Source: Nitrospira sp. CG24A
GTDB lineage: Bacteria > Nitrospirota > Nitrospiria > Nitrospirales > Nitrospiraceae
Length of the DNA: 64,000 bases
Direction: 5' to 3'
NCBI GenBank assembly: GCA_002869925.2
Contig: NEWT02000020.1
Location: forward strand, 1-64,000
In this document: piece after piece, positions 1-64,000 of the stretch
How the letters are laid out: the number at the start of each line of letters is the position of its first letter
How positions within the stretch are numbered: the stretch's first letter is position 1
Made by a program: the position numbers and the translations under genes
Notes under the pieces: model-generated
Database searches by the model: none
What the model saw: only the letters and a program-made list of their open reading frames with translations
Told to the model about the DNA's origin: nothing

Positions 1-390
1 GGGAAGGGGTGGTCTGGTTGGCCCCCGTGTTTACGGAACCCTCACGATGAAGCAGTGCTCGCTTGGGGAAAGGTCGTGCTCCAACGCGACTGGGGTCGGG
101 CGGGTGAGTGAGTGAGTGAGAAGGTTGACGCAGTTAGGAACCAGGCTAGGCCACCGCTTGAGGGCTGGTACGGTTGCACTTGGAGTTAGAACTCAAGATG
201 AGATTCTGAACAGAGTCCTCACCCTGGAGCTTTCAGGGTAGCAACAAGGCGCGGTGAGTCGACCCAGGTTGAGTCATGGCGGGGACGCCTGCCTGGAAAG
301 TCGGGTTGACCGGTGGCCCAGGTGGCAGGGGATTCGAAATATTGGACGATGTGCGATGCCAGCGTGCGGGAGCATGCTCAGCGCCTGAAT
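1..390. other. Non-coding or unassigned left edge
   Basis: I see no convincing gene here. A short tandem repeat of GTGA (four copies) lies at 104-119. A 65-codon plus-strand reading frame begins at 276 but runs into the 3' end of the convergent sthA gene and shows no recognisable protein signature. The stretch is downstream of sthA on the minus strand, so it may hold that gene's terminator, but I could not pick a clear one. Confidence 0.4.
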
Positions 391-1806
391 TTATGCCGCG
401 ATTGAGTTGCGCCCTCGTTGGCGCTGACCAACGATATCTAAGGCTGCGACGCGGTAGGTTTCAGCGAGGGTAGGGAAATTGAAGATGTTCTCGACAAATG
501 AGTCAACGGTGGCCCCATGCTGAAGCGCCATCTGGCCGAGATGAATTAGTTCCGTCGCGCCTTCTCCGATAATCTGAACACCGAGGAGGTATTCGCCTGT
601 TGGATCGGCCACCATCTTCAGTAAGCCGTCGCGAATATCTGAGATCTGGCCGCGGGCGATCTCATTAAATTTTGCCCGGCCAATCATGACCTCTCGATAT
701 CGTTTTAGGCTTGCGGCTTCATCCAGTCCGATACTGGCCATCTCTGGAATGGTATACACTCCGGTCGGAATGATGTCGGCTGATTGCCCCACAGGGAGAC
801 CCAGGGCATGGCATACAGCCCGGCGGCCTTGTTCCATGGCCGAGGAAGCCAGACCGGGGGGACCGATGAGATCGCCGACACCGTAAATGTTGGGAATGGC
901 CGTCTGGCAATGTTCATTGACGGCCAGCGTTCCCTTTTCAGTGACGATCAAGCCGGTCGTGCTGAGATTGAGATCTTCAATATTTGCCTGTCGCCCCAAG
1001 GCCACGAGCATTTTATCGCTTGTGACTACCTGCCCGTCCTGGAGTGTCGTCACGACCTGAGAGATTCCATCCCACCGGACGTCTTTGATGGCCTGTTTCC
1101 CACTGTAGCGGCCGCCGGCTTGCTCAAAGCTTTGCACAAACATGCGAACGAGTTCCGCATCGAAAAATTGAAGGGGGCGATCGGCCCGATCGATGATCGT
1201 GACCTGTACGCCGAGCGCGGCAAAGATTGATGCATATTCCAACGCGATGATTCCCCCGCCCAATACCGTCAGGGAGCGTGGCAAGTAAATCATAGAGAGA
1301 ATTGAATCACTGTCGAGAATGTGTTCATGGTCGATTGGAATGTCGACCGGGGCGCGCGGCCGCGACCCTGTGGCGATGACGATCGTGTCGGCGCTGAGAG
1401 TTTGTTTCATGCCGTCGATCGTGAGCATTTCGATCAGACTATCGGAGCGGAACTGGGCGCGGCCATGGAACAACGTGACGCCATTGCGTGTCAGCTGGTT
1501 CATCATATAGTCGCCATGTGATGTGACGACCTCGTCCAAGCGTTGCATCAGTGTGGCGACCAAGATGTTCGAAGGGATTGCAGCGTTCGGCGTAATTGTA
1601 GATCGTTTCATCCGGTCCAGTTGCAGCGCACTCTCGCGAAGCGTTTTGCTCGGGATCGTTCCCCGGTAGACACAGCCTCCGCCGACACCTGGCTCACGTT
1701 CGATCACCGCAACGTGCTTGCCGCCTTTTGCGCCTTGGATGGCAGCTTTTTGGCCGGCTGGGCCACTTCCGATCACGACAATGTCATAGTGAAGCACTGT
1801 ACTCAT
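391..1806 (-). CDS. sthA: Soluble pyridine nucleotide transhydrogenase (Si-specific)
   Basis: Flavoprotein of 471 residues that moves hydride between NADPH and NAD+ in the cytoplasm and so balances the two nicotinamide pools. The N-terminus has the FAD Rossmann motif GSGPAG (residues 13-18). The redox-site segment GGGCVYRGTIPSK keeps only one cysteine (C45), where dihydrolipoamide and glutathione reductases have CxxxxC; this single-Cys form is the hallmark of SthA. A second Rossmann GGGIIALE motif (about residue 183) binds the nicotinamide cofactor, and the dimerisation domain fills the last 120 residues. The start codon overlaps the stop of the upstream HDOD gene by ATGA, so the two are translationally coupled. 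A mercuric-reductase-like paralogue is the main alternative, but the lone Cys argues against it. Confidence 0.9.
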   Translation of the reverse strand: MSTVLHYDIVVIGSGPAGQKAAIQGAKGGKHVAVIEREPGVGGGCVYRGTIPSKTLRESALQLDRMKRSTITPNAAIPSNILVATLMQRLDEVVTSHGDYMMNQLTRNGVTLFHGRAQFRSDSLIEMLTIDGMKQTLSADTIVIATGSRPRAPVDIPIDHEHILDSDSILSMIYLPRSLTVLGGGIIALEYASIFAALGVQVTIIDRADRPLQFFDAELVRMFVQSFEQAGGRYSGKQAIKDVRWDGISQVVTTLQDGQVVTSDKMLVALGRQANIEDLNLSTTGLIVTEKGTLAVNEHCQTAIPNIYGVGDLIGPPGLASSAMEQGRRAVCHALGLPVGQSADIIPTGVYTIPEMASIGLDEAASLKRYREVMIGRAKFNEIARGQISDIRDGLLKMVADPTGEYLLGVQIIGEGATELIHLGQMALQHGATVDSFVENIFNFPTLAETYRVAALDIVGQRQRGRNSIAA

Positions 1807-2672
1807 TGTGCCATCGTGTCCACAAGACTGAGGACTTTCTCTTTGAGCCCGAGCAACGTGTCCACATCGTTGGGGTAGAGATTGAGATCAGCAAAGACGC
1901 TGTGATCGCGAAGTGTGCTGTCATCATAGGAATCGGGAACGAGTAGGTAGGTGGCCAACCGGTCTGCCAGACAGGTCATCATCGCCTCCTGGCGGTGTGT
2001 AGGTGTGTGTTCATAGGCTCCATAGTAGGCGATGGCCTCAGCCACTTGTGGGGGTAAGGCCCATTCAACCGCAATCACGCTGCCTACGCGAGCATGATAG
2101 CCGCCAAGGAATGCGTGGATGGCATCGGGGCCAAGAGGGATATGTAGGTCTGCGGCAATGGCCGTGACGGTCTTGAGCACGACAGGCTTTCCGACTGCAT
2201 GTAAAAGTCCGCAGAGGTAGGCGCTTTCTACATTATAGCGGCGCATGCGCGCGATCTCTTTCGCGTAGGCTCCGCTGGCCAGCGCGTGCCGCCAGAGCTG
2301 CCGGATGTCCGCTTCATGTCCTGGAATCTTGACGGCCGCGCTCTTCAGAGAGACCGTGACGGCGATCTCCGATAGCTGATTCACGCCGAGCATGGCCACG
2401 GCATGTTGGAGCGAGGCAATCGGAGTCCGAGGCATATAGGCGGGCGAGTTGGCTATCCGTAACACATGTGCCGCCAGGGCTTGGTCTTGGTGGATCAAGG
2501 CAGATAAACGTGCTGCATCCGCAGTGGGATCATGGGCCAGTGCCATGACCCGGCCAGCGACTTGTGGCAGGACAGGAAGCTCGATTCGATCCTTATTGAT
2601 CCGTTCGACTAAGATCTGTTCGATCTGCTCAGGCATTTCCACGGTGTGAGGGGCATGTGTTGCTGTATCCAT
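1803..2672 (-). CDS. HDOD domain signalling protein
   Basis: Cytoplasmic 289-residue protein with an HDOD domain (a relative of HD phosphohydrolases without the full metal site) covering about residues 25-225, seen as the typical LPVLPQVAGRVMALAHDP start, the QDQALAAHVLRIANSP segment and the LLHAVGKPVVL helix. HDOD proteins usually act in signalling or motility rather than as proven enzymes. The only obvious domain is HDOD, with no receiver or GGDEF partner. It is the first gene of a two-gene unit with sthA (4-base overlap). A good sigma-28-like promoter lies about 55 bases upstream at 2726-2753, which would tie it to the late flagellar class. Confidence 0.8.
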   Translation of the reverse strand: MDTATHAPHTVEMPEQIEQILVERINKDRIELPVLPQVAGRVMALAHDPTADAARLSALIHQDQALAAHVLRIANSPAYMPRTPIASLQHAVAMLGVNQLSEIAVTVSLKSAAVKIPGHEADIRQLWRHALASGAYAKEIARMRRYNVESAYLCGLLHAVGKPVVLKTVTAIAADLHIPLGPDAIHAFLGGYHARVGSVIAVEWALPPQVAEAIAYYGAYEHTPTHRQEAMMTCLADRLATYLLVPDSYDDSTLRDHSVFADLNLYPNDVDTLLGLKEKVLSLVDTMAQ

Positions 2673-3221
2673 ATTGGAGTCGATCCCTGAGCCGATTGAT
2701 GTTCGCGGTAGGTCGGTACACTCTCTTGTCGGTAGGATGTCTAGAAAACTTTACCGGTATGGCGCTTCAGCACTTTTGCAGCATTCGGCGATCTATGGTC
2801 CTTGATCATGAGCCAGAAGAGCGCCCATGTTTGACAAATTCCCTCGGTGAGTCGTGGAGCGGAATGGTCAGACGTTTCAGTCCGGTTGCATGCAGCAGGT
2901 CTACGTAAGTCAACGTGCGTCGGTTTCTACGGAGGATTCGACTTAGGCCTGTCTGCATTGCTGACGGGCACGCATAGAGCCGATTGGCATATTGATAATG
3001 ACATGGGAGAATAGTATGGTACCAAAATAATACCGTAAAAGTCGTAGTGTGAGGTGTGTTCCGTGATGACGCTTTTCTCTGTTCCTCTCTCATCCCTTTC
3101 AGGGCCTGTTGTCTCCATTCTCTCTTTGCCCCGATCACGCGTCCCCTCTGCTGTTGACCAGTCGCTAATGACCTGAAGTACTGACTCGATAGATCGAGTT
3201 GTTTGCACTGCTAGGCCATGT
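2673..3221. other. Divergent intergenic region, no gene seen
   Basis: About 550 bases between the divergent HDOD gene and the NarL-type regulator. Apart from the sigma-28-like site near the HDOD start I see no gene. Two minus-strand frames of 106-110 codons (2806-3138, 2927-3247) overlap each other in different frames, lack a protein signature and have no ribosome binding site, so I do not call them. A promoter for the gene at 3222 must lie here, but I could not identify it. Confidence 0.4.
2726..2753 (-). promoter_or_regulatory. Sigma-28-like promoter for the HDOD-sthA unit
   Basis: Read on the minus strand the sequence is TAAAGTTT-N12-ACCGACAA. The -35 box is identical to the enterobacterial FliA consensus TAAAGTTT and the -10 box differs from GCCGATAA at two positions. 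The spacing (12) equals that of the flgM, fliC and HD-GYP sites in this window. The site is 54 bases upstream of the HDOD start codon and points toward it. Confidence 0.6.
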
Positions 3222-3929
3222 ATGACCGAAAGGAAGATCTTGCGCAAGCGTCATGAGACATCAATCAGTGTTCTGATCGTCGACGATCATGAAGTGGTTC
3301 GAGAAGGACTACGAACGATACTGGGTCGATATGATGATATCGCTGTGGTTGGTGAAGCTGCGACCATGAAAGATGCGATAGCCGAATCCTCCAGCCTGAA
3401 GCCGGATGTGGTCTTGATGGACGTCCGCTTGTTCGGTGGGAGTGGAGTGGATGCCTGCCGCGCGATCAGAGATCGCTGTCCCGCCACGCGTGTACTGTTT
3501 CTCTCTTCCTATGAAGATGATGAAGCGGTCCTCGCTGCAGTCTTTGGTGGGGCGTCCGGCTATCTGTTAAAACGCGTAAACGCCGAGGGGTTAATACGAG
3601 CCATTCATACCGTGGCGGGGGGGCAGTCGGTTCTTGATCCCTCTATTACTGAGTCTGTCTTGACCCGCATCCGGCTCCAGAAAGAACAGGCATCAGAGCC
3701 TCAGCGGACAACCCTCTCTGCTCAGCAGCAGCGCGTCCTTGCGCTCATCGCGGAGGGGAAAACAAATAAGGAGATCGGCTCATCGCTCGAATTGAGTGAT
3801 AAGACTGTGAAGAACTATGTCCGGTTCATTTTTCAGAAGATGAAAGTGACCCGGCGGGGTCAGGCTGCAGCCCTATTCATCCGGGACTCCGCTTCTGAGA
3901 AGCGATCAGTTGACTACCGCAAGGATTAG
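3222..3929 (+). CDS. NarL/FixJ-type response regulator (LuxR HTH)
   Basis: DNA-binding response regulator of 235 residues. Receiver domain at about residues 15-135 with the acidic pocket DD (21-22), phospho-acceptor D67 in VLMDVRL, conserved S95 and K117. A LuxR/GerE helix-turn-helix follows at about 165-225 (LSAQQQRVLALIAEGKTNKEI..., then SDKTVKNYV). The layout matches the DevR/NarL family. No cognate kinase is adjacent, so the input signal cannot be told. The ATG at 3222 has a weak ribosome binding site; a TTG at 3240 behind AAGGAAG is an alternative start that would trim six residues. Its place at the head of the flagellar locus suggests a link to motility control, but that is inference. 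Confidence 0.85.
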   Translation: MTERKILRKRHETSISVLIVDDHEVVREGLRTILGRYDDIAVVGEAATMKDAIAESSSLKPDVVLMDVRLFGGSGVDACRAIRDRCPATRVLFLSSYEDDEAVLAAVFGGASGYLLKRVNAEGLIRAIHTVAGGQSVLDPSITESVLTRIRLQKEQASEPQRTTLSAQQQRVLALIAEGKTNKEIGSSLELSDKTVKNYVRFIFQKMKVTRRGQAAALFIRDSASEKRSVDYRKD

Positions 3930-4403
3930 TGAAGTCTTCTCACCAGCCACACCTGAACTTTCAAGAAGGCGTGAATCTCTAAACTCGACCCTTCGGCCCT
4001 CTCGCTAATCCTGCAGGCCGCGCCTGTTCACACCATGATCTAGGCGTGAGCAGAACATTCATGGTCGTCAATGTTAGCGTCGATACACACATTGCCGAGG
4101 CGTGAAGTCTGGCTATTGCGAGAGGGATGTAGTCCTGTGAGATAGAGCTATATAGGACTAGATGGTCCTATGCATAAGAGAACAATGGTCATATCTAAAT
4201 AGGTCTGTAATGTCAGGCATCGTGAGGGCCATTAGGCACTTTCCGATATAGGAATCTCTTATACGCTTAGTAGCGATGCGATGCGTATATTCACGACGAC
4301 GGGAAGCGATGCGAACGGCTATAGCGATCCTGCAATCGTGCGAAGTCTATTGTCTCGTCTTGTTTCGGATTCATATTTCAGAACTTTACAGAGGGGATCC
4401 AGC
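3930..4403. other. Intergenic region upstream of the first NtrC-type activator
   Basis: No gene seen. The stretch is AT-richer than the surroundings toward its right half (4140-4380). An in-frame ATG at 4281 would extend the downstream activator by 41 residues, but these have no family counterpart and no ribosome binding site. I looked for sigma-54 and sigma-28 boxes and found none that fit. Confidence 0.4.
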
Positions 4404-5813
4404 ATGAATGTGTTGTCTATTCTTGTGGTCGAAGACGACGAAGGCATACAGAACTTGCTTCGGCGACTGTTGACTCGGGAGGGCCATCGGGTCACGGTTG
4501 TCGGAAGTGGGCAGGAGGCTCTTCGTGTGGTCCAAGAAATTCCCGTTCATGTACTGATGGCGGATTTGAAACTGCCTGATATCGATGGCGTGGCGGTCCT
4601 CGAGCGTGTCCTCCAGATCGACTCCAAGGTGCTCGGAATTGTGATGAGCGGGTATGGCTCAATCGACTGTGCTGTCAAGGCCATGAAGGCCGGAGCCGTC
4701 GACTTTCTGACAAAACCATTTGAGAACGAAGGCGTCGTTGCCTCAATCAACAAAGCCTTGGAGGTGCAGCGCCGTCGGAATTCCGCACAATTATCACGGA
4801 AGGCCGTCCGGGAGCACTATCGGTTAAAGCAGTTTGTCGGTACGAGTGAACCGATCCGGCGTGTCATCGAGTTTGTGGCGAAGGTCGCAGACTGCGACAG
4901 CACCGTCCTGATCCAAGGAGAGAGTGGAACGGGGAAGGAGTTGGTCGCGCGGATGCTGCATTTCCATGGTGAGACGAAAGACCGGCCGCTCGTTCCGGTC
5001 AATTGTGGCGCGATTCCCGAGAATCTGCTCGAGTCTGAGCTATTCGGACATGAGAAGGGGGCGTTTACCGGTGCAGCACATGCGCGAATTGGCCGTTTCG
5101 AGTTGGCGCATGGCGGGACAATCTTTCTCGATGAAATTGGTGAGTTAAGTCTCGGGTTGCAAGTGAAGTTGCTTCGAGTGCTGCAAGAGAGGTCGTTTGA
5201 ACGAGTCGGAGGCACGAGAACGATCGATGTGGATGTTCGCGTCATTGCGGCGACGAATCAGGATCTCGAGTTGGCCGTACAGCAGAAGCGTTTTCGGGAG
5301 GATCTGTATTATCGCCTGAATGTCATCCCGGTTACCGTTCCACCGCTGAGAGAACGACGAAGCGATATTCCTGAACTCGTACACCATTTCTTGGAGCGAT
5401 TGAATCACGGCAAGCAGATGGCTTCGACCGACTGTTCCACGGATGCCATGGCCCGGTTGATGGACTATCATTGGCCAGGCAATATTCGAGAACTGGAGAA
5501 TATGATTGAACGCCTCGCGGTGCTGAGTCAATCGGGGACGATCGAAGTATCGGATCTGCCAGAGCGTCTCCAGCGCCGGTCGGTCGCGGCTGAACAGATG
5601 ACACCCCATCTGATTAGCTTTAGCGATCAAGGGGTGAACTTGTCCCAAGAGATCGAACAGTTTGAAAATCGATTAATCGTCGGCGCGCTTCGACAGGCCA
5701 ATGGGATTACGAGCAAGGCAGCGCAGTTGCTCCAAGTAAATCGCACAACTCTGGTTGAGAAGATGAAGCGAAAAGGATTTGCCCCGAAGAATCAGGGATG
5801 CCCTGCTTTCTAG
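4404..5813 (+). CDS. Sigma-54-dependent NtrC-family response regulator
   Basis: Transcription activator of 469 residues: receiver domain (1-120) with acidic pocket E10/D11/D12 and phospho-acceptor D54; AAA+ domain (about 145-385) with Walker A GESGTGKE, the sigma-54 contact loop GAFTGA and arginine-finger region; Fis-type helix-turn-helix at the end (SKAAQLLQVNRTTLVEKMKRKG). It would use ATP to open sigma-54 promoters when phosphorylated. The ATG at 4404 was chosen because GAGGGG sits seven bases upstream and the receiver domain begins directly. No histidine kinase is adjacent. The receiver is notably similar to the one fused to FliH in this window (shared KLP-D-DG and KAGA...KPFEN motifs). 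Sigma-54 sites at flgB, fliL and flgF are plausible targets. Confidence 0.9.
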   Translation: MNVLSILVVEDDEGIQNLLRRLLTREGHRVTVVGSGQEALRVVQEIPVHVLMADLKLPDIDGVAVLERVLQIDSKVLGIVMSGYGSIDCAVKAMKAGAVDFLTKPFENEGVVASINKALEVQRRRNSAQLSRKAVREHYRLKQFVGTSEPIRRVIEFVAKVADCDSTVLIQGESGTGKELVARMLHFHGETKDRPLVPVNCGAIPENLLESELFGHEKGAFTGAAHARIGRFELAHGGTIFLDEIGELSLGLQVKLLRVLQERSFERVGGTRTIDVDVRVIAATNQDLELAVQQKRFREDLYYRLNVIPVTVPPLRERRSDIPELVHHFLERLNHGKQMASTDCSTDAMARLMDYHWPGNIRELENMIERLAVLSQSGTIEVSDLPERLQRRSVAAEQMTPHLISFSDQGVNLSQEIEQFENRLIVGALRQANGITSKAAQLLQVNRTTLVEKMKRKGFAPKNQGCPAF

Positions 5814-6097
5814 CCGTATAGTCTGGACACGCCTCACTCCCCGATCTTCAGGCGAGTGACAAAGCGCGGACGATCTTCTTTCTCCCATCGTGCAGCTCGC
5901 TCCTTGCCCGGGGTTCAGACGATTATCCCACGAACCGTTATGAATCATGTGAACGTCACGCTCCCGTTCGTCAATCGATTGACGAACACAATGGCGATGC
6001 GTCGGATGTTTGACGAGTTTAAGCACGACATCGCGCGCCTGTTGAAAGTTCTCTCATCTGGCACACAGTTATTCACTCGATGTGAAGGGCATGGAAA

Positions 6098-8278
6098 TTG
6101 CTGAACCTGATTGTGTCTATGAGAAGAAGCGTGACATATACTTTGTTGGCCCTGTATGTGTGTGCGCAGAGTGCTGCCTGGCATGTCGCCTGTGCCGCTG
6201 CGCCGCACTCGTCGGAGGCGACACCTCCAGGCTCCAGCCTTGCACTACCTCCAGAAGGAAGTTCGCGAACAGTCTCTCCACGGATCGCATTGCCTGATGA
6301 TGGGCCCATCTATGATCGAACCATGGAGGGGCCTGGCGTCGCACAATTCCAAGAAGCGGTGAAGGCCTTTACCCGTGGGCAGTATGCGGCGGCTCGCGCA
6401 GGATTTTCAGCGCTTGACACACTTGATTCCTCCAGTCCGCTGATCCCTCCCATGAAGGCGTTCTTAGCCGAACTCACCCTGCTTGAACACCCTTCAGACC
6501 ATGCGCGAGGAGAGGCGGTTACGCTCTATCGCGGCATCATTGGCTCATACCCGAAGAATCCCAATGCCTTCCGGGCACACTGGCGGGTCGGTGACTTGTA
6601 TGTGGACATGGGATGGCTCAGAGACGCCGTGACCGCGTATGAATATGCGCTTTCGCGCGAGCTGCCTCGTCATGATGCGGATCGGACATTGCTCGCATTG
6701 GGCGGCGCACTTGGGGAGCTGGGACGATTGGCAGAAGCTGAGCGGGCATTCGGTGTGGTTCGGGAACGCGCGATTGACGATCGTCTTGTCGTGAGGGCCA
6801 CGTTGGATCAGGCCAACGTCCTGTATGCCCAGCAACGCAAGCGAGAGGCATTACCACTGTACGATTTTTTGTATCGGCGTTGGCCAAATACACTGAAATA
6901 CAATCCTGATGCCTTGCAGCAGTATGGCGATGCCCTTTTTGACAATCAGGAGCTGAAAAGAGGCCGTGAGATCGATTTGCTCCTGTTGAACCTCTTTCCG
7001 TCACACCGACATGCGGGAACGGTTCTCATCCGTCTTGGAGACAGCCATAGCCGACTTGGTCTTCGAACACCGGCAGAGCTTTTTTACAACGTCGCTCAGG
7101 CAGAGTATGGAGATACGCCGGCAGCGGTCGTTGCCCGCATGCGCCTAGCACGGGATGAACAGGAAATTGCGGCATCGGCAGGAGAGAGCTTCCTGCGTAA
7201 AAAGGTGGAAGGCATGATTCGAGGGAACGGTCTATCCTATTTGGAGTCATCGGAAGGCGAAAAGCTGTATAAGGCGATCGCTCTCAATCACCAGGGTGAC
7301 ATGCTTGGCAGCGAGGCGCTCGTTCGATTGGCGGAGCACTATGAATTGCGCGGTGACCCACCACGCGCTATCCAGGTGTATCAAGACGTCACTCGTCGGG
7401 CGGGTGTCGTTGCGCATGATCCCTGGCCGTCTGCGGCGGGGTTCCATCTGGCCGCGATCTTAAAACCCCAGTTGGAAACGGCTATCAAGAACAAGAACGA
7501 TGTTCAGGTGCTCACGCTCTTTCATAGTCACGGGCGGGATCCGGAACAACATTATGCCGGGACACAGACATTATTGGAGGTGGCCGACACGCATCGCCGG
7601 CTTGGTTTTTCACCTGAAGCCGTACGACTCTATCAAGCATTGGTTCGCAATCGGAAGGTGGCTTCGCTCCACGAGGCGGCGCTCGCCGGCTTGGGAGAAA
7701 GTTATTTGGACCAGTCTGACCCTGAGGCCGCCAGGAACGTATTTGAAAGTTTCCGGCTTCACTATCCCAAGAGCGCGCGTTCTACGCGAGTCTCGCGAGA
7801 ATTGACGACGGCATTGTTGGAGCAGGGAGACCGTCAAAGTGCCATCCGTATCATGCGGCACTGGACGCGGGCGCATTCCCATGATCCCGCGCATCGTTGG
7901 ATGTATGCGGCCCTTGCGCGGGCGTTGGCGGACGATCAGAAACACGAGGAGGCCGCCGCGGCATTCGAGGAAGCATTGAACAACAACGCACTCAATAGGC
8001 CTCAGGATCTTCGACGGTATGCCGACCTCCTGTTGCAACTGAACAAGCCTGAACGTGCCACGGATCTGTACCGACAGGTACTGAAGTCCAGACCTGATCC
8101 CATGGAGACTGAGTGGGCGCAGGTACAGATCATGCTCAATTCAGGGGGCAAGAACCGTACAGATGGCCGCCCGACGGGCGAGCGTGCGGACGCGGCATTT
8201 CAAGACCCGTTATTCCAACGTGCTGCTGGCGCCATGCAGATAGGTCTCAAGTCGGCCATTGGGGATACAGGGAGATAA
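6098..8278 (+). CDS. Exported TPR-repeat protein
   Basis: A 726-residue protein with a hydrophobic N-terminal segment (about residues 12-30, ending near ACAAP) that looks like a signal peptide, followed by tetratricopeptide-like helical pairs almost throughout (for example WRVGDLYVDMGWLRDAVTAYEYAL and ALAGLGESYLDQSDPEAARNVFESF). TPR arrays are protein-binding scaffolds, so a periplasmic or inner-membrane scaffold is likely; no enzyme motif is visible. A TTG at 6098 behind GAAGGG fits the ribosome binding rule; the ATG at 6119 gives a more classical signal-peptide N-region (MRRS) and is an alternative. The stop is three bases before the histidine kinase start, so it heads an operon with the kinase and its NtrC-type partner. 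Confidence 0.75.
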   Translation: MLNLIVSMRRSVTYTLLALYVCAQSAAWHVACAAAPHSSEATPPGSSLALPPEGSSRTVSPRIALPDDGPIYDRTMEGPGVAQFQEAVKAFTRGQYAAARAGFSALDTLDSSSPLIPPMKAFLAELTLLEHPSDHARGEAVTLYRGIIGSYPKNPNAFRAHWRVGDLYVDMGWLRDAVTAYEYALSRELPRHDADRTLLALGGALGELGRLAEAERAFGVVRERAIDDRLVVRATLDQANVLYAQQRKREALPLYDFLYRRWPNTLKYNPDALQQYGDALFDNQELKRGREIDLLLLNLFPSHRHAGTVLIRLGDSHSRLGLRTPAELFYNVAQAEYGDTPAAVVARMRLARDEQEIAASAGESFLRKKVEGMIRGNGLSYLESSEGEKLYKAIALNHQGDMLGSEALVRLAEHYELRGDPPRAIQVYQDVTRRAGVVAHDPWPSAAGFHLAAILKPQLETAIKNKNDVQVLTLFHSHGRDPEQHYAGTQTLLEVADTHRRLGFSPEAVRLYQALVRNRKVASLHEAALAGLGESYLDQSDPEAARNVFESFRLHYPKSARSTRVSRELTTALLEQGDRQSAIRIMRHWTRAHSHDPAHRWMYAALARALADDQKHEEAAAAFEEALNNNALNRPQDLRRYADLLLQLNKPERATDLYRQVLKSRPDPMETEWAQVQIMLNSGGKNRTDGRPTGERADAAFQDPLFQRAAGAMQIGLKSAIGDTGR

Positions 8279-8282
8279 CCTC

Positions 8283-9587
8283 ATGAATGCACATCAGGCC
8301 TTAGTAACCACCGATAGCGATTTATTGCACCAGGCGTTTCAGAGTTTCGACGATGCCGCCGTGACCTTGCAACAGTCCTATCAGACGTTGACCACTCGAT
8401 TGGAGCAGCTTGATGTCGAACTGGCTGATCGCAACGAAGCACTTGGAAAAAATTTGCGCGTCAATGAAGAACTGCGTGAGCATTTGACGGCGATTGTCGA
8501 GTCCCTTTCGACGGGTTTACTGGTGATGGATACCGAAGGAATAATTACACGGTGTAACCAAGCGGGTGAGCAACTCCTCGGGCTACCGCGTGAGCAGATT
8601 GTCGGCTGCTCCTTAGTCGCCTGTCTCAAGGACGCCCAACTGGACGGTGATGCGTATCCCCTGACGACGCGCCAGGGCGCGGCCGTGTCGCTCTCCCAAC
8701 GTGCCTTGCACACGAGCGAGGGACGTCATGCCGGACGTGTTCTCCTGATTCAGGATGTGACGGCGGTTCGAGAACTGGAGGATCGGCTGCAGCGTCGTAA
8801 TCGGTTGGCGGCCATGGGTGAGATGGTCGGGCGGATTGCTCACGAAATTCGGAATCCCCTTGGCAGTATTGAACTGTTTGCATCGATGTTGCGCCGTGAT
8901 TTGCACGGCCTTCCTTCACTGCGCGGATACGCTGAACATATCTCATCGTCTGTTCACATGATGAATCGTCTCTTGACCAATCTCTTGCTCTATACCAAAC
9001 CCGATTGCTCGCATGGGGAGTGGCATGAGACGGAAGTACTGATGGTCGATGCATTGACGCTGGCGGCCCATGCTGTTGCACAGACCAAGATCGACATTCG
9101 TCTGGATGTGAATCCTCATGCATCTCGGATGTGGTGCGACGCGGGGCAAATGAAACAAGTGCTCTTGAACGTCATTCTCAACAGTATCCATGCGATGTCA
9201 GGTGGCGGAACGCTGACCCTATCGGCAACCCTCACAGAGGAGCAGACGCCAGGAAGGGCGGCGTTTCGTCTTTCGGTCTCAGATACCGGCGTCGGCATTC
9301 CTGCGGCACAGCGATCAAGAATATTCGATCCATTTTTCACCACACGGGACGAAGGGACGGGGCTCGGGTTGGCCATCGTCCATGCGATTGTTGAAGGGCA
9401 TCGGGGACGGATCGACGTGGAGAGCGTGGAAGGGCGCGGTACGACGTTTACGATGGTGTTCCCGCATCCTTGCGAAGAGAGTCGCACCGGGAGGCGAACA
9501 TTGACTGCGCGTGATTGTGGAGGTGAGGCTGACAACCCCATCATGATCGACGCGCACCACTTTATTGAAGAGGAGACCTCTGCATGA
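8283..9587 (+). CDS. PAS-domain histidine kinase (FleS/FlrB-like)
   Basis: Cytoplasmic kinase of 434 residues without membrane segments. A coiled N-terminus is followed by a PAS domain (about 60-160), a HisKA dimerisation helix with phospho-acceptor H187 in AHEIRNPLGS, and a HATPase domain (about 285-400) with the N box NVILNSI, G1 DTGVGIP and G2 GTGLGLA. Soluble PAS kinases next to an NtrC-type regulator inside flagellar loci are typical of FleS/FlrB, which control hook-basal-body genes. ATG 8283 is preferred to TTG 8259 because AGGGAG lies eight bases before it. The last codons overlap the start of the regulator at 9584 by ATGA, so kinase and regulator are a coupled pair. Confidence 0.85.
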   Translation: MNAHQALVTTDSDLLHQAFQSFDDAAVTLQQSYQTLTTRLEQLDVELADRNEALGKNLRVNEELREHLTAIVESLSTGLLVMDTEGIITRCNQAGEQLLGLPREQIVGCSLVACLKDAQLDGDAYPLTTRQGAAVSLSQRALHTSEGRHAGRVLLIQDVTAVRELEDRLQRRNRLAAMGEMVGRIAHEIRNPLGSIELFASMLRRDLHGLPSLRGYAEHISSSVHMMNRLLTNLLLYTKPDCSHGEWHETEVLMVDALTLAAHAVAQTKIDIRLDVNPHASRMWCDAGQMKQVLLNVILNSIHAMSGGGTLTLSATLTEEQTPGRAAFRLSVSDTGVGIPAAQRSRIFDPFFTTRDEGTGLGLAIVHAIVEGHRGRIDVESVEGRGTTFTMVFPHPCEESRTGRRTLTARDCGGEADNPIMIDAHHFIEEETSA

Positions 9588-10990
9588 GCGAACAGGACAC
9601 AGGAGGTCATGTGGCGGATATTCCTGAGCAAGCCGAGCGCGTGTTGATCGTCGATGATGACTCATCCATGAGGACCGCCCTTATGGAGTCTGTCCGTCGT
9701 TTGGGCTTTGACGTGCAAGGTGCGATCGATGGCGTCGATGCCGTGGACCGTGTCGGCCGCTATAAGCCCTGGTTGGTGGTGACCGATCTGAAGATGCCGC
9801 GTCTTGGCGGGTTGGATTTGATCAAAGAGATCAAATGCCGTTCGCCGCATACATTGATGGTGTTGATGACCGCGTATGGGACCGTGGAGACGGCGGTGGA
9901 GGCAATGAAATATGGAGCGAGTGATTATATTCTCAAACCATTTTCCACCGATTTGCTTGAGCGAGTGATTGCCAATCTGAAAGCTCGTGGCGTGGATGCC
10001 TCGGCGCCGCCGTCTGAGCCGATCGATCAGCGATCTATTCTGACGCAAGACCCGGGCATGGTCCGCTTGCTCAGTACGGTAGAAGGGGTCGCCGCAAGTC
10101 AAGCGACTGTTCTCATCAATGGAGAAAGCGGCACCGGGAAAGAATTGCTGGCCCGTTTCATCCATAGCAGAAGCCCCCGTGCGCACCGTCCATTTATCGC
10201 GGTAAATTGTGCGGCCTTGCCGGACGGACTACTGGAAAGCGAATTGTTTGGTCATGAACGGGGAGCGTTCACCGGAGCCATCATGAAGAAACTCGGCAAG
10301 TTCGAGATGGCCCATACCGGCACGTTGCTTCTGGATGAAATCAGTGAAATGAACATGGGTTTACAGGCCAAGTTGCTCCGTGTGATTCAAGAGCGAGAAG
10401 TGGATCGAGTGGGAGGCCGAGAACCTGTCTCAGTCAACATTCGGGTCATTGCTACGACAAACCGGTCGCTTTATCACGAAGTGGAACAGGGACGGTTTCG
10501 GGAAGACTTGTATTATCGTTTGAATGTGTTTCCTATCACCGTGCCTCCGTTGCGGGAGAGGCCCGCCGATATTTCGTTGCTCGCAAGACATTTCGTGACA
10601 GCCTCTGCAGCACGCAATGGGCTCCCGATCCCGATGGTGTCGGCGGAGACATATGCGATGCTTCAGGACAGACGATGGAAAGGAAACGTGCGCGAACTGG
10701 AGAACGTCGTGGAACGTGCTGTGCTGTTGGCCGGAAATGGCCAGATCCTTCCAAGCCACGTGTTATTGGAGTCCGGTAGCCAGCCGGTGATCCCTGCCGG
10801 AATCTCAACGGTGTCACAACCATCCGGCAATGGGTCGCTGTGGGAAATGGAGCGGGACTTGATATTCCAAACTCTGGCGCGGGTGAGGGAGAATCGCACT
10901 CATGCGGCGAAGGAACTGGGGATCAGCATTCGCACGTTGCGGAACAAGCTTCGAGAGTATCGGGAGACCACATGCCGGGCTTCTGCATGA
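9584..10990 (+). CDS. Sigma-54-dependent flagellar regulator (FleR/FlrC-like)
   Basis: NtrC-family activator of 468 residues. Receiver (about 18-135) with DDD at 24-26 and phospho-acceptor D68; AAA+ domain (about 155-390) with Walker A GESGTGKE, GAFTGA loop, and sensor motifs; Fis-like C-terminal helix-turn-helix (THAAKELGISIRTLRNKLREY). It is translationally coupled to the PAS kinase. Its gene lies directly upstream of the flgB operon, whose promoter has a near-consensus sigma-54 site (11111-11126), so flgB and the other sigma-54 sites are its likely targets. Assignment to FleR/FlrC rests on this arrangement rather than on sequence features unique to that subgroup. Confidence 0.88.
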   Translation: MSEQDTGGHVADIPEQAERVLIVDDDSSMRTALMESVRRLGFDVQGAIDGVDAVDRVGRYKPWLVVTDLKMPRLGGLDLIKEIKCRSPHTLMVLMTAYGTVETAVEAMKYGASDYILKPFSTDLLERVIANLKARGVDASAPPSEPIDQRSILTQDPGMVRLLSTVEGVAASQATVLINGESGTGKELLARFIHSRSPRAHRPFIAVNCAALPDGLLESELFGHERGAFTGAIMKKLGKFEMAHTGTLLLDEISEMNMGLQAKLLRVIQEREVDRVGGREPVSVNIRVIATTNRSLYHEVEQGRFREDLYYRLNVFPITVPPLRERPADISLLARHFVTASAARNGLPIPMVSAETYAMLQDRRWKGNVRELENVVERAVLLAGNGQILPSHVLLESGSQPVIPAGISTVSQPSGNGSLWEMERDLIFQTLARVRENRTHAAKELGISIRTLRNKLREYRETTCRASA

Positions 10991-11110
10991 TCCGGCTATC
11001 CACTCAGGCGAGGGGAGAAAGTATCCGGCATGTATTGCCGATGGGCAGATATGAGTCATATGAGGTCGTCGGCAGTCTGTATTGCACAGTGTCGCGATGC
11101 CTGTCGGCAA

Positions 11111-11126
11111 TGGCATTACGATTGCA
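11111..11126 (+). promoter_or_regulatory. Sigma-54 promoter of the flgB operon
   Basis: TGGCAT-N5-TTGCA with exactly ten bases between the invariant GG and GC, which matches the -24/-12 consensus TGGCAC-N5-TTGCA except for one base. It ends 37 bases before the flgB ATG, so the transcript would have a short leader. Two sigma-54 activators are encoded just upstream. Confidence 0.75.
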
Positions 11127-11163
11127 ACGGTATCGCTAGCCCGGCAACCAGAGGAGTCATCAC

Positions 11164-11571
11164 ATGACGATTTTTGATCGCACCATGCAATTGCTCCATC
11201 GTACGCTGGATTTGCGCGAAGCCAGACAGCGGGTGATTGCCTCCAATATCGCGAACGAAGAAACACCGGGCTATCGAGCCGCCGATCTCAATTTTCAGGA
11301 TTCCTTGCAGGCCGCGCAGCGAGGGAAAGGTCTTGTCGCGCTCTCGGTGACTCAGGGCCGTCACATCGGTCCACGCGGAGACTCGATCCAACAGGCCATG
11401 GGAAAGCTCGGCCCCGTGCCCGCGGGGGACCTGCCTTTGGATGCCAACTCGGTCAACATCGAGCTGGAGATGGCAAAAATGTCGGATAACGCGATGCAGT
11501 ACAATGTTGCCGCAGACTTGCTCGCGAGGAAGTTTCGAGGGTTACTCAATGCCATCCGCGAGGGGCGGTAA
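11164..11571 (+). CDS. flgB: Flagellar proximal rod protein FlgB
   Basis: Rod subunit of 135 residues, exported by the flagellar type III system without a signal peptide. The N-terminus carries the axial-protein motif (ASNIANEETPGYRAADLNF, about residues 22-40) and the C-terminal helix ends in DNAMQYNVAADLLARKF as expected. Length is normal for the family. The start is preceded by AGAGGAG. It is the first gene of the flgB-flgC-fliE-fliF-fliG-fliH-fliI-fliJ cluster behind a sigma-54 promoter. Confidence 0.95.
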   Translation: MTIFDRTMQLLHRTLDLREARQRVIASNIANEETPGYRAADLNFQDSLQAAQRGKGLVALSVTQGRHIGPRGDSIQQAMGKLGPVPAGDLPLDANSVNIELEMAKMSDNAMQYNVAADLLARKFRGLLNAIREGR

Positions 11572-11649
11572 CGTGAAGAGGCTGGGAGTTCCGGACTCTC
11601 CGTCCCCTGCCTCTGGCCTTTCACCGTTCGCCTATGAAGGAGGATACGT

Positions 11650-12099
11650 ATGGAAATGACCGACAGCATGGCGGTGTCCGTTACGGCCTTAGATGCACAA
11701 CGTCAGCGGCTCAACGTGATCTCCAGCAATCTGGCGAACGCACAGTCCACGCATACGCCAGGAGGCGGTCCGTATAAGCGCCGGGATGTGGTGTTCCAAT
11801 CCACGCCGGTCGCCAGCCCATTCCAGAAAGCGTTTCGTCAGGTGTCGACAGGGCCAGGGGCTCACGCGCTCGATGGTGTCAAGGTGCTGCGCGTCCAGGA
11901 AGATAGAAGGCCCGGGCAGGTGATCTACGATCCGCGCCATCCGGATGCCGATAAGAAAGGCTTCGTCAAGATGCCGAACATCAATGTCATGGAAGAAATG
12001 GTGAACATGATGGGAGCATCCCGTTCCTACGAAGCCAATGTGCAAGCGATCAATGCGACACGCACCATGTGGAATAAGGCGCTGGAGATTGGGAGGTAG
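11650..12099 (+). CDS. flgC: Flagellar proximal rod protein FlgC
   Basis: Rod subunit of 149 residues. Axial motif SSNLANAQSTHTPGGGPYKRRDVVF near the N-terminus and the conserved C-terminal NVMEEMVNMMGASRSYEANVQAINATR. Ribosome binding site AAGGAGG lies upstream. The 78-base gap after flgB contains degenerate inverted words resembling the GTGAAA-type stem-loop repeats found elsewhere in the locus. FliE begins two bases after its stop. Confidence 0.96.
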   Translation: MEMTDSMAVSVTALDAQRQRLNVISSNLANAQSTHTPGGGPYKRRDVVFQSTPVASPFQKAFRQVSTGPGAHALDGVKVLRVQEDRRPGQVIYDPRHPDADKKGFVKMPNINVMEEMVNMMGASRSYEANVQAINATRTMWNKALEIGR

Positions 12100-12101
12100 T
12101 C

Positions 12102-12407
12102 GTGGATCAGATTAAGGCAATCACATTCCCAACCGTGCCGTTGGTGGATAATGTTGGAGCCTCCCATGTGGCCGGTGGCGCTCCCTCAAGCGGGTTTATG
12201 AATACGCTGCAGCAGGCAATCAGTAAGGTCAACGACATTCAATTGGAAGCAGGACAGGCGACCCAGGCGCTGATGACCGGCCAGACACAGAATATTCATC
12301 AGACGATGGTGGCTTTGCAGGAAGCCGATGTGTCGTTTCAGCTGATGATGCAAATCAGGAACAAGCTGGTGTCGGCGTATGAAGAAATTCAGCGGATGCA
12401 AATATAG
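12102..12407 (+). CDS. fliE: MS-ring/rod junction protein FliE
   Basis: Small axial protein of 101 residues that joins the MS ring to the proximal rod. The typical second half is present (ATQALMTGQTQNIHQTMVALQEADVSFQLMMQIRNKLVSAYEEIQRMQI). It starts with GTG behind GGGAGG, two bases after the flgC stop. Length matches the family. Confidence 0.95.
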   Translation: MDQIKAITFPTVPLVDNVGASHVAGGAPSSGFMNTLQQAISKVNDIQLEAGQATQALMTGQTQNIHQTMVALQEADVSFQLMMQIRNKLVSAYEEIQRMQI

Positions 12408-12408
12408 G

Positions 12409-12501
12409 ACGTGAAAAGTGAAACGTAAAAGGTAAAAGGGTTTACAGAAAGAGCGTTTGTCGGTCTAACGTTTCACCTTTCACATTTTACCTTTCACGTT
12501 C
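12409..12501. repeat. Intergenic stem-loop word repeat (GTGAAA type)
   Basis: Left arm (12409-12440) is made of the words GTGAAAAG, TGAAACGT, AAAAGGT; the right arm (12467-12500) is their approximate reverse complement (ACGTTTCACC, TTTCACATTTTACC, TTTCACGTT), with a loop of about 26 bases. It separates fliE from fliF inside the operon, so it need not be a terminator. Related copies lie at 37055, 42417 and 43958. Confidence 0.7.
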
Positions 12502-12514
12502 TTGAGGGTTGCCC

Positions 12515-14071
12515 ATGCTGTCTAAGTTTTCCATCAATCAGCGCATGATCATTCTGATTGCGCTTGCCGGCTCTGTTGCCGGCCTCATCGCGCTAGCGTT
12601 ATGGACGCAACAGCCCGATATGCAGGTGCTGTTCACGAACCTCAATCCTGAGGATGCGGCGGGGATTGTGGATAAGCTGAAAGAAACGAAAGTCCCATAT
12701 GAGACGACCGGCGGCGGCACCACGGTGCTTGTTCCTAGTGCACAAGTTCATGAGTTGCGGTTGCAGTTGGCCACCCAGGGCCTTCCCCATGGGGGTGGAG
12801 TGGGTTTTGAAATCTTCGATCGATCGTCGATCGGCATGTCCGATTTCGTTCAGAAACTCAATTATCGTCGCGCACTGCAAGGCGAATTGGCTCGGACGAT
12901 TGCCCAAATGCCGGAGATTGAACGAGCTCGCGTGCACCTCGCCACTCCGGAGCGGCGCTTGTTCTCCAATGAAGAAAATCGGGCGCGGGCTTCGGTAGTC
13001 GTGTCGTTGCGGAACGGGCAAGCACTCGCGAAGACCCAAGTGAATGGGATCGTCCATCTGGTGTCGAGCAGCGTCGAGGGTCTCCAAGTCAAGGATGTCA
13101 CGGTGGTAGATGGACATGGAAGGCTCCTTTCATCCGCAGCCGGGAGCGACGATGCCGCGGGGCTCACCGGATCGCAGCTGGAATACCAGCGAACGGTTGA
13201 AAAAGATATCGAAACCCGCATCCAAACGATGTTGGAGCGAATCGTCGGGGTGAATAAAGCTGTGGTGCGGGTGTCCAGCATTCTCGACTTTCGTAAAGTG
13301 GAAACGACTGAAGAGAAGTACGATCCGAACAGTCAAGTCGTTCGAAGCGAACAGCGGGGGCAGGAAAAGGCGACTGGGGTCAATGGTGTCTCCGGCGGCG
13401 TGCCGGGTGTCCAGTCGAATGTTCCTGACGGGGCAAGCCAAGAGCCGGCTCAAACGAGTTCGAACGCGAATCAGACCAAGAATGAAACCGTGAATTATGA
13501 AATCAGCCGGACCGTCTCTCGAGTCGTTGAATCGACCGGCAGCATCAAACAACTTTCCGTGGCGGTGTTGGTGGATGGAATGTACGAAGGCGGCAAGGCC
13601 TCCGAGGGTGAGAAAACTTCAACCATCGTGGCGAAGAAGTATGTGGCACGATCTGAAGAGGACATGAAGCGTATCGAGGAGATCGTCAAAAAAGCCATGG
13701 GTTATTCAGCGGACCGGCAGGATCAAGTCCAAGTGACCAACGTGCAATTCGATATTGCAACGGAGGAACCTCCCGCGCAGGGGGTCGAGGCCGCGGCAGA
13801 GCCGGCTAATTCCTTTACTCCCTATATTCGTTATGCGGTTGGGGGAGGGCTCTTCCTTCTTATCCTCTTCATGGTGGTACGTCCTCTGATGGCCATGCTT
13901 GGGACGGCTGGGGCACCGGCTGAGGTTGGGACGCCGCAGTTGCCCGCTTCGGTGAGTCAGGTCGAAGCGTCAATAGCAGGAGGAAAGCCCCGATCACAGA
14001 TCGTCGATATGGCGCGTGGTAATCCTGATGCCGCGACGATGGTCGTCAAGCAATGGTTGAAAACCAGCTAG
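12515..14071 (+). CDS. fliF: MS-ring protein FliF
   Basis: Inner-membrane ring protein of 518 residues. First membrane helix at about residues 8-28, a large periplasmic part with the ring-building motifs (YRRALQGELARTI, and the VSRVVESTGSIKQLSVAVLVDG segment), second membrane helix at about 436-456 (AVGGGLFLLILFMVV), and a cytoplasmic tail ending in the FliG-binding stretch (ARGNPDAATMVVKQWL). ATG 12515 has GAGGG six bases upstream; the TTG at 12509 is less likely. The stop is 16 bases before fliG. Confidence 0.96.
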   Translation: MLSKFSINQRMIILIALAGSVAGLIALALWTQQPDMQVLFTNLNPEDAAGIVDKLKETKVPYETTGGGTTVLVPSAQVHELRLQLATQGLPHGGGVGFEIFDRSSIGMSDFVQKLNYRRALQGELARTIAQMPEIERARVHLATPERRLFSNEENRARASVVVSLRNGQALAKTQVNGIVHLVSSSVEGLQVKDVTVVDGHGRLLSSAAGSDDAAGLTGSQLEYQRTVEKDIETRIQTMLERIVGVNKAVVRVSSILDFRKVETTEEKYDPNSQVVRSEQRGQEKATGVNGVSGGVPGVQSNVPDGASQEPAQTSSNANQTKNETVNYEISRTVSRVVESTGSIKQLSVAVLVDGMYEGGKASEGEKTSTIVAKKYVARSEEDMKRIEEIVKKAMGYSADRQDQVQVTNVQFDIATEEPPAQGVEAAAEPANSFTPYIRYAVGGGLFLLILFMVVRPLMAMLGTAGAPAEVGTPQLPASVSQVEASIAGGKPRSQIVDMARGNPDAATMVVKQWLKTS

Positions 14072-14087
14072 TAAGGCGTACGTAGCG

Positions 14088-15080
14088 ATGGCCACCCAAC
14101 TGAGCGGCGAGCAAAAGGCGGCTATTTTCCTGAAAGCCATTGGAGAAGAGGCCGCTGCGTTGGTGATGAAGGGCCTTGACCCGAAGGAGATCCGTCGATT
14201 GGGAGCTTCCATGCACGCGACGGCGAATATCACCAGAGAAGAGGAATCGATCGTCATTGATGAATTTGAGAAGGCCAGTGCCACCGGTCAGGTGACGTTT
14301 CGCGGAAGCGAATACATCAAAACCATTCTCTCCAAGGCGCTCGGTCCTGAAAAAGCCAACCGTATGCTCGAGTCCATGACCACCAAGGTGTATCCGGGAC
14401 TTGACGCAATGAAATGGGTCGACGCCAAGGCCGTCTCAACCATGATTAGGATCGAGCATCCCCAGACGATCTCTGTGATCCTGGCCCACATGGAGCCGGA
14501 TCAGGCCGGCGCGGTCATGGCCGATTTACCCGAAGCCCTTCGAGCGGATGTCGCCTTGCGCCTCGCTACCATGGAGGACTTGCAGCCAAGCGTGCTTGAA
14601 GAACTCAGTGACGCATTGCAGAATTCACTTGTCGCCAGTACCGGCACTCGCGCGACAAGCGTCGGAGGTGCTGAAGCGATTGCCGATATTTTGACGACCC
14701 TCGACAAAGCCACGGAGGGGAACATCATGTCGAAAATCGCCGAACGCAATCAGCAATTGGCCGATACGATCCGTGGATTGATGTTCGTCTTCGACGATCT
14801 GATTAAGTTGGATGACCGTGGTATGCAAGAGCTCATGAAAGAAGTCAGTAAAGAGGATCTTCCTGTGGCATTGCGAGGAGCGAGTCCTGAAACCAGAGAC
14901 AAGTTCCTGAAAAATATGTCGAGTCGAGCGGCGGAAATGTTGAAAGACGACATGGAATCGAGAGGCCCGGTGAAGGTGGCAGAGGTCGAGAAGGCACAAC
15001 AGAATATCCTCAAGGTCTGCCGAAAGCTGGAAGAGGAAGGGCGGATTGTCGTCGCTGGAGGAGCGGAGGCGATGCTGTAA
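14088..15080 (+). CDS. fliG: Motor switch protein FliG
   Basis: C-ring protein of 330 residues. N-terminal FliF-binding domain, middle domain with the EHPQTI-type segment (RIEHPQTISVILAHMEPDQAG), and C-terminal torque domain with the charged helix (MFVFDDLIKLDDRGMQELMKEV) that meets the stator. Length is standard. The next gene (REC-FliH) starts immediately at the following base. Confidence 0.97.
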   Translation: MATQLSGEQKAAIFLKAIGEEAAALVMKGLDPKEIRRLGASMHATANITREEESIVIDEFEKASATGQVTFRGSEYIKTILSKALGPEKANRMLESMTTKVYPGLDAMKWVDAKAVSTMIRIEHPQTISVILAHMEPDQAGAVMADLPEALRADVALRLATMEDLQPSVLEELSDALQNSLVASTGTRATSVGGAEAIADILTTLDKATEGNIMSKIAERNQQLADTIRGLMFVFDDLIKLDDRGMQELMKEVSKEDLPVALRGASPETRDKFLKNMSSRAAEMLKDDMESRGPVKVAEVEKAQQNILKVCRKLEEEGRIVVAGGAEAML

Positions 15081-16130
15081 ATGGAACGGGCATCAAACGG
15101 TCAGGCGACACTCGCCCAGCCATCCGTCAGTCGCAGCGGTCAACGAGACAGTTCAATACTCGTCGTTGACGATGAGGAGGCGATTCGGGAACTATTGGTG
15201 AAACTGCTGCGGTCGGCAGGGCATCGTGTGCGTGCGGTTGGGTCTGCACGGGAAGCCCATGCGGCGTTAAAAGAGTCTCCTGTTTCGCTCCTCATCACCG
15301 ACGTCAAATTACCGGATCAAGACGGTCTTGCATTGCTCCAACAAGCCTGTGAGCTCGATCACCGTATGATGGGCCTGGTGATGACCGGGTACGGCACGGT
15401 TGATCTCGCAGTTCAGGCGATGAAGGCAGGGGCGGCAGAGTTTCTGATGAAGCCGTTCGAAAACGATGCGTTACAGTTGATTGTGAATCGTCTTCTTGAT
15501 CTCTATCACCTGCGTTCGGAGAATACGGTCCTCAAGCAGGCCGTGATTCGTGCCTCCGGGGTTCGCTGCCGCAGTCTGGCGTTGACCGACTTTGGCACCG
15601 GTGATCGGTTTATCGGTGACCAGGGCCCTTCAGACTACGATCAAGGCATTGCGGAAGGTGAGCGTCGAGCCGATGCACGAGTCGCAACAGCCAGGCTGCA
15701 GGAGCAGAGCTTGTTGGCCAACGCGGTTCGGCGTTTCGATGACACGCGGACAGGATTGTATCAGACCGTCGAAAATGATGTGACGGCGCTGGCCTTCAGT
15801 TTAGCGACCCGTATTCTACGCGAGACGGTGATGGAACGGCAGGATGCGGTCATCACCTTGTTGAAGTCGGCTTTGGCGACGGTTCGTGAAGCGGGGGTTG
15901 TCACCGTGCGAACTCATCCCTCCGATGTCCAGGTCCTCGAATCGGCTCGTGTAGAGTTGTGCCGTGACCGGCCTCCAGATTTTACGTTGCATGTCGAAGG
16001 CGATTCATCGCTCTCCCGGGGGAGTTGTATCGTTCAAACCGCGAACCGACTGATTGATGCCTCGCTAGATCAGCAATTGCTGCGGCTCGGAGAGGTGTTA
16101 CAAAAGCGAGGTCGCCGTGAATCTCGTTGA
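15081..16130 (+). CDS. fliH: Receiver domain-FliH fusion (export ATPase regulator)
   Basis: A 349-residue fusion. Residues 24-140 are a complete receiver domain: acidic pocket D30/D31, phospho-acceptor D74 in LITDVKLP, T102 and K124 all present. Residues 190-345 match the FliH/YscL C-terminal domain: a helical stretch with Gly-spaced repeat (YDQGIAEGERRADARV) followed by the globular part ending in VQTANRLIDASLDQQLLRLGEVL. FliH normally binds and restrains the FliI ATPase and docks it to FliN through its N-terminus; here that N-terminus is replaced by a phospho-switch module. The gene sits exactly between fliG and fliI, where fliH belongs, and no separate fliH exists. It starts at the base after the fliG stop and overlaps fliI by 14 bases. 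The receiver resembles that of the NtrC-type activator at 4404, so it was probably copied from such a gene (inference). Confidence 0.85.
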   Translation: MERASNGQATLAQPSVSRSGQRDSSILVVDDEEAIRELLVKLLRSAGHRVRAVGSAREAHAALKESPVSLLITDVKLPDQDGLALLQQACELDHRMMGLVMTGYGTVDLAVQAMKAGAAEFLMKPFENDALQLIVNRLLDLYHLRSENTVLKQAVIRASGVRCRSLALTDFGTGDRFIGDQGPSDYDQGIAEGERRADARVATARLQEQSLLANAVRRFDDTRTGLYQTVENDVTALAFSLATRILRETVMERQDAVITLLKSALATVREAGVVTVRTHPSDVQVLESARVELCRDRPPDFTLHVEGDSSLSRGSCIVQTANRLIDASLDQQLLRLGEVLQKRGRRESR

Positions 16131-17424
16131 TCTCATTGAACGGACAGATCCGCTGGTGGTCTCAGGCCGTGTGGCGCAGGCCGTGGGGATTGTGATCGAA
16201 GGCTATGGCCCCATGACATCGGTCGGGGAGCTGTGCGACGTCACGCGTGAGGATGGAGAGGGGACTGTCCCGGCTGAAGTGGTGGGGTTTCGCGGGGATC
16301 GTGTGCTGCTGATGCCGCTCGGTGAAATGCGGGGGATCGGTCCCGGAAGCCGGCTGCTCATGAGAGGGCATTGCGCATCGGTCTCAGTCGGCCCGCAGTT
16401 GCTCGGTCGTGTGTTGAATGGACTTGGTGAGCCATTGGATGGGCGCGGCTCTCTCATGACCGAACAGCGATATCCGTTGCATGCCGCGCCGATCAATCCT
16501 TTGAAACGAGCGCGTATCACGCAGCCGCTCGATCTGGGTATCCGGGCGATCAATGCCTGCCTGACATGCGGTCGTGGGCAGAAGGTCGGCATTTTTGCCA
16601 GTTCCGGTGTCGGGAAAAGTGTGTTACTTGGGATGATCAGCCGCTACACCAAAGCCGACGTGAACGTCATTGCTCTCATTGGCGAACGAGGACGTGAAGT
16701 CAATGAATTCCTCGAGCGCGATTTGACCCCTGAGGCGCTCAGCCGCTCGGTGGTGATTGTGGCGACGTCGGACCAGCCACCCTTAGTACGATTACGCGGT
16801 GCGTTCATTGCGACGGCGATTGCAGAGTACTTTCGCGACTGCGGCAGGCAGGTGCTTCTCATGATGGATTCACTGACTCGCCTGGCTCATAGCCAACGCG
16901 AAGTCGGACTCGCGATCGGGGAGCCGCCAACCACAAAGGGGTATACTCCCTCCGTCTTTACCATGTTGCCCAAGCTGTTGGAACGAGTCGGGACCAGTTC
17001 AGGTTCTGGCGCGATTACAGGGCTCTATACTGTGCTCATGGAGAGTGAAGAACTCTCCGATCCCATCGCGGAATCGGTCCGGTCGATCCTGGATGGCCAC
17101 ATTGTGCTCTCGAAGCAGTTGGCCGCGCGCAACCATTTCCCTGCAATCGATCTCCTGAACAGCACCAGCCGCGTCATGAAAGATATCGTGGGGCGGGATC
17201 ACTATGCTGCGATCAGGTCCATGATCGAGCTCCAAGCACGGTATCAACAATCTGAGGATCTCATTCTGCTTGGAGCCTATAAGGCTGGCACCAATGGCGA
17301 CCTCGACAAAGCCGTAAGGGCTCAAGATGGGATCAATGCGTTTCTTCGTCAGGACATTGAGCAATCCGTGTCCATGGGCGCCTCGGTTCAAGACTTGCTC
17401 GCTCTGATGAAGTCGATAGGATGA
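16117..17424 (+). CDS. fliI: Flagellar export ATPase FliI
   Basis: Cytoplasmic ATPase of 435 residues that powers and times substrate entry into the flagellar type III export gate. Walker A ASSGVGKS at 161-168, the ERGREVNEF segment, Walker B (VLLMMDSLTRLAHSQREVGLA), and the GEPPTTKGYTPSVF motif typical of FliI/SctN. GTG start; it overlaps the REC-FliH gene by 14 bases and fliJ by ATGA, so all three are translationally linked. Confidence 0.97.
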   Translation: MNLVDLIERTDPLVVSGRVAQAVGIVIEGYGPMTSVGELCDVTREDGEGTVPAEVVGFRGDRVLLMPLGEMRGIGPGSRLLMRGHCASVSVGPQLLGRVLNGLGEPLDGRGSLMTEQRYPLHAAPINPLKRARITQPLDLGIRAINACLTCGRGQKVGIFASSGVGKSVLLGMISRYTKADVNVIALIGERGREVNEFLERDLTPEALSRSVVIVATSDQPPLVRLRGAFIATAIAEYFRDCGRQVLLMMDSLTRLAHSQREVGLAIGEPPTTKGYTPSVFTMLPKLLERVGTSSGSGAITGLYTVLMESEELSDPIAESVRSILDGHIVLSKQLAARNHFPAIDLLNSTSRVMKDIVGRDHYAAIRSMIELQARYQQSEDLILLGAYKAGTNGDLDKAVRAQDGINAFLRQDIEQSVSMGASVQDLLALMKSIG

Positions 17425-17843
17425 AGCTTGATGTGTTGCGGCGGTACCGAGCACAGCTGGAAGAGGTCGTGCGGATGGACCTGTTTCGTCTGCGGCAGGA
17501 GCTTCAGGATGCAGAAGCGCGCACTCGTCTCCTGGAAGAGCACATGAAACACACGGCAGATGCGTATCTGGCGAAGACTGGTAGAGGGGTCGTGTTGGAA
17601 GAATTCCTGGTGCGGCAGTCTATGCTGACTGCCGAGGTATCGAATCTGTCGGCGGCGATGCAAATGGAACGGCATCTCCGTGAGGCAGGGGATCAGAAGC
17701 AGGATGAATTGCGAGAAGCCATGCAAGATCGGCGCACCCTCGATCGTCTAGCTGAACGCATACGGCAGCAACAGCGTCGTGTCCAGGGCAGAGTTGAGCA
17801 ACTGGAAATGGATGAGGCCGCACATCGTAGGAGTGCGATGTGA
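17421..17843 (+). CDS. fliJ: Export chaperone-escort protein FliJ
   Basis: Coiled-coil protein of 140 residues, nearly all helical with heptads rich in R, E, Q and L, as expected for FliJ, which forms the stalk of the FliI hexamer. Sequence conservation in this family is low, so the call rests mainly on length, coiled coil and its position after fliI with an ATGA overlap. Confidence 0.85.
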   Translation: MKLDVLRRYRAQLEEVVRMDLFRLRQELQDAEARTRLLEEHMKHTADAYLAKTGRGVVLEEFLVRQSMLTAEVSNLSAAMQMERHLREAGDQKQDELREAMQDRRTLDRLAERIRQQQRRVQGRVEQLEMDEAAHRRSAM

Positions 17844-17861
17844 ATACACAAACTTCTAGTA

Positions 17862-17994
17862 GGATGCTGAAAAAGCCCGCCAGCGGCGTTCTCGCATCGT
17901 TCAGATCCTCAACGGGGAGAGGGTACGCCTCCGGTTTCGATTCACCTGCGGCCTTGCTGGACGGCCTTTTTGATCATCCTGCGTGGAGAGCTCC
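17862..17994. repeat. Dispersed palindromic element, copy A
   Basis: About 125 bases bounded by inverted ends (GGATGCTGAAAAAGCC on the left, GGCCTTTTTGATCATCC on the right). The interior shares CCAGCGGCGTTCTCGCATCG and TGCGGCCTTGCTGGACGG with copy B at 38771. It encodes an open frame beginning MLKKPASGVLAS (within the frame 17840-18034), the same frame used by copy B. It lies between fliJ and the MotE-like gene. The shape is that of a MITE or large REP-like element; no transposase is nearby. Confidence 0.75.
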
Positions 17995-18017
17995 TATTGT
18001 CTCAGACGGGAAGATCT

Positions 18018-18806
18018 ATGAAATTCAGGGGTAGACATATATTTTCTCCGCACCCTGCTAGGCACAGGCATTGCGCTCATAAGCGTCAAGATTATCGCAC
18101 CGGTTCCTGGGGTCATGAGAGTAGGGGAGCGGATTTTTCTGAGTGGAGCGGTTGGTTGTCGGCTGCCGCGCTTGGTGTGATTATCGCGCTGTCCTGGACG
18201 ATGGTGTTTGTTCCCCAGGCCTCGGCTGAGCAAGGACAGGATCCTCAGCGGTCCTCGACGGGCTTGCCTGTTTCTGCGGCTGTCGAAGCTGGTTCGCCGG
18301 GATCGATGGCAGCCGATCACATCAAGAAAGCCGGAGGCGAATCATCCACGACGGGAGCCGAACCGGTTCAAGGGCCAGCGCTCACTGTGCCAGAGGAAAT
18401 GGTTGCCATGTTCCAGCAACGGAAACAGGACTTGGAACGACGCGAAAACTCGGTTCGGGAGGCAGAGGCGAAGCTTGCGATTCTCAAGGCTGAAGTGGAG
18501 CAGATCTTGAGCCAGGTTGAGGCCGCAGAGCAGCGCCGTCTTGCGAAAGAGAAAGCCGCTGTGGCTCAACAGGCTTCGCCGGAGAAACACACCGTCGATA
18601 CTCGCACACAGCAACTGGGACAGCTCGCCAAGATGTATGAAAGTATGCCTGCGGAAGAGGCTGCTGAGCGCATTGAGCGAATGACCAACCGGAAAGCCTT
18701 GGAGATTCTCCGTCTCCTGAAGAGCAAGTCGGCGGGAGCAATTTTGGCGCAGGTAAAAGTCGATCGCGCAGCTAAATTGAGCGAAGAATTTCTCACGACT
18801 CCATAA
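18018..18806 (+). CDS. MotE-like membrane coiled-coil protein (MgtE-N domain)
   Basis: A 262-residue inner-membrane protein: basic N-terminus, one membrane helix (about 52-75, WLSAAALGVIIALSWTMVFV), a linker, a coiled coil (about 130-195, QQRKQDLERRENSVREAEAKL), and a C-terminal MgtE N-domain-like helical repeat (MYESMPAEEAAERIERMTNRKALEILRLLKSKSAGAILAQV). This layout and the position between fliJ and fliK match MotE/FlbB/YlxF proteins, periplasmic chaperone-scaffolds of the stator or basal body. ATG 18018 starts just downstream of repeat copy A; a longer frame from 17970 would begin inside the repeat. The start is uncertain. Confidence 0.75.
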   Translation: MKFRGRHIFSPHPARHRHCAHKRQDYRTGSWGHESRGADFSEWSGWLSAAALGVIIALSWTMVFVPQASAEQGQDPQRSSTGLPVSAAVEAGSPGSMAADHIKKAGGESSTTGAEPVQGPALTVPEEMVAMFQQRKQDLERRENSVREAEAKLAILKAEVEQILSQVEAAEQRRLAKEKAAVAQQASPEKHTVDTRTQQLGQLAKMYESMPAEEAAERIERMTNRKALEILRLLKSKSAGAILAQVKVDRAAKLSEEFLTTP

Positions 18807-19019
18807 GAGTCTGCCGTTCGAGACTGTTCTCCTCCGGCGAATGAACCACCGCTGTCGTCTCGCCTGGACGTCAATACCGAATAGGGTTCAGGCCGATTCC
18901 TTCCGTCGACCAGGAAAATTTTTCCTGCCCACGCTGCATTTTCTTCCCTGTTTCTGTCCATCAACTCTCGATCTCATTGCTAACCCTACGCCGGATGATA
19001 GATCCCGAGAATTGTGAGT

Positions 19020-19035
19020 TGGCATGGAGCTTGAA
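19020..19035 (+). promoter_or_regulatory. Possible sigma-54 site before fliK
   Basis: TGGCAT-N5-TTGAA: same -24 box as the other sites here, correct spacing, but the invariant C of the -12 GC is A. If it works, the ATG at 19024 lies inside it and the fliK start must be the ATG at 19093. Weak. Confidence 0.25.
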
Positions 19036-20601
19036 CATGCCGTGATCAGTAATCAGATCGTGTTCGCACACAGTCACGGACTGTTCTTCATTATGGATAT
19101 TCAGATACAGATTCCATCAGTCGACCGTTCCGGCGCGTTGCTACATTCGAGCGCAGTAAGTGAGAAAAGTCCGCTCCAACCATCGGTGCAGAGCGGAACA
19201 TTTTCTGCGACTCTCAAGGATGCGGCGCAGAATATTCCCAGGGAGAAGGCTTCCGAATACTCCGAATCAGACGATCCGATTGAGCCAATCCCATCACCCG
19301 ATGCCGAGAAGCAGCCCGTCATCGCCTTAGTGATCGGGGGCACGCTGGTACCTACTCCTCTCGCACTCGACCTTCAGGGGGTGTCTTCTCCAGAGGACGG
19401 GCATGTCGAGCGCACACAGAATTCCCAACGTTCCTCTTTGTCTGGTATTGAGTCAGGCCTCTCTCTGCCCCAGAGTGTGAGTCACGTGGAGATTCAAGGA
19501 ACTGGAGCCGAGGGGCAAGCAGGTGCAGTGTCCGAGGCGGTATTGTCTGCGAGTACGGATGGGCGTAGTGGTTCGGTACTGCATACTATCGTTCCTGGGC
19601 AGTCGGGTGAAGCATCTGCAATGACGCCGACGCAAACGGTCTCACGAACCACGGGCGACTCACGTGTCTGGATTGGTCGTGTCGCTCAAGCTGACCTTTC
19701 TTCTGACCCCCTCAATCAGCCGTCCAGTCACTCGCTCGCTCCCAGCGCATTACCACAGGACTCCCCGATTTCCGATCAAGGGACAATTCCTCTCACGGAA
19801 TACCAAGAAGCGAGGAATATTCTTGCCGCTGCGTATACGAATGGAGGGGGGCAGTCGCTTGAGCGGCCGGGGACAGGCATTCAGTCATCGGCGGTTATCC
19901 AAGAACAGGAGGCTGAAGAGACGACATTGCTGGGGCAACCGCTCACGATCCCTGTGGTTGGAGACAGTGAGGGGAGGGGGCAAGATCCATTCGGGGTGGA
20001 TGCACAGGGAACAGAAGGAGGGGCCTTCTTTCATGAAATGGACAGTGGGGCTTTGGAATTGGCAACGCACGACAACCAGTCCTCTTTCTTCAACGGCCAA
20101 TTTGCATCAGCGCGGCAGGCACAGTCGTCGATCGATGGAGAGAGAGCCTCTGGTCTGACGTCACCGGTGGATCAGCTCAAGACGGCGCAGGCACTTCTTG
20201 GGGAGGCGCATGCCGAACATGTCACTTTGGCATCTGGAAAGGCTCAGACTGTCCATGTGGAACTTCCGTCTCATGACTCAGGCCCTCTGAGCGTGCGGAT
20301 CTCCATGACGGACCAGACGGTGCATACACAGTTCACCACTGATCGAAACGAGCTGGGCGCACTCCTGTTTACGCGACAAGATCAGCTTCAGCACAACCTG
20401 GCTAAGTCTGGGCTTGAGCTCGGTCAGTTTCAGGTGCATATCGATCAACAGGGCAGGCAAGAAGCGTTGCCGGACCGGCAGTCTCGACGAAATGGCGGAG
20501 GGTTTGAGCAGCAGCCAGCACCACAGGACCATAATCAGCAAGCCCAAGATCGGGATCGGCCCGCTCATCGACCCTCACGTGCGTTGAGTTTGTTTGCATA
20601 G
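19024..20601 (+). CDS. fliK: Hook-length control protein FliK
   Basis: Exported molecular ruler, up to 525 residues. The long middle is rich in S, Q, G and E and of low complexity, as is normal. The C-terminal hook domain is clear at about 410-480 (VHVELPSHDSGPLSVRI, then LGALLFTRQDQLQHNLAKSGLELGQFQVHID), followed by the Q/D-rich tail (QQPAPQDHNQQAQDRDRPAH). It switches the export gate from hook to filament substrates together with FlhB. The start is unsure: ATG 19024 gives the full length; ATG 19093 (MDIQIQIP) looks more like a FliK N-terminus. Neither has a good ribosome binding site. Confidence 0.85.
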   Translation: MELEHAVISNQIVFAHSHGLFFIMDIQIQIPSVDRSGALLHSSAVSEKSPLQPSVQSGTFSATLKDAAQNIPREKASEYSESDDPIEPIPSPDAEKQPVIALVIGGTLVPTPLALDLQGVSSPEDGHVERTQNSQRSSLSGIESGLSLPQSVSHVEIQGTGAEGQAGAVSEAVLSASTDGRSGSVLHTIVPGQSGEASAMTPTQTVSRTTGDSRVWIGRVAQADLSSDPLNQPSSHSLAPSALPQDSPISDQGTIPLTEYQEARNILAAAYTNGGGQSLERPGTGIQSSAVIQEQEAEETTLLGQPLTIPVVGDSEGRGQDPFGVDAQGTEGGAFFHEMDSGALELATHDNQSSFFNGQFASARQAQSSIDGERASGLTSPVDQLKTAQALLGEAHAEHVTLASGKAQTVHVELPSHDSGPLSVRISMTDQTVHTQFTTDRNELGALLFTRQDQLQHNLAKSGLELGQFQVHIDQQGRQEALPDRQSRRNGGGFEQQPAPQDHNQQAQDRDRPAHRPSRALSLFA

Positions 20602-20647
20602 CGATGGAGATGTTCACAGAGATCGTATCTAACGAAAGGACAGAGTC

Positions 20648-20929
20648 ATGATCGATTTCGCGGCGATAAACAATTCAACGACGAGGACCTCCACGCCGAC
20701 GACCGGCCCAAAAGAACTCGGCCAGGACGAGTTCTTGAAACTTCTCGTCACCCAGCTCCAGTATCAGGACCCGCTCAAACCTCTCGAAAACCAGGATTTC
20801 ATTGCGCAGACGGCGCAGTTTAGTCAACTGAACCAGATGACCGACCTCGTCAAATTGATGAAGCGGAGCGTTGAATTACAGGAAACAGCCCTCGAGTCAA
20901 AACAGACGCCACATGTGCAACAGGCGTAG
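20648..20929 (+). CDS. flgD: Short hook-cap protein FlgD (N-terminal domain only)
   Basis: Only 93 residues. It contains the diagnostic FlgD N-terminal block ([39 protein letters not shown]) but stops about 20 residues later, so the Tudor/fibronectin-like C-terminal domains of the usual 220-residue protein are absent. FlgD caps the growing hook. The stop is genuine in this frame and no continuation is seen before flgE at 21016. AAAGGA precedes the start. Short FlgD forms exist in some bacteria; whether this one is functional alone cannot be judged here. Confidence 0.88.
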
Positions 20930-21015
20930 AGCCGTCGGTGTGATGTGTGCCGGGCGGTGAAGCGACAGGCAGCAATCGGTTGTAGGGACATTCCAATGAG
21001 TAAAGGAGACAGATT

Positions 21016-22239
21016 ATGGGGATTTTGACATCGCTTTTTTCGGCGGTCAGCGGACTCAATACATACGGGAATGCCATGTCCGTGATTGGGAACAATATTG
21101 CGAACGTGGGGACGGCGGGGTTCAAGTCGAGCCGCGCGTCATTTGCCGATTTGGTTTCGGCTTCGCTTGGCGGCGGGTCGACGACCGGCCAGGTTGGGCT
21201 GGGGGTTTTTCTGAACGATGTGCAGACGAGTTTTGTTCAGGGTTCCCTCTCTAATACAGGAAACACCCTGGACTTGGCCATCGATGGAAACGGGTTTTTC
21301 AATGTGCGCGATGCCGCAGGAACGGTGTCCTATTCTCGCGCCGGGCAATTTCAAGTGAACAATCTTGGAGAGATTGTGGATCCGAGCGGTCGATTCTTGC
21401 AGGGCTATCAAGCATCGACAACAGGGATCATCTTAGGGACCGTTGGAAATATTACGTTGTCCACGGCTACTGTTGCCCCACAGGCCAGCAGCACCGCGGC
21501 TGTGGAAGCCAACCTCAACGCTGCGTCCACGATTCCGGCGACTGCGTTCGACTCAACCGATGCAACGACGTACAACTTCTCAAATGGCATGACCATCTAT
21601 GATTCGCTCGGAGCGCAGCATCAGCTTCGGTTGTATTATGTGAAGTCTGCGGCGAATACCTGGAATCTCCATTCTCAGATCGACGGTGGCGCCACGACGG
21701 CGCAAACGAACTTAGTATTCAATACGAGCGGCGTCCTGACAGGAGGGGGAGCGCAGACATTCTCGTTGCCCATTACCGGCGGTGCGGCCACGCCATTGAG
21801 TGTGGCGATGGATTTCTCAAACATCACGCAGTTTGGATCCGCGTCGAGTTTGACCGATCAAACTCAAGATGGGTTTACCTCCGGGTCGTTTCAGAGCTTG
21901 TCGATCGATGAAGAAGGGCGAGTCGTGGCGCAGTTTAGCAATGGTCAAACCAGAACGCTTTCTCAGGTCGTGCTGAGCCGATTCACGAATCCGAATGGAT
22001 TGACACGATCCGGTGAAAACGGGTTCGCTGCAACCATAGATTCTGGCGCGCCACTGGACGGGGCCCCGACGAATAATGGGTTGGGGCGGCTCATTCCCCA
22101 AACCATCGAACAGTCCAATGTTGATCTCGGAAAAGAATTTGTCGATATGATCATCACGCAGCGGGCATTTCAAGCGAACTCCCGCGCGATTACCACGAGT
22201 GATGAAATGTTGCAGGAATTGGTGAATCTGAAACGGTAG
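21016..22239 (+). CDS. flgE: Flagellar hook protein FlgE
   Basis: Hook subunit of 407 residues exported by the flagellar system. N-terminal axial domain (FSAVSGLNTYGNAMSVIGNNIANVGTAGFKSSRASFADL), the SxxGNxLDLAIDGNGFF motif near residue 90, the variable middle, and C-terminal axial helix (VDLGKEFVDMIITQRAFQANSRAITTSDEMLQELVNLKR). Length is normal. AAAGGAG precedes the ATG. Confidence 0.97.
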   Translation: MGILTSLFSAVSGLNTYGNAMSVIGNNIANVGTAGFKSSRASFADLVSASLGGGSTTGQVGLGVFLNDVQTSFVQGSLSNTGNTLDLAIDGNGFFNVRDAAGTVSYSRAGQFQVNNLGEIVDPSGRFLQGYQASTTGIILGTVGNITLSTATVAPQASSTAAVEANLNAASTIPATAFDSTDATTYNFSNGMTIYDSLGAQHQLRLYYVKSAANTWNLHSQIDGGATTAQTNLVFNTSGVLTGGGAQTFSLPITGGAATPLSVAMDFSNITQFGSASSLTDQTQDGFTSGSFQSLSIDEEGRVVAQFSNGQTRTLSQVVLSRFTNPNGLTRSGENGFAATIDSGAPLDGAPTNNGLGRLIPQTIEQSNVDLGKEFVDMIITQRAFQANSRAITTSDEMLQELVNLKR

Positions 22240-22461
22240 TCACGACCGCGAGTCCTCTCCTCAGGGATGATCGGGGTGCCGTGTCGTGGCACTCCGGTCA
22301 TCGTTCCGTCTTCCCCTGCACCTCCGGTGTTCGGCGTCATTTAATTGACATCGTCAAGCCTCTGGCGGGATCGCCTCTCGCTTGGCTGCTATACGTGATG
22401 GCATTGCTACGCCAGATGGGCTGTTCTGGTTGATGCGTCATCCTTGTCACGGTTCGATCGA

Positions 22462-22477
22462 TGGCATAGCCATTGCA
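22462..22477 (+). promoter_or_regulatory. Sigma-54 promoter of the fliL operon
   Basis: TGGCAT-N5-TTGCA with ten bases between GG and GC, the same form as the flgB site. It lies 43 bases upstream of the fliL ATG in the 280-base gap after flgE. It would drive the long fliL-to-fliA run. Confidence 0.72.
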
Positions 22478-22520
22478 AACTTCCAGTGAGTCGTCACTGT
22501 TTTGATTAGAGGAGGGTCCT

Positions 22521-23063
22521 ATGGCAGAGCCAGAGAGCAAGCCGCCAGAGCCAGTGCCGGTTGCGGCGGGAATTTCGATGAAAATGGTCATCATCATCGT
22601 TGCCGGAACACTTGTGCTTGGCATGGGAGGGGCGTTCGCGCTCTTTAAGCTCATGGCGGGAGGACACAGCGTGGATGAGCACAAAGCCGAGGAGCCGGTT
22701 GCGAAGGCGGCAGGGCATGGTGAGGCGGAAGCGAAACCGAGCGCCGCAAAAGGCAGTGGCCCTGGCGCGATATACGATGTCGACCCCTTCATCGTGAATT
22801 TGGCAGATACGCCGGAGGTGCGCTATTTGAAACTGACCGTGAAGTTGGAACTCGAAAATCCAGATGCATCAGCCGAACTCGCCAGCCGTATTCCGCAGTT
22901 ACGCGACACGATTCTTGTCCTCCTGACGAGCAAGGATGCGGCATCGATCCGAACTCCCCAGGGCAAGTTCCAGTTGCGCGATGAGATTACTCAGCGCGTC
23001 AACAGTCTGCTTCCCAAACCGGGTGTGCGGGCCGCCTACTTCACGGACTTCGTCGTGCAATAG
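22521..23063 (+). CDS. fliL: Basal-body-associated protein FliL
   Basis: Inner-membrane protein of 180 residues: one membrane helix (about 16-40, MKMVIIIVAGTLVLGMGGAFALFKLM), a charged A/E/G-rich linker, and the periplasmic FliL domain (YDVDPFIVNLADTPEVRYLKLTVKLELE...LRDTILVLLTSKDAASI...GVRAAYFTDFVVQ). FliL forms rings around stators and supports torque. First gene after a sigma-54 promoter; GAGGAGGG precedes the start. Confidence 0.95.
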   Translation: MAEPESKPPEPVPVAAGISMKMVIIIVAGTLVLGMGGAFALFKLMAGGHSVDEHKAEEPVAKAAGHGEAEAKPSAAKGSGPGAIYDVDPFIVNLADTPEVRYLKLTVKLELENPDASAELASRIPQLRDTILVLLTSKDAASIRTPQGKFQLRDEITQRVNSLLPKPGVRAAYFTDFVVQ

Positions 23064-23082
23064 TCTGGACCACGTCGTCACT

Positions 23083-24057
23083 ATGGAAAAAATACTGTCG
23101 CAAGACGAAATCGATGCCTTGCTGAAAGGGGTCGTCTCCGGGGAGGTTGAAACCCAATCCGAGGAAGAGGCGCAACCAGCTGGAGGGGTTAGGTCGTACG
23201 ATCTGCACAATCAGGAGCGCATTGTGCGTGGGCGCATGCCGACGCTTGAGTTGATTACCGACCGGTTTACCAGGCACCAATCCTTGTCCTGGAGCGCTCT
23301 GCTGAATACGAAGGTGGAGTTCAATATTGTCGGGACGCAAATTATGAAGTTCGGCGCGTTCATGAAAACCATTCCGATTCCTTCTTCGCTGAACGTGTTT
23401 CGAATGGACCCGCTACGGGGAAATGGTCTCTTAGTCCTGAACGCATTTTTAGTGTACCTCATCGTGGACTATTTCTATGGGGGAAAGGCGCAAACGCATG
23501 TCAAGCCGGAGGGCCGAGATTTTACGCCGATTCAGTTACGGATCATCAGAAAGCTTGTGCAGTCGGCGTTTGAAGATATGGAGAAATCGTGGCGCGCTGC
23601 GCTCGCCGTCAAGATTAATCTGGTCCGTTCGGAAGTCAACCCGCAGTTTGCCATGGTGGTGTCCGCATCAGAAATTGTCTTTGTCACCACCCTTCAAGTG
23701 CAATTCGGTGAGACCACCAGCGACATCTTCCTCGTGTATCCCTATTCGATGCTCGAGCCCATTAAAGAAAAGCTCTATTCGGGTATCGTCTCGGATCAAG
23801 TGGAGCAAGACGGAAGCTGGCCGATTCGATTCCAGGAAAAGCTACAAGAATGCTCCCTTACTGTGATCGTTCGGCTCGGAACCGCCTCAGTCAAAGTACG
23901 GGACGTGGTGGATTTCGCTCCGGGAGATTTGATCCTGTTGGATCAACGGCCTGGCGATCCACTCGATTGTTTTGTTGAAGGATACTTAAAGTTTCAAGGG
24001 AGCCCCGGCGTGTCTAAGGGAAATCACGCCTGCCGCATTGAGAAGGTGCTGTCGTAA
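23083..24057 (+). CDS. fliM: Motor switch protein FliM
   Basis: C-ring protein of 324 residues. The N-terminus begins with the classical CheY-P/FliG region (MEKILSQDEIDALLKGV), then the CheC-like middle (YDLHNQERIVRGRMPTLELITDRFTR) and a C-terminal SpoA-like domain. The ATG at 23083 was chosen because LSQDEIDALL is the normal first helix; the open frame extends further upstream into fliL but without family support. FliN follows after 29 bases. Confidence 0.97.
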   Translation: MEKILSQDEIDALLKGVVSGEVETQSEEEAQPAGGVRSYDLHNQERIVRGRMPTLELITDRFTRHQSLSWSALLNTKVEFNIVGTQIMKFGAFMKTIPIPSSLNVFRMDPLRGNGLLVLNAFLVYLIVDYFYGGKAQTHVKPEGRDFTPIQLRIIRKLVQSAFEDMEKSWRAALAVKINLVRSEVNPQFAMVVSASEIVFVTTLQVQFGETTSDIFLVYPYSMLEPIKEKLYSGIVSDQVEQDGSWPIRFQEKLQECSLTVIVRLGTASVKVRDVVDFAPGDLILLDQRPGDPLDCFVEGYLKFQGSPGVSKGNHACRIEKVLS

Positions 24058-24086
24058 GCGGCTCGCATATCTGAGGAGAATCGTCT

Positions 24087-24467
24087 ATGGCTGACAACGA
24101 AGTCGCGAATGTTGGAGCGAATGCTCCCGGCCCTTCACCTGCTTCCTCTCCGTCACCGACGCCGGCGTCGTTTCCCTCACTTGACGGAGGAGGCGTGGCT
24201 CCTGCGCCTAAGAACATAGACTTTATCCTGGACATTCCGATGCAGGTGACGGTGCAGGTTGGGTCGACCAAGATGGTGATTCGAGAGCTATTGCAGCTTG
24301 GGCAAGGGTCGGTGATCGAGCTCGAAAAGCTTGCTGGGGAACCGATGGAAGTGTTGGTCAACAATAAGCTGGTGGCACGGGGCGAAGTCGTCGTGGTGAA
24401 CGAAAAATTCGGTATCCGCCTCACCGATGTGATCAGCGCGGCTGAGCGGGTTCAGCAACTCGGGTAA
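24087..24467 (+). CDS. fliN: Motor switch protein FliN
   Basis: C-ring protein of 126 residues with a P/S/A-rich N-terminal tail and a SpoA domain in the last 80 residues (FILDIPMQVTVQVGSTKMVIRELLQLGQGSVIELEKLAGEPMEVLVNNKLVARGEVVVVNEKFGIRLTDVI). It also docks FliH to the C ring, which is relevant because FliH here has an altered N-terminus. Confidence 0.97.
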   Translation: MADNEVANVGANAPGPSPASSPSPTPASFPSLDGGGVAPAPKNIDFILDIPMQVTVQVGSTKMVIRELLQLGQGSVIELEKLAGEPMEVLVNNKLVARGEVVVVNEKFGIRLTDVISAAERVQQLG

Positions 24468-24474
24468 GGGTTCA

Positions 24475-24541
24475 TCTGGTTTGTTTTGTGTCTCTGGTTG
24501 ATTTGGTTCAACCAAACAAACGAGACAAACCACACAAACTC
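24475..24541. repeat. Intergenic stem-loop word repeat (GTTTG type)
   Basis: Inverted words TTTGTTTTGTGTCTC and GGTTGATTTGG face CCAAACAAACGAGACAAACC around a very short loop near 24512. It lies between fliN and fliO inside the operon. It has the same architecture as the GTGAAA and GGCTGAAGG repeats but different words. Confidence 0.6.
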
Positions 24542-24562
24542 AATACACAAGACCGGAGGAAC

Positions 24563-24961
24563 GTGTTCGATTTTTGGGATAGTTTGATACGGATGGTGTC
24601 GGCGTTGGCCCTCGTGCTCGCACTGATGGGTGGACTCGTCGTTTTGGTTCGCCGATTTTCGGGTACGCGGTTGTGCGCTCCTGTGTCCACGCCGATCGTC
24701 CAGGTGCTCGGCAGTGGGTATATCGGTCCTCGCAAGACGATTTCTTTGGTGTCGGTTGCAGGCGAATTCCTCATCGTCGGCATGACGCCGACGGATCTGG
24801 TGCCACTCGGCCATATCACGGATCGAGAACAAGTCCAAAGGTTTCTGTCCACGGCGACAGCCGGTCGATCGGTCAAGTCGGGGAAGCCTTCAGCACACCA
24901 CGACGCCCAGGCTCCGGTTGGCGGAGGAGCGGCAGACGCCAGAGGTGACTATGCCAGTTGA
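24563..24961 (+). CDS. fliO: Flagellar export component FliO
   Basis: Membrane protein of 132 residues with one helix (about 12-33, VSALALVLALMGGLVVLVRRF) and the FliO cytoplasmic domain (STPIVQVLGSGYIGPRKTISLVSVAGEFLIVGMTPTDLVPLGHI). FliO is the assembly factor for FliP. The GTG at 24563 follows CGGAGGA closely; upstream in-frame codons fall inside the stem-loop repeat and are unlikely. The end overlaps fliP by 11 bases. Confidence 0.88.
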   Translation: MFDFWDSLIRMVSALALVLALMGGLVVLVRRFSGTRLCAPVSTPIVQVLGSGYIGPRKTISLVSVAGEFLIVGMTPTDLVPLGHITDREQVQRFLSTATAGRSVKSGKPSAHHDAQAPVGGGAADARGDYAS

Positions 24962-25754
24962 TGCAGGCGCTTCTCCGTCGATGACCCCGCCCCTGCGACG
25001 ACTACAAGGCGTTCGCACCGGTGTCGTGCTTATGGCCCTGATCGGTCTGTTTCTCGGAATAACCCAGGATGCCATGGGTGGCGCGAATCCGTCTGTCACG
25101 ATCGATCTCGGCCAGCCGGGCCTCAAAGGGACCGCCGTCGTCCTCCAAATTCTTGCATTACTGACAGTGCTCTCCCTGGCGCCCGCATTCTTCATCATGG
25201 TGACGTCCTTCACGAGAGTGGTGATCGTCCTTTCATTTCTCCGTCAGGCGCTAGGGACGCAGGCTGTGCCGCCCAACCAGATTCTCATCAGCATCGCCTT
25301 GTTCATTACGATCTTTGTGATGGCTCCAGTAGGGGAGGCCGTCTATAGCCAAGCCGTTCAGCCGTTGCTGGCGGAGCAGATCTCATACGAGGAGGCCTGG
25401 ACCAAAGGCATTCAGCCGATTCGTACCTTTATGCTCAAGCAGGTGCGCGACAAAGATCTCGAACTCTTTATCGAGCTGAGTAAGCGCCCGAAGCCTGAGA
25501 CGGTGGATCAGGTCCCCATCCATGTGGTGATTCCCGCCTATATTCTGAGTGAACTGCGAGTCGCGTTTCAGATCGGGTTTCTTATCTATATTCCTTTCCT
25601 GATTGTCGACATGGTGGTCGCCAGTGTCTTGATGTCTATGGGCATGATGCTGTTGCCCCCAGCCGTAATTTCCCTTCCGTTTAAACTCATTCTCTTTGTG
25701 CTGGCCGACGGGTGGAATTTGGTCGTCGGGTCACTCGTAAAAAGTTTCCAATGA
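24951..25754 (+). CDS. fliP: Export gate protein FliP
   Basis: Polytopic export gate subunit of 267 residues. A hydrophobic N-terminal segment (about 22-43) looks like the cleavable FliP signal. Then come the conserved ALLTVLSLAPAFFIMVTSFTRVVIVLSFLRQALGTQAVPPNQ block and the C-terminal membrane pair (FQIGFLIYIPFLIVDMVVASVLMSMGMMLLPPAVISLPFKLILFVLADGW). ATG 24951 follows AGAGGTG; a TTG at 24918 would add 11 residues but lies inside fliO. Confidence 0.96.
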   Translation: MPVDAGASPSMTPPLRRLQGVRTGVVLMALIGLFLGITQDAMGGANPSVTIDLGQPGLKGTAVVLQILALLTVLSLAPAFFIMVTSFTRVVIVLSFLRQALGTQAVPPNQILISIALFITIFVMAPVGEAVYSQAVQPLLAEQISYEEAWTKGIQPIRTFMLKQVRDKDLELFIELSKRPKPETVDQVPIHVVIPAYILSELRVAFQIGFLIYIPFLIVDMVVASVLMSMGMMLLPPAVISLPFKLILFVLADGWNLVVGSLVKSFQ

Positions 25755-25779
25755 GCAAGATTCGAAGGGCACGATCGCG

Positions 25780-26049
25780 ATGACCCCTGAGATGGTGACA
25801 GAAATCGGCCGTCAAGCTATTGAAACCACGCTGATCGTGTCCAGCCCCATTCTGGGACTCGCCCTCGTTGTGGGGCTCGCGGTCAGTGTGCTGCAGGCGA
25901 TGACGCAATTGAACGAAGCGACGCTGACCTTCGTGCCGAAAGTGTTGGCCGTCTTCGCCGCGGTGATTATCTTTCTACCCTGGATGTTGGGCGTGCTCAC
26001 ATCGTTTATGGCGCAACTGTTTCTGAGTATTCCAAATTATGTGCAGTGA
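25780..26049 (+). CDS. fliQ: Export gate protein FliQ
   Basis: Two-helix membrane protein of 89 residues (ETTLIVSSPILGLALVVGLAVSVLQAMTQLNEATLTFVPKVLAVF... then FLPWMLGVLTSFMAQLF). Sequence, length and order after fliP identify it. ATG follows GCACGATCGCG without a strong ribosome binding site. Confidence 0.95.
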   Translation: MTPEMVTEIGRQAIETTLIVSSPILGLALVVGLAVSVLQAMTQLNEATLTFVPKVLAVFAAVIIFLPWMLGVLTSFMAQLFLSIPNYVQ

Positions 26050-26082
26050 TCCGGCATTGGTGAGATCTCTTACGGAAGAACT

Positions 26083-26871
26083 ATGACTACGGCACCGTCA
26101 CTTCATCTTCTCTTGCCAGAGTTCCAGTCCTTTCTGGTCTTGGTGTCCCGTATCGGGGGCATCGTCGCGGCATTTCCGATGTTAGGCGGGCGGACGGTTC
26201 CGGTTCAAATAAAAATCGCCCTTGTCGTGATGCTGGGGATCGTTCTCTCACCGCTGATTCACCTTCCGCCGCTATCACAGGACGCCATCGAAATGACGGC
26301 CGGGCTTGTGAGTGAATCGCTCATCGGCCTGGTCATCGGTTTGGGCGTGCGATTGCTGTTTGGCGCGCTTGAAGTGGCCGGCGATCTTCTTGGAACGCAG
26401 ATCGGGTTCGGCGCCGTTCAGCTGGTGGATCCCATGACCGCGCAACACTCGTCGCTGCTCAGTGAGTATTTCCGGATCATTGCCTCGCTGGTGTTCCTGT
26501 CGATCAATGCACATATGGTGGTCGTGGCGGCCATTGTCACGAGCTATGAGACCATCCCGCCATTCGGCGCGAGGCTCTCTTCGGCGCTCGGCGAAGAAGT
26601 GCTCCAGCTCTCTCAGCATATGTTTGTCGTCGCCTTGAAGCTGTCGGCGCCGGTGCTCGTCGCCATGATCCTCTTGAATCTTCTGCTGGCCATGCTGGGC
26701 CGGGCGGTCGCGCAGATCAATGTCTTTGTGTTGAGTTTTCCCCTGACGATAGCGGGAGGACTCCTGGTCTTAGGCCTGGCATTGCCCTATACCGTTTCGT
26801 TGCTTGAACAGGAATTTACGGGATTACGCGACACGATCGAACGGCTATTGAGGGCGTTGGGACATGGCTGA
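26083..26871 (+). CDS. fliR: Export gate protein FliR
   Basis: Polytopic export gate subunit of 262 residues with the expected hydrophobic segments and motifs (SRIGGIVAAFPMLGGRTVPVQIKIALVVMLGIVLSPLI, GLVIGLGVRLLFGALEVAGDLLGTQIGFG). Standard length. It overlaps flhB by 8 bases. Confidence 0.96.
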   Translation: MTTAPSLHLLLPEFQSFLVLVSRIGGIVAAFPMLGGRTVPVQIKIALVVMLGIVLSPLIHLPPLSQDAIEMTAGLVSESLIGLVIGLGVRLLFGALEVAGDLLGTQIGFGAVQLVDPMTAQHSSLLSEYFRIIASLVFLSINAHMVVVAAIVTSYETIPPFGARLSSALGEEVLQLSQHMFVVALKLSAPVLVAMILLNLLLAMLGRAVAQINVFVLSFPLTIAGGLLVLGLALPYTVSLLEQEFTGLRDTIERLLRALGHG

Positions 26872-27952
26872 AGGTCAAGACAGCAAGACAGAACCGGCAA
26901 CAGAGAAACGGAAAGCGGATGCCCGCCAGAAAGGCAACGTTGCGGTGAGTCGCGATGTGACCACTGCCGCCCTTCTCTTCGGAGGGATCGGACTCCTGGC
27001 GTTCTTTGCCAGCCCTGGCGTTCATCAACTGACGGATGTCATGCGTCGGGGTCTGACGATGTCGTTCGATCGTGTGGTTCATACCAGCCTGACGATTAAG
27101 CAGATTCACTCATTATTTACTGAGGTCGGTCTGACAAGCCTACTGCTGATGCTGCCCTTCATGGGGGGGCTGGCGCTTGTAGGGATCGGCGCGTCCCTCG
27201 TACAGACCGGGTTGCTATGGAAGTCCTCCCTTCCATTCGAGATCGAGCGGTTAAACCCGATCAAGGGTCTGGGCCGCCTGTTTTCCCTCCGGTCTGTGTC
27301 GGAGTTGATCAAAGCATTGATAAAAATTGCCATTATCGGCGGCATCGGCGCCGTCGTCCTCTGGCAGGATCTCCCTCGTCTTTCCGAGCTGGTGCACTAT
27401 GACATTTGGGGGCTTCTGACCGTGATGGGGTGGCTGACGTTGAAAACCTCAGCCATCATCGCAGGGGCGATTGCCGTCGTGGCGGCGGCGGATTTTTTTT
27501 ATCAGCGGTATGAGTGGGAGCGTTCCCTGCGGATGACGGTTCAAGAGGTGAAAGAAGAACATCGTGACCAAGAAGGCGACCCGATGATCAAGAGCCGGGT
27601 ACGAAGCGTTCAGCGGGACATGATGAGAAAACGCATGATGGCAGCCGTCCCGAAGGCCGATGTGGTGGTGACCAACCCCACACATCTTGCTGTCGCGCTG
27701 AAATACGACACGGCACGCATGTCTGCCCCTATCGTTGTGGCGAAGGGCGCCGGGCATCTCGCGGAGCGGATTCGTGCGGTGGCCAGGCAGCACGGGGTCG
27801 TGGTCGTCGAGAACAAATTTGTGGCCAGGACGCTCTATAAGCTGGTCGATATCGGCAAGGAGATCCCTGCCGATCTGTACCGTGCCGTGGCGGAGATTCT
27901 TGCGTTTGTGTTTCGTGCGCGAGGGGTTACGTCTGAGCGAGTCACACGGTAA
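26864..27952 (+). CDS. flhB: Export switch protein FlhB
   Basis: Export apparatus protein of 362 residues: four membrane helices in the first 210 residues and a cytoplasmic domain with the self-cleavage motif NPTH at 271-274 (VVTNPTHLAVALKYD). Cleavage there, with FliK, switches export from rod-hook to filament substrates. The N-terminal DSKTEPATEKRKADARQKGNVA motif is typical. Overlaps fliR. Confidence 0.97.
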   Translation: MAEGQDSKTEPATEKRKADARQKGNVAVSRDVTTAALLFGGIGLLAFFASPGVHQLTDVMRRGLTMSFDRVVHTSLTIKQIHSLFTEVGLTSLLLMLPFMGGLALVGIGASLVQTGLLWKSSLPFEIERLNPIKGLGRLFSLRSVSELIKALIKIAIIGGIGAVVLWQDLPRLSELVHYDIWGLLTVMGWLTLKTSAIIAGAIAVVAAADFFYQRYEWERSLRMTVQEVKEEHRDQEGDPMIKSRVRSVQRDMMRKRMMAAVPKADVVVTNPTHLAVALKYDTARMSAPIVVAKGAGHLAERIRAVARQHGVVVVENKFVARTLYKLVDIGKEIPADLYRAVAEILAFVFRARGVTSERVTR

Positions 27953-27966
27953 AGGGCAAGAGACGC

Positions 27967-30060
27967 ATGGCATCCGACACCAAAGAATTATCCCCATCAT
28001 CGTTCATTAAGCATCCGGACATTCTCCTCTCGCTCGGCGTGGTGGGTATCATCATGTTGATGATCCTGCCGCTTCCCCGGTTTTTGCTCGATCTCTTGCT
28101 CGCGTTCAATATTACGCTGTCCGTGATCATCTTACTCGTGGGGCTGCAAGTTCGACGGCCGATCGAGTTCTCGGCCTTTCCTTCGATTCTTCTCATCGTG
28201 ACGCTATTCCGCTTGGCGCTCAACATTGCGTCGACACGCCTGATTCTGCTTCACGGCAATGAAGGCGCCGCCGCCGCAGGCGAGGTGATTCGGGCATTCG
28301 GCAATTTTGTCGTAGGAGGGAACTACACCGTCGGGCTTGTCGTGTTCTCTATCCTGGTCGTCATCAACTTCGTGGTGGTGACCAAAGGCGCCGGTCGAGT
28401 CGCCGAAGTCGCGGCTCGGTTCACGTTGGATGCGATGCCGGGTAAACAGATGAGCATCGACGCCGACTTGAATGCCGGACTGATCAATGAGACGGAAGCG
28501 AGGCGGCGGCGGCGCGAGATTGCAGAAGAAGCCGATTTCTACGGTTCTATGGACGGTGCCAGCAAGTTTGTTCGGGGTGACGCCATGGCGGCGATCATCA
28601 TCGTGCTTGTGAACATCGTCGGAGGGTTGACGATCGGCATCTTACAGCAGGGCATGAGCCCCGGATTGGCAGCGCAAACCTATACGCTGTTGACGGTCGG
28701 AGAAGGGCTAGTCGCACAGATTCCCGCATTATTTATTTCAACGGCTGCCGGCATCGTCGTGACACGGGCTGCGGCGGACGCCGATCTCGGGCTCCAGATC
28801 ACGCGGCAAACGTTGCTGTCACCCAAAGCCGTCGGCACCGCCGCCGGAATCTTGTTGGCTCTCGGAGTCGTCCCCGGCTTGCCACACCTGGCGTTTCTTG
28901 GGCTGGGGGGCGTGGCTGCCTGGTTTGCCTATCGATTATCACAGGAGGCGAAGGCGCCTCTCGAGCCGGCGCCCGTTTCTGCTGCGCCACAAGCTGAAAG
29001 CGCGGCCCCGCAACTCGTTCCACTCGATTTGATGGAAGTACAAGTCGGGTACGGACTTATTGGGTTAGTGGAAGGCAAGCATGGCACCGCGTTGCTGGAT
29101 CGGATTAAAGGCCTCAGGAAGCAGTTCGCGGATACGATGGGTTTTCTCCTGCCGCCCATTCATATTCGAGACAACCTCCAACTGCGCCCCAACGAGTATG
29201 CCGTCATGCTCAAAGGCGTAGAGCTGACGAAGGCCGACGTGTTGCCGTCGCACGTGCTGGCCATTGATCCTGGAACCGCTCAACGAGGGCTCATTCATGG
29301 TGTGGCTACCAAGGAGCCGGCGTTTGGATTACCTGCGCTCTGGGTGCCGGAGGCTACGCGTGAGCAAGCACAATTGGCCGGCTATACCGTCGTGGATGCC
29401 AGTTCGGCTATCGCGACACATTTGTCTGAAATCATTAAGCGTCATGGGCATGAATTATTAGGCCGGCAGGAAGTCCAATCACTGCTTGATGAATTGGCGA
29501 AAGTTCACCCGAAACTGGTTGAAGAACTGATTCCTGGCTTATTACCGCTTGGCACCGTGGTCCGCGTCCTTGGCAACTTGCTGCGTGAAGGTATTCCAAT
29601 TCGCGATCTTCGATCGATCATCGAAGCCCTGGCCGATCATGCAGGGACGACGAAAGATTCTGAGCTGCTCACAGAAATGGCCCGTCAGGCGTTGGGGCGG
29701 ACGATTATGCGTCAGTATCAAGCTCCGGACGGGACGTTACCTGTGATCACACTCGACCCCAGGCTCGATCGAGCGTTGAGTGATCAGGCGGCCGCGGTTC
29801 CTCAAGGAGGCATGCTGAATCTTGATCCAGGGTTGAGTCACACATTACTGGCGGCGTTGAAACAAGCCGTGGAGCGTGTGGCAGCGCGTGGGCATCAACC
29901 GGTGTTGCTGTGCTCACCGATGCTCCGGCGCCATATTCGACGCCTGACGGATCGGATCCTCCATGCGGTGCCGGTCGTGGGAGTCAATGAACTTGATTCG
30001 ATGGTCAGGCTCCAACCGCTGGATACCATTCGGCTGGACGGAGAAGGTCTTCTACCGTGA
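27967..30060 (+). CDS. flhA: Export gate protein FlhA
   Basis: Large export gate protein of 697 residues. Eight membrane helices in the first 330 residues, with the cytoplasmic FHIPEP-type loop (RFTLDAMPGKQMSIDADLNAGLINETEARRRR near 155-190) and a C-terminal chaperone-binding domain (about 355-697). ATG follows AAAGGGC. Followed after 8 bases by flhF. Confidence 0.97.
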   Translation: MASDTKELSPSSFIKHPDILLSLGVVGIIMLMILPLPRFLLDLLLAFNITLSVIILLVGLQVRRPIEFSAFPSILLIVTLFRLALNIASTRLILLHGNEGAAAAGEVIRAFGNFVVGGNYTVGLVVFSILVVINFVVVTKGAGRVAEVAARFTLDAMPGKQMSIDADLNAGLINETEARRRRREIAEEADFYGSMDGASKFVRGDAMAAIIIVLVNIVGGLTIGILQQGMSPGLAAQTYTLLTVGEGLVAQIPALFISTAAGIVVTRAAADADLGLQITRQTLLSPKAVGTAAGILLALGVVPGLPHLAFLGLGGVAAWFAYRLSQEAKAPLEPAPVSAAPQAESAAPQLVPLDLMEVQVGYGLIGLVEGKHGTALLDRIKGLRKQFADTMGFLLPPIHIRDNLQLRPNEYAVMLKGVELTKADVLPSHVLAIDPGTAQRGLIHGVATKEPAFGLPALWVPEATREQAQLAGYTVVDASSAIATHLSEIIKRHGHELLGRQEVQSLLDELAKVHPKLVEELIPGLLPLGTVVRVLGNLLREGIPIRDLRSIIEALADHAGTTKDSELLTEMARQALGRTIMRQYQAPDGTLPVITLDPRLDRALSDQAAAVPQGGMLNLDPGLSHTLLAALKQAVERVAARGHQPVLLCSPMLRRHIRRLTDRILHAVPVVGVNELDSMVRLQPLDTIRLDGEGLLP

Positions 30061-30068
30061 GGTGAACG

Positions 30069-31421
30069 ATGAAGATGAAAGTATTTCATGCCGACACCAT
30101 GCATGAGGCGATCCGCTCCATCAAGGAAGAGTTGGGGCCGGATGCCCTCATCCTTTCCACGAAGCGAGTCAAGCGAGGGAGCCTACCGTTCTCGTTATTC
30201 GGGCGATCGCTGTTAGAAGTGACCGCTGCGGTCGATTCGATGGCCGATCAAGCCGCCCAGGACCGGCAGGCGATGTCGCTGGTTGCACAGGACATGGGCC
30301 CCTCTGCGGTGAATCAACGCGCGTCCGCTCTTGCGTTTCAGGATACCTTGAACGCAGTACTCCATGCCAATACGCCGGAAGAGTTGAGGGGCGCACACGT
30401 TCGAATTCCATCACCGGCCACGCAGTCAGGACCCGAACCGGTTCCCTCCAGTCGTTTCCTCCATCTCATGAACGAATGCCTGGATCTGCAGGCGCGCCTT
30501 GTATCCTGGTTGCCTTCTGAATCGCACCAGGCAGGATTGGATTTCTCTGCACCGTTGGGCCGCGCTTGCCGTTTTCTGGTTGCACAGGGATTGCGCCCTT
30601 CAACTGCCGAACGACTCTGTGTCGCGCTTCGCAGTCGTCTCTCTGCGGAGGCGCTTCAATCTGATCGCAAGATTCAGGAGGCCTTGCATCATCTCTGTCG
30701 TGAGCTGATTCGAGTCAGTGGCCCCTTGTTGGATGCTGAGACCGATTACAAGGTCGCCATGTTTGTCGGGCCGAGCGGGGTGGGCAAGACGACGGCCATC
30801 GTCAAGCTTGTGGCGCACTACCGGCTTCAGGAAAACCGATCGGTCGCGCTGATCACGCTCGACACCTGCCGTTTGGCGGCCGTCGAGCACCTTCGTCTCT
30901 ATGCGAAGGTGCTTGGCGTTCCGCTCGAAACGGCGCAGAGCACGTCTGACGTACTTGAAGCCATACGCCGTCATCGCCAGGCAAACTTAATCATGATCGA
31001 CACGCCGGGGTTTGGCCCCCATGAGACGGCGCAGCTCACAACCATTGGCGGCCTCAAAGATTCGTACGGGTCGATCGAGACGCATCTGGTCTTGTCTGCC
31101 ACCACGAGGATGCAGGATCTCCGGCGTACGATGACGCGGTACGAGGCGTGCGCTCCGTCACGCCTGCTCTTTACCAAGCTGGATGAGACGGAAGAATACG
31201 GCAATCTCCTCGAGCTGGCGCATCAGACATCACTGCCTCTCTCGTATTGGAGCAATGGCCAGCGGGTCCCGGAAGATTTCGAGCAAGCGGATTCGGCTCG
31301 GTTGGCGGACCTGTTGCTCGACAGGGGCTCCGCCCGTTTCACACCGTCGGACCTCTCGTCATCCGTTAGACGTGACCCGATTGTGTCCATGGGCAGCACG
31401 ACGCCACAACACACGCAGTAG
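30069..31421 (+). CDS. flhF: SRP-type GTPase FlhF
   Basis: Cytoplasmic GTPase of 450 residues that fixes the place (usually the pole) where a flagellum is built. N-terminal B domain (MKVFHADTMHEAIRSIKEELGPDALILSTKRVKRG), then the SRP NG domain with P-loop GPSGVGKTT at 234-242, DTCRLAAVEHLRLYAKVLGVP, and DTPGFG near 311. Paired with flhG downstream, so flagellar number and position are probably controlled in this cell. Confidence 0.95.
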   Translation: MKMKVFHADTMHEAIRSIKEELGPDALILSTKRVKRGSLPFSLFGRSLLEVTAAVDSMADQAAQDRQAMSLVAQDMGPSAVNQRASALAFQDTLNAVLHANTPEELRGAHVRIPSPATQSGPEPVPSSRFLHLMNECLDLQARLVSWLPSESHQAGLDFSAPLGRACRFLVAQGLRPSTAERLCVALRSRLSAEALQSDRKIQEALHHLCRELIRVSGPLLDAETDYKVAMFVGPSGVGKTTAIVKLVAHYRLQENRSVALITLDTCRLAAVEHLRLYAKVLGVPLETAQSTSDVLEAIRRHRQANLIMIDTPGFGPHETAQLTTIGGLKDSYGSIETHLVLSATTRMQDLRRTMTRYEACAPSRLLFTKLDETEEYGNLLELAHQTSLPLSYWSNGQRVPEDFEQADSARLADLLLDRGSARFTPSDLSSSVRRDPIVSMGSTTPQHTQ

Positions 31422-31429
31422 GGGGGCGC

Positions 31430-32290
31430 ATGAACAATATCATCAGCGAGCAGGCCATGACGATGCCGACGGTGACTCAACGGGGTCCATGCACCCGGGT
31501 CATTGCCGTGACCAGCGGTAAGGGCGGGGTGGGGAAAACGAATGTGGTCGTGAACCTGGCAGTAGCGTTGGCACGGACCGGTAAGCGAGTGCTGGTATTG
31601 GATGCAGACTTGGGATTGGGCAACATCGATGTGCTGCTGGGATTGGTGCCCCGATATACATTGGAGCATGTGCTGAGCGGTTCATGCCGCCTATCCGACA
31701 TTATCATCCAGGGGCCGGCTGGAATCCAGGTGCTGCCGGCCGGCTCTGGCCTTCCTCAGCTCACTTCCTTGACCGACTCACAGCAATTGGTTCTTCAGAG
31801 TGAGTTGGAGCATATCGCCGACACCGTGGATGTGCTGTTGATCGATACCGGGGCCGGTGTGTCTCCCAACGTCACCTATTTTGCTTCAGCGGCTCAGGAG
31901 ACGATCGTGCTCATCTCGCCGGAGCCTACGGCCCTGACCGATGCCTACGCGCTGATGAAGGTGTTATGCCGGCAACATCGCGAACGGAGGTTCAAGGTGT
32001 TGGTGAACCTGGTCAAGAGTCAGCGCGAGGCGACTCAGACATTCTGTAAGCTCGATCGAGCCGCAGAACGGTTTCTGAATATCAAGCTCGAGTATCTGGG
32101 GTTTATCCCTCTCGACGATTACCTGCCGATGGCCGTCGTTGAGCAAAAGGCAGTGATTGAGCTCTTTCCCTGCGCCCCTGCCAGCCGGGCGTTTGTTCAG
32201 TTGGCGAAAAAGATTGCGCAGTGGCCGGATCCCGAACTCCCGAAGAGTACCGTGCAGTTTCTGTGGCAGCAACTGATTCCCATGTCGTAG
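31430..32290 (+). CDS. flhG: MinD-like ATPase FlhG (FleN)
   Basis: Cytoplasmic ATPase of 286 residues that limits flagellar number and stimulates FlhF. Deviant Walker A KGGVGKT at 31-37, switch motif LDADLGLGNIDVLLGL, and DTGAGVSPNV. A short N-terminal tail precedes the ATPase domain, and the C-terminus contains an amphipathic-looking segment (SRAFVQLAKKIAQWPDP). In some bacteria FlhG also restrains the sigma-54 activator FleQ; no FleQ is in this window. Confidence 0.94.
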   Translation: MNNIISEQAMTMPTVTQRGPCTRVIAVTSGKGGVGKTNVVVNLAVALARTGKRVLVLDADLGLGNIDVLLGLVPRYTLEHVLSGSCRLSDIIIQGPAGIQVLPAGSGLPQLTSLTDSQQLVLQSELEHIADTVDVLLIDTGAGVSPNVTYFASAAQETIVLISPEPTALTDAYALMKVLCRQHRERRFKVLVNLVKSQREATQTFCKLDRAAERFLNIKLEYLGFIPLDDYLPMAVVEQKAVIELFPCAPASRAFVQLAKKIAQWPDPELPKSTVQFLWQQLIPMS

Positions 32291-32306
32291 CCCGCAGCTT
32301 GTTCGG

Positions 32307-32366
32307 GCGTTTCAAGTTTTCGGAGGTTGTTTCCTGGCGACCTGAAACCAGAAACCAGCAACAGTT
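32307..32366. repeat. Intergenic stem-loop word repeat (CTGAAACC type)
   Basis: Words TTTCAAGTTTTCGG, GGTTGTTTCCTGG and CCTGAAACCAGAAACC form an imperfect inverted arrangement between flhG and fliA. Same position type (inside the operon) and architecture as the other word repeats, with another set of words. Confidence 0.45.
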
Positions 32367-32393
32367 TATACGGATACAGAAAGCACACCAACT

Positions 32394-33143
32394 ATGAGCA
32401 ATTTAGCGACGCAGCGAAGTCGACACACAGACTCCGCATCCGACTCGCACCGCGAACAGATGATCAAAGAGTTTGCCCATGTTGTGAAGGCGATGGCCTA
32501 CCGGCTGACCTACCGTCTCCCGGCCTATATGGATGCAGATGATCTCGTATCGGTCGGCATCATTGGACTGATGGACGCCATGGATAAGTACGATCCAAGC
32601 CGCGAAGCGAAGTTCAAAACCTATGCGGAGTTTCGTATTCGAGGCGCCATGTTGGACGAAATTCGTACGATGGATTGGATTCCTCGGTCGGTTCACGAAC
32701 GCGTCTCATTGTTGCAGCGCACGCATGCGAAGCTGTTGAACAGACTTGGGCGCCCTCCGACAGATGAAGAAATCGCGGCGGAGATGAAGCTGTCTCCGGC
32801 TGAGTTGGATGAGTTCCTTGTGCGATCTCAGGGGGCTGTCCTGGTGAGCTTGGACGATTTCAATCTGCATGAGCCTGACGGTCCCAAAATTCTCGACATG
32901 CTTGCCGACCGGCAGCACCCAGACCCGCTGACGAGCATTCTCAACGATCAGGAGCGGGAGCGCGTGGCTGACGCGATTCAACAATTGCCGGAGAAGGAGC
33001 GGCTCGTGCTGACGCTGTATTACTATGAAGAATTGACAATGAAGGAAATCGGGAGAATTCTCAAAGTCACTGAGTCTCGTGTTTGTCAAATCCATACCAA
33101 GGCAGTTCTTCATCTCAAGGGGACGCTCGAATCGGTGCAATGA
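32394..33143 (+). CDS. fliA: Flagellar sigma factor FliA (sigma-28)
   Basis: RNA polymerase sigma factor of 249 residues for late flagellar genes. Region 2 (LPAYMDADDLVSVGIIGLMDAMDKYDPSREAKFKTYAEFRIRGAMLDEIRTMDWIPRSV), region 3 (LLNRLGRPPTDEEIAAEM), region 4 with helix-turn-helix (LPEKERLVLTLYYYEELTMKEIGRILKVTESRVCQIHTKAVLHL). Six candidate target promoters of one local form were found in this window. Its antagonist FlgM is encoded at 41466. Confidence 0.97.
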   Translation: MSNLATQRSRHTDSASDSHREQMIKEFAHVVKAMAYRLTYRLPAYMDADDLVSVGIIGLMDAMDKYDPSREAKFKTYAEFRIRGAMLDEIRTMDWIPRSVHERVSLLQRTHAKLLNRLGRPPTDEEIAAEMKLSPAELDEFLVRSQGAVLVSLDDFNLHEPDGPKILDMLADRQHPDPLTSILNDQERERVADAIQQLPEKERLVLTLYYYEELTMKEIGRILKVTESRVCQIHTKAVLHLKGTLESVQ

Positions 33144-33331
33144 GTCACTTTCTAGCATAGCGGCCCGGTATGTCGGGTCGTCCCTCCTATGTTCTGAACG
33201 ATCGATGCAGCATTCTCGTTGCCTCCGTCGCAGAAGTCTGTAGAATCAGGCCTCAGGCTGCGCTGCAACATCAACGTCGAGAAAGCATGTATGATTACAA
33301 GACGTGATCCCAAATATGGATCGGTTCTGAA

Positions 33332-33703
33332 ATGAAACCTCCCATCATTGTGACTGAACCGGGCGACATCGATGTTTTTGAATCGGTTCACGATGCAGAG
33401 TTATATCTGGAGTCACCTGCTGTCAAGGAAGGCCGACTCAAGGTTTACGATAGCGAAGGCCGTCTATTGAGTTTGGAGCAAGAATCAACGTCGGACATAA
33501 AGCTCTTTGGTGTCACGCTTATTGTTGATCCGGGGACAGTAAAGATTGGACGAGAGGAATCTGCCACAACACATAAAGATGAACTAAGACGTATTCTTGT
33601 TGAGTTCCTCATTGCAACCGGTGTTGACAAAGAATCCTTGGAAGGCGCAATTCTCGAAAACGTTCTCACGCAAGTGATCACTCGCCAAGGCTTTACAAAA
33701 TGA
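33332..33703 (+). CDS. Unknown protein of 123 residues
   Basis: I do not recognise this gene with certainty. The soluble, acidic product (starting MKPPIIVTEPGDIDVFESVHDAELYLE) has no membrane segment or signal. The N-terminal pattern PPIIV-x-PGDI-x-VFESV-x-DAE-x-YLE resembles short orphan proteins often found beside secreted toxins as immunity-like genes, but no toxin gene is adjacent and this is only an impression. Base composition is AT-richer than the flagellar genes around it, which fits recent arrival. It lies alone between fliA and a toxin-antitoxin pair. Confidence 0.6.
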   Translation: MKPPIIVTEPGDIDVFESVHDAELYLESPAVKEGRLKVYDSEGRLLSLEQESTSDIKLFGVTLIVDPGTVKIGREESATTHKDELRRILVEFLIATGVDKESLEGAILENVLTQVITRQGFTK

Positions 33704-34023
33704 ATCGTGAAAGAAAATGGTCAATTAGGATGAACTAAGGGGGTCGGGAGTCTTTTTATGACGAGACCGCGCGCTACAAAGATTCTCGGTCCCTTTTATT
33801 TTCCCCAGATACCGATGTCTCCGGCAGGTATCCGCGACAGACGCCTTACTATTATCGAAGAAGCTGAACACGATGGTCTCAAGGGAGGGTATTATTCTTC
33901 TCCGCCGTCTTGGCTAAGGTGGGTAGTGGCTTCGGAGAATTTCGCAAGATTCCCTGCAGCTTCCGGCCTTCGTAGCCGAAGTGGCTACTTCGGCGGAGTA
34001 GGCTGCTGCGGGGAGCTTGATTA
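33704..34023. other. Unassigned spacer with a perfect hairpin
   Basis: No convincing gene. A plus-strand frame of 118 codons (33758-34114) is not credible because it runs antisense through the end of the acetyltransferase. A perfect hairpin with 8-base stem and 4-base loop (GCCGAAGT-GGCT-ACTTCGGC) lies at 33975-33994, 30 bases beyond the toxin stop on the minus strand, so it may end that transcript. Confidence 0.5.
33975..33994. terminator. Hairpin downstream of the toxin gene
   Basis: Perfect 8-base-pair stem with GGCT loop. On the minus strand it follows the acetyltransferase stop by about 30 bases. No clear T-run follows it, so it could be a rho-assisted end, an mRNA-protecting hairpin, or part of a repeat. 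Confidence 0.4.
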
Positions 34024-34536
34024 TCAGGTGCGAAGAAATGCCCGTAAGTCTTTCATCAGCAGCATGAGCCGTAACTCGTCTATGGGAGATGGACTGAAGC
34101 CGAAGCGAAGATAGAAATCCCTCGCAGTATCGTTGATGGCCTGAACCAGTACGGCGCGAATGGCGATCATGTCTCCTGCCTGTTCGACGCGCATCAGTGC
34201 ATCTTGCAGCAACGTGGTGCCCAGCCCCTTGCCTTGGTGTGATAAATTGACCGCGAGGCGGCCCATCACCGCAATTCCGATCGGATGTCTAGCCAGACCC
34301 TGGGATATTCTCTGCGGCGCGTCCTCGCGAGTAATGCTGCCTGCGGTCAATGCATAGTACCCACGCACCACGCGATCCTGCCGGTGCAGGACGTAGACGC
34401 GCGCGGAATCATTCCGGACATTCGTCCATGCGAAGCGTGTGAGCCATGTATTGAGCGCGTCATTTCCGCAGTCAAACCGGCTTAGGTCATGCGCCTGCGA
34501 AAGTTGTTCGATACAATACTCGGCGCTTGTGGCCAT
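34024..34536 (-). CDS. GNAT-family acetyltransferase toxin (TacT/AtaT type)
   Basis: Protein of 170 residues with a GNAT fold: N-terminal FDCGNDALNTWL, beta strand GYYALTAGSI, the acetyl-CoA loop (HQGKGLGTTLLQDAL, fitting Q/RxxGxG/A), and the C-terminal ARDFYLRFGFSP whose tyrosine is the expected catalytic residue of TacT-like toxins. These enzymes acetylate the amino group of charged tRNAs and stop translation. The start was set at the ATG at 34536 because it overlaps the stop of the upstream DUF1778 gene by ATGA, the usual arrangement of this toxin-antitoxin type; the frame continues further upstream only inside the antitoxin gene. Confidence 0.85.
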   Translation of the reverse strand: MATSAEYCIEQLSQAHDLSRFDCGNDALNTWLTRFAWTNVRNDSARVYVLHRQDRVVRGYYALTAGSITREDAPQRISQGLARHPIGIAVMGRLAVNLSHQGKGLGTTLLQDALMRVEQAGDMIAIRAVLVQAINDTARDFYLRFGFSPSPIDELRLMLLMKDLRAFLRT

Positions 34537-34826
34537 CAACGGCTTGCAGCACGGGATGGACGTGAGAACAGATGCTTGAGGCCAGGAGGCACTTTCGGTG
34601 GCCCATCGAGTGCCTTCAAAAATGCATCCCACTTCTCCTTGGGCAGGACAAAATGGTTTTGATCCGCTAAATCCATCTCCGCTTGTGCGCAGAGGGAATC
34701 GAGAATATAGTCGGTAAGCTTTACGCCACGGCGTGATGCCCCAGCGCGAATGAGCTGCGCTTGCCGGCTGGTCGCGCGCACGTGAAACCGCGCGGATTTC
34801 GCTAGTACTGCTTGAGTTTTGTTCAT
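34536..34826 (-). CDS. DUF1778-type antitoxin
   Basis: A 96-residue partner of the acetyltransferase toxin. A ribbon-helix-helix-like N-terminus (RFHVRATSRQAQLIRAGASRRGVKLTDYILDSLCAQAEMDL) is followed by the toxin-neutralising tail (NHFVLPKEKWDAFLKALDGPPKVPPGLKHLF). Such antitoxins also repress their own promoter. The start at 34826 is preceded by GGGAG at proper distance; an upstream ATG at 34871 is possible but less supported. The pair sits on the minus strand inside a plus-strand flagellar locus. Confidence 0.88.
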   Translation of the reverse strand: MNKTQAVLAKSARFHVRATSRQAQLIRAGASRRGVKLTDYILDSLCAQAEMDLADQNHFVLPKEKWDAFLKALDGPPKVPPGLKHLFSRPSRAASR

Positions 34827-35190
34827 TTTAGCATCTCCCATCATGGTTGTACGCCTATTGTGTGCAAGCAAGTGAACGTTGTCAATACGTTTTTGAAATA
34901 TTCTGAGCGGCTCTCATCCGGCGTCGAGCGCACCGTGACAGACCCTGAGGCAGCGAGGCTTTGTGCGGTGGCGAGTCCGCATGATTCCTGACGAGTTGCC
35001 TCAATGTTAGCCTAACCCGCGTTTCTTGTGCCGCGCCTCTCGTCTCTGGTGTGCGATGAGACAGACAGGTTCACGTGTTCGTTTGAGGCTGCTGATATCG
35101 GTTTCTGTTCGTCCGGAGCGTCTCAAGTCTGCTCTGAAATCAACCGAAATATTCTACGGTGAATCTCTCCTTGATCGGGCATTGCAACCC
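34827..35190. other. Region between antitoxin and GGDEF gene
   Basis: Holds the antitoxin promoter on the minus strand (not resolved; AT-rich stretch near 34855-34905) and the sigma-28-like site for the GGDEF gene at 35123-35150. The open frame of the GGDEF gene extends back to 35026 but the upstream part has no domain and contains the promoter. Confidence 0.4.
35123..35150 (+). promoter_or_regulatory. Sigma-28-like promoter for the GGDEF gene
   Basis: TCAAGTCT-N12-ACCGAAAT. The -35 half is almost the same as at csrA and flgM, with the same spacing. Transcription would begin near 35157, which places the first usable ATG at 35191. Confidence 0.5.
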
Positions 35191-35985
35191 ATGACGTTCA
35201 ATACGATGTTCCTGCCTGCGTATCGTGACAGCTTCATGTCTTCCCTGAGCGGTGGGGTGAAGGGCGGTGAATTTTCTGCCATCCTCATGTCCCCTCTCAT
35301 GGGGATTATAGGGCTCTGTCTCGTCGGTCTTCTCGTTCTTGGAGGACTATGGCTGAGGAGCCGGTTTCTCGATTCCGGACTTCACCGGGCCAGATACACG
35401 GAGACGCTTTCAGAACCATCATCGACCTATGACTATGTGACTGGCCTGCCCACCAGGCGATTGTTCGGGACACTGCTTGAACAGGCGGTAGGCCGCGCCG
35501 CAAAAACTGGGCGATCCCTTGCCGTGCTTGTGGTGGAACTGGAACATTTTCGGATGGTGGCAGAGACTCAGGGCCGAGCGAATGGGAATGTGCTCGTGCG
35601 CGTCCAAGCCGCGAGGGTCAAGGGCGTCGTGCGCTCCACGGAAACGGTTGCGCGGCTAGCGCAGGACCAGTTTGCGCTGATCCTCGACAGTTTCACCTCT
35701 CATGAAGAGGTCGTGGCGATTGTAGACAAACTGCAGGCGACAATTGGGCTTCCTCTCACCTTGGAGGGGCAGGAGTTGTTTCTCACCTGCCATATTGGCG
35801 TCGCGCTGTATCCGCAGGATGCTATGGAGCACGAGAAGTTGATCGAACAGGCTACGCAGGCTGGCACGCGCGCGAAATCCGACGGGCAAGCTGTTCAGTT
35901 TACCTCGCCCATCATCCCTTCAGGTGCGTCCGAGTCAGTGGCTCGGGTATCTGTGCAAACGGAACAAGAAGCTCGTCACTCCTGA
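35191..35985 (+). CDS. Membrane protein with degenerate GGDEF domain
   Basis: A 264-residue protein with one membrane helix (about 33-55, LMGIIGLCLVGLLVLGGLWLRSR) and a C-terminal GGDEF-type domain (about 80-240). The family landmarks DxVTGLPTRRLF and the CHIGVALYPQDA region are present, but the signature loop reads AQDQF (157-161) in place of GG[DE]EF, so diguanylate cyclase activity is unlikely; a structural, GTP-binding or localisation role is more probable. The start at 35191 is chosen from the sigma-28-like promoter just upstream. Position between fliA and flgF suggests a flagellar function. Confidence 0.75.
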   Translation: MTFNTMFLPAYRDSFMSSLSGGVKGGEFSAILMSPLMGIIGLCLVGLLVLGGLWLRSRFLDSGLHRARYTETLSEPSSTYDYVTGLPTRRLFGTLLEQAVGRAAKTGRSLAVLVVELEHFRMVAETQGRANGNVLVRVQAARVKGVVRSTETVARLAQDQFALILDSFTSHEEVVAIVDKLQATIGLPLTLEGQELFLTCHIGVALYPQDAMEHEKLIEQATQAGTRAKSDGQAVQFTSPIIPSGASESVARVSVQTEQEARHS

Positions 35986-36226
35986 CGCCTCCCTCATTCC
36001 AGAACGATCGTCTGCTCGTCGAACGTGATCCTGCGCCTCGGTCCAATGTACAGGCTCGGGCCTCCTCATTCCACTCGTCATATTTTTCCCTGTCCGGCAA
36101 TCTTTTCCCAGCCATACCTCTCCACTCGGCATGGTTCTCTCGATCATCACAGCATCACCCGCATCGTATCTGTGCCATCGCGTTGAATTTGCAGCGTCAT
36201 GAGTGGCCGGTCGTTCACACGATCTA

Positions 36227-36242
36227 TGGCATACATGTTGCG
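36227..36242 (+). promoter_or_regulatory. Sigma-54 promoter of the flgF operon
   Basis: TGGCAT-N5-TTGCG with ten bases between GG and GC; 39 bases upstream of the flgF ATG. It has the same form as the sites before flgB and fliL. Confidence 0.72.
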
Positions 36243-36281
36243 AAGTGACATGCTCGAACGGCCTTATATGGAAGGGCATAT

Positions 36282-37049
36282 ATGAATCGAGCCATCTATC
36301 CCATTCTTTCCGGTGCACTCGCCCAGGAACGTGAGATGCAGGTCTTTGCCAATAATATGGCGAATGTGAATACAGCTGGATTTAAGCAAGACGACCAGGC
36401 GTTTAAGTCTGTCATGGCACGTGCGCAAGCTGCCATGCCGGCCTTGGCATTTCCAACTGGATTTGGCCAGCAGATCGGTGCCCGCCCGTTCGGTCCGGAC
36501 GAGCGTGTCTTCGTGGCCCCTCATGCGCTCCGTACTTCGTTTGAGGCAGGACGGATCAGGATTACCGGGAATCCGCTTGATACGGCGATCCAGGGAAGTG
36601 GGTTTTTCGAGGTGAAGACTCCTCAGGGCACACGCTATACCAGGAGCGGCATGTTCTCGCTGGACTCTCAGCGTCGATTGGTCACGAATTTAGGATATCC
36701 CGTGATGGGCACCAAGGGAGAAATCAAGGTTCCGCCTGGAGCAATCCAAGTGGGTGCGCAAGGAGGGATTGATGTCGATGGACGATCGGTCGCGACACTC
36801 AAGTTGATGGATTTCCCCGTGGATCACATGCCACAGAAGCATAGCGATGGGCTGTTTGCCTCGGACTCCGCCCAACCGGCGAAGAATCCGCAAGTTCAGG
36901 GAGGACACATTGAAGAGTCGAACGTGAACTCAATCGGTGAGATGGTCAAGATGATCCAAGGCATGCGGAACTATGAGTCGTCGCAGAAGCTGATTCAGAC
37001 GTTGGACCATATGGCAGAAGTCGCGATCCAAGATGTCGGACGAGTGTAG
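36282..37049 (+). CDS. flgF: Proximal rod protein FlgF
   Basis: Rod subunit of 255 residues. N-terminal axial motif (LAQEREMQVFANNMANVNTAGFKQDDQAF), the GNPLDTAIQGSGFFEVKTPQGTRYTRSGMF motif and C-terminal QGGHIEESNVNSIGEMVKMIQGMRNYESSQKLIQTLD. Longer N-terminal loop differences separate it from FlgG, which follows directly. First gene after a sigma-54 promoter. Confidence 0.95.
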   Translation: MNRAIYPILSGALAQEREMQVFANNMANVNTAGFKQDDQAFKSVMARAQAAMPALAFPTGFGQQIGARPFGPDERVFVAPHALRTSFEAGRIRITGNPLDTAIQGSGFFEVKTPQGTRYTRSGMFSLDSQRRLVTNLGYPVMGTKGEIKVPPGAIQVGAQGGIDVDGRSVATLKLMDFPVDHMPQKHSDGLFASDSAQPAKNPQVQGGHIEESNVNSIGEMVKMIQGMRNYESSQKLIQTLDHMAEVAIQDVGRV

Positions 37050-37054
37050 TAAAA

Positions 37055-37120
37055 CCGTGAAGCGTATGTCGTGAAGCGTCGTTCGTTTCTGGATTTGGAC
37101 GCTTCAGGCTTCACGAACGG
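37055..37120. repeat. Intergenic stem-loop word repeat (GTGAAGCG type)
   Basis: Words CGTGAAGCG (twice) on the left face GACGCTTCAGG and CTTCACGAACG on the right. It fills the gap between flgF and flgG. Related in design and partly in sequence (CGTGAA...TTCACGAACG ends) to the repeats at 12409, 42417 and 43958. Confidence 0.65.
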
Positions 37121-37141
37121 CGAGAGACGCAGGAGGTTTCT

Positions 37142-37933
37142 ATGATTCGAGCGATGTGGACGGCGGCGACTGGAATGACCGCCCAACAGATCAATGTCGA
37201 CACGATTGCCCACAATCTGGCGAACGTCAATACGAACTCATTCAAACGCAGTCGAGCAGAGTTTGCCGATTTACTGTATCAGGTCCAACGCATGCCGGGG
37301 ACTAATGCGTCGAACGTCGGAGTGTTTCCTGTCGGCATCCAGATTGGGGCGGGAGTGCGTCCCGTGACGGTGGCCAAGGAATGGATGCAGGGAAACATGC
37401 GGCAGACGAATAACGAACTGGACCTGGCGATCGATGGCGCGGGGTTTTTCCAGGTTTCTCGGCCTGATGGGACAGTCATGTATACCCGCAACGGCTCGTT
37501 CAAGCGTGACAACGTCGGAAATCTCGTCACCGGAGACGGAGATCTTCTGAATCCCGTCATCACGATCCCATCAGGGGCGTTGAAGCTCGACATCGGCCAA
37601 GATGGCACCGTATCCGTCTTACTCCCCGGCGTGACCCAGGCGTCGCAGGTGGGCCAGATCCAGTTGACGAAGTTCGATAACCCGTCCGGGCTTGTGGCGA
37701 TGGGAAGTAACCTATTTCTCGACAGTTTTGCCTCGGGCCCTCCGCTTCAAGGGACCGGAGGCTTCTCAACCGGATTTGGCACGATCCAACAGGGTTTCCT
37801 CGAAAGCTCCAACGTGAACCTGGCCGAGGAAATGGTCAACATGATCATTGCGCAACGCAGCTATGAGATTAACTCGAAAACCATTCAAGCCTCCGATGAA
37901 ATGATGTCGATCGCGAACAATCTGAAGCGGTAA
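37142..37933 (+). CDS. flgG: Distal rod protein FlgG
   Basis: Rod subunit of 263 residues, highly typical: TAATGMTAQQINVDTIAHNLANVNTNSFKRSRAEFADLLYQ at the start, NNELDLAIDGAGFFQV, and the end QGFLESSNVNLAEEMVNMIIAQRSYEINSKTIQASDEMMSIANNLKR. AGGAGG precedes the ATG. The promoter-distal partner of flgF. Confidence 0.98.
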   Translation: MIRAMWTAATGMTAQQINVDTIAHNLANVNTNSFKRSRAEFADLLYQVQRMPGTNASNVGVFPVGIQIGAGVRPVTVAKEWMQGNMRQTNNELDLAIDGAGFFQVSRPDGTVMYTRNGSFKRDNVGNLVTGDGDLLNPVITIPSGALKLDIGQDGTVSVLLPGVTQASQVGQIQLTKFDNPSGLVAMGSNLFLDSFASGPPLQGTGGFSTGFGTIQQGFLESSNVNLAEEMVNMIIAQRSYEINSKTIQASDEMMSIANNLKR

Positions 37934-37959
37934 GTGCGTTGCACGAAGGAGTGTTTCTT

Positions 37960-38769
37960 ATGACCATACCCCGTTCATTCACGCAGCTTGCACTCGTGGC
38001 CTTCATGTGTTGTGGCCCCATCCTGACAGAGGCTGTTGGACTGTCGTCGGCACAACCAGTATCCGCCGGGGAAGCTGGTGGCTCCGAGCATCGCTCAGGG
38101 GTGAAGCGTAGCGAATCAAGGCTGGTGGTTCATCAGCTGCATCCGGAACACATCCAACAGAGTATTTTGCGGGTACTTGAGCAAGAGATGGCTGGGAAGG
38201 TTCAATCTATTCATGCTGTGGTGATCGACCCACTTGATCCGATGACCATTCCTTCAGGCGAGATTGGCTTGAGGGTTTCTCCGAACGGGGCTCAAGAAGG
38301 ACTCGGCCGCCGTGGATTTCTTGTTCAGATCAACATGAATGGAAAGCCGTGGCAGACGATAGATGCCATTGCCGATGTATCGGCGTCCATCGATGCCGTC
38401 GTCCCGACGCGAGTCATGCAGATCGACAGCGTGATCGACGCAGAGGATGTGGCGGTCCATCGTATTAAACTCACGGATTTGGACCATCAACTGCTGACGA
38501 ACCTCAAGGATGTCATTGGGAAGAGCGTGGCGCGGCCGTTACAGCCGAATAACCCTATTCGTTTAGGAATGCTGAAGAAACCGTACGCCGTGCGCAAGGG
38601 AGATCGTGTGTCCATTGAGGCGAGGCATGGGGGCCTCTCGATTCAGGTGGTCGGCTTGGCCAAGTCAAGCGGGGAACTCGGACAAACCGCTACGGTGGCC
38701 AATGTCGATTCAGGCAAAGAGTTGCGTGCGAAGATTGTCGGGCCTGGAGCCGTTCGTGTTGAATACTAG
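37960..38769 (+). CDS. flgA: P-ring assembly chaperone FlgA
   Basis: Periplasmic protein of 269 residues: signal peptide (about 1-31), variable middle and C-terminal SAF domain (PTRVMQIDSVIDAEDVAVHRIKLTDL...NNPIRLGMLKKPYAVRKGDRVSIEARHGGLSIQVVGLAKSSGELGQTATVANVDSGKELRAKIVGPGAVRVEY). It escorts FlgI during P-ring formation. ATG 37960 has AAGGAG eight bases upstream; an in-frame TTG at 37939 is less likely. FlgH follows at once. Confidence 0.93.
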   Translation: MTIPRSFTQLALVAFMCCGPILTEAVGLSSAQPVSAGEAGGSEHRSGVKRSESRLVVHQLHPEHIQQSILRVLEQEMAGKVQSIHAVVIDPLDPMTIPSGEIGLRVSPNGAQEGLGRRGFLVQINMNGKPWQTIDAIADVSASIDAVVPTRVMQIDSVIDAEDVAVHRIKLTDLDHQLLTNLKDVIGKSVARPLQPNNPIRLGMLKKPYAVRKGDRVSIEARHGGLSIQVVGLAKSSGELGQTATVANVDSGKELRAKIVGPGAVRVEY

Positions 38770-38897
38770 CAAGATGCGAAAAAAAACCACCAGCGGCGTT
38801 CTCGCATCGCTCAGAGGCTCAACGTACCGAAGCGTACGCCTCGCCTCTTCGCTCGCTGCGGCCTTGCTGGACGGTATTTTTGAGCATCTTGCAGCTG
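38766..38897. repeat. Dispersed palindromic element, copy B (inside flgH)
   Basis: About 125 bases with inverted ends (AGATGCGAAAAAAAACC on the left, GGTATTTTTGAGCATCTTG on the right). It shares CCAGCGGCGTTCTCGCATCG and TGCGGCCTTGCTGGACGG with copy A at 17862. Its internal frame starts at ATG 38774 (MRKKTTSGVLAS) and continues without interruption into the flgH lipoprotein signal. Confidence 0.75.
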
Positions 38898-39571
38898 TGA
38901 CGGTGAGCCTATTGACGGTCGCGCTGCTGAGCTATGGCTGCTCGTCATCGCCACCAAAAACCGACTCGAAGCCCACGGTTGCTTCCTTGCCGGTGCCAAA
39001 AACACTGGGGTCTCTCTGGCAAGAAGAGAATGGTCGCGCCTACCTCTATGAAGATATGCGGGCCATGCGTGTCGGAGATATTCTCACGATAAAAATTATT
39101 GAAAAGCATAAGGGATCGAAGTCCGCCGACACTGGAACTCAGCGGGATTCTACAATTCAAAATAGTCTGGCAGGCAGTGCTATCGGATACATCGGTATTC
39201 CCGGCATACGCCTCGGCGGCGAAGCGAGACGAGGGCTTGGTATCGATGCGAGCGCCTCGAACAAGTTTGAAGGCAAGGGGACCACGAATCGTGAAGGAAC
39301 CTTGACGGGGACCATTTCTTCCATCGTCACGGAGGTGCTGCCCAACGGCGACCTGCGGATTGCAGGACGCCGGGAGGTGACGGTCAACAGTGAAAAGCAA
39401 TTGATGACGATCGCGGGGATCGTGCGACGGGTCGATGTCGATACTAAGAATACGGTGCTCTCGTCTGCGATTGCGGATGCCAAGATCGAGTATTCAGGGC
39501 TCGGTGTGCTGGATGACGTTCAACGGCCTGGATGGCTCGTTCGGGTGCTGGATTGGATCTCCCCATTCTAA
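38774..39571 (+). CDS. flgH: L-ring lipoprotein FlgH
   Basis: Outer-membrane L-ring protein of 265 residues. The FlgH domain is clear: GSLWQEENGRAYLYEDMRAMRVGDILTIKIIEKHKGSKSADT, the glycine-rich middle, and NTVLSSAIADAKIEYSGLGVLDDVQRPGWLVRVLDWISPF. A hydrophobic stretch ending LLSYGC (Cys about residue 56) is the lipid-attachment site. The only positively charged N-region in frame (MRKK...R...R) comes from dispersed repeat copy B, which supplies ATG 38774 right after the flgA stop; GTG 38897 is an alternative start but leaves an N-region without charge. The 55-residue leader is unusually long. Confidence 0.88.
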   Translation: MRKKTTSGVLASLRGSTYRSVRLASSLAAALLDGIFEHLAAVTVSLLTVALLSYGCSSSPPKTDSKPTVASLPVPKTLGSLWQEENGRAYLYEDMRAMRVGDILTIKIIEKHKGSKSADTGTQRDSTIQNSLAGSAIGYIGIPGIRLGGEARRGLGIDASASNKFEGKGTTNREGTLTGTISSIVTEVLPNGDLRIAGRREVTVNSEKQLMTIAGIVRRVDVDTKNTVLSSAIADAKIEYSGLGVLDDVQRPGWLVRVLDWISPF

Positions 39572-39591
39572 CGGTGAAGGAGGTACGACTC

Positions 39592-39861
39592 ATGACATAC
39601 ACGATGAGAGGAACGACAGCCGCTCGTAGGAATCGCATGGCCACAATGAGGTCATTGCAGTTGATGGTGGTGAACGGAGTCATACGCCGTGCAGAGGTAT
39701 TCCCCCATCGAAATCTTGATAAATACGTCGATCTTGATGCGGATCCAGAGGCGTCATTGTCATCACTCTCGGCCGTCACGCCTGATCAACACAGTTGGTT
39801 CGCCCGGTTTTCTAGCCGGCCGGCCGATTCATCTCTTACGCATGCGAGAAACGCGACATGA
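39592..39861 (+). CDS. Small unknown flagellar-operon protein (89 residues)
   Basis: I do not recognise this family. The ATG follows AAGGAGG at ideal distance and the stop overlaps the flgI start by ATGA, so it is a real, coupled gene between flgH and flgI. The product is basic in its first half (many R, with MRGTTAARRNRMATMRSL) and has an acidic central patch (LDKYVDLDADPEA); there is no signal peptide or membrane helix, so it should stay in the cytoplasm unless exported by the type III system. A role in L/P-ring or rod assembly is only a guess from position. Confidence 0.75.
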   Translation: MTYTMRGTTAARRNRMATMRSLQLMVVNGVIRRAEVFPHRNLDKYVDLDADPEASLSSLSAVTPDQHSWFARFSSRPADSSLTHARNAT

Positions 39862-40991
39862 TACGAGCAAAGACGGGCATTGGGCTGGTGGTATTGGGGA
39901 GCCTTCTCTGGGCGATGCCGGCAAATGCGGTTCGCATCAAAGACGTCGGATCGTTCGAAGGCGTTCGCGACAACCAGTTGATCGGCTACGGCCTCGTTGT
40001 CGGGTTAGATCGAACCGGTGATCAGGTCATCGGCGGGCAGTTCACAATTCAGGCGATGATGTCGATGCTCAACAAGATGGGCATCAACCTCGTGATCGAT
40101 CCGATCCAGTTGCTGACACGCAACATTGCCTCGGTGATGGTGACGGCCAAGCTGCCGCCCTTCGCAAAGCCAGGCTTGACGCTCGATGTGCTGGTTTCAT
40201 CAATGGCGAATGCCAAGAGTTTACAAGGCGGCACCTTGCTGCTTACCCCGCTGAAAGCGGCAAATCAGCAAGTGTATGCTGTGGCGCAAGGACCGGTTTC
40301 AATCGGGGGGTTCTTGGGAGGAACGGGTGGAGCAGGCGGGTCTACTACCACCAAGAATCATCAATCCGCCGGGATCGTACCTGGTGGCGCCATCATTGAA
40401 AAGGACGCCGGCATTGATATTGAATCGTGGGAAACCGTCTCGGTGCTGCTGCGTCACCCGGATTTTACGACGGCAATCCGGACGACGGAAGCGATCGACG
40501 GGGTATTTGGCAAGGGGAGTGCCATGGCCGTGAATTCCGGGCTTGTTCGGGCGTCGATTCCGGCAGCGTTTCGTGGGCGAGTTGTGGAATACATTGCCAC
40601 GATCGAAGGGTTGGATATCAACGTCGATATGCCTGCGAAAGTCGTTGTGAATGAACGGACCGGTACCGTGGTGTTGGGGGAACATGTTCGTATCTCTACC
40701 TGCGCCATTTCCCATGGCAATCTTACAATCTCGGTGAAGAATACGCTTAATGTGTCGCAGCCCCCGGCTCCATTGATTGGATCAACTGGTGGCCAGACGA
40801 CTGTGACCGAAGACGTGCAAACCGAAGTAAAAGAGCAGGAATCCAGACTCGTGGTAGTGGATGAAACGGTTACACTCGGGGAAGTGGTACGGGCGCTGAA
40901 CGCTGTCGGGGTGACCCCCAGGGATTTGGTTGCAATCCTCTCAGCGCTTAGAGCAGCCGGAGCCCTTCAGGCTAATCTTGATGTTGTGTAG
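39858..40991 (+). CDS. flgI: P-ring protein FlgI
   Basis: Periplasmic ring protein of 377 residues with a signal peptide (1-24, cut near MPANA-VRIKDV). Conserved blocks include RDNQLIGYGLVVGLDRTGDQ, SVMVTAKLPPFAKPGLTLDVLVSSMANAKSLQGGTLLLTPLKAANQQVYAVAQG and the C-terminal VVRALNAVGVTPRDLVAILSALRAAGALQANLDVV. Length as expected. Confidence 0.97.
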   Translation: MIRAKTGIGLVVLGSLLWAMPANAVRIKDVGSFEGVRDNQLIGYGLVVGLDRTGDQVIGGQFTIQAMMSMLNKMGINLVIDPIQLLTRNIASVMVTAKLPPFAKPGLTLDVLVSSMANAKSLQGGTLLLTPLKAANQQVYAVAQGPVSIGGFLGGTGGAGGSTTTKNHQSAGIVPGGAIIEKDAGIDIESWETVSVLLRHPDFTTAIRTTEAIDGVFGKGSAMAVNSGLVRASIPAAFRGRVVEYIATIEGLDINVDMPAKVVVNERTGTVVLGEHVRISTCAISHGNLTISVKNTLNVSQPPAPLIGSTGGQTTVTEDVQTEVKEQESRLVVVDETVTLGEVVRALNAVGVTPRDLVAILSALRAAGALQANLDVV

Positions 40992-41025
40992 ATAAAGCAA
41001 TGAATTATTTAAGTAATATACATAC

Positions 41026-41415
41026 ATGAATCACGATTTCTCGATGCTCGGCTCGATCGGCAACATGGCTGACGCTCAACTGAGTGTGTTGCCGGCACAA
41101 CCGGCACTCGTCCAGGGTCGGCAGGGGAAGCCAGCCGACCTCAAGGACGCAGCCCATGAATTTGAAGCCTATTTTATCTCTCATCTGTTGAAAGTAATGA
41201 GAGAAACAGTTCCTAAAGGGGCGTTGGAGAACAAGGGAGGGGCGTACTTTTACTCCTTTTATGACCAAGAAATCGGGAGGTTAGCCTCCGAAGCGGGAGG
41301 GATCGGCCTGGCAAAAATGATTCATGAATACACAGAAAGTCATGCTCACTCACTCAAGTTTTCGGAACCGATCGCCGATACAATAGTCGACAAGGATCAT
41401 CGCCCCAGCGGCTAG
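41026..41415 (+). CDS. flgJ: Rod-binding protein FlgJ (N-terminal domain only)
   Basis: A 129-residue protein with the rod-binding domain (LKDAAHEFEAYFISHLLKVMRETVPKGALENKGGAYFYSFYDQEIGRLASEAGGIGLAKMI). The muramidase domain of enterobacterial FlgJ is absent, which is common in other phyla where a separate lytic enzyme is used. It follows flgI by 34 bases. Its 3' end contains the sigma-28-like promoter for flgM. Confidence 0.9.
   Translation: MNHDFSMLGSIGNMADAQLSVLPAQPALVQGRQGKPADLKDAAHEFEAYFISHLLKVMRETVPKGALENKGGAYFYSFYDQEIGRLASEAGGIGLAKMIHEYTESHAHSLKFSEPIADTIVDKDHRPSG
41354..41381 (+). promoter_or_regulatory. Sigma-28-like promoter for flgM
   Basis: TCAAGTTT-N12-GCCGATAC inside the end of flgJ, 84 bases before the flgM start. 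The -35 half is identical to that at csrA. A late promoter for flgM matches its dual expression in other bacteria. Confidence 0.65.
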
Positions 41416-41465
41416 CGGTTGCCGGAATGAATTCGTAGACGACAGTACTGAGAGGAGTCATCATC

Positions 41466-41768
41466 ATGCAGATCTCCGGTCATGGTAAGCCAGATTATCT
41501 TGCGAAGATTCTGCTCGGGATTCAGGGAGCTGATGGTGTCAGTGCGAAGCCGCTACCACCACAGGGTGGGCACCAGGATCGGGTGCAGATCTCAGATCGA
41601 GCGAAGGAGATCCAACGGATTAAGGCGTTGGCTGATCAGCCGGATGCTGCACGAGAAGAGCGAATCGCACAGATTAGCCGATCGGTCGACGCCGGCACCT
41701 ATACGGTGTCAGGGAAACATGTTGCCGATGCACTGATCCGTCAGACACTCACCGACGCGGTTCTCTGA
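41466..41768 (+). CDS. flgM: Anti-sigma-28 factor FlgM
   Basis: Protein of 100 residues with the FlgM C-terminal region (DRVQISDRAKEIQRIKALADQPDAAREERIAQISRSVDAGTYTVSGKHVADALI). It binds FliA until the hook is finished and is then exported. Ribosome binding site GAGAGGAG upstream. It is followed by flgN-flgK-flgL as usual. Confidence 0.93.
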   Translation: MQISGHGKPDYLAKILLGIQGADGVSAKPLPPQGGHQDRVQISDRAKEIQRIKALADQPDAAREERIAQISRSVDAGTYTVSGKHVADALIRQTLTDAVL

Positions 41769-41789
41769 CAGGTTAGGCAGGCACGATCA

Positions 41790-41832
41790 ACAGGCTGAAG
41801 GCCCGGAGCCCTGAACACGGCAGCCTATATAC
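41790..41832. repeat. Short copy of the GGCTGAAGG word repeat
   Basis: AGGCTGAAGGCC...GGAGCCCTGAACAC...CAGCCTATA resembles the repeats at 45788, 50343 and 61225 in order of words, but it is shorter and more decayed. It lies between flgM and flgN. Confidence 0.45.
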
Positions 41833-41891
41833 CACCTCGCACGTCTCGCAGGAATACAGAACGAGATCCATTCTCACGGATACCAAGAACT

Positions 41892-42401
41892 ATGCAGGAC
41901 TTCGTCACGGCCCTCCAGCAATTAGATCACATCCTGCGTCGAGAGGAAGTCCATTGCGATGCGCTGGCAGAGAATATTCAACGAGAACGACAGGCCCTTC
42001 GGACCATGACATTGACCGACATGGCTGAGGTGACTCATCAGCGAGCTGAATTGTTGGATGGTCTATTTTTGCTCGAAACGGAACGGGCGGCATGGGTCAC
42101 GCGGCTCGCTGATCGTTGGAATCTCAACCCGTCAGCCATCTCGCTGAGTGTCATTCTGGAACGGGTTGAGAGGGCCGAGGCGCAGCGGTTGGAGACATTG
42201 TATACCAGGATGGCCGGGAAGATCCGGGGGCTCCGTCATGAGATCTCCATCAATGCCGGCATCTTGAATAGTCTTCAAGTATTCATTGCGAAGGGCTTGA
42301 ACGTTGTACGACAGACGGCGACTCCTCTGGAACTGTATTCAGGAGCAGGAAGGTCTCGCGATTGTGGTATGGATGCACTGATGTTCCGCCAAAAAGGCTA
42401 G
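41892..42401 (+). CDS. flgN: FlgK/FlgL export chaperone FlgN
   Basis: Helical cytoplasmic protein of 169 residues with the FlgN pattern (long N-terminal helix LQQLDHILRREEVHCDALAENIQRERQALRTM, then LLDGLFLLETERAAWVTRLADRWNL, and the C-terminal helix GILNSLQVFIAKGLNVVRQ). It escorts hook-filament junction proteins to the export gate. Placed directly before flgK. Confidence 0.85.
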   Translation: MQDFVTALQQLDHILRREEVHCDALAENIQRERQALRTMTLTDMAEVTHQRAELLDGLFLLETERAAWVTRLADRWNLNPSAISLSVILERVERAEAQRLETLYTRMAGKIRGLRHEISINAGILNSLQVFIAKGLNVVRQTATPLELYSGAGRSRDCGMDALMFRQKG

Positions 42402-42402
42402 A

Positions 42403-42538
42403 CAGGATGTTGAGAACCGTGAAAGATGAGGCGTGAAACGTAAAAAGTAGGATGCCGAGTGCTCTTCATCTGAAACCTTTCACCTGGTACGTTTCACGAA
42501 CGACGAGGACGGATTTTTTGAGCATCCTGCGTTTGCAG
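42403..42538. repeat. Composite repeat: palindromic element ends around a GTGAAA word repeat
   Basis: The left end (GGATGTTGAGAACC at 42406-42419) and right end (GACGGATTTTTTGAGCATCC at 42508-42527) match the ends of the dispersed palindromic element, but the middle is a GTGAAA-type stem-loop (42417-42503) whose loop GATGCCGAGTGCTCTTCATC matches the loop of the repeat at 43958. It separates flgN and flgK. Confidence 0.6.
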
Positions 42539-42554
42539 CCTGGTAGAGGGCCGA

Positions 42555-43946
42555 ATGGGAATTAATAGACTGGTAGACATTGGCAAATCCGCGTTATTCA
42601 CCGCCCAGCAGGCGATTACGGTTGCGGGACATAACATCGCAAATGTCAATACGCCGGGGTTTTCCCGACAACAGGTCAGGCTGGCAGAGAATAGGCCTGA
42701 GAACGGATCTCCGGGCCAGATTGGCACAGGTGTGCACGCCGAGAGTATCCGCCGTTCCTATGATTCCTTTATCGAAGGTCAACTCCTCGCCTCGCGTGAG
42801 CGGCTAGGAGAGTTTACCGCTTCAAGCAACGCCCTGGCTCGACTGGAGCCGCTGTTTGGGGATGCCAATAATCAAGGCATCGGGGCGGGGCTCAATGAGT
42901 TTTTTGGAGCGCTTCAGGATGTGGCGACCAACCCGAACGACTTGTCTGCCAGGACCGTGCTCCTCTCCAAAGCCACAGCGCTCGCGGGCCGATTCAATCA
43001 GTCCGCTGCCGACTTGACTGCCGCGCAAGAGTTTCTCGATCGTCAGGTCGGGCAGACCATCACGGACGTCAACCGCCTGACCTCTCAGATCGCGAACTTG
43101 AATGCCGAGATTGCCCGCGCTGAGTCCACGGGGCAACAGGCCAATGACCTGCGCGATGCACGAGGGGTCGTGCTTGCCAATCTGGGCGAGTTGATTGAGA
43201 TTTCATCGATAGAAGACACCACAGGCCAATTGACCGTCTTTGCAGGGCGCGGACATATCCTGGTGGACAAAGAGCGGACTTACCAATTGGTTGGAGTTCA
43301 GGATCTCAGCAATAATGGATTGCTCGATGTGCAGTATGATGCAGGAGCAGGGCCGACGACGAGTGTGGCGCCGGTCATTCAAAGCGGGCGGCTCAAAGGG
43401 CTCCTTGACGTTCGGGATCAGACCATTCCGACATTGCGGACATCCCTCGACACATTGGCCTCGGAAGTTGTCACGCAGGTCAATCAACAACATCGACTGG
43501 GGTTCGGACTCGATGCCTCGACCAATCAGGATTTTTTCGCGCCGACGGGGACGACAGCGAGCACCATCGCTGTCTCGGTGGCGAATGCCAGGCAGATTGC
43601 CGCGTCATCGACCGCGATAGGTGTGCCGGGCAATAGTGCGAATGCCTTAGCCTTGGCAGGCCTTCGGAACAGTGATATTGCTGCGTTCGGTAATGTGACC
43701 TTTCAAGAGTATTACAGCACGATTGCCGGGAGTTTCGGCTCGACGGCACAAGGCGCCGACGGGAATCTCAAGGCGCAAGAAATTCTTCAGAGCCAATTGA
43801 CCTCCCATCGTGCGGCCGTCTCCGGAGTATCGATGGACGAAGAGCTGGCGAATCTCCTTCAATATCAACGGAGTTTTGATGCGGCTTCGCGGTTGATTGT
43901 CGTAGCGGACGAGCTGTTTCAAACCATCTTGTCTCTCAAGCGATGA
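42555..43946 (+). CDS. flgK: Hook-filament junction protein FlgK (HAP1)
   Basis: Axial protein of 463 residues. N-terminal LFTAQQAITVAGHNIANVNTPGFSRQQVRL, the coiled region, and C-terminal VSGVSMDEELANLLQYQRSFDAASRLIVVADELFQTILSLKR are diagnostic. Slightly shorter than the enterobacterial protein because of a small variable domain. Followed by flgL. Confidence 0.96.
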   Translation: MGINRLVDIGKSALFTAQQAITVAGHNIANVNTPGFSRQQVRLAENRPENGSPGQIGTGVHAESIRRSYDSFIEGQLLASRERLGEFTASSNALARLEPLFGDANNQGIGAGLNEFFGALQDVATNPNDLSARTVLLSKATALAGRFNQSAADLTAAQEFLDRQVGQTITDVNRLTSQIANLNAEIARAESTGQQANDLRDARGVVLANLGELIEISSIEDTTGQLTVFAGRGHILVDKERTYQLVGVQDLSNNGLLDVQYDAGAGPTTSVAPVIQSGRLKGLLDVRDQTIPTLRTSLDTLASEVVTQVNQQHRLGFGLDASTNQDFFAPTGTTASTIAVSVANARQIAASSTAIGVPGNSANALALAGLRNSDIAAFGNVTFQEYYSTIAGSFGSTAQGADGNLKAQEILQSQLTSHRAAVSGVSMDEELANLLQYQRSFDAASRLIVVADELFQTILSLKR

Positions 43947-43957
43947 ACGGGGTCATT

Positions 43958-44048
43958 CGTGAAAAGTGAAAGGTGAAAAGTGAGACGTAGAATTGCCGAA
44001 TGCTCTTTGTCTGAAACTTTTTACTTTTTACCTTTCACCTTTCACGAA
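43958..44048. repeat. Intergenic stem-loop word repeat (GTGAAA type)
   Basis: Left words CGTGAAAAG, TGAAAGG, TGAAAAGTGAGACG face ACTTTTTACC, TTTCACC, TTTCACGAAC; the loop contains TTGCCGAATGCTCTTTGTC, shared with the copy at 42417. It lies between flgK and flgL. Confidence 0.7.
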
Positions 44049-44083
44049 CAACCCAGGATCTTCTCTGAAAGGGGAGCGTGACC

Positions 44084-44974
44084 ATGCGAGTGTCCGATCA
44101 CCAGTTGTTTGGCACGACAGCCGGGAGTTTGGCGCGCATCAAGGACAGTATTGTCCGCGTACACGAGCAGATTGCGTCTCAGCAGCGCATCGCCAAACCT
44201 TCCGATGATCCCAGTATTTTCGGACAGGCGATCCTTGAGAAGTCCGCACTTGCCGACAACGAGCAGTGGATCAGAAATATTCAGTTCGGGACAGCGCGCG
44301 TTACAGTGGCCGACAAGGCTTTGGGGGAGGCTCAAAATCTTATCACCCGGGTTCGAGAACTGACGGTGCAAGCGAGAAGCGACACGACGTCTGCGCAAGG
44401 ACGGGTGACCATCGCTCAAGAAGTCCGTCAACTGCATCGGCAATTGATCCAACTTGCCAATACCGAAGTCAGTGGACAGCCAGTGTTTGCTGGGACCAAG
44501 ACCGATGCGGCTCCCTTCGTATTAGGCGTCGGTGACGCCGTCTCCTATCAGGGCAATAGCGAAAGCCAATCCATCGCAGTCGGTCCGAACCAAACGACGC
44601 AAATCGTGCTCCCTGGCGACCAGGTGTTCACCGGAGGGGCGACGAATATCTTCAATAGCCTGAGTAATCTACTGGCAGCCTTGGAAGGTAACAACGGAAC
44701 CGGAATCGAGGTTGCGATTGGATCTCTCGATCAGGCAACAGCACAGATTGGTTTGGCACAAGGGCAGATCGGGGCTATCGAGAATCGGCTCGAGAAGGCC
44801 CAAGGGACTGCAGCGGTTGTCTCAGAAGCTATTCAGAAAGTACTCTCGGATCAAACCAGCACCGATTTGGCGACAGCACTGACTGAGTTGAAGCTCCAAG
44901 AAACAGCCTACGAAGCGACCAGCCAAACATTTTCACGATTGTTTGATCTCTCGCTGCTGAAGTTTCTCCGTTGA
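44084..44974 (+). CDS. flgL: Hook-filament junction protein FlgL (HAP3)
   Basis: Axial protein of 296 residues with flagellin-like ends: MRVSDHQLFGTTAGSLARIKDSIVRVHEQIASQQRIAKPSDDPSIFGQAI and a C-terminal helix (TDLATALTELKLQETAYEATSQTFSRLFDLSLLKFLR). ATG 44084 has GGGGAG seven bases upstream; GTG 44078 is too close to it. Last of the flgM-N-K-L set. Confidence 0.95.
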   Translation: MRVSDHQLFGTTAGSLARIKDSIVRVHEQIASQQRIAKPSDDPSIFGQAILEKSALADNEQWIRNIQFGTARVTVADKALGEAQNLITRVRELTVQARSDTTSAQGRVTIAQEVRQLHRQLIQLANTEVSGQPVFAGTKTDAAPFVLGVGDAVSYQGNSESQSIAVGPNQTTQIVLPGDQVFTGGATNIFNSLSNLLAALEGNNGTGIEVAIGSLDQATAQIGLAQGQIGAIENRLEKAQGTAAVVSEAIQKVLSDQTSTDLATALTELKLQETAYEATSQTFSRLFDLSLLKFLR

Positions 44975-44982
44975 CGCTACTC

Positions 44983-45009
44983 TCAAGTTTCGTACGCTCA
45001 CGCCGATAT
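44983..45009 (+). promoter_or_regulatory. Sigma-28-like promoter for csrA-fliW
   Basis: TCAAGTTT-N11-GCCGATAT, the closest match in the window to the consensus TAAAGTTT-N11-GCCGATAA. It begins nine bases after the flgL stop and is 38 bases upstream of csrA. Confidence 0.75.
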
Positions 45010-45047
45010 AATCAGGGGAATAACTCTGGAGCGATTGGACTGCACGG

Positions 45048-45284
45048 ATGCTCGTCCTGACACGGAGACGCGGGGAAGGTGTCGTCATTGGTCCGGATAT
45101 CCGGATCGTGGTGCTGGGAATAAAGAATGGACAGGTTCGCCTGGGCATCGAAGCGCCGCGCACGATCGAGGTGCATCGTGATGAGGTCTGCGTCAGGATT
45201 CAAGATGAAAACCAACTTGCAGCACGTTCGCCGGTAGTTCCGTTGGATGTCTTCCAGCGACTGTTACGCACGAAAATGGCTTGA
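45048..45284 (+). CDS. csrA: Carbon storage/flagellin regulator CsrA
   Basis: RNA-binding homodimer of 78 residues: MLVLTRRRGEGVVIGPDIRIVVLGIKNGQVRLGIEAPRTIEVHRDEV is canonical, with R44-like GIEAPRTIEVHR binding edge. It binds ANGGA sites on mRNA leaders; two CAAGGA sites lie in the fliC leader. The C-terminal tail is longer than in gamma-proteobacteria, the form usually found with FliW as antagonist. Confidence 0.97.
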   Translation: MLVLTRRRGEGVVIGPDIRIVVLGIKNGQVRLGIEAPRTIEVHRDEVCVRIQDENQLAARSPVVPLDVFQRLLRTKMA

Positions 45285-45302
45285 GCCTAAGGAGCTGTCG
45301 TT

Positions 45303-45782
45303 ATGAATGTCGCGTCAACTCGCTTTGGTATCATGACTGTCCCTGCTGAGAAGGTGTTGACATTCCCGTCGGGGGTATTGGGATTCCCAGAATGGACCCG
45401 GTACGTGATGCTGGATCATGATACGGATGCCCCATTCAAATGGTTGCACTGTGTGGAAGAAGCGTCCCTTGCGTTTGTGGTCGTCGATCCCTCGGTATTC
45501 CATCAGAATTATCAGATTGAGATTTCGGCAGAGGCTCGCTTGGAAGTGGAGGGGAGTGAGACCGATGAGTTGAGCCTTGTGGTGATCCTCACCATTCCAT
45601 CGGATGATCCCTCCGCCGTGACCGCAAACCTTCGTGGCCCGCTCCTCATGAACCCTCGCACGCGACTCTGCAAGCAACTCGTTCTTGCTGAGGACTATCC
45701 CACTCGATATCCGGTGTTTTCTCCCTCCACACATGCTGAGAGTAGCCTGATTTCTCCCCATGCTGAGGCGGTCCCAGCGTAG
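45303..45782 (+). CDS. fliW: Flagellar assembly factor FliW
   Basis: Protein of 159 residues with the FliW fold (VLTFPSGVLGFPEWTRYVMLDHDTDAPFKWLHCVEEASLAFVVVDPSVFHQNYQIEIS). FliW binds flagellin or CsrA, freeing flagellin translation when flagellin is exported. Two-gene unit with csrA, 18 bases apart, behind a sigma-28-like promoter. Confidence 0.95.
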   Translation: MNVASTRFGIMTVPAEKVLTFPSGVLGFPEWTRYVMLDHDTDAPFKWLHCVEEASLAFVVVDPSVFHQNYQIEISAEARLEVEGSETDELSLVVILTIPSDDPSAVTANLRGPLLMNPRTRLCKQLVLAEDYPTRYPVFSPSTHAESSLISPHAEAVPA

Positions 45783-45785
45783 GCG

Positions 45786-45867
45786 GGGTGCAGGCCTAAG
45801 GGGTGTCGGCTGAAGGCCAGAGGTCGGAGATCTGAATACTTCAGCCTGTACCCCTTCAGCCGTTCAG
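45786..45867. repeat. Intergenic stem-loop word repeat (GGCTGAAGG type)
   Basis: GGGGTG...CGGCTGAAGGCC faces ACTTCAGCC...ACCCCTTCAGCC around GGTCGGAGATCTGAAT. Related copies at 50343 and 61225. It sits between the convergent ends of fliW and the hybrid kinase, where it could end both transcripts. Confidence 0.7.
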
Positions 45868-45872
45868 CGAAT

Positions 45873-48746
45873 TTATGCTGCGGGTCTTTTGACTTCGCGT
45901 TGGGACCGGCTACGCTTTTCAAGAACTTGAACAAGGCGGAGCACCGCTTTTTCAAGCTGTGTATAGATCATCGGACCTTCAACCAGCGTACCGAGCCGCC
46001 CAAGCGCTTCCAATTGTCCGGCGGATAACACAACCTCCGATGCAGAGAGATTGTTGGCAGTTCCTTTCAGCGCGTGAGCTGCCTGCTCGACGGCTGTTTG
46101 ATCCTTCGAGGCCAAAGCCGTGCGGATTCTTTCCAGCATGGTTTCGTAGCGTTCAAGGAATAGCTCAACCAGATCTTCTAATAGCGCCCTATCCCCTCCG
46201 ATGTTTCGTAACGTTGCCGCCACATCGAAGATCACCGATAGCGCCTCAGTGTCCGTTCCATTCTCACGGCGTTCTGCATCGCTGGAAGAGGTAACCTGTG
46301 GATGTACGGGTAGAGGAATCCATCGCTCGAGGACTCCCTTGAGATCGTCCTTGCGTACGGGCTTCGTGAGGTAGTCGTCCATGCCGGCAGCGAGGCAGCG
46401 TTCTCGATCTCCACGCATGGCATTGGCCGTCAAGGCGACGATCGGAATATGGTGTGTTTTGTAAGAATCGGGCGCAGCAGACTCTTGAGCAGTCGCTTCG
46501 CGCTGGCGAAGGAGCTTGGTCGCCTCGAATCCATCGACGACAGGCATCTGGCAATCCATCAGGACTAAGGCATAGGAGCCCTTGGCTAATGCGGCCAACG
46601 CTTCTTGACCGTTTTCGACCACATCCGATTGATAGCCGAGCTTTTCCAGGATACGAATGGTCAGTTTCTGATTGATGAGATTATCTTCCGCGACCAGAAT
46701 GCGGGGCGCCGACTCTATATCCGCGAAGGTGTGTTGAGTAATGAGCGGCGGTGCAGGCACCGTGGCCACTGCGGGTGTTCCCTCATTCACGACCCCTGAT
46801 AGCCCCAATACGGTTCTCAAGCAATTAGAGAGTTGATCGTGTCGGATGGGTTTGGTGAGATAGGCGACGAACCCGGCTTGGCGTGCCAGCTCCGCGTGCC
46901 CTCGCTGAATGAGTGAGGTGAGGATGACAAGACGGACGAGAGATCCGACAGGATGAGCCTTCATCTCCTTGGCAAATTGTAATCCATCCTTACCCGGCAT
47001 CAACATATCAACGATGGCTACATCGTACGAGAGCCCCTTCTCTGCCTGCTGCTCGAGTAGCGCGATGGCTGAGTCTGCATCCTGGGCTTGATCGGCGACC
47101 ATGCCCCATCCCGTGACCAAATGATGGAGAATGATTCTATTCGATTCATTATCGTCCAGGATCAGGACACGGCGTCCGGTCAACTCGGCCGATGGCATGA
47201 TGGCCAGAGAGCACGTCGCTTGTTTGGCGAAGTGTGCGGTGCACCAGAAGGTACTGCCATGCCCCGGCCGGCTGACGATGCCGACGCTGCCGCCCATTTG
47301 CTCGGTGAGCTGCTTTGAAATCGCGAGCCCTAATCCGGTTCCCCCGTATTTTCGTGAGGTGGAGCTGTCGGCCTGGGTAAACGGTTGGAACAGTCGAGCT
47401 TGTGCCTCTGAGGAGATACCGATTCCGCTATCGGTGATTTCGAATCGGACCACCACCGCATCGACGAGGTCTTTCTCGAGGAAGGCTTGAACCGTCACGT
47501 CGCCCTGTTCGGTAAACTTGATGGCATTGCCGACGAAGTTCGTGAGGATCTGACGGAGTCGCCCCGGATCACCACGTAGACCGGTCGGGACGGCCGCATG
47601 CACCAGACCAGTGATTTCCAGTCCTTTCGTCTGTGCCCGCTCCGCAAATTGGCCCAAGACGTCTTCCACCGTCGTACGGAGGTTGAAGTCAATACATTCC
47701 AATTCCAATTTGCCTGCTTCGATCTTGCCGTATTCAAGGATATCGTTGATCAAGTTGAGTAAGGCTTCGCCGCATTGTCGAATGGTTTCGACATAGGATC
47801 GTTGTTCTTCCGAAGGCTCCGTATCCAGCAATAAGTCCGTCATGCCGATGACTCCATTCATCGGCGTCCGTAACTCGTGGCTCACGGTTGCCAGGAATGA
47901 GGCCTTCACGCGAGCGGCTTCTTGTGCTTCCTGAAGCGCTTTGTCCAATTGACAATTGCTGTTGCGAAGATGCTCGGCGGACCGGCGCAGCTCCGCGTGG
48001 GCTGCCTGGATGTCGGTTGTATCGACGGCATAGCCTCGGACCAGCTCATGCGAGGGAACGGGGCAGAAAATCCATGCAAAACTTGCCTGGGATAAGCAGA
48101 CTTCTTCGCCTCGTATCTCACCTCCCGATTCGAGGCAGCGTCGAACGAGCCGAGAAAGTTCACCAGGACACACCGTAGGGAATCCGCTCGCTGTATAGCC
48201 GAATTGCTGCAGCAACACCGTCATCGCGGGATTGGCATAGACAAGATTCGCATCGGAGTCCAATTCGATAATCGGGGAGGGGCTTTCTTCTGCCACGCGC
48301 GCCAGTCGGTCGTAGTCTTGTTGCAGCTCCTTCTCGCGGGAGAGGTCGCGTATCGTCAAGACCCCGCCGGAATCTCCTTCTGTGTCCAGTGGAACAAAGC
48401 TCCATTCAACCGGAAATGTGTCCTGTGTGGAGTCCCTGAGCATCGCATGCGCTGCCTGTACGGAACGACGATTGAGAAGGGATTCCTGAATGCGCGTCGC
48501 GGTGTCGTGGGTGGGCCCAGGGTGCTGTAACCAAACGTCCCGGAGCGGCTTCGATGAGCAGAAATCAATCGAATGTCCCAGGAGGCGAGCAGCTTCTACG
48601 TTCACAGACACAATCTGAAGCTGACTGTTCAGCCGCACGATACCGATAGGGAGTGTATCTAGTATGGCGTGGTTCAGATCGTTCTGAGAGTGTGTTGGTT
48701 TGGAGGTGCCGGATGCTCCTGCGTGAATCTTTTCAGGCTGTTTCAT
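45873..48746 (-). CDS. Hybrid sensor histidine kinase (PAS-PAS-HK-REC-REC-HPt)
   Basis: A 957-residue cytoplasmic (no membrane helix) multi-step phosphorelay protein. Two PAS domains (about 25-140 and 150-250), HisKA with FLATVSHELRTPMNGVIGMTDLLL (about 290), HATPase (about 400-520, DSGIGISSEA, GTGLGLAISKQL), first receiver (about 535-655, LILDDNESN, VAIVDMLMPGKDG), second receiver (about 690-815, LVAEDNLINQKL, LVLMDCQMPVVDGFEA) and a C-terminal HPt domain with phospho-His in AAHALKGTANNLSA. This BarA/ArcB-like layout would pass phosphate to an unlinked regulator. The start overlaps the HD-GYP stop by one base, so both are one operon behind a sigma-28-like promoter. Confidence 0.9.
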   Translation of the reverse strand: MKQPEKIHAGASGTSKPTHSQNDLNHAILDTLPIGIVRLNSQLQIVSVNVEAARLLGHSIDFCSSKPLRDVWLQHPGPTHDTATRIQESLLNRRSVQAAHAMLRDSTQDTFPVEWSFVPLDTEGDSGGVLTIRDLSREKELQQDYDRLARVAEESPSPIIELDSDANLVYANPAMTVLLQQFGYTASGFPTVCPGELSRLVRRCLESGGEIRGEEVCLSQASFAWIFCPVPSHELVRGYAVDTTDIQAAHAELRRSAEHLRNSNCQLDKALQEAQEAARVKASFLATVSHELRTPMNGVIGMTDLLLDTEPSEEQRSYVETIRQCGEALLNLINDILEYGKIEAGKLELECIDFNLRTTVEDVLGQFAERAQTKGLEITGLVHAAVPTGLRGDPGRLRQILTNFVGNAIKFTEQGDVTVQAFLEKDLVDAVVVRFEITDSGIGISSEAQARLFQPFTQADSSTSRKYGGTGLGLAISKQLTEQMGGSVGIVSRPGHGSTFWCTAHFAKQATCSLAIMPSAELTGRRVLILDDNESNRIILHHLVTGWGMVADQAQDADSAIALLEQQAEKGLSYDVAIVDMLMPGKDGLQFAKEMKAHPVGSLVRLVILTSLIQRGHAELARQAGFVAYLTKPIRHDQLSNCLRTVLGLSGVVNEGTPAVATVPAPPLITQHTFADIESAPRILVAEDNLINQKLTIRILEKLGYQSDVVENGQEALAALAKGSYALVLMDCQMPVVDGFEATKLLRQREATAQESAAPDSYKTHHIPIVALTANAMRGDRERCLAAGMDDYLTKPVRKDDLKGVLERWIPLPVHPQVTSSSDAERRENGTDTEALSVIFDVAATLRNIGGDRALLEDLVELFLERYETMLERIRTALASKDQTAVEQAAHALKGTANNLSASEVVLSAGQLEALGRLGTLVEGPMIYTQLEKAVLRLVQVLEKRSRSQREVKRPAA

Positions 48747-50089
48747 CAGGCCGCCTCTTCCTGAACATCGTCAAGAAACATGGCCACATTCACGCGCTCA
48801 TGCAGGGGATCAAGCACCTTCGTGATGGTCCGCGCCTTTTCTCCTTCTCCGAGGGCTCCAAGGTCGACGCGAACCGGCGGGAGATAGGATTCCCCCTGCG
48901 GCCCAGTGATCACTTTGATGACCGGTTTGAGCCGTTGAGTGGGATTCATCTCCACGACCACAGCCTGTTCTCCGGTGTTCAACAGGACCAAACTGCTGAT
49001 CGGATACACGCCTAACGTGCCGATCATGGTTTGGATCATATTTTTTGCATAGAGTCCTGTATCTCCGAGGTGAAACAAGTGCCGAATCGCATCATGCGGC
49101 AGCATTGCCGGACGTCCGCCACGTCGACTCACCAGGCCATCATAGACATCGACCAGGCTGACCAGTTGCCCCAAGACTGAGAGGTTTTCCCCTCTGAGCT
49201 TGTGCGGGAATCCAGTTCCATTGCTGCACTCATGATGTTCCGCGACAATCTGAACGACGGCGTCACGGTTCTCTTGCGCATCCCGTAAGATCGCCAGCCC
49301 GAGGGCTGGATGCTGCTGCATCATGGCGCGCTCTTCCTCCGTGAGGTCGAGGCTTTTACGATACAGATTGCGTGGCAACCGGACATAGCCGATATCGTGG
49401 AGTAATGCGCCGGCACCGAGTACCTCCAGGTCTTTCTCTGGAACCCCGTAGTCATGCGCGACAATGAGCGAAAGGGTACAGACATCGAGTGTGTGTGAGG
49501 CCAATGTGCGATCGAATCGCTTCATCTTTTGGAGAGAAAGGAGACTGAGCATGGAGGTGCGATTCTCCAGTACGCGCGCGAGTACATTGGTGACCACCGT
49601 TCGCACCGTCTCCGTCTGAGGGACGAGCCCTGTCTCTAACGCTTCAAACATACGTTCCATCGAACAGGTCGCTTCTCTATAGGTTTCCTGGGCGGCTGCG
49701 GCCTGTTCCTGTGCGTGTGACGGCAGTGGCGTGCTTTCCTGTGTGAGAGGCGGCTGTGCGGCTCTGACAGGCTCGCGCTCATGGTTCTGAGGAGTCTTTT
49801 CCGGCGGGGGCGACTCTATTTGATGGTTTGCCTGAGGGGCGGTAACTGTTTCTTGCGTGTGTGCCGGCGGAGCTGTGTCTCCGGGCTGGCCAGGCTCCAG
49901 ATCGTGACCCTGCGCGGGATCGATCTTCACTTCCCTGATCCCATGCTGTCGGAGCAGGTCGATGTCGTGCTGATGACGGATAAGGCGTTTGTGGAGGAGG
50001 AAAGGGGTTCGATACCAGGGCTGGTCCATTCCAACGATGAACATCCCCGGTTTTAGTTGATCGATCGGGATCGTTTTCACCTGTTTCAT
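48746..50089 (-). CDS. HD-GYP domain protein (c-di-GMP phosphodiesterase family)
   Basis: A 447-residue protein: DUF3391 N-terminal domain (about 1-60, IPIDQLKPGMFIVGMDQPWYRTPF), a P/Q/E-rich linker (65-135), and an HD-GYP domain (about 175-360). The catalytic HD is at 231-232, but the usual HDIGK reads HDIGY and the GYP loop reads NGTGFP (290-295), so activity is likely altered though not excluded. A C-terminal small domain follows (365-440). Family members cleave c-di-GMP or sense it. First gene of a pair with the hybrid kinase; sigma-28-like promoter 91 bases upstream. Confidence 0.85.
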   Translation of the reverse strand: MKQVKTIPIDQLKPGMFIVGMDQPWYRTPFLLHKRLIRHQHDIDLLRQHGIREVKIDPAQGHDLEPGQPGDTAPPAHTQETVTAPQANHQIESPPPEKTPQNHEREPVRAAQPPLTQESTPLPSHAQEQAAAAQETYREATCSMERMFEALETGLVPQTETVRTVVTNVLARVLENRTSMLSLLSLQKMKRFDRTLASHTLDVCTLSLIVAHDYGVPEKDLEVLGAGALLHDIGYVRLPRNLYRKSLDLTEEERAMMQQHPALGLAILRDAQENRDAVVQIVAEHHECSNGTGFPHKLRGENLSVLGQLVSLVDVYDGLVSRRGGRPAMLPHDAIRHLFHLGDTGLYAKNMIQTMIGTLGVYPISSLVLLNTGEQAVVVEMNPTQRLKPVIKVITGPQGESYLPPVRVDLGALGEGEKARTITKVLDPLHERVNVAMFLDDVQEEAA

Positions 50090-50179
50090 CTATGGTCCCC
50101 TGGCGTGTTGTCGTAAAGGCCTATTGGACGGACAGATCGGTCGAACTCTGCCACGAAAACTAGGGCTATGCGCATTGTG

Positions 50180-50207
50180 TTATCGGGATATATCGGGCTG
50201 AACTTGA
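50180..50207 (-). promoter_or_regulatory. Sigma-28-like promoter for the HD-GYP/hybrid-kinase unit
   Basis: Minus-strand reading TCAAGTTC-N12-CCCGATAA: -10 box differs from GCCGATAA by one base; -35 by two. It is 91 bases upstream of the HD-GYP start and points to it. Confidence 0.65.
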
Positions 50208-50342
50208 CATGAGCGAACCAAATTCCGCCCCAACGTGTTGTATCGGCTTCGGCGCTTTTCGTTCTTTTCCCTCAAGATTCTTCCTTCGATGCCGATAGAG
50301 GCCATCAGAGCACGTTGTTGTTCGATGGTACGGACTCAGGGG

Positions 50343-50393
50343 GTTAGGCTGAAGGCTTTTAGGCCGAAGGCCGGAGCTCCGAATACTTCAGAC
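50343..50393. repeat. Intergenic word repeat (GGCTGAAGG type, partial)
   Basis: GTTAGGCTGAAGGC...TAGGCCGAAGGCCGGAGCTCCGAATACTTCAG matches the left arm and loop of the copies at 45786 and 61225; the right arm is shortened. Confidence 0.55.
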
Positions 50394-50421
50394 AATCGAC
50401 CTATCTACCTAAGTCGTTACG

Positions 50422-50762
50422 ATGCATAAACGGATATCCATCGATCAACTGAAAGTCGGCATGAAGGTCGAGAAGCTCGATCGTTCCTGGCTGGCTACCC
50501 CCTTCTTGCGGCATCGCTTCACGATTACGCCTCCAGAACAACTAAGGGGGAGGCGGCGATCGTGAAACAATTCAATCACGAGGCTCCAATTAGGCCTCTG
50601 GTCGTGCTGGTCACGGACGAAGCAGGCCGTCATAGACCCACTCCTCTAGACCTCGATCTCGCGGCGCAGTTCTGCCAACCGAAACAGAAAATTGCCTCGA
50701 TTCTTGACCCAATAAACGTGGGGATTAATCCTTCTCTCTATCTTGATAAGGAAGCGACGTGA
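50422..50762 (+). pseudogene. Relic of a second HD-GYP gene with internal deletion
   Basis: Codons from ATG 50422 read MHKRISIDQLKVGMKVEKLDRSWLATPFLRHRF, clearly the DUF3391 start of an HD-GYP protein (compare residues 1-37 of the intact gene at 48746). After about 38 codons the frame jumps: from about 50544 another frame reads KGEAAIVKQFNHEAPIRPLVVLVTDE...PTPLDLDL...KIASILDPINVGINPSLYL, which matches the last 75 residues of the intact protein (373-440). About 335 codons, including the whole HD-GYP catalytic domain, are missing. The C-terminal frame can be read from GTG 50562 and its stop overlaps the ycgR-like ATG (TGATG), so this was once the first gene of that operon. Confidence 0.8.
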
Positions 50763-51496
50763 TGGAATCAGAGCATGCCCCCTCATTTCCGTCGATTCTC
50801 GTGGTCGGATTGCCGCTTCAGCTGGTGATCGGGTCCGATCACGACAAAGTGAACTGTGGATCCACCTTAATGGGCTGGAAGGCGCAGGCGTGGCTGATTT
50901 GCGAATGGCCGTTCCATTTCGGGCAAGCGGTTCCGTGCGAAACGGGAACCCTCTGTCTCGTCCGCTCGATGGTGGCGGGTAAGCTCGTCGCATACCAAAG
51001 CGAAGTCCGTATGACACAGACCTCTCCACTTCCTCTGCTGTATCTCGCATTTCCCCGGAGGGTCGAGGAAATCCATCTCCGTAAGGAAACGCGCGTGGCA
51101 AGCAATGAGCCGTTACTCCTGCTGCAGGGTCCCCATGGAGGAACGACGCTCGCTCTATCGAATGGGTCTGTTCCTATGGGCGGATTGATACAGGACCTCA
51201 GCGCTTCTGGCTGCCGCATTATTGTCCAGCGGCCGCGTGCCGACGTGACGTTGGGCGCCACGGTCTATTTAGAGTTTGAACTGATCGGGATTGGCCACAT
51301 CGCCCATCTCGCCGGCACAATCAAGAATATTGCAGAGCGTGACAGCGCCCTCTCACTCGGGGTCGAATTCCGATTTAATGGGAAAGAGGCGATCGAATAC
51401 CGGGGGTGGGGAGGGAGCGTCCAAAGGGCCATTGAGTATTCCGTGATGCAGCGCCAAACCGAGTGGGGATTCTTGACGCCGGCGTCAGAACCATGA
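50762..51496 (+). CDS. YcgR-like flagellar brake protein (PilZ domain)
   Basis: Cytoplasmic protein of 244 residues with an N-terminal YcgR-type beta domain (1-100) and a C-terminal PilZ domain (about 104-225). Both c-di-GMP contacts are present: RKETR (107-111) and DLSASG (145-150). Such proteins slow or bias the motor when c-di-GMP is high, by binding the switch proteins. The start overlaps the stop of the HD-GYP relic (TGATG). The relic and the neighbouring HD-GYP gene show this is a c-di-GMP control spot. Confidence 0.9.
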   Translation: MESEHAPSFPSILVVGLPLQLVIGSDHDKVNCGSTLMGWKAQAWLICEWPFHFGQAVPCETGTLCLVRSMVAGKLVAYQSEVRMTQTSPLPLLYLAFPRRVEEIHLRKETRVASNEPLLLLQGPHGGTTLALSNGSVPMGGLIQDLSASGCRIIVQRPRADVTLGATVYLEFELIGIGHIAHLAGTIKNIAERDSALSLGVEFRFNGKEAIEYRGWGGSVQRAIEYSVMQRQTEWGFLTPASEP

Positions 51497-51669
51497 CGGA
51501 GTTGCCGAGTACCAGGCAATGTTTGCCTGGCTGGGCACCCTCTCAAATGCTCGTGTCGCAATAAATCCCTGTCTACTGTGCATTTCCATTTCCTGTTCGA
51601 TCCCTCAACAGGTGGTCTAAGCCTTGCACTCGTTTGAGTCGAATCATGGATTGAACAGAGGACCACGTG

Positions 51670-52722
51670 ATGCAACAACCTTCAAGAATGCCCCCCCGCC
51701 ATGTGGTCATCACAGGTGGAGCCGGTTTCATCGGATCACAGATCAGTGCCCGGTTTCTCAAAGAGAAGACGCGCGTCACCATATTAACGCGGAATGTATC
51801 GGGGCCACGGGCCACGGCGCTTGCCGGACAGGGGTGCAAGGTCGTGGCCTGTGATTTTTCTGACCCGAATCGCATCCCGCCCCCTGATGGCCTCGATCCA
51901 GCCGATATATTGTTTCATTTTGCGGCAGACGTCTCTGTCAGCAGCCCTATGCTCCAGGCTGCGAATGTCGACGGCACGAGGCGCGCCGTAGCCTTAGCGG
52001 ACGCATTAGCTATTCCATACATTGTGTATGCGAGCAGCATCGAGGCGCAGGGACTCGGATCGGAATCCGAGATCCCTCTTCGAGAAGATATGGCATGCCG
52101 CCCTGTCTCCGACTATGGGCGATCGAAAGTGCAGGCAGAAGAGATCGTGACCGCGTGGGGATCCCTGCCAGGTCATCGGTCCCTTGTTCTTCGTATCGGC
52201 AACATTTATGGACCGGGGAGTGCCTGGTTTCTCCATCCCTCCCTATTGGCTTTGCTGGGCGCCACCCCGATTCGGGCGATTTGGGCGCAGCTCCGGCACC
52301 GTCTGTTTCAGCCGCTTTTTATCGATGATTTCGTCGAAGGCCTCTGGCGAGCCGTCGAGCATCGGCTTGCCGGCACCTATAACATCACAGGCGAGGAGCA
52401 GGTTTCGATCGAAGGCTATGTCTCACAACTTGCAGGCCTGATGCAACTGACAGACCGTGTTCAATCGATGTACGAGCCGGCGGCGCGATCTGGACGATCG
52501 CTTCCGATCGCGCCGGACTTTGCATACGTCTTGATGGGGACTCAGGAACAGTGCCACCGCGCGTACGACAACAGCAGGCTCCACGCAGAGATTGGCCCCT
52601 ATGCACGCTGGCCTCTGTCTCGAGGGCTTGCCAAGACTCTGCAATGGTACGACACAAGCGGCCAGTTGCCGGCTCTCCTGGCGGCATTGCGTCGACAACC
52701 GGGAGCGATGACATGCATGTGA
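51670..52722 (+). CDS. NAD-dependent epimerase/dehydratase (extended SDR)
   Basis: A 350-residue extended short-chain dehydrogenase. NAD-binding TGGAGFIG (15-22), YASS strand, catalytic YGRSK (Y/K pair near residue 145-149), and RIGNIYGPG. Family members modify nucleotide sugars (4-epimerases, dehydratases, reductases) or sterol-like substrates. The substrate cannot be read from sequence, but it opens an operon of glycosyltransferases ending at flagellin, so a nucleotide sugar is the best guess. ATG 51670 follows GAGGA. The next gene overlaps its end by 10 bases. Confidence 0.85.
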   Translation: MQQPSRMPPRHVVITGGAGFIGSQISARFLKEKTRVTILTRNVSGPRATALAGQGCKVVACDFSDPNRIPPPDGLDPADILFHFAADVSVSSPMLQAANVDGTRRAVALADALAIPYIVYASSIEAQGLGSESEIPLREDMACRPVSDYGRSKVQAEEIVTAWGSLPGHRSLVLRIGNIYGPGSAWFLHPSLLALLGATPIRAIWAQLRHRLFQPLFIDDFVEGLWRAVEHRLAGTYNITGEEQVSIEGYVSQLAGLMQLTDRVQSMYEPAARSGRSLPIAPDFAYVLMGTQEQCHRAYDNSRLHAEIGPYARWPLSRGLAKTLQWYDTSGQLPALLAALRRQPGAMTCM

Positions 52723-54053
52723 CGATGATTTTCCCTGGGATTGCACTGCCGGGGTTCGATAGTTTCGGGAAGAAACCCACCATCGATGCTAATTTCATCG
52801 ACCATGGCCTGGCGTCGCTCAGCGCAGCGGCCAAGGCCGCCGGCCATACGGTCGATCTGATCGATCTCCGTAGGCTAAGAGACTGGACCCATTTTCGCGA
52901 TGAGATCCGGCGGCGTACCACGAAAGTCTGGGCCTTCACCTCGTGGAGTCTCCATTATCCCGATGTCGTCCGTGCGATCAGGATTCTCAAGGAAGAGCGG
53001 GAAGATGCCGTGGTCGTGCTCGGCGGTGTCCATGCCACTATTAAGACGGCACAAGTTATGGCAAACCGGCTCATCGACCACATTATCACGCAAGAGGGTG
53101 AGATCAGCTTTGTCAAATTGCTCGACACGTTTGCAGCAGGAAAGCAGGCCGACCGCCTCATCGTCGGCGAAGGCCCGGTGTTAGACGAGATCCCCTGGGT
53201 GGACCGCGACCTCTTCGATGTGAGCGGCGAATTGGCCACGCCGATGGTGCCGGGTATGCCGACACCGTTTGTCACGACCAATGCCGGACGAGGCTGCCCG
53301 TTCAAATGCAACTTTTGTCAGCCGGCCGAACGGGCTGTATTCGGCAATCGAGTCAAGATGCGGAGCCAGGAAAACGTGATCGGTGAGCTGCGATATCTGA
53401 AAGATCGTTTCAAGTTCAACAGTTGGATGGCGCATGACGATCTGTTCTTCATCAATCACCGCTGGAGCCGCGAATTCTGCGTCCAGTATAAGGCTGCGGG
53501 CTTCACGGAGCCCTACATCTGTCAGATGCGCGCCGATCTGATGTGCCGGTATCCGGACGTCGTCAAGCAGATGGCCGAGTCCGGACTGGCATGGGCGATG
53601 ATCGGGTTCGAAAGCGGGAGCCAACGCATTCTCGATCTGTTCGAGAAAGAAACCACGGTCGAGGAAAATCTGAAGGCGGCGGCCATCTGCAAAGAATACG
53701 GCATCAAGGTCTGGGCCAACGTCATGTTCGGCGCGCCGACGGAAACCAGAGCAGAAGTGATGGAGACCGTCCGTATGGTCTGGAAGATCAAGCCGGACCA
53801 TTTTAGCAGTAGTTACTTTACCCCGACACCAGGCAGTGGTATGGCAGAGGAAGTGGAAAAGAAGGGGTTGACGATGGTGGACCCGTTCAATGGATCCAAC
53901 CGGACTCCGAACGAAGCTAAGATGAAAGACACGGATTACGATTGGCTGACCAAAGCTATTGCCCTTGCCTACGACGGCGGGTCGGAAGAACGACTGATCG
54001 CGCTCGCTCAGCTTCCCACGCAATCACGGGAGGCCTCATGCGCATCGCATTGA
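52713..54053 (+). CDS. B12-binding-type radical SAM protein
   Basis: A 446-residue enzyme. Residues 1-150 resemble the cobalamin-binding fold (PGIALPGFDSFGKKP...LASLSAAAKAAGHTVDLIDL, VVVLGGVHATIKTAQVM), although the DxHxxG cobalamin motif is not visible. The radical SAM core starts at C195 with a normal CX3CX2C cluster motif (GCPFKCNFC). Family members do methylations and other radical chemistry on sugars, lipids and cofactors. ATG 52713 follows GGGAGCG. It overlaps both neighbours, so it belongs to the glycan operon and may alter a sugar or the flagellin itself. Confidence 0.85.
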   Translation: MHVTMIFPGIALPGFDSFGKKPTIDANFIDHGLASLSAAAKAAGHTVDLIDLRRLRDWTHFRDEIRRRTTKVWAFTSWSLHYPDVVRAIRILKEEREDAVVVLGGVHATIKTAQVMANRLIDHIITQEGEISFVKLLDTFAAGKQADRLIVGEGPVLDEIPWVDRDLFDVSGELATPMVPGMPTPFVTTNAGRGCPFKCNFCQPAERAVFGNRVKMRSQENVIGELRYLKDRFKFNSWMAHDDLFFINHRWSREFCVQYKAAGFTEPYICQMRADLMCRYPDVVKQMAESGLAWAMIGFESGSQRILDLFEKETTVEENLKAAAICKEYGIKVWANVMFGAPTETRAEVMETVRMVWKIKPDHFSSSYFTPTPGSGMAEEVEKKGLTMVDPFNGSNRTPNEAKMKDTDYDWLTKAIALAYDGGSEERLIALAQLPTQSREASCASH

Positions 54054-57000
54054 TCAACAGCCCATCCCTTTCAGTTCGTCCGGTCAGTCGTAGTATGGCA
54101 GGGGGTCTTGGCTTCGACGGCAGCGAGGGTATGGTGCTGCCCCCCCTGGACCTGGCCATCATGGCGGCCACGTTGCGTCAGGCAGGCGAGACGGTGGACC
54201 TCATCGACGCTGATCCGCTGGGTCTGGACGCAGCCGCGGTGTACGCCCGATTGGAAGGCCATCATTGGGATTTCGTGATTGGAACTGTGTCGCTCCCGAC
54301 CTTGGAGCAAGACGCGGCCTTCCTTGCTGAACTTCGTCGCCGACACCCGTCCGCGCGAATAGCCGGAAAGACTCTGGTACGGGACCATGGTGTATTGAAA
54401 GCGCTGTTGGAGCGAAGCACAGCCGATTTGGTGATTCATGGCGAAGTCGACCTCACGATCACCGACATCGCCCATGGCCGGAGCACCGGTGGCACCGCTT
54501 GGCTCGATGCCGGTGCGTCGGGCGCCGGACCATCGTTCCAATTCGACGAAGGGTCGCCGGTCGAGGATCTCAATCAGTTGCCGTTTCCCGCCCGCGATCT
54601 GCTTCCGAACGAACAGTACATCTATCCGTTGCTTGGTACCCCCGTCGCGACGTTACAGACAAGCCGGGGCTGTCCCTATCCCTGCGGGTACTATTGTCCG
54701 TACCCGTTAGTTGAGGGCGTGAAATGGCGATCGCAAACGCCAGAACGTATCGTTGCCGAGCTGAAAGACGTGGTTGAGCGGCAGGGTATCACCAAGATCT
54801 ATTTTCGTGATGCAACCTTCACGCTTAACCAGGGGCGTATCGTCAGGCTCTGCGACCTCATTATTGCGTCCGGGTGGCGACTTGAATGGGTGTGCGAGAC
54901 GCGAGTCGATTGTCTCGGCGATGCTGTGCTGGAAAAGATGCGCGCGGCCGGCTGTGTCGGTCTTCTCGTCGGAGTGGAGACGGGCGATGAACAGGTCATG
55001 CATCTACGGGAGGGGAAGAAAGGCCTGACGGTCCCCATGCTGGCCCATTTGCGTGAGTACACATTCCGGCTCGGCATCCGTCTTCATTTCCTTCTGATTG
55101 TCGGACTTCCGCAAGAGACCCGTGAATCCCTCGTTGCCACCTATGACCTGATTCAACGATATAAGCCGGACACCATCGGAGTCACGATCATCACGCCTTA
55201 CCCGGGCACACCCCTTCATACGGAAGGTCTTCGGGAAGGCTGGATTGATTCACAGCAATGGAAAGATTATGGGGGCCACCAGATCCCCATGCATACACCC
55301 AACCTCACGAGGGCCGACATGGAGGCGGGTAAGCGGTTCTTGGAAGAAGGTTTCGCACTTTTACAGAAGCGGCAAGTCGGCGGGCATTCCAAACCCCTGG
55401 AGGCCATGGCGCAGCAACATTATGAACGGCTGTTGCGGTGGGCCTATCGTCTCGACGGACCGGTCGCGCAACTGCGGGACGTGCTCGCGCTGGCGCCTGG
55501 ACTGCCGAAACCAGCCAAGCAGGTGCTATCCGTCGCCTCCAACCCACGAGAAGCACCTTCCCCTGCGCGGTTCGCCTTGTCGGTCGTCATTCCGACCTAT
55601 AACCGGCGCGCCATTTTACGGAAGACGTTGCTGGCCTTCATGTCCCAGACCTGTGCCCCTGAGAAATTCGAGGTGATCGTCGTGGACGACGGATCCACGG
55701 ACGACACCGTTGCGATGGTCCGACAGTTCAGCGCGTCCTTTCCCCTCCGTATCCTCACGGCGGAGCACGCCGGTGCGAATGCGGCCCGCAATCTCGGAAT
55801 TCGAGCCGCTCAAGGACGTGTGGTCGTCATCACGGGCGACGATATGATTCCGGAGCCGTCGTTTCTCGATGCGCATGCGATGTTCCACGAGCGTCATCCA
55901 AGTGAATTGGATGCCATGCTGGGCTTCATCGATTGGTCTCCCGAACTGACTGTCACGCCGTTCATGAAGTTCATTGTCTCGCCGGAAGGGGGCCAGCAGT
56001 TTGCATTTCATGAAGTGCGGGAAGGGAAGGCCGACTTTCGGCTTTTCTACACGAGCAACCTATCGGTGAAGCGAGATCTGCTGCTCAAGCAACCGGTTCT
56101 CTTCGACCCAGACTTTACCTATCCCGCCTATGACGATGTGGAACTGGGATATCGCTTGAGCACCCAAGGTCTGGAATTGCACTACAACGCCATGGCGGTG
56201 ACCTGTCACCATCATGAAATTGCCCTGGCGGGGTTTGTCCAACGGCAGCGCAAGGCCGGGCACATGGCTGTCGTGCTGGCGCGTAAACATCCTGAGCTGA
56301 GCCGTACTCATCTCAAAATCGACGACGCCCTTGCGGTCCGTGATGCTCTTGGAGAAGATCGGATTACCCGGCTGCTTCACGTTGCACGAGAGCTGGAAAA
56401 GCCCGATCTCCAGCAATTGGCGTTGATTCGATCCGGTGCAGAACGGTTCGACCGAACCTATCTCCAACGCGTGCTCTATCCCGTGTATCAGACGCTCTTG
56501 CAGTCTGCCTATGCCTGGGGTATTTGCGAAGCTGTTGAGCAGGGTGCGGGGTCCATCCCGCCCGCCACAACATGCAAGCCGTTGCCCCTTCGTTTCAAGG
56601 CATCGATCATCATTCCCGTATTCAACAAACTCGAGCTGACCCGCCAATGCCTCACCACGTTGGCGTCAATCACCACGATGCCGGAATATGAAGTGATCGT
56701 CGTGGATAATGCCTCGAGCGATGGAACAGCAGAGTTCCTTGCTGAGTTAGGCGGAGACGTTCAGGTGATCAGCAATCCTGAAAACTACGGCTTTGCTGTC
56801 GCGTGTAACCAAGGAGCCAACGCTGCGAGAGGAGAGTTTCTCCTCTTTCTGAACAATGACACGATCCCGACCGACGGTTGGTTGAATGCCCTCGTGGATG
56901 AGGTCGAACGCCACCCCGATGTGGCCGTGGCCGGCAGTAAGCTGCTGTATGAAGACGGGACTATCCAACATGCGGGCGTGGCGTTTTCGCGTACGATGTT

Positions 57001-58210
57001 TGCGCCCTACCATATTTATCAGAAGCTCCCTGCTGACTCGCCTATGGTCAATCGGCGGCGGGAATTTCAATGCGTCACCGGAGCCTGCATGCTGGTGCGG
57101 CGTGATGTGTTCGAGCAGGTCGGCCGGTTCGACGAAGGATTCAAGAATGGGTTCGAGGATGTCGATCTGTGTTTGAAAATACGAGAGCGAGGGTGGCGCA
57201 TCGTGTATCGCCCGGACAGCGTCGTCTACCATCTGGAAAGCCAAACGCCTGGACGAAAAAAACACGAAACAGACAATGCACGGCGACTGCGTGAGCGGTG
57301 GGCGCACAAGTGGTGGATCTCGGACGAAGACGGGTTGTATCTGTCGGATGGGCTCTACTGCCAGGTCAGGACCGATAAGGGCATGTTTTACACTCAGATT
57401 AAGCCACTGATCTCTGTTTCAGACCGAACCGCGTGGCAGTGTGTGGTAGATACTCAGTCTGCCGCAAAGAGCCAAGATTTTGCACGGATCAAGATACATC
57501 TCAATGCTGTCGATCAATGGCCGAGCGACGTGTGGGTGCTGCGATGGGCTGCATGGGTATGCAGATGGATCAAGGCTCCAGCTCTAGAGCTCTCATTTTG
57601 GAAACGTGTATTGGCAATGGAACCGGACGAGGACGGCTATCACGCATTGGCGAAGAACGCTCTTGAAGAGGGCCGACTTGACGAGGCCGAGCACTGCCTC
57701 AACGAGTTACGGAGTTACAGCCCGAAGCACGGAGACGGGTGGTTATTGTCCGGGATCCTGGCCATGCAGCGCAATCAGTTGGTCGAGGCCAAGACGGCTT
57801 TCGAACATGCAGGCGCCTATGGGGCGGATCGTCGGAAGGCACAATTAGGCCTCGGCATGGCTGCGATGGGGTTGACCGAATCCGCCGATGCCTGGGAACT
57901 GTTTCTCGTTGTGGCGACCGAACATCCTGACGATGCGGAAACGCTGCACTGGTTGTTGAGGGCCGGTACGGTACTCCAACGGTGGGAACAATTAGAGTCC
58001 GTCCTAAGTCGGTACGTATCGAGAAACCCTGGAGACCTTAGTCTTCGGTTCGCGCTGGCAGGCGTGTTTCTCCGCCTGACCCGTTGGGCGGATGCTCGGC
58101 GCGAACATGATTCGATCCGTATGCTGGATCCAGCCTTCGATGGTCTCAGTGAATTGGCGAGCGCGATCGATGAGAACGAGCCAGCCCTGACACATCATCA
58201 TGGCGCATGA
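54038..58210 (+). CDS. Radical SAM-GT2-GT2-TPR multidomain protein
   Basis: A 1390-residue cytoplasmic fusion. In order: B12-type N-terminal domain (1-150) and radical SAM core (about 200-430; cluster residues C212, C216, C220); a linker (430-505); a first GT2 glycosyltransferase domain (about 512-740; VVIPTYNRRAIL, VVDDGSTDDTV, acceptor GDDMIPEP); a second GT2 domain (about 855-1090; IIIPVFNKLELT, VVDNASSDGTAEF, FLNNDTIPTDGW, ED-VDLCLKIRERGW); and TPR-like helices (about 1190-1385). The cluster motif reads CX3CX3C (CPYPCGYYC) rather than CX3CX2C. One protein could thus modify and transfer two sugars. ATG 54038 follows GGGAGG; it overlaps both neighbours. Confidence 0.85.
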   Translation: MRIALINSPSLSVRPVSRSMAGGLGFDGSEGMVLPPLDLAIMAATLRQAGETVDLIDADPLGLDAAAVYARLEGHHWDFVIGTVSLPTLEQDAAFLAELRRRHPSARIAGKTLVRDHGVLKALLERSTADLVIHGEVDLTITDIAHGRSTGGTAWLDAGASGAGPSFQFDEGSPVEDLNQLPFPARDLLPNEQYIYPLLGTPVATLQTSRGCPYPCGYYCPYPLVEGVKWRSQTPERIVAELKDVVERQGITKIYFRDATFTLNQGRIVRLCDLIIASGWRLEWVCETRVDCLGDAVLEKMRAAGCVGLLVGVETGDEQVMHLREGKKGLTVPMLAHLREYTFRLGIRLHFLLIVGLPQETRESLVATYDLIQRYKPDTIGVTIITPYPGTPLHTEGLREGWIDSQQWKDYGGHQIPMHTPNLTRADMEAGKRFLEEGFALLQKRQVGGHSKPLEAMAQQHYERLLRWAYRLDGPVAQLRDVLALAPGLPKPAKQVLSVASNPREAPSPARFALSVVIPTYNRRAILRKTLLAFMSQTCAPEKFEVIVVDDGSTDDTVAMVRQFSASFPLRILTAEHAGANAARNLGIRAAQGRVVVITGDDMIPEPSFLDAHAMFHERHPSELDAMLGFIDWSPELTVTPFMKFIVSPEGGQQFAFHEVREGKADFRLFYTSNLSVKRDLLLKQPVLFDPDFTYPAYDDVELGYRLSTQGLELHYNAMAVTCHHHEIALAGFVQRQRKAGHMAVVLARKHPELSRTHLKIDDALAVRDALGEDRITRLLHVARELEKPDLQQLALIRSGAERFDRTYLQRVLYPVYQTLLQSAYAWGICEAVEQGAGSIPPATTCKPLPLRFKASIIIPVFNKLELTRQCLTTLASITTMPEYEVIVVDNASSDGTAEFLAELGGDVQVISNPENYGFAVACNQGANAARGEFLLFLNNDTIPTDGWLNALVDEVERHPDVAVAGSKLLYEDGTIQHAGVAFSRTMFAPYHIYQKLPADSPMVNRRREFQCVTGACMLVRRDVFEQVGRFDEGFKNGFEDVDLCLKIRERGWRIVYRPDSVVYHLESQTPGRKKHETDNARRLRERWAHKWWISDEDGLYLSDGLYCQVRTDKGMFYTQIKPLISVSDRTAWQCVVDTQSAAKSQDFARIKIHLNAVDQWPSDVWVLRWAAWVCRWIKAPALELSFWKRVLAMEPDEDGYHALAKNALEEGRLDEAEHCLNELRSYSPKHGDGWLLSGILAMQRNQLVEAKTAFEHAGAYGADRRKAQLGLGMAAMGLTESADAWELFLVVATEHPDDAETLHWLLRAGTVLQRWEQLESVLSRYVSRNPGDLSLRFALAGVFLRLTRWADARREHDSIRMLDPAFDGLSELASAIDENEPALTHHHGA

Positions 58211-59408
58211 TGAAGACACGACGGCGCGAAGGCTGTTGATCCAACTCGCCAGGCTGGGCGATCTGGTCCAGAGCTTGCCGGCACTCGTCTCACTTGCGAC
58301 TCGCTACCCACAACAGTCTCTCGATCTGCTCTGTCCTGCGGTACTGGCGGATCTCGCCCGTTTGTTCCCAGAAGTGGGGCATGTGCTGAAATGGAACGGA
58401 ACACAATGGCATACGTGGGCCGAGTCCTTTGCCGGAGAGTTTCAGCCCTCGTGCTTGCGCGACGTTGAGCGATATCTCGCGGAGTTGACGCCCGAGCCCT
58501 ATTCGATCGCCTATGTGCTGAACCGTCACCCGCGCGCAATCCTGGCAGGGGCGCTGTTGGCGGTAGAGGTTCAAGGCCCCAACCTGCATGGGCCATTGAA
58601 TGAAGAACTGTCACCCTGGGCCGCGTATCTGCGCCAGATTGCGCACCAGCGAGGTTCGAATCGCATTCATCTTTCCGATACCTTCTGTGGCCTGTGCGGA
58701 GTGAACCCTCCCCGGACTCCGCCTGCCTTCATACCCTCCACGAGCGATCTTTCTGGTGATTTAGCTGAGGTAGGCACGTCGGCAGGGCAATGGGTCGCGG
58801 TCATAGTAGGGGCCGGTGACGCAGATCGATCAATCCCAATCGAGGTGTGGAGTGAATGGATTTCGCTCTTGCTCACCCATGAATCGCCTTGCGGGGTTGT
58901 CTTGATTGGGAGTGAGCGCGACCAGCACGCCGCTCTTGCGATTCAAGATGGACTCTCACCGATGATTGCGGGGCGTGTGTGGGATGCCACGGGACGTACG
59001 ACTCTTCCGCAATTGGCCACCGTCTTGAAGCGATGTCATTGGGCTGTCGGCGCTGATACAGGCCCGCTCCATCTGGCAGCCGCCGTCGGTACCTGTGCAA
59101 TAGGGTTGTATTTCTCGCGCGCCCGCGTACATGAAACGGGGCCTTATGGAGAGGGCCACTGGGTGTGGCAAGCCGATTGCGCCTCGCCGGCGATGTGGCC
59201 GATCCAAGCCAGTGTGAAGATGATTCGAGAGCGCTGCACAATCCCGCAACAGGAACCGATCGCAGGCTGGTCTTTATGGCGGTCCTACCACGACGAGTGG
59301 GGGGCCATTTTTCGACGCGTGGACGAGAACGATCCAGTCGAAGATCAGCGAGCGGCAATCTGGCGGCAGTTATCGGAACAGCGCCGACCGCTGCAAGGTG
59401 TGCGATGA
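58200..59408 (+). CDS. Glycosyltransferase family 9 (heptosyltransferase-like)
   Basis: A 402-residue GT-B enzyme. N-terminal LLIQLARLGDLVQSLPALVSLA, central WVAVIVGAGD, and the C-terminal nucleotide-sugar site GADTGPLHLAAAVGT are the GT9 landmarks (ADP-heptose transferases). In flagellar clusters such enzymes are thought to act on protein or precursor glycans rather than LPS. The start overlaps the preceding gene by 11 bases and the end overlaps the next by ATGA. Confidence 0.85.
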   Translation: MAHDEDTTARRLLIQLARLGDLVQSLPALVSLATRYPQQSLDLLCPAVLADLARLFPEVGHVLKWNGTQWHTWAESFAGEFQPSCLRDVERYLAELTPEPYSIAYVLNRHPRAILAGALLAVEVQGPNLHGPLNEELSPWAAYLRQIAHQRGSNRIHLSDTFCGLCGVNPPRTPPAFIPSTSDLSGDLAEVGTSAGQWVAVIVGAGDADRSIPIEVWSEWISLLLTHESPCGVVLIGSERDQHAALAIQDGLSPMIAGRVWDATGRTTLPQLATVLKRCHWAVGADTGPLHLAAAVGTCAIGLYFSRARVHETGPYGEGHWVWQADCASPAMWPIQASVKMIRERCTIPQQEPIAGWSLWRSYHDEWGAIFRRVDENDPVEDQRAAIWRQLSEQRRPLQGVR

Positions 59409-61219
59409 ACTCCTTCGAGGCGAATATCGCTCGATTGACGCGGCGCGATTCTGCTCTGGCGACGGCGCTTCGCCAACGCGAAGGGGGCGCGCTGGAGATC
59501 GTGCCGGCGCGTACCGGGGTGATGTCGGCGCGCGCTAACGGACGTTGGATTCATAGCGCCTATGATCCCATAAAAGAAGCGCAGGCCTGGGCCGAAGGGC
59601 AGAGTTATCAGGATGGAGAAACGATGGTGGTATTCGGCGTCGGCCTGCTCTATCACGTCGAGGCCTTGTGTGCGCGACTGCCTCGAACGGCATCGATTGT
59701 CGTGGTCGCTCCCGACCTGAATGTCGTCGTCGATGCGGCGGCGGCTCGCGTCTGGGGCGATTGGATGGATCGTGTGTCTTGGGCTTGGGGCACCACGGAG
59801 GTGATCGGTGAACTGATTGCCGCTGCCAGCCAACCGCTGCGGCTTGTCACGTATGCGCCGGCTGCTGCGTTCTATACGGATAATCATCGTGCCATTGAAA
59901 CAGTCTTGCAGCGGGGGATTGCGTCCAATGCCGGCGGGCAGCTCAGCATTGCCGTCGTCGGACCGATCTACGGAGGGTCTCTCCCTATTGCCCGTTATGC
60001 GGTCAGCGCGCTTGAATCGCTCGGACATCGCGTCCGCTGGCTCGATCATAGCGTCCATGCCACAAGCTATCATCAGTTGGACTTGCTGAAGAACGCCCAA
60101 CATCGATTGGCTTTGCAGAGTAAGTATGCGGAGATGCTGAGCCGGATCACGATGGCTCAGCTGGCAGAAGATCCGCCCGATTTGGTCTTATCGCTCGCAC
60201 AGTCTCCATTAATTCTTCCGGCGCTAGAGCATCTCCGGCGTAAAAAGTTTCTGACGGCGATGTGGTTTGTCGAGAATTACCGGCATCTCACCTACTGGCA
60301 ACAATTAGCGGCAGGCTACGATTTTTGGTTCGTGATTCAGCAAGAGTCATGCATCTCGGCGCTCAAACAGGCTGGCGCGAAGGACGTGCGCTATCTACCG
60401 ATGGCAGCAGACCCATCTGTCCACCGTCCCGTGGACTTAACCCAGGCCGAGCGAGATGAATATGGGTCCGATGTGTCATTTGTCGGCGCAGGCTATGCCA
60501 ACCGGCGCGAGATCTTTCCCCGGCTACTCGGTCACGGGTGGATATTCAAGCTGTGGGGCAATGAATGGGGCGGTGCTGCCGGCCTGACCCCTGTGCTTCA
60601 ACGCAACGGCGCCCGGATCGATACCGACACCTGTCAGAAAGTATTCAACGCAAGTGCGGTGAACCTCAACCTGCATTCTTGGGGTGGGGCCGGGTTCGAT
60701 CCTGAAGGGGATTTCGTGAATCCCCGCACGTTCGAACTGGCGGCTTGCGGAGCGTTTCAGCTTACGGATCGCCGTACTCTGATGCCGGGGCTCTTCACTG
60801 AGAGCGAAGTCGCCACGGTGTCCTCTCCCGACGATCTGACTGGTGAAATTACCCGCTGGCTTCGCGAGCCTGAGGGACGCGTGGCCATGGCGGCACAGGC
60901 TCGCCGGCGCGTGCTGGCCGAACATACCTATCCTCACCGTATGCGCGAGTTGTTGTCCCAGATCGGTGTCGCAAGTCCGGACCGTATTGGGTCGATTCTG
61001 CGAGGAACCCGCCAGGCGGGCGCGCTCGCGTCAGCAGCCGCTGATGCATTTCCATCGGTGGCCTCGACGCTGGGAACGTTTCCCTCCACTCAACGGGTGG
61101 AGCTCAAGCAGCTTGCGGCACAGATTCGTTCACGCGGTCCCATGGGTACTTTGTCGAGGGAGGATCTGATGGTGCTGATGTTGGATGAATATCGGTCCGA
61201 GACAAAAGATTTGGTGTGA
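59405..61219 (+). CDS. CgeB/Maf-like glycosyltransferase
   Basis: A 604-residue protein in two parts. The N-terminal region (about 20-165) has the motif IHSAYDPIKEAQAWAEG...MVVFGVGLLYHVEAL, which resembles the N-terminal domain of Maf-type flagellin glycosylation factors. The C-terminal part (about 180-560) is a GT-B fold of the CgeB type: IAVVGPIYGGSLPIARYAVSALESLGHRVRWLD, WFVENYRHLTYWQ, and the donor loop VNLNLHSWGGAGFDPEGDFVNPRTFELAACGAFQLTDRR. It likely transfers a sugar to flagellin or to the growing glycan. ATG 59405 gives an ATGA overlap with the GT9 gene. Confidence 0.8.
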   Translation: MNSFEANIARLTRRDSALATALRQREGGALEIVPARTGVMSARANGRWIHSAYDPIKEAQAWAEGQSYQDGETMVVFGVGLLYHVEALCARLPRTASIVVVAPDLNVVVDAAAARVWGDWMDRVSWAWGTTEVIGELIAAASQPLRLVTYAPAAAFYTDNHRAIETVLQRGIASNAGGQLSIAVVGPIYGGSLPIARYAVSALESLGHRVRWLDHSVHATSYHQLDLLKNAQHRLALQSKYAEMLSRITMAQLAEDPPDLVLSLAQSPLILPALEHLRRKKFLTAMWFVENYRHLTYWQQLAAGYDFWFVIQQESCISALKQAGAKDVRYLPMAADPSVHRPVDLTQAERDEYGSDVSFVGAGYANRREIFPRLLGHGWIFKLWGNEWGGAAGLTPVLQRNGARIDTDTCQKVFNASAVNLNLHSWGGAGFDPEGDFVNPRTFELAACGAFQLTDRRTLMPGLFTESEVATVSSPDDLTGEITRWLREPEGRVAMAAQARRRVLAEHTYPHRMRELLSQIGVASPDRIGSILRGTRQAGALASAAADAFPSVASTLGTFPSTQRVELKQLAAQIRSRGPMGTLSREDLMVLMLDEYRSETKDLV

Positions 61220-61224
61220 CCGAA

Positions 61225-61313
61225 TAGGTGTTTAGGCTGAAGGCTATGGGCACAGGCCGAAGGTCGGAATTCCGAACACTTCAGCCTGAACCCCTTCAGC
61301 CTGACTACCTGAG
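61225..61313. repeat. Intergenic stem-loop word repeat (GGCTGAAGG type)
   Basis: TTTAGGCTGAAGGC...CAGGCCGAAGGTCGGAATTCCGAACACTTCAGCCTG...CCTTCAGCCTG: full copy with palindromic centre CGGAATTCCG. It interrupts the otherwise gap-free glycosylation operon between the CgeB-like gene and the second GT9 gene. Confidence 0.7.
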
Positions 61314-61328
61314 CCGTGACAACTTGAT

Positions 61329-63026
61329 ATGACTAAGCAAGTTCTAATCATCAACGTGACTCGCATGGGAGATCTGATTCAGACCGGCCCCTTGTTGTCC
61401 CGATTGCGAGAAGAATGGCCTGATGTGGCGATCGACCTGGTCGTTGATCGAAGTTTTGCGCCGACTGCTGCGCTGCTGACCGGGCTCCGACAGATCATCA
61501 GTTGCGATTTTACGGGATTGCTCGATGCGTGCCGCACGCAGTCGAAGAGTCTGGTGACGCTGATGCAAGAGATGACGGCTTGGGCGGCGCCGCTACGAGC
61601 TGCACGGTACGACCGCATCATCAATCTCACCTTCAATCGTCAGACCGGTTTACTCGCGTCGTACATCGGTGCGCCGGACTTGCGGGGGATTATTGCAGGG
61701 CCGGACGGCTGTCCCATCGTGCAGAACCCCTGGCTGGCGTACTTCACCGATCTGCATCGGCATCGGCGATTCAATCGGTTCAATCTGGTGGATCTCTATG
61801 CCATGGGAGGGAGCAGCCACGGGGCATTTTCACCGTTGTCGATCGCCATTCCAGCCGATGGTCGAGCCTGGGCCGATCTATTTCTCCCGTCTCAGGGCCG
61901 AACCGTCCACCAGTGGATCGCCATACAAGCCGGAGCCAGCGACGTCATGAAAGCGTGGCGACCGGAATATTTCGGTCAGACCATGGCGCGGCTGAGCCGC
62001 CATTCAGGCGTGGGATTTGTCATGATCGGCACGGCTGCCGAGGCGGATGCCATCCAACTGGCCGTGACGACCTATCGAAATAGCGGGGGAGCCGCGCCGA
62101 TGCTCGATGCTAGTGGCCGGACGACACTCAATCAACTCGTCGGCCTGCTCTCGCGTTGTCAGCTGCTCCTCACCAACGACACGGGGCCCATGCATCTCGC
62201 GGTCGGTGTTGGAACTCCAGTGATCGACCTGTCAGTTGGCCATGTCGATCACCATGAAACGGGACCCTACGGGCCAGGCCATTGGGTCATTCAGCCCGAT
62301 CTGGCTTGTTCACCCTGCGGATTCGATCAGATTTGCGCGCACCATGCCTGCAAAGATCGAATCATTCCCGAAGAAGTCGCGATGCTATGTCTTCATGCGT
62401 TAGGGCGCGCTCCATTTCCCGCATGGAGCCTAGGTGCGCGAGTGTATCAATCGAGTGAGGATGCCGATGGACTTGGTGCCTTTATCTTGCGAGCGGGACA
62501 TGTGGATGCCGAGGTGGCCTGGTATGCCGAATTTTGGAGGAGATTCTGGTACGAAGACTTTACGGGCAGGCCGAGCCAGGTGGCGTTGAACCTTGAACCA
62601 GCGCCGGACCGAGACGGTGCGATGGCCTGGATGAGAGAAGCGGGCCAACCCCTGCGACTCCTGGAACAGCGGGCTCGGCATATCGCGACTCTCACGAGAC
62701 GCCGCCCAATACCGGCTTCAATGCTACAACGGGAACAAGCGCTGCTCCGTCAAGAGCGAGAAAAGCTTCTGCCCCGGATGATAGCTCATTCGGCCACTGG
62801 CCCGGCCACTGTGGCGATGATCAGAGACATTCATAACGATGGCGCGAGCGAGTTGGCGATATTGGCCGATCAACACGTGAAGGCCTATCGACGATGGCAG
62901 CAGCGCATCGCTCGAGTCGGAACAGTATTGTCAGACGCACCGGCGCAGGTCGAGAGACGACCGCGCTCATTGCCGTTGATACAACAGGCCGTCTCAGTCG
63001 CGTCCGTATCTATCACAAGGAGTTGA
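61329..63026 (+). CDS. GT9 glycosyltransferase with C-terminal extension
   Basis: A 565-residue protein. Residues 1-360 form a GT9 domain (VLIINVTRMGDLIQTGPLLSRL, WIAIQAGASDVMKAWRPEYF, LLTNDTGPMHLAVGVGTPVIDLSVGHVDHHETGPYGPGHW), followed by a cysteine-containing tail PDLACSPCGFDQICAHHACKDRI typical of this GT9 subgroup. The last 190 residues (about 375-565) are a helical extension with no recognised domain (RARHIATLTRRRPI, LLRQEREKLLPRM). The gene follows a word repeat and precedes the unknown gene by three bases. Confidence 0.82.
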   Translation: MTKQVLIINVTRMGDLIQTGPLLSRLREEWPDVAIDLVVDRSFAPTAALLTGLRQIISCDFTGLLDACRTQSKSLVTLMQEMTAWAAPLRAARYDRIINLTFNRQTGLLASYIGAPDLRGIIAGPDGCPIVQNPWLAYFTDLHRHRRFNRFNLVDLYAMGGSSHGAFSPLSIAIPADGRAWADLFLPSQGRTVHQWIAIQAGASDVMKAWRPEYFGQTMARLSRHSGVGFVMIGTAAEADAIQLAVTTYRNSGGAAPMLDASGRTTLNQLVGLLSRCQLLLTNDTGPMHLAVGVGTPVIDLSVGHVDHHETGPYGPGHWVIQPDLACSPCGFDQICAHHACKDRIIPEEVAMLCLHALGRAPFPAWSLGARVYQSSEDADGLGAFILRAGHVDAEVAWYAEFWRRFWYEDFTGRPSQVALNLEPAPDRDGAMAWMREAGQPLRLLEQRARHIATLTRRRPIPASMLQREQALLRQEREKLLPRMIAHSATGPATVAMIRDIHNDGASELAILADQHVKAYRRWQQRIARVGTVLSDAPAQVERRPRSLPLIQQAVSVASVSITRS

Positions 63027-63029
63027 ACC

Positions 63030-63560
63030 ATGCGTATCACACTCGATCACGATCAGTGGGATGTCAGTGACGATCAATTGGTCGGTGAGGTTCTGGCGCA
63101 GGTTAGTGATCGCGCCCATGCACGACATCGGCTGGTCACGTCGCTGAAGCTCGGGGGGCGCCTGATTACGGATCGCGACCTCCAGCCCATGCTGTTGGAC
63201 AAGCTTCTCAAAGAGGTCGGATCGGTTGATGCCTGTTCACAGGATATTCCTGAGATCATGACGAACGCGACGCCGACCATCACCAGGTTTTCGTCGACAT
63301 TGACAGCCGAGGCTCAGGGATTTCTTGCGCCCCTGCGTATGAACGCCATTATTCCTTTAGCATTGGACCGCTGGTTCGGGCAATTGGCCGATTATATGGA
63401 ACTTCTTCAGGTTGCTGGGCCTGGTAGTCAAGCCGGTGACGATCTGCAGGCCCTTTCCCCATGGATCCAAGACCTCCTGGATGCCCGGTCCATCCAAGAT
63501 CCTGTTCGCATCGCAGATATCCTGGAATTCGAGATCCTCCCACGGTTGGCTTCTATTTGA
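63030..63560 (+). CDS. Unknown protein of 176 residues upstream of flagellin
   Basis: I do not recognise it. The ATG follows AAGGAG and lies three bases after the GT9 stop, so it is a real operon member. The product is soluble, mostly helical and acidic in the second half (WFGQLADYMELLQVAGPGSQAGDDLQALSPWIQDLLDAR), with an N-terminal beta-rich stretch (MRITLDHDQWDVSDDQLVGEVLAQ). No signal peptide or catalytic motif. Between glycosyltransferases and fliC, it might be a chaperone, adaptor or targeting factor for flagellin modification, but that is inference from place only. Confidence 0.75.
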   Translation: MRITLDHDQWDVSDDQLVGEVLAQVSDRAHARHRLVTSLKLGGRLITDRDLQPMLLDKLLKEVGSVDACSQDIPEIMTNATPTITRFSSTLTAEAQGFLAPLRMNAIIPLALDRWFGQLADYMELLQVAGPGSQAGDDLQALSPWIQDLLDARSIQDPVRIADILEFEILPRLASI

Positions 63561-63628
63561 ACCTTCACGTCGAATACTGTCGGTTGTCGACCACTATGAC
63601 TGCTCTCCGTTCTGCTCCTCAGGCCCTC

Positions 63629-63656
63629 TCAAGTGTGGACCGGCTGGGACCGATAA
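63629..63656 (+). promoter_or_regulatory. Sigma-28-like promoter for fliC
   Basis: TCAAGTGT-N12-ACCGATAA. The -10 box differs from GCCGATAA by one base; the -35 box matches the local TCAAGTnT form. It is 129 bases upstream of the fliC ATG, giving a leader of about 120 bases. Confidence 0.65.
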
Positions 63657-63668
63657 GGAATGCACGAC

Positions 63669-63777
63669 CAAGGAACCTCGCCGGTATGCATGCTATCAGC
63701 GGGTTCTTCGGTCAAAACAATCTTGGCACGGATGCCGGGAAGTGCGAGTGGTTGATGCGTTCAGTTTTCAAGGAGGA
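63669..63777 (+). promoter_or_regulatory. Possible CsrA sites in the fliC leader
   Basis: Two CAAGGA motifs (63669-63674 near the 5' end of the predicted transcript, and 63769-63774 overlapping the AAGGAGG ribosome binding site) match the ANGGA core of CsrA targets. Spacing of about 100 bases would allow a CsrA dimer to bridge them and block translation, as known for the flagellin leader of Bacillus. Confidence 0.45.
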
Positions 63778-63785
63778 ATAGGTCC

Positions 63786-64000
63786 ATGGCTTTAATCGTC
63801 AATAACAACCCGTCTTCGGTCGCAGCTCAGCGGAATTTGACCGTGAATACGAACCAGTTGCAGCGGTCGGTGGAACGGTTGTCTTCAGGGCTTCGGATCA
63901 CCCGTGCGGCGGACGATGCTGCCGGACTCGGTGTGTCTGAAACATTGCGCGCGCACATTCGCAGTATCAACCAAGCGACACGAAATGCGAATGACGGCAT
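63786..64000 (+). CDS. fliC: Flagellin FliC (5' part, continues beyond the window)
   Basis: The first 71 codons of flagellin: ALIVNNNPSSVAAQRNLTVNTNQLQRSVERLSSG, then LRITRAADDAAGLGVSE, then INQATRNANDGI, the canonical D0/D1 N-terminal helices. The gene is open to the last base. Strong ribosome binding site AAGGAGGAATAGG. Directly downstream of the glycosylation operon and behind its own sigma-28-like promoter. Confidence 0.97.
   Translation, partial: MALIVNNNPSSVAAQRNLTVNTNQLQRSVERLSSGLRITRAADDAAGLGVSETLRAHIRSINQATRNANDG

Follow-up and report, generated by a model that had tools for sequence, protein, structure and literature searches.

A conserved flagellar-type promoter suggests joint activation of swimming and redox balance in Nitrospiraceae

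In Escherichia coli, yhjH and ycgR are targets of FliA. The aer promoter of the same species, which reads TAAAGATA-n11-GCCGACAT, is sigma-28 dependent and activated by CRP, and in the accessible part of that study it gave 223 units with both CRP and FliA, 53 units without CRP, and 12 units without FliA (PMC2859248, Table 1). FliA can therefore make use of CCGACA, here in a promoter that relies on help from an activator. Aer senses the redox or energy state, going by a title within the reference list of the same paper (PMC2859248). In Pseudomonas putida, bifA belongs to the FliA class and, according to the accessible part of its description, is only partly controlled by FliA and has a putative sigma-70 start as well (PMC5300878). 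For the HDOD proteins Cj0248, GsmR, and SadB, mutants that change motility are cited in the accessible part of PMC11004494.

Nitrospira bacteria are major nitrite oxidizers that live on a low-energy reaction. Flagella genes are present in Nitrospira strain ND1 and lacking in N. japonica NJ1, as reported in a paper whose accessible text makes no mention of transhydrogenase (PMC5767232), and for N. moscoviensis the number of NAD(P)+ transhydrogenases is given as three, of which one was seen in the proteome (accessible part of PMC8407350). Our literature searches, which had most subscription papers outside their coverage, returned no report on HDOD together with transhydrogenase; at the level of listings, the link described here was found neither for sthA or soluble transhydrogenase with FliA, flagella, or motility nor for Nitrospira with FliA or transhydrogenase. 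Here, we find that a gene pair of Nitrospira sp. CG24A encoding an HDOD-domain protein and a soluble transhydrogenase is preceded by a FliA-type site, that this site is conserved in the family, and that the pair co-occurs with FliA. This conserved promoter of flagellar type suggests that cells activate swimming and redox balance jointly.

The HDOD-sthA pair and the site before it

The window analyzed here is the first 64 kb (64,000 nucleotides) of an 82-kb contig from a genome of 3.36 Mb; contig base 1 is the window start, and the sequence past sthA lies outside its view. The features that matter here are, by position:

391 to 1806, minus strand: sthA, soluble (Si-specific) NAD(P)+ transhydrogenase, 471 amino acids (NF003585 over cut-off; PDB 9n4y)
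1803 to 2672, minus strand: HDOD-domain signaling protein, 289 amino acids (PF08668, 2.6e-47; homologue alignment; PDB HDOD relatives)
2711 to 2725, minus strand: GAGAGTGTACCGACC, immediately 3' of the -10 box (alignment of genus upstreams)
2726 to 2733, minus strand: putative -10 box ACCGACAA, with C at position 6, where flagellar FliA promoters usually have T
2746 to 2753, minus strand: putative -35 box TAAAGTTT of FliA (sigma-28) type (exact match; matrix rank; similar boxes in relatives)
32394 to 33143, plus strand: fliA, encoding the sigma factor that we propose as reader of the site (both TIGR02479 and NF005413 over their cut-offs)
41466 to 41768, plus strand: flgM, encoding the anti-sigma factor and having a FliA site of its own at 41354 (TIGR03824 over cut-off)

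The HDOD stop and the sthA start share 4 bases (ATGA, 1803 to 1806). The sthA translation carries GGGCVYRGTIPSK, in which the second redox cysteine is replaced by T (CxxxxT), a pattern that we take to be diagnostic of the soluble transhydrogenase SthA. The protein scored 541.5 bits against a cut-off of 465 bits for the NCBIfam equivalog of Si-specific NAD(P)+ transhydrogenase (NF003585), the models of lipoamide dehydrogenase, mercuric reductase (MerA), and glutathione reductase all stayed under their own cut-offs, and the top PDB match was 9n4y, a soluble pyridine nucleotide transhydrogenase. For the partner protein, the Pfam HDOD domain scored 161.3 bits against a gathering threshold of 22.9 bits (E of 2.6e-47), and a 95% identical protein is found in the Nitrospira isolate RSF6. 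LLHAVGK or LLHTVGK stands in 7/7 aligned homologues, with the HD metal-binding doublet absent, at what is presumably the place where that doublet would be expected. The window protein (LLHAVGK) is probably without a metal site, and because the motif replaces the expected doublet, the protein is more likely to be an adaptor than an enzyme; a metal-dependent HD enzyme, HD phosphohydrolase, or HD-GYP was rejected on the basis of LLHAVGK.

The original prediction had placed a FliA-type site with an exact -35 box and correct spacing 54 bases before the pair. Such a site is indeed present on the minus strand at 2753 to 2726 and reads TAAAGTTT-N12-ACCGACAA, with 53 bases by our count to the HDOD ATG at 2672. 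The spacer (TCTAGACATCCT) has 12 bases compared to 11 in E. coli, and flgM and fliC of the genus also use 12, so that the spacing is correct for this organism. The -10 box shares 6 of 8 letters with the E. coli consensus GCCGATAA, and because it is off-consensus, an exact search for TAAAGTTT-N10-13-GCCGATAA gave no match. When positions were compared by their matches to the E. coli consensus over 80 kb and both strands, the site tied with the flgM and csrA sites for the best. We also built a FliA matrix from 39 flagellar FliA sites of these bacteria, leaving every HDOD site out. With this matrix, the site scored 20.8 bits and ranked 6th among all positions of the 80 kb (both strands), behind the sites of csrA, flgM, and fliC (which, as members of the training set, make up three of the five ranked above it), one at contig position 70700, and one 90 bases before an HD-GYP-like gene; the scores below it were 20.0, 18.9, and then at most 15.9 bits. 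The first 11 letters of GAGAGTGTACCGACC, directly downstream, match a conserved genus block with the consensus GAGAnTGTACC, which is perhaps the zone where transcription starts or the contact of a regulator.

Conservation of the site and co-occurrence with FliA

HDOD orthologues were found in 24 of the 32 genomes of the window's genus, and sthA is present in the same 24 and directly follows HDOD in all of them (24/24). A related element precedes HDOD in 22/22 genus loci with upstream DNA, with the surrounding upstreams diverged and a majority consensus of TTAAGGTTCC ... CATTCTACCGACAAGAGAnTGTACC; two genomes in which HDOD is cut short (G017 and G024) were left out of this site table. The upstream scan gave a plausible site in 20 of the loci, including one with a poor -35 box (G019). 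The site lies close to the start in G007 (25 nt) and further upstream in G018 (298 nt), and CCGATAA is carried by 2 of the 22 loci (G007 and G021).

In the other genera of the family, 102 genomes carry HDOD, and 100 upstreams remained once two in which the match starts inside the gene (G064 and G151) had been dropped. With spacings of 11 to 13 scanned, we judged the site to be present in 98 of these 100 loci; FliA-positive G048 had no site in the stretch examined, that of G039 (TCAAGTTT-N11-GCCGAAGA, scoring 14.9) was judged doubtful, and both were left out of the 98 sites and of the column counts. The -35 box of the 98 sites was TAAACTTT in 41, TAAGGTTT in 25, and TCAACTTT in 14, and the spacing was 12 in 91 and 11 in 7. 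The -35 box is thus looser in relatives than in the window: across the 91 aligned rows, T at letter 1, A at letter 3, and T at letter 7 never vary, letter 4 being A or G and letter 5 C or G. The site of G154 (TAAAGTTT-N12-GCCGATAA) matches both E. coli boxes exactly. On the gene strand, 96 of the 100 upstreams scored above the 99% shuffle level with the FliA matrix, versus 0 of 100 on the opposite strand, and for 99 of the 100 the best match lay 30 to 65 nt away from the start. When whole loci (3.3 to 12.9 kb) were scored with the same matrix, the HDOD site came first in 55 of 63 named loci, a 64th (L264) having been dropped because its upstream DNA was missing. Beyond the family, a Tectomicrobia locus (L261) in a genome with flagellin has HDOD-sthA with TCAAGTTC-N12-GCCGATGC, and a Planctomycetota locus (L263), also from a genome with flagellin, has the pair with no good site (rank 5). 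One check named in the original prediction was whether relatives conserve the box, and its outcome is positive, at 22/22 genus loci and 98/100 other family loci.

In a survey of the family covering 156 genomes with a completeness of at least 80%, HDOD was found in 122 and FliA in 119; both were present in 113, FliA only in 6, HDOD only in 9, and neither in 28 (Fisher p of 1.7e-17, for genomes that share ancestry and are not independent). The same split counted by bacterial genus was 8, 4, 1, and 8 (p of 0.024), the 4 being genera with FliA present and HDOD absent. Within the window's genus, HDOD is found in 22 of 23 genomes with flagellin versus 2 of 9 without, and on an RpoD tree of 31 rows (G021 missing), the flagellin-less genomes fall into two clades and one single genome, with HDOD absent in 7 of the 9. 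FlhA is present in four of the six FliA-only genomes and absent from G041 and G042. Four HDOD-only genomes (G008, G024, G070, and G146) have FlhA and flagellin, although the FlhA of G008 is a fragment with a stop, so that gaps in the assemblies may explain why FliA is missing from these four.

The -10 box and the factor that may read the site

The flgM, csrA, and fliC promoters of the genus mostly consist of a T[C/A/T]AAGT-like box (local -35 form TNAAGTT), a spacing of 11 or 12, and [G/A/T]CCGATA; some of these loci had no convincing site in the scan (e.g., L103, L110, and L113), and similar sites occur in the flagellar regions of four genomes of other genera (G046, G118, G154, and G140). At position 6 of the -10 box, T is found in 37 of 39 flagellar sites, a figure somewhat inflated by a picking score that rewarded T, versus 4 of 120 HDOD sites (G007, G021, G147, and G154), while the CCGA and the following A of the FliA consensus CCGATA are retained in the HDOD boxes. 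The off-consensus -10 box suggests, by analogy with E. coli aer, a weak FliA promoter that would need an activator. The consistent lack of T (116 of 120) would also fit a promoter with FliA-like boxes that belongs to another sigma factor, either alone or together with FliA, with HDOD-sthA being a redox or lifestyle operon that tends to vanish with the flagella. Such a factor could likewise account for columns 16, 19, and 29, in the spacer and downstream, which are foreign to the FliA consensus and conserved at 1.6 to 1.8 bits in other genera. In these statistics, which cover only the 91 rows with spacing 12, site columns reach up to 2.0 bits and most flanking columns stay below 0.6 bits; site picking helped the bits at scored positions, and columns 16, 19, and 29 were unscored in it. 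The four HDOD sites that do have T, the rank of the window site among real FliA sites, and the known use of GCCGACA by sigma-28 (accessible part of PMC2859248) all argue for FliA instead.

The genomes that have lost FliA bear on the same question. HDOD is kept in five genomes without FliA, FlhA, and flagellin (G025, G030, G039, G053, and G107), and in all of these except G039 the site is intact and scores 14.3 to 15.9, equal to comparable flagellate relatives. The HDOD-sthA tree shows G025 and G030 as sisters, and the RpoD tree puts both in a four-genome flagellin-less clade; between them, 27% of local flanking positions and 3 of 12 spacer positions differ, and 0 of 16 box letters do. Drift alone would produce this with a probability of 0.006 on the assumption that FliA was lost before the two split, as the RpoD tree favors without proving. 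With completeness of 99% for G025 (about 10 contigs), 90% for G030, 94% for G053, and 99% for G107, missed genes are possible, least so in G025. Since FliA-less genomes retain an intact site, its users may also include an activator or a second sigma factor. These four sites, and the four genera that have FliA and no HDOD, speak for a different sigma factor, but the co-occurrence of HDOD with FliA speaks against it, and it would be unusual for a sigma factor to have only a single target in each genome. Model R1, built from the 22 genus sites, recovered its own sites at E of at most 4.3e-5, as expected of training rows, and gave no second copy better than E 0.10 in the 32 genus genomes with 150 first-look candidates scored per genome. 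We regard a different sigma factor, alone or beside FliA, as unlikely, though it is the most serious competitor of our main explanation.

The original prediction also noted that the pair borders the flagellar locus. This holds for nine genomes of the window's genus, with fliA about 30 kb from HDOD-sthA, and for few elsewhere: among 95 other-genus genomes with HDOD and FliA, the two lie within 40 kb in 6, far apart on one contig in 18 (163 kb to 3.8 Mb, G046 among them), and on different contigs, where distance cannot be judged, in 71. Close linkage in these genomes, together with the ancestry shared among the counted genomes, could mean that the pair stays with the flagella for these reasons only and that the site is an unrelated conserved regulatory element, for example, a transcription factor site. 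We find this improbable. In the 18 genomes with a distance of more than 160 kb, linkage fails to explain the association and is ruled out as its sole cause; in N. defluvii (L250), the five genes tested around HDOD-sthA are all non-flagellar and the site is nonetheless there; and a sigma-type two-box geometry 30 to 65 nt from the start in 99/100 upstreams does not suit an unrelated element. A functionless chance match, which a lone consensus match in 64 kb could well be if judged alone, has a negligible probability and is ruled out by conservation at 22/22 and 98/100 loci despite diverged flanks.

Proposed role and comparison with known systems

Because the site is conserved and the pair co-occurs with FliA, sthA is probably a late-class flagellar gene. 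The idea that the pair possibly belongs to this class was part of the original prediction and is the best reading of our data, whereas the deviant -10 box and the intact site of four FliA-less genomes speak against exclusive control by FliA. Our full explanation, to which we assign a probability of roughly two in three, is that HDOD-sthA is a two-gene operon of the late class with a promoter of the FliA (sigma-28) type that is gated by an activator and used by another factor after FliA loss. FlgM would restrain FliA until the hook-basal body is complete, and the freed FliA would then transcribe HDOD-sthA alongside flagellin, csrA, and c-di-GMP genes. A cell starting to swim would thereby also make the transhydrogenase, through which NADPH and NADH exchange reducing power, and the HDOD adaptor would signal to motility or metabolism. 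The requirement of a weak FliA promoter for an activator would allow a second signal to gate the pair, and in FliA-less lineages another factor would keep the same element in use. A more specific version, which we put forward only tentatively, is that Nitrospiraceae have a dedicated off-consensus FliA promoter tying the NADPH/NADH exchange enzyme and the HDOD adaptor to late flagella and to a second input, and that this input alone sustains the operon once flagella are lost.

With sthA in the late class, the cell could respond to an NADPH demand altered by flagellar expression. When flhC, the flagellar master gene, was deleted in an E. coli ptsG strain, NADPH/NADP+ increased (1.73 before, 2.08 after) and the net transhydrogenase flux changed sign, so that it consumed NADPH instead of making it, with only a slight change seen in the flhC+ ptsG+ wild-type background (accessible part of PMC8005581). 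These shifts mean that making flagella bears on the NADPH balance. If true, NAD(P)H exchange would be tied to the late flagellar class throughout the family, a new way of coupling motility and central redox balance, and the FliA-less genomes that retain the site would be a natural experiment in which a regulon member outlives its sigma factor.

Compared to described systems, the window sthA is of the same sequence family as SthA/UdhA (PDB 9n4y; NF003585, over the curated cut-off) and differs by its flagellar-type promoter and its HDOD partner. The HDOD domain of this partner is shared with Cj0248, GsmR, and SadB, and Cj0248 is among its PDB relatives as a weak sequence match (E of 0.0047). Like bifA (accessible part of PMC5300878), yhjH, and ycgR, HDOD-sthA would be a set of non-structural signaling genes in the FliA class, but those three genes act on c-di-GMP, while the HDOD protein has no indicated enzymatic activity and sthA encodes a metabolic enzyme. 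The closest parallel to the promoter is that of E. coli aer, which is also of FliA type, has C at position 6 of its -10 box (GCCGACAT), and serves a gene outside the flagellar structural set; it differs in driving a taxis receptor, with a spacing of 11 and CRP at -49.5, where the HDOD site has a spacing of 12, a hypothetical activator, and a signaling-enzyme operon (accessible part of PMC2859248).

Flagellar genes and HDOD upstream regions in relatives

In G008, which is closely related to the genome that the window comes from, the FlhA match (contig C1:203547-204155) is limited to positions 1-200 and has an in-frame TAA inside; FliA was not found in this genome, which is 83% complete, and its flagella may be decaying. 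In G024, another genome of the genus, the HDOD match on contig C136 (about 7182-9577) is limited to residues 124-288 and an FlhA match starts about 320 bases from it, an arrangement that is either a rearrangement or a misassembly. In other genera of the family, the DNA upstream of HDOD has conserved A, A and G at columns 16, 19 and 29, outside the FliA boxes.

Further FliA sites on the contig

The best FliA site of the contig lies past the window end, at contig 70700 (L003:10700); a MotB-like gene (L003:13098-13985) follows about 2.4 kb downstream. A strong site precedes csrA-fliW (window 44983-45782; 27.1 bits by a matrix trained with this site included), and therefore the translational regulator CsrA is itself probably of the late class. 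At window 35123 (+), a FliA-like site (TCAAGTCT-N12-ACCGAAAT, 18.9 bits) falls within a GGDEF ORF (35026-35985), near its 5' end as listed; the real start of this ORF may be downstream of the listed one.

A c-di-GMP gene pair

Two FliA-type sites within 50180-50298 are flanked by genes of c-di-GMP signaling:

48746-50089, minus strand, HD-GYP-like gene
50207, minus strand, FliA-type site
50272, plus strand, FliA-type site
50759-51496, plus strand, YcgR/PilZ gene

Downstream of the plus-strand site, the first listed ORF begins more than 260 bases further on. The two genes apparently form a c-di-GMP module of the late flagellar class, similar to yhjH-ycgR in E. coli.

Follow-up and report, generated by a model that had tools for sequence, protein, structure and literature searches.

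A receiver domain fused to FliH in the flagellar cluster of Nitrospira sp. CG24A and its possible role in the control of flagellar export

Introduction

The flagellar cluster of Nitrospira sp. CG24A contains, between fliG and fliI, a gene encoding both a phospho-receiver (REC) domain and FliH, which raises the question of whether flagellar export may be placed under direct two-component control. FliH forms a dimer, contains a long coil and suppresses the ATPase activity of FliI, and in Salmonella its residues W7 and W10 bind FliN and FlhA (PMC9114704). According to the original prediction, made from the sequence of the window (the whole stretch of DNA analysed here, positions 1 to 64,000 of the forward strand of contig NEWT02000020.1), a complete receiver has taken the place of the usual N-terminal docking tail, and the resulting mechanism was not known to be described. 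The architecture, distribution, conservation and origin of this protein are analysed below.

Architecture of the fusion gene

The gene and its immediate neighbours are composed as follows.

14088-15080, + strand: fliG, upstream neighbour (identified by sequence and conserved order)
15081-16130, + strand: REC-FliH fusion gene, a single open frame of 349 aa
15081-15149, + strand: N-terminal tail, residues 1-23
15150-15491, + strand: receiver (REC) domain, residues 24-137
15300-15302, + strand: codon of the phospho-acceptor D74, within the REC domain
15492-15560, + strand: NtrC-type linker helix, residues 138-160
15561-15629, + strand: constrained non-helical segment, residues 161-183
15630-15830, + strand: coil region of FliH, beginning with YxxGxxxG, residues 184-250
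15831-16106, + strand: FliH C-terminal domain of the FliI-binding type, residues 251-342
16117-17424, + strand: fliI, encoding the export ATPase; overlaps the fusion gene

The ATG start codon at 15081 immediately follows the stop codon of fliG (taaATG), while the 3' end, with the stop at 16130, overlaps fliI, which starts at 16117. The predicted union of a complete receiver with FliH is borne out by one uninterrupted frame matching Pfam Response_reg at residues 26-135 (1.4e-24) and Pfam FliH at residues 208-334 (1.7e-17), the latter scoring 64 bits against PF02108, for which the curated cut-off is 24.1. The active-site residues named beforehand (D30/D31, D74, T102 and K124) are all present. 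The original prediction had joined the receiver to the FliH C-terminal domain; this domain is indeed kept, but alignment with unfused FliH indicates that the YxxGxxxG motif and the long coil (about residues 184-250) are kept as well.

The protein shares with other members of the FliH family (PF02108), the stalk and negative regulator of FliI, the position between fliG and fliI, the YxxGxxxG coil, the C-terminal domain and the single copy, and differs from them in that the N-terminal docking tail is exchanged for a receiver and a linker helix. A separate complete fliH elsewhere in the genome, named in advance as evidence against the fusion, was not found, as the PF02108 profile gives a single match in the 3.36 Mb draft (40 contigs). 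By profile, position and copy number the fusion protein is thus a FliH, which would be expected from its family membership to bind and restrain FliI. It is not an NtrC-family transcription factor by its domain content, as only REC and FliH are found by the Pfam scan, the AAA+ sigma-54 domain and the Fis-type HTH being absent, and it retains of such regulators only the NtrC-type receiver and linker.

Unfused relatives open with motifs such as RSKWSKVRS, AQDFARILK or MSKIMKQ, which precede the YxxGxxxG coil by a few dozen residues. The docking motif (W7/W10 in Salmonella; W/F-S-K-I-L-K type) is not recognisable in the fused proteins when aligned by eye, in agreement with the predicted replacement of the tail, and the N-terminal residues 1-23 are weakly conserved (mean 0.31) and lack a conserved tryptophan motif. 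The N-terminus of FliH is poorly conserved in general (PMC2674601), and the docking motif is therefore a variable feature and no strict criterion for FliH. The segment of residues 161-183, in which F171 is found in 62 of 63 fused sequences, might be a remnant of the docking motif or a new one, which is a guess.

Distribution within Nitrospirota

The close relatives found by sequence similarity are Nitrospira MAGs, and 22 of the 32 genomes of the genus encode the fusion. Of these 22, 21 give a full-strength match to FliI, while the ten genomes lacking the fusion also lack FliI (10/10); thus fusion and flagellum occur together in this genus. The exception, G009 (Nitrospira RSF11), retains of FliI no more than residues 306-435, directly 3' of an intact REC-FliH (loci L003 1083-1472 and L032 2221-2610), which is a deletion or a misassembly.

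The wider survey covered a sample of 296 genomes of the phylum Nitrospirota, together with plasmids, to which statements on presence apply. FliH is found in 67 genomes of the same family (as a count of listed rows), eight of them belonging to the genus. Among the 59 family members outside the genus, 44 FliH sequences were read, giving 41 fused and three unfused proteins (G091, G170 and G241, from genera g4 and g6), while the other 15, known by frame length only (344-376 aa), are compatible with the fusion. None of the FliH sequences read from the neighbouring family f2, the other classes and the rest of the phylum carries a receiver, and the unread ones outside the family have, among the matches listed, frames of at most 278 aa, too short for REC and FliH together. 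Among plasmids, no match spanned 80% of the fusion used as query. The fusion is represented in the family by 63 distinct sequences from 63 genomes.

In a tree built from FliF, FliG, the FleR-like regulator and FlgC, all fused genomes form one clade (95/94) to which g4 and g6 are sister, and a single gain of the fusion within the family fits this four-gene species tree.

An error of sequencing or assembly joining two genes, which was to count against the prediction, could be suspected from the draft state of the window genome in 40 contigs. However, the same joined frame recurs in 63 genomes as 63 distinct sequences, including single-contig genomes (e.g. G086, G138 and G172). The error reading is therefore rejected, its probability being negligible, and the fusion is real.

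Selective constraint on the receiver

The predicted active site is largely conserved across the 63 fused relatives. D74 and K124 are invariant (63/63), position 102 is T in 62 sequences and S in one, and position 30 is D in 62 and E in one; position 31 is D in 54, A in seven, G in one and H in one, its loss (9/63) occurring mostly in one group of genus g2. The domain thus has the acidic pair, phospho-acceptor aspartate, T/S and lysine of the Response_reg family, with the second acidic residue lost in 9/63. As computed from 26 close pairs, dN/dS is 0.10 for the receiver, 0.09 for the linker helix, 0.11 for the segment 161-183, 0.15 for the coil, 0.11 for the FliH C-terminal domain and 0.40 for the N-terminal tail. 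The receiver is under purifying selection equal to that of the FliH domain itself. Since D74 and K124 are invariant and the dN/dS of the receiver is about 0.10, the receiver is strongly constrained and probably still phosphorylatable. Some of the receivers lacking D31 may be impaired, and in the corresponding lineages the domain may serve for docking or dimerisation alone.

The receiver and linker might in general have become a phosphorylation-independent head for dimerisation and docking at the C-ring or FlhA, replacing the lost N-terminal motif. Something must dock FliH once the ancestral motif is unrecognisable, and the loss of D31 in nine sequences points the same way. The valine patch of FliN, taken as a marker of altered docking, is identical in fused and unfused family members, and CheY, itself a receiver protein, is another binding partner of FliN. 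However, pure docking heads usually lose the residues which are here invariant (D74 and K124) or conservatively kept (T102, T or S throughout), and we consider this explanation unlikely.

Origin of the receiver

Two NtrC-type regulators are encoded upstream in the same cluster, separated by a TPR protein and a PAS kinase.

4281-5813, + strand: NtrC-type sigma-54 activator (Pfam), probable donor lineage of the receiver, with its place kept across the class
6098-8278, + strand: TPR protein of 726 aa, separating NtrC-type regulator and PAS kinase in almost every cluster of the class that was compared
8259-9587, + strand: PAS histidine kinase of the flagellar cluster (Pfam HisKA, HATPase_c and PAS; conserved position), candidate phosphodonor
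9584-10990, + strand: FlrC/FleR-like NtrC-type regulator (Pfam), partner of the PAS kinase, rejected as donor of the receiver

These genes are followed by flgB-flgC-fliE-fliF-fliG-fliH-fliI, an order kept across the class in 20 compared regions, except that the TPR gene is undetected in one f2 genome.

The FliH receiver shares 51% identity with the receiver of the 4281 regulator, while the next best among the own-genome receivers compared shares 35%. In a tree of 76 receivers, based on few columns and including part of the 84 receivers of the genome, the receivers from FliH fall into a single group (89/90), which joins those of the 4281 type (91/88). The 9584 type was rejected as the source by the AU test (p 0.0095), while placement inside or beside the 4281-type clade is compatible with the data in both cases (p 0.144). 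The receiver is accordingly closest to the activator named in the original prediction (then placed at 4404), and the receiver phylogeny for which it called rejects the second regulator as the source. The motif LRxENxxL(K/R)xxV after the receiver is common to most FliH and 4281-type members and is absent from the 9584 type; in the fusion protein its heptad pattern, supported by column counts, is L141-L144-N148-L151-V155. As the receiver groups with those of the 4281 type and the linker helix is shared, the donor is probably the cluster's own NtrC-type regulator gene (4281-5813), and, the linker motif being common to both groups, the piece transferred probably comprised the receiver and the linker helix to about residue 157.

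The heptads of the REC-AAA linker (LRQENHLLRKAV) are lost from the 4281-type regulators in the genus of the window and in genera g7 and g11, where the FliH copy keeps them. In the other fused genera they are kept in both proteins.

The closest solved structures are those of DctD (aligned over residues 25-159) and NtrC1 (25-153), both of which are REC-linker modules. Modules of this type form a dimer with a coiled-coil linker, the packing of which changes upon phosphorylation. The fusion protein has in common with these sigma-54 activators the sequence over the receiver and linker helix (25-159) and the active-site residues, and differs from them in lacking an AAA+ or DNA-binding domain, its output being FliH. 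An AlphaFold2 model built from seven sequences has a mean pLDDT of 51 and is thus useful for secondary structure only; it predicts a helix at residues 185-248 and leaves the segment 161-183 unstructured.

Candidate kinases

At positions chosen by general knowledge of receiver-kinase contacts, the FliH receiver is closer to the 4281 than to the 9584 regulator (15.5 vs 7.1), while covariation of these positions within the same genome gives no clear signal (15.5 vs 14.5). The PAS kinase at 8259 (placed at 8283 in the original prediction) does not appear to be the obvious donor, because at the contact positions the FliH receiver is more similar to the 4281 regulator than to the 9584 regulator, the partner of this kinase. 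It is the only kinase kept adjacent to 4281. FlrB and FleS are PAS kinases of the same role, which are active only when the MS ring-rotor-export complex is present (PMC7064773).

The FliH receiver might act instead on transcription, either competing for the kinase of the 4281 regulator as a phosphate sink or pairing with the receiver and linker of this regulator, so that unassembled FliH would restrain the flagellar genes. Such feedback would agree with the shared origin of the two receivers, with the similarity of their kinase-contact positions and with the dependence of related kinases on the export complex (PMC7064773). However, the 4281 regulator of the window's genus lacks the linker heptads, so that mixed coiled coils are less likely in this genus. 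The receiver is, moreover, no free protein but part of FliH, and the matching kinase is hypothetical; this alternative is regarded as quite improbable.

A further candidate phosphodonor is an Hpt-bearing hybrid kinase on the opposite strand, listed here with its neighbour and with a separate long frame of the window.

45873-48746, - strand: hybrid kinase with PAS, HisKA, two receivers and Hpt
48746-50089, - strand: neighbouring DUF3391-HD protein of the c-di-GMP phosphodiesterase type
53942-58210, + strand: frame of 1422 aa combining radical SAM, two glycosyltransferase family 2 stretches and TPR repeats

Proposed mechanism

Trees and alignments support the view that the N-terminal docking tail was displaced by a receiver and linker helix most likely copied once, within the family, from the cluster's NtrC-type regulator. 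Beyond this architecture, we infer every step of the following scheme. A REC-linker dimer unit would lie on that end of the FliH2 stalk which faces the C-ring, the stalk being the part that tethers FliI and restrains its ATPase activity. If a histidine kinase phosphorylates D74, the dimer head would be rearranged, and the rearranged head would change either the docking of FliH at the C-ring or FlhA or the restraint of FliI, resulting in post-translational two-component control of flagellar export. By analogy with DctD and NtrC1, we give an even chance to the view that a dimer switch of this type has been moved onto the ATPase stalk, with phosphorylation controlling docking or restraint. The full reading, that the built-in receiver directly switches flagellar type III export and was fixed in the flagellated members of the family after its deepest sampled split, is given a rough probability of 0.45.

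The FlgSR, FlrBC and FleSR systems, which read flagellar assembly (PMC7064773), likewise tie two-component signalling to the export base, and a similar pair is present in this cluster; their output is transcription, whereas here a receiver forms part of the export apparatus itself. No paper on FliH with a receiver or response regulator was found in the open-access literature, consistent with the claim that the mechanism was not known to be described. The architecture is a novel variant of FliH and constitutes no new class of system.

Biological significance

Direct control of flagellar export apart from transcription is poorly understood. The fusion appears to be a clear case of a signalling module moved from a regulator gene to a structural gene of the same cluster, and, throughout the flagellated members of this nitrifier-containing family that carry it, the receiver has been kept on FliH, where it may switch export directly.
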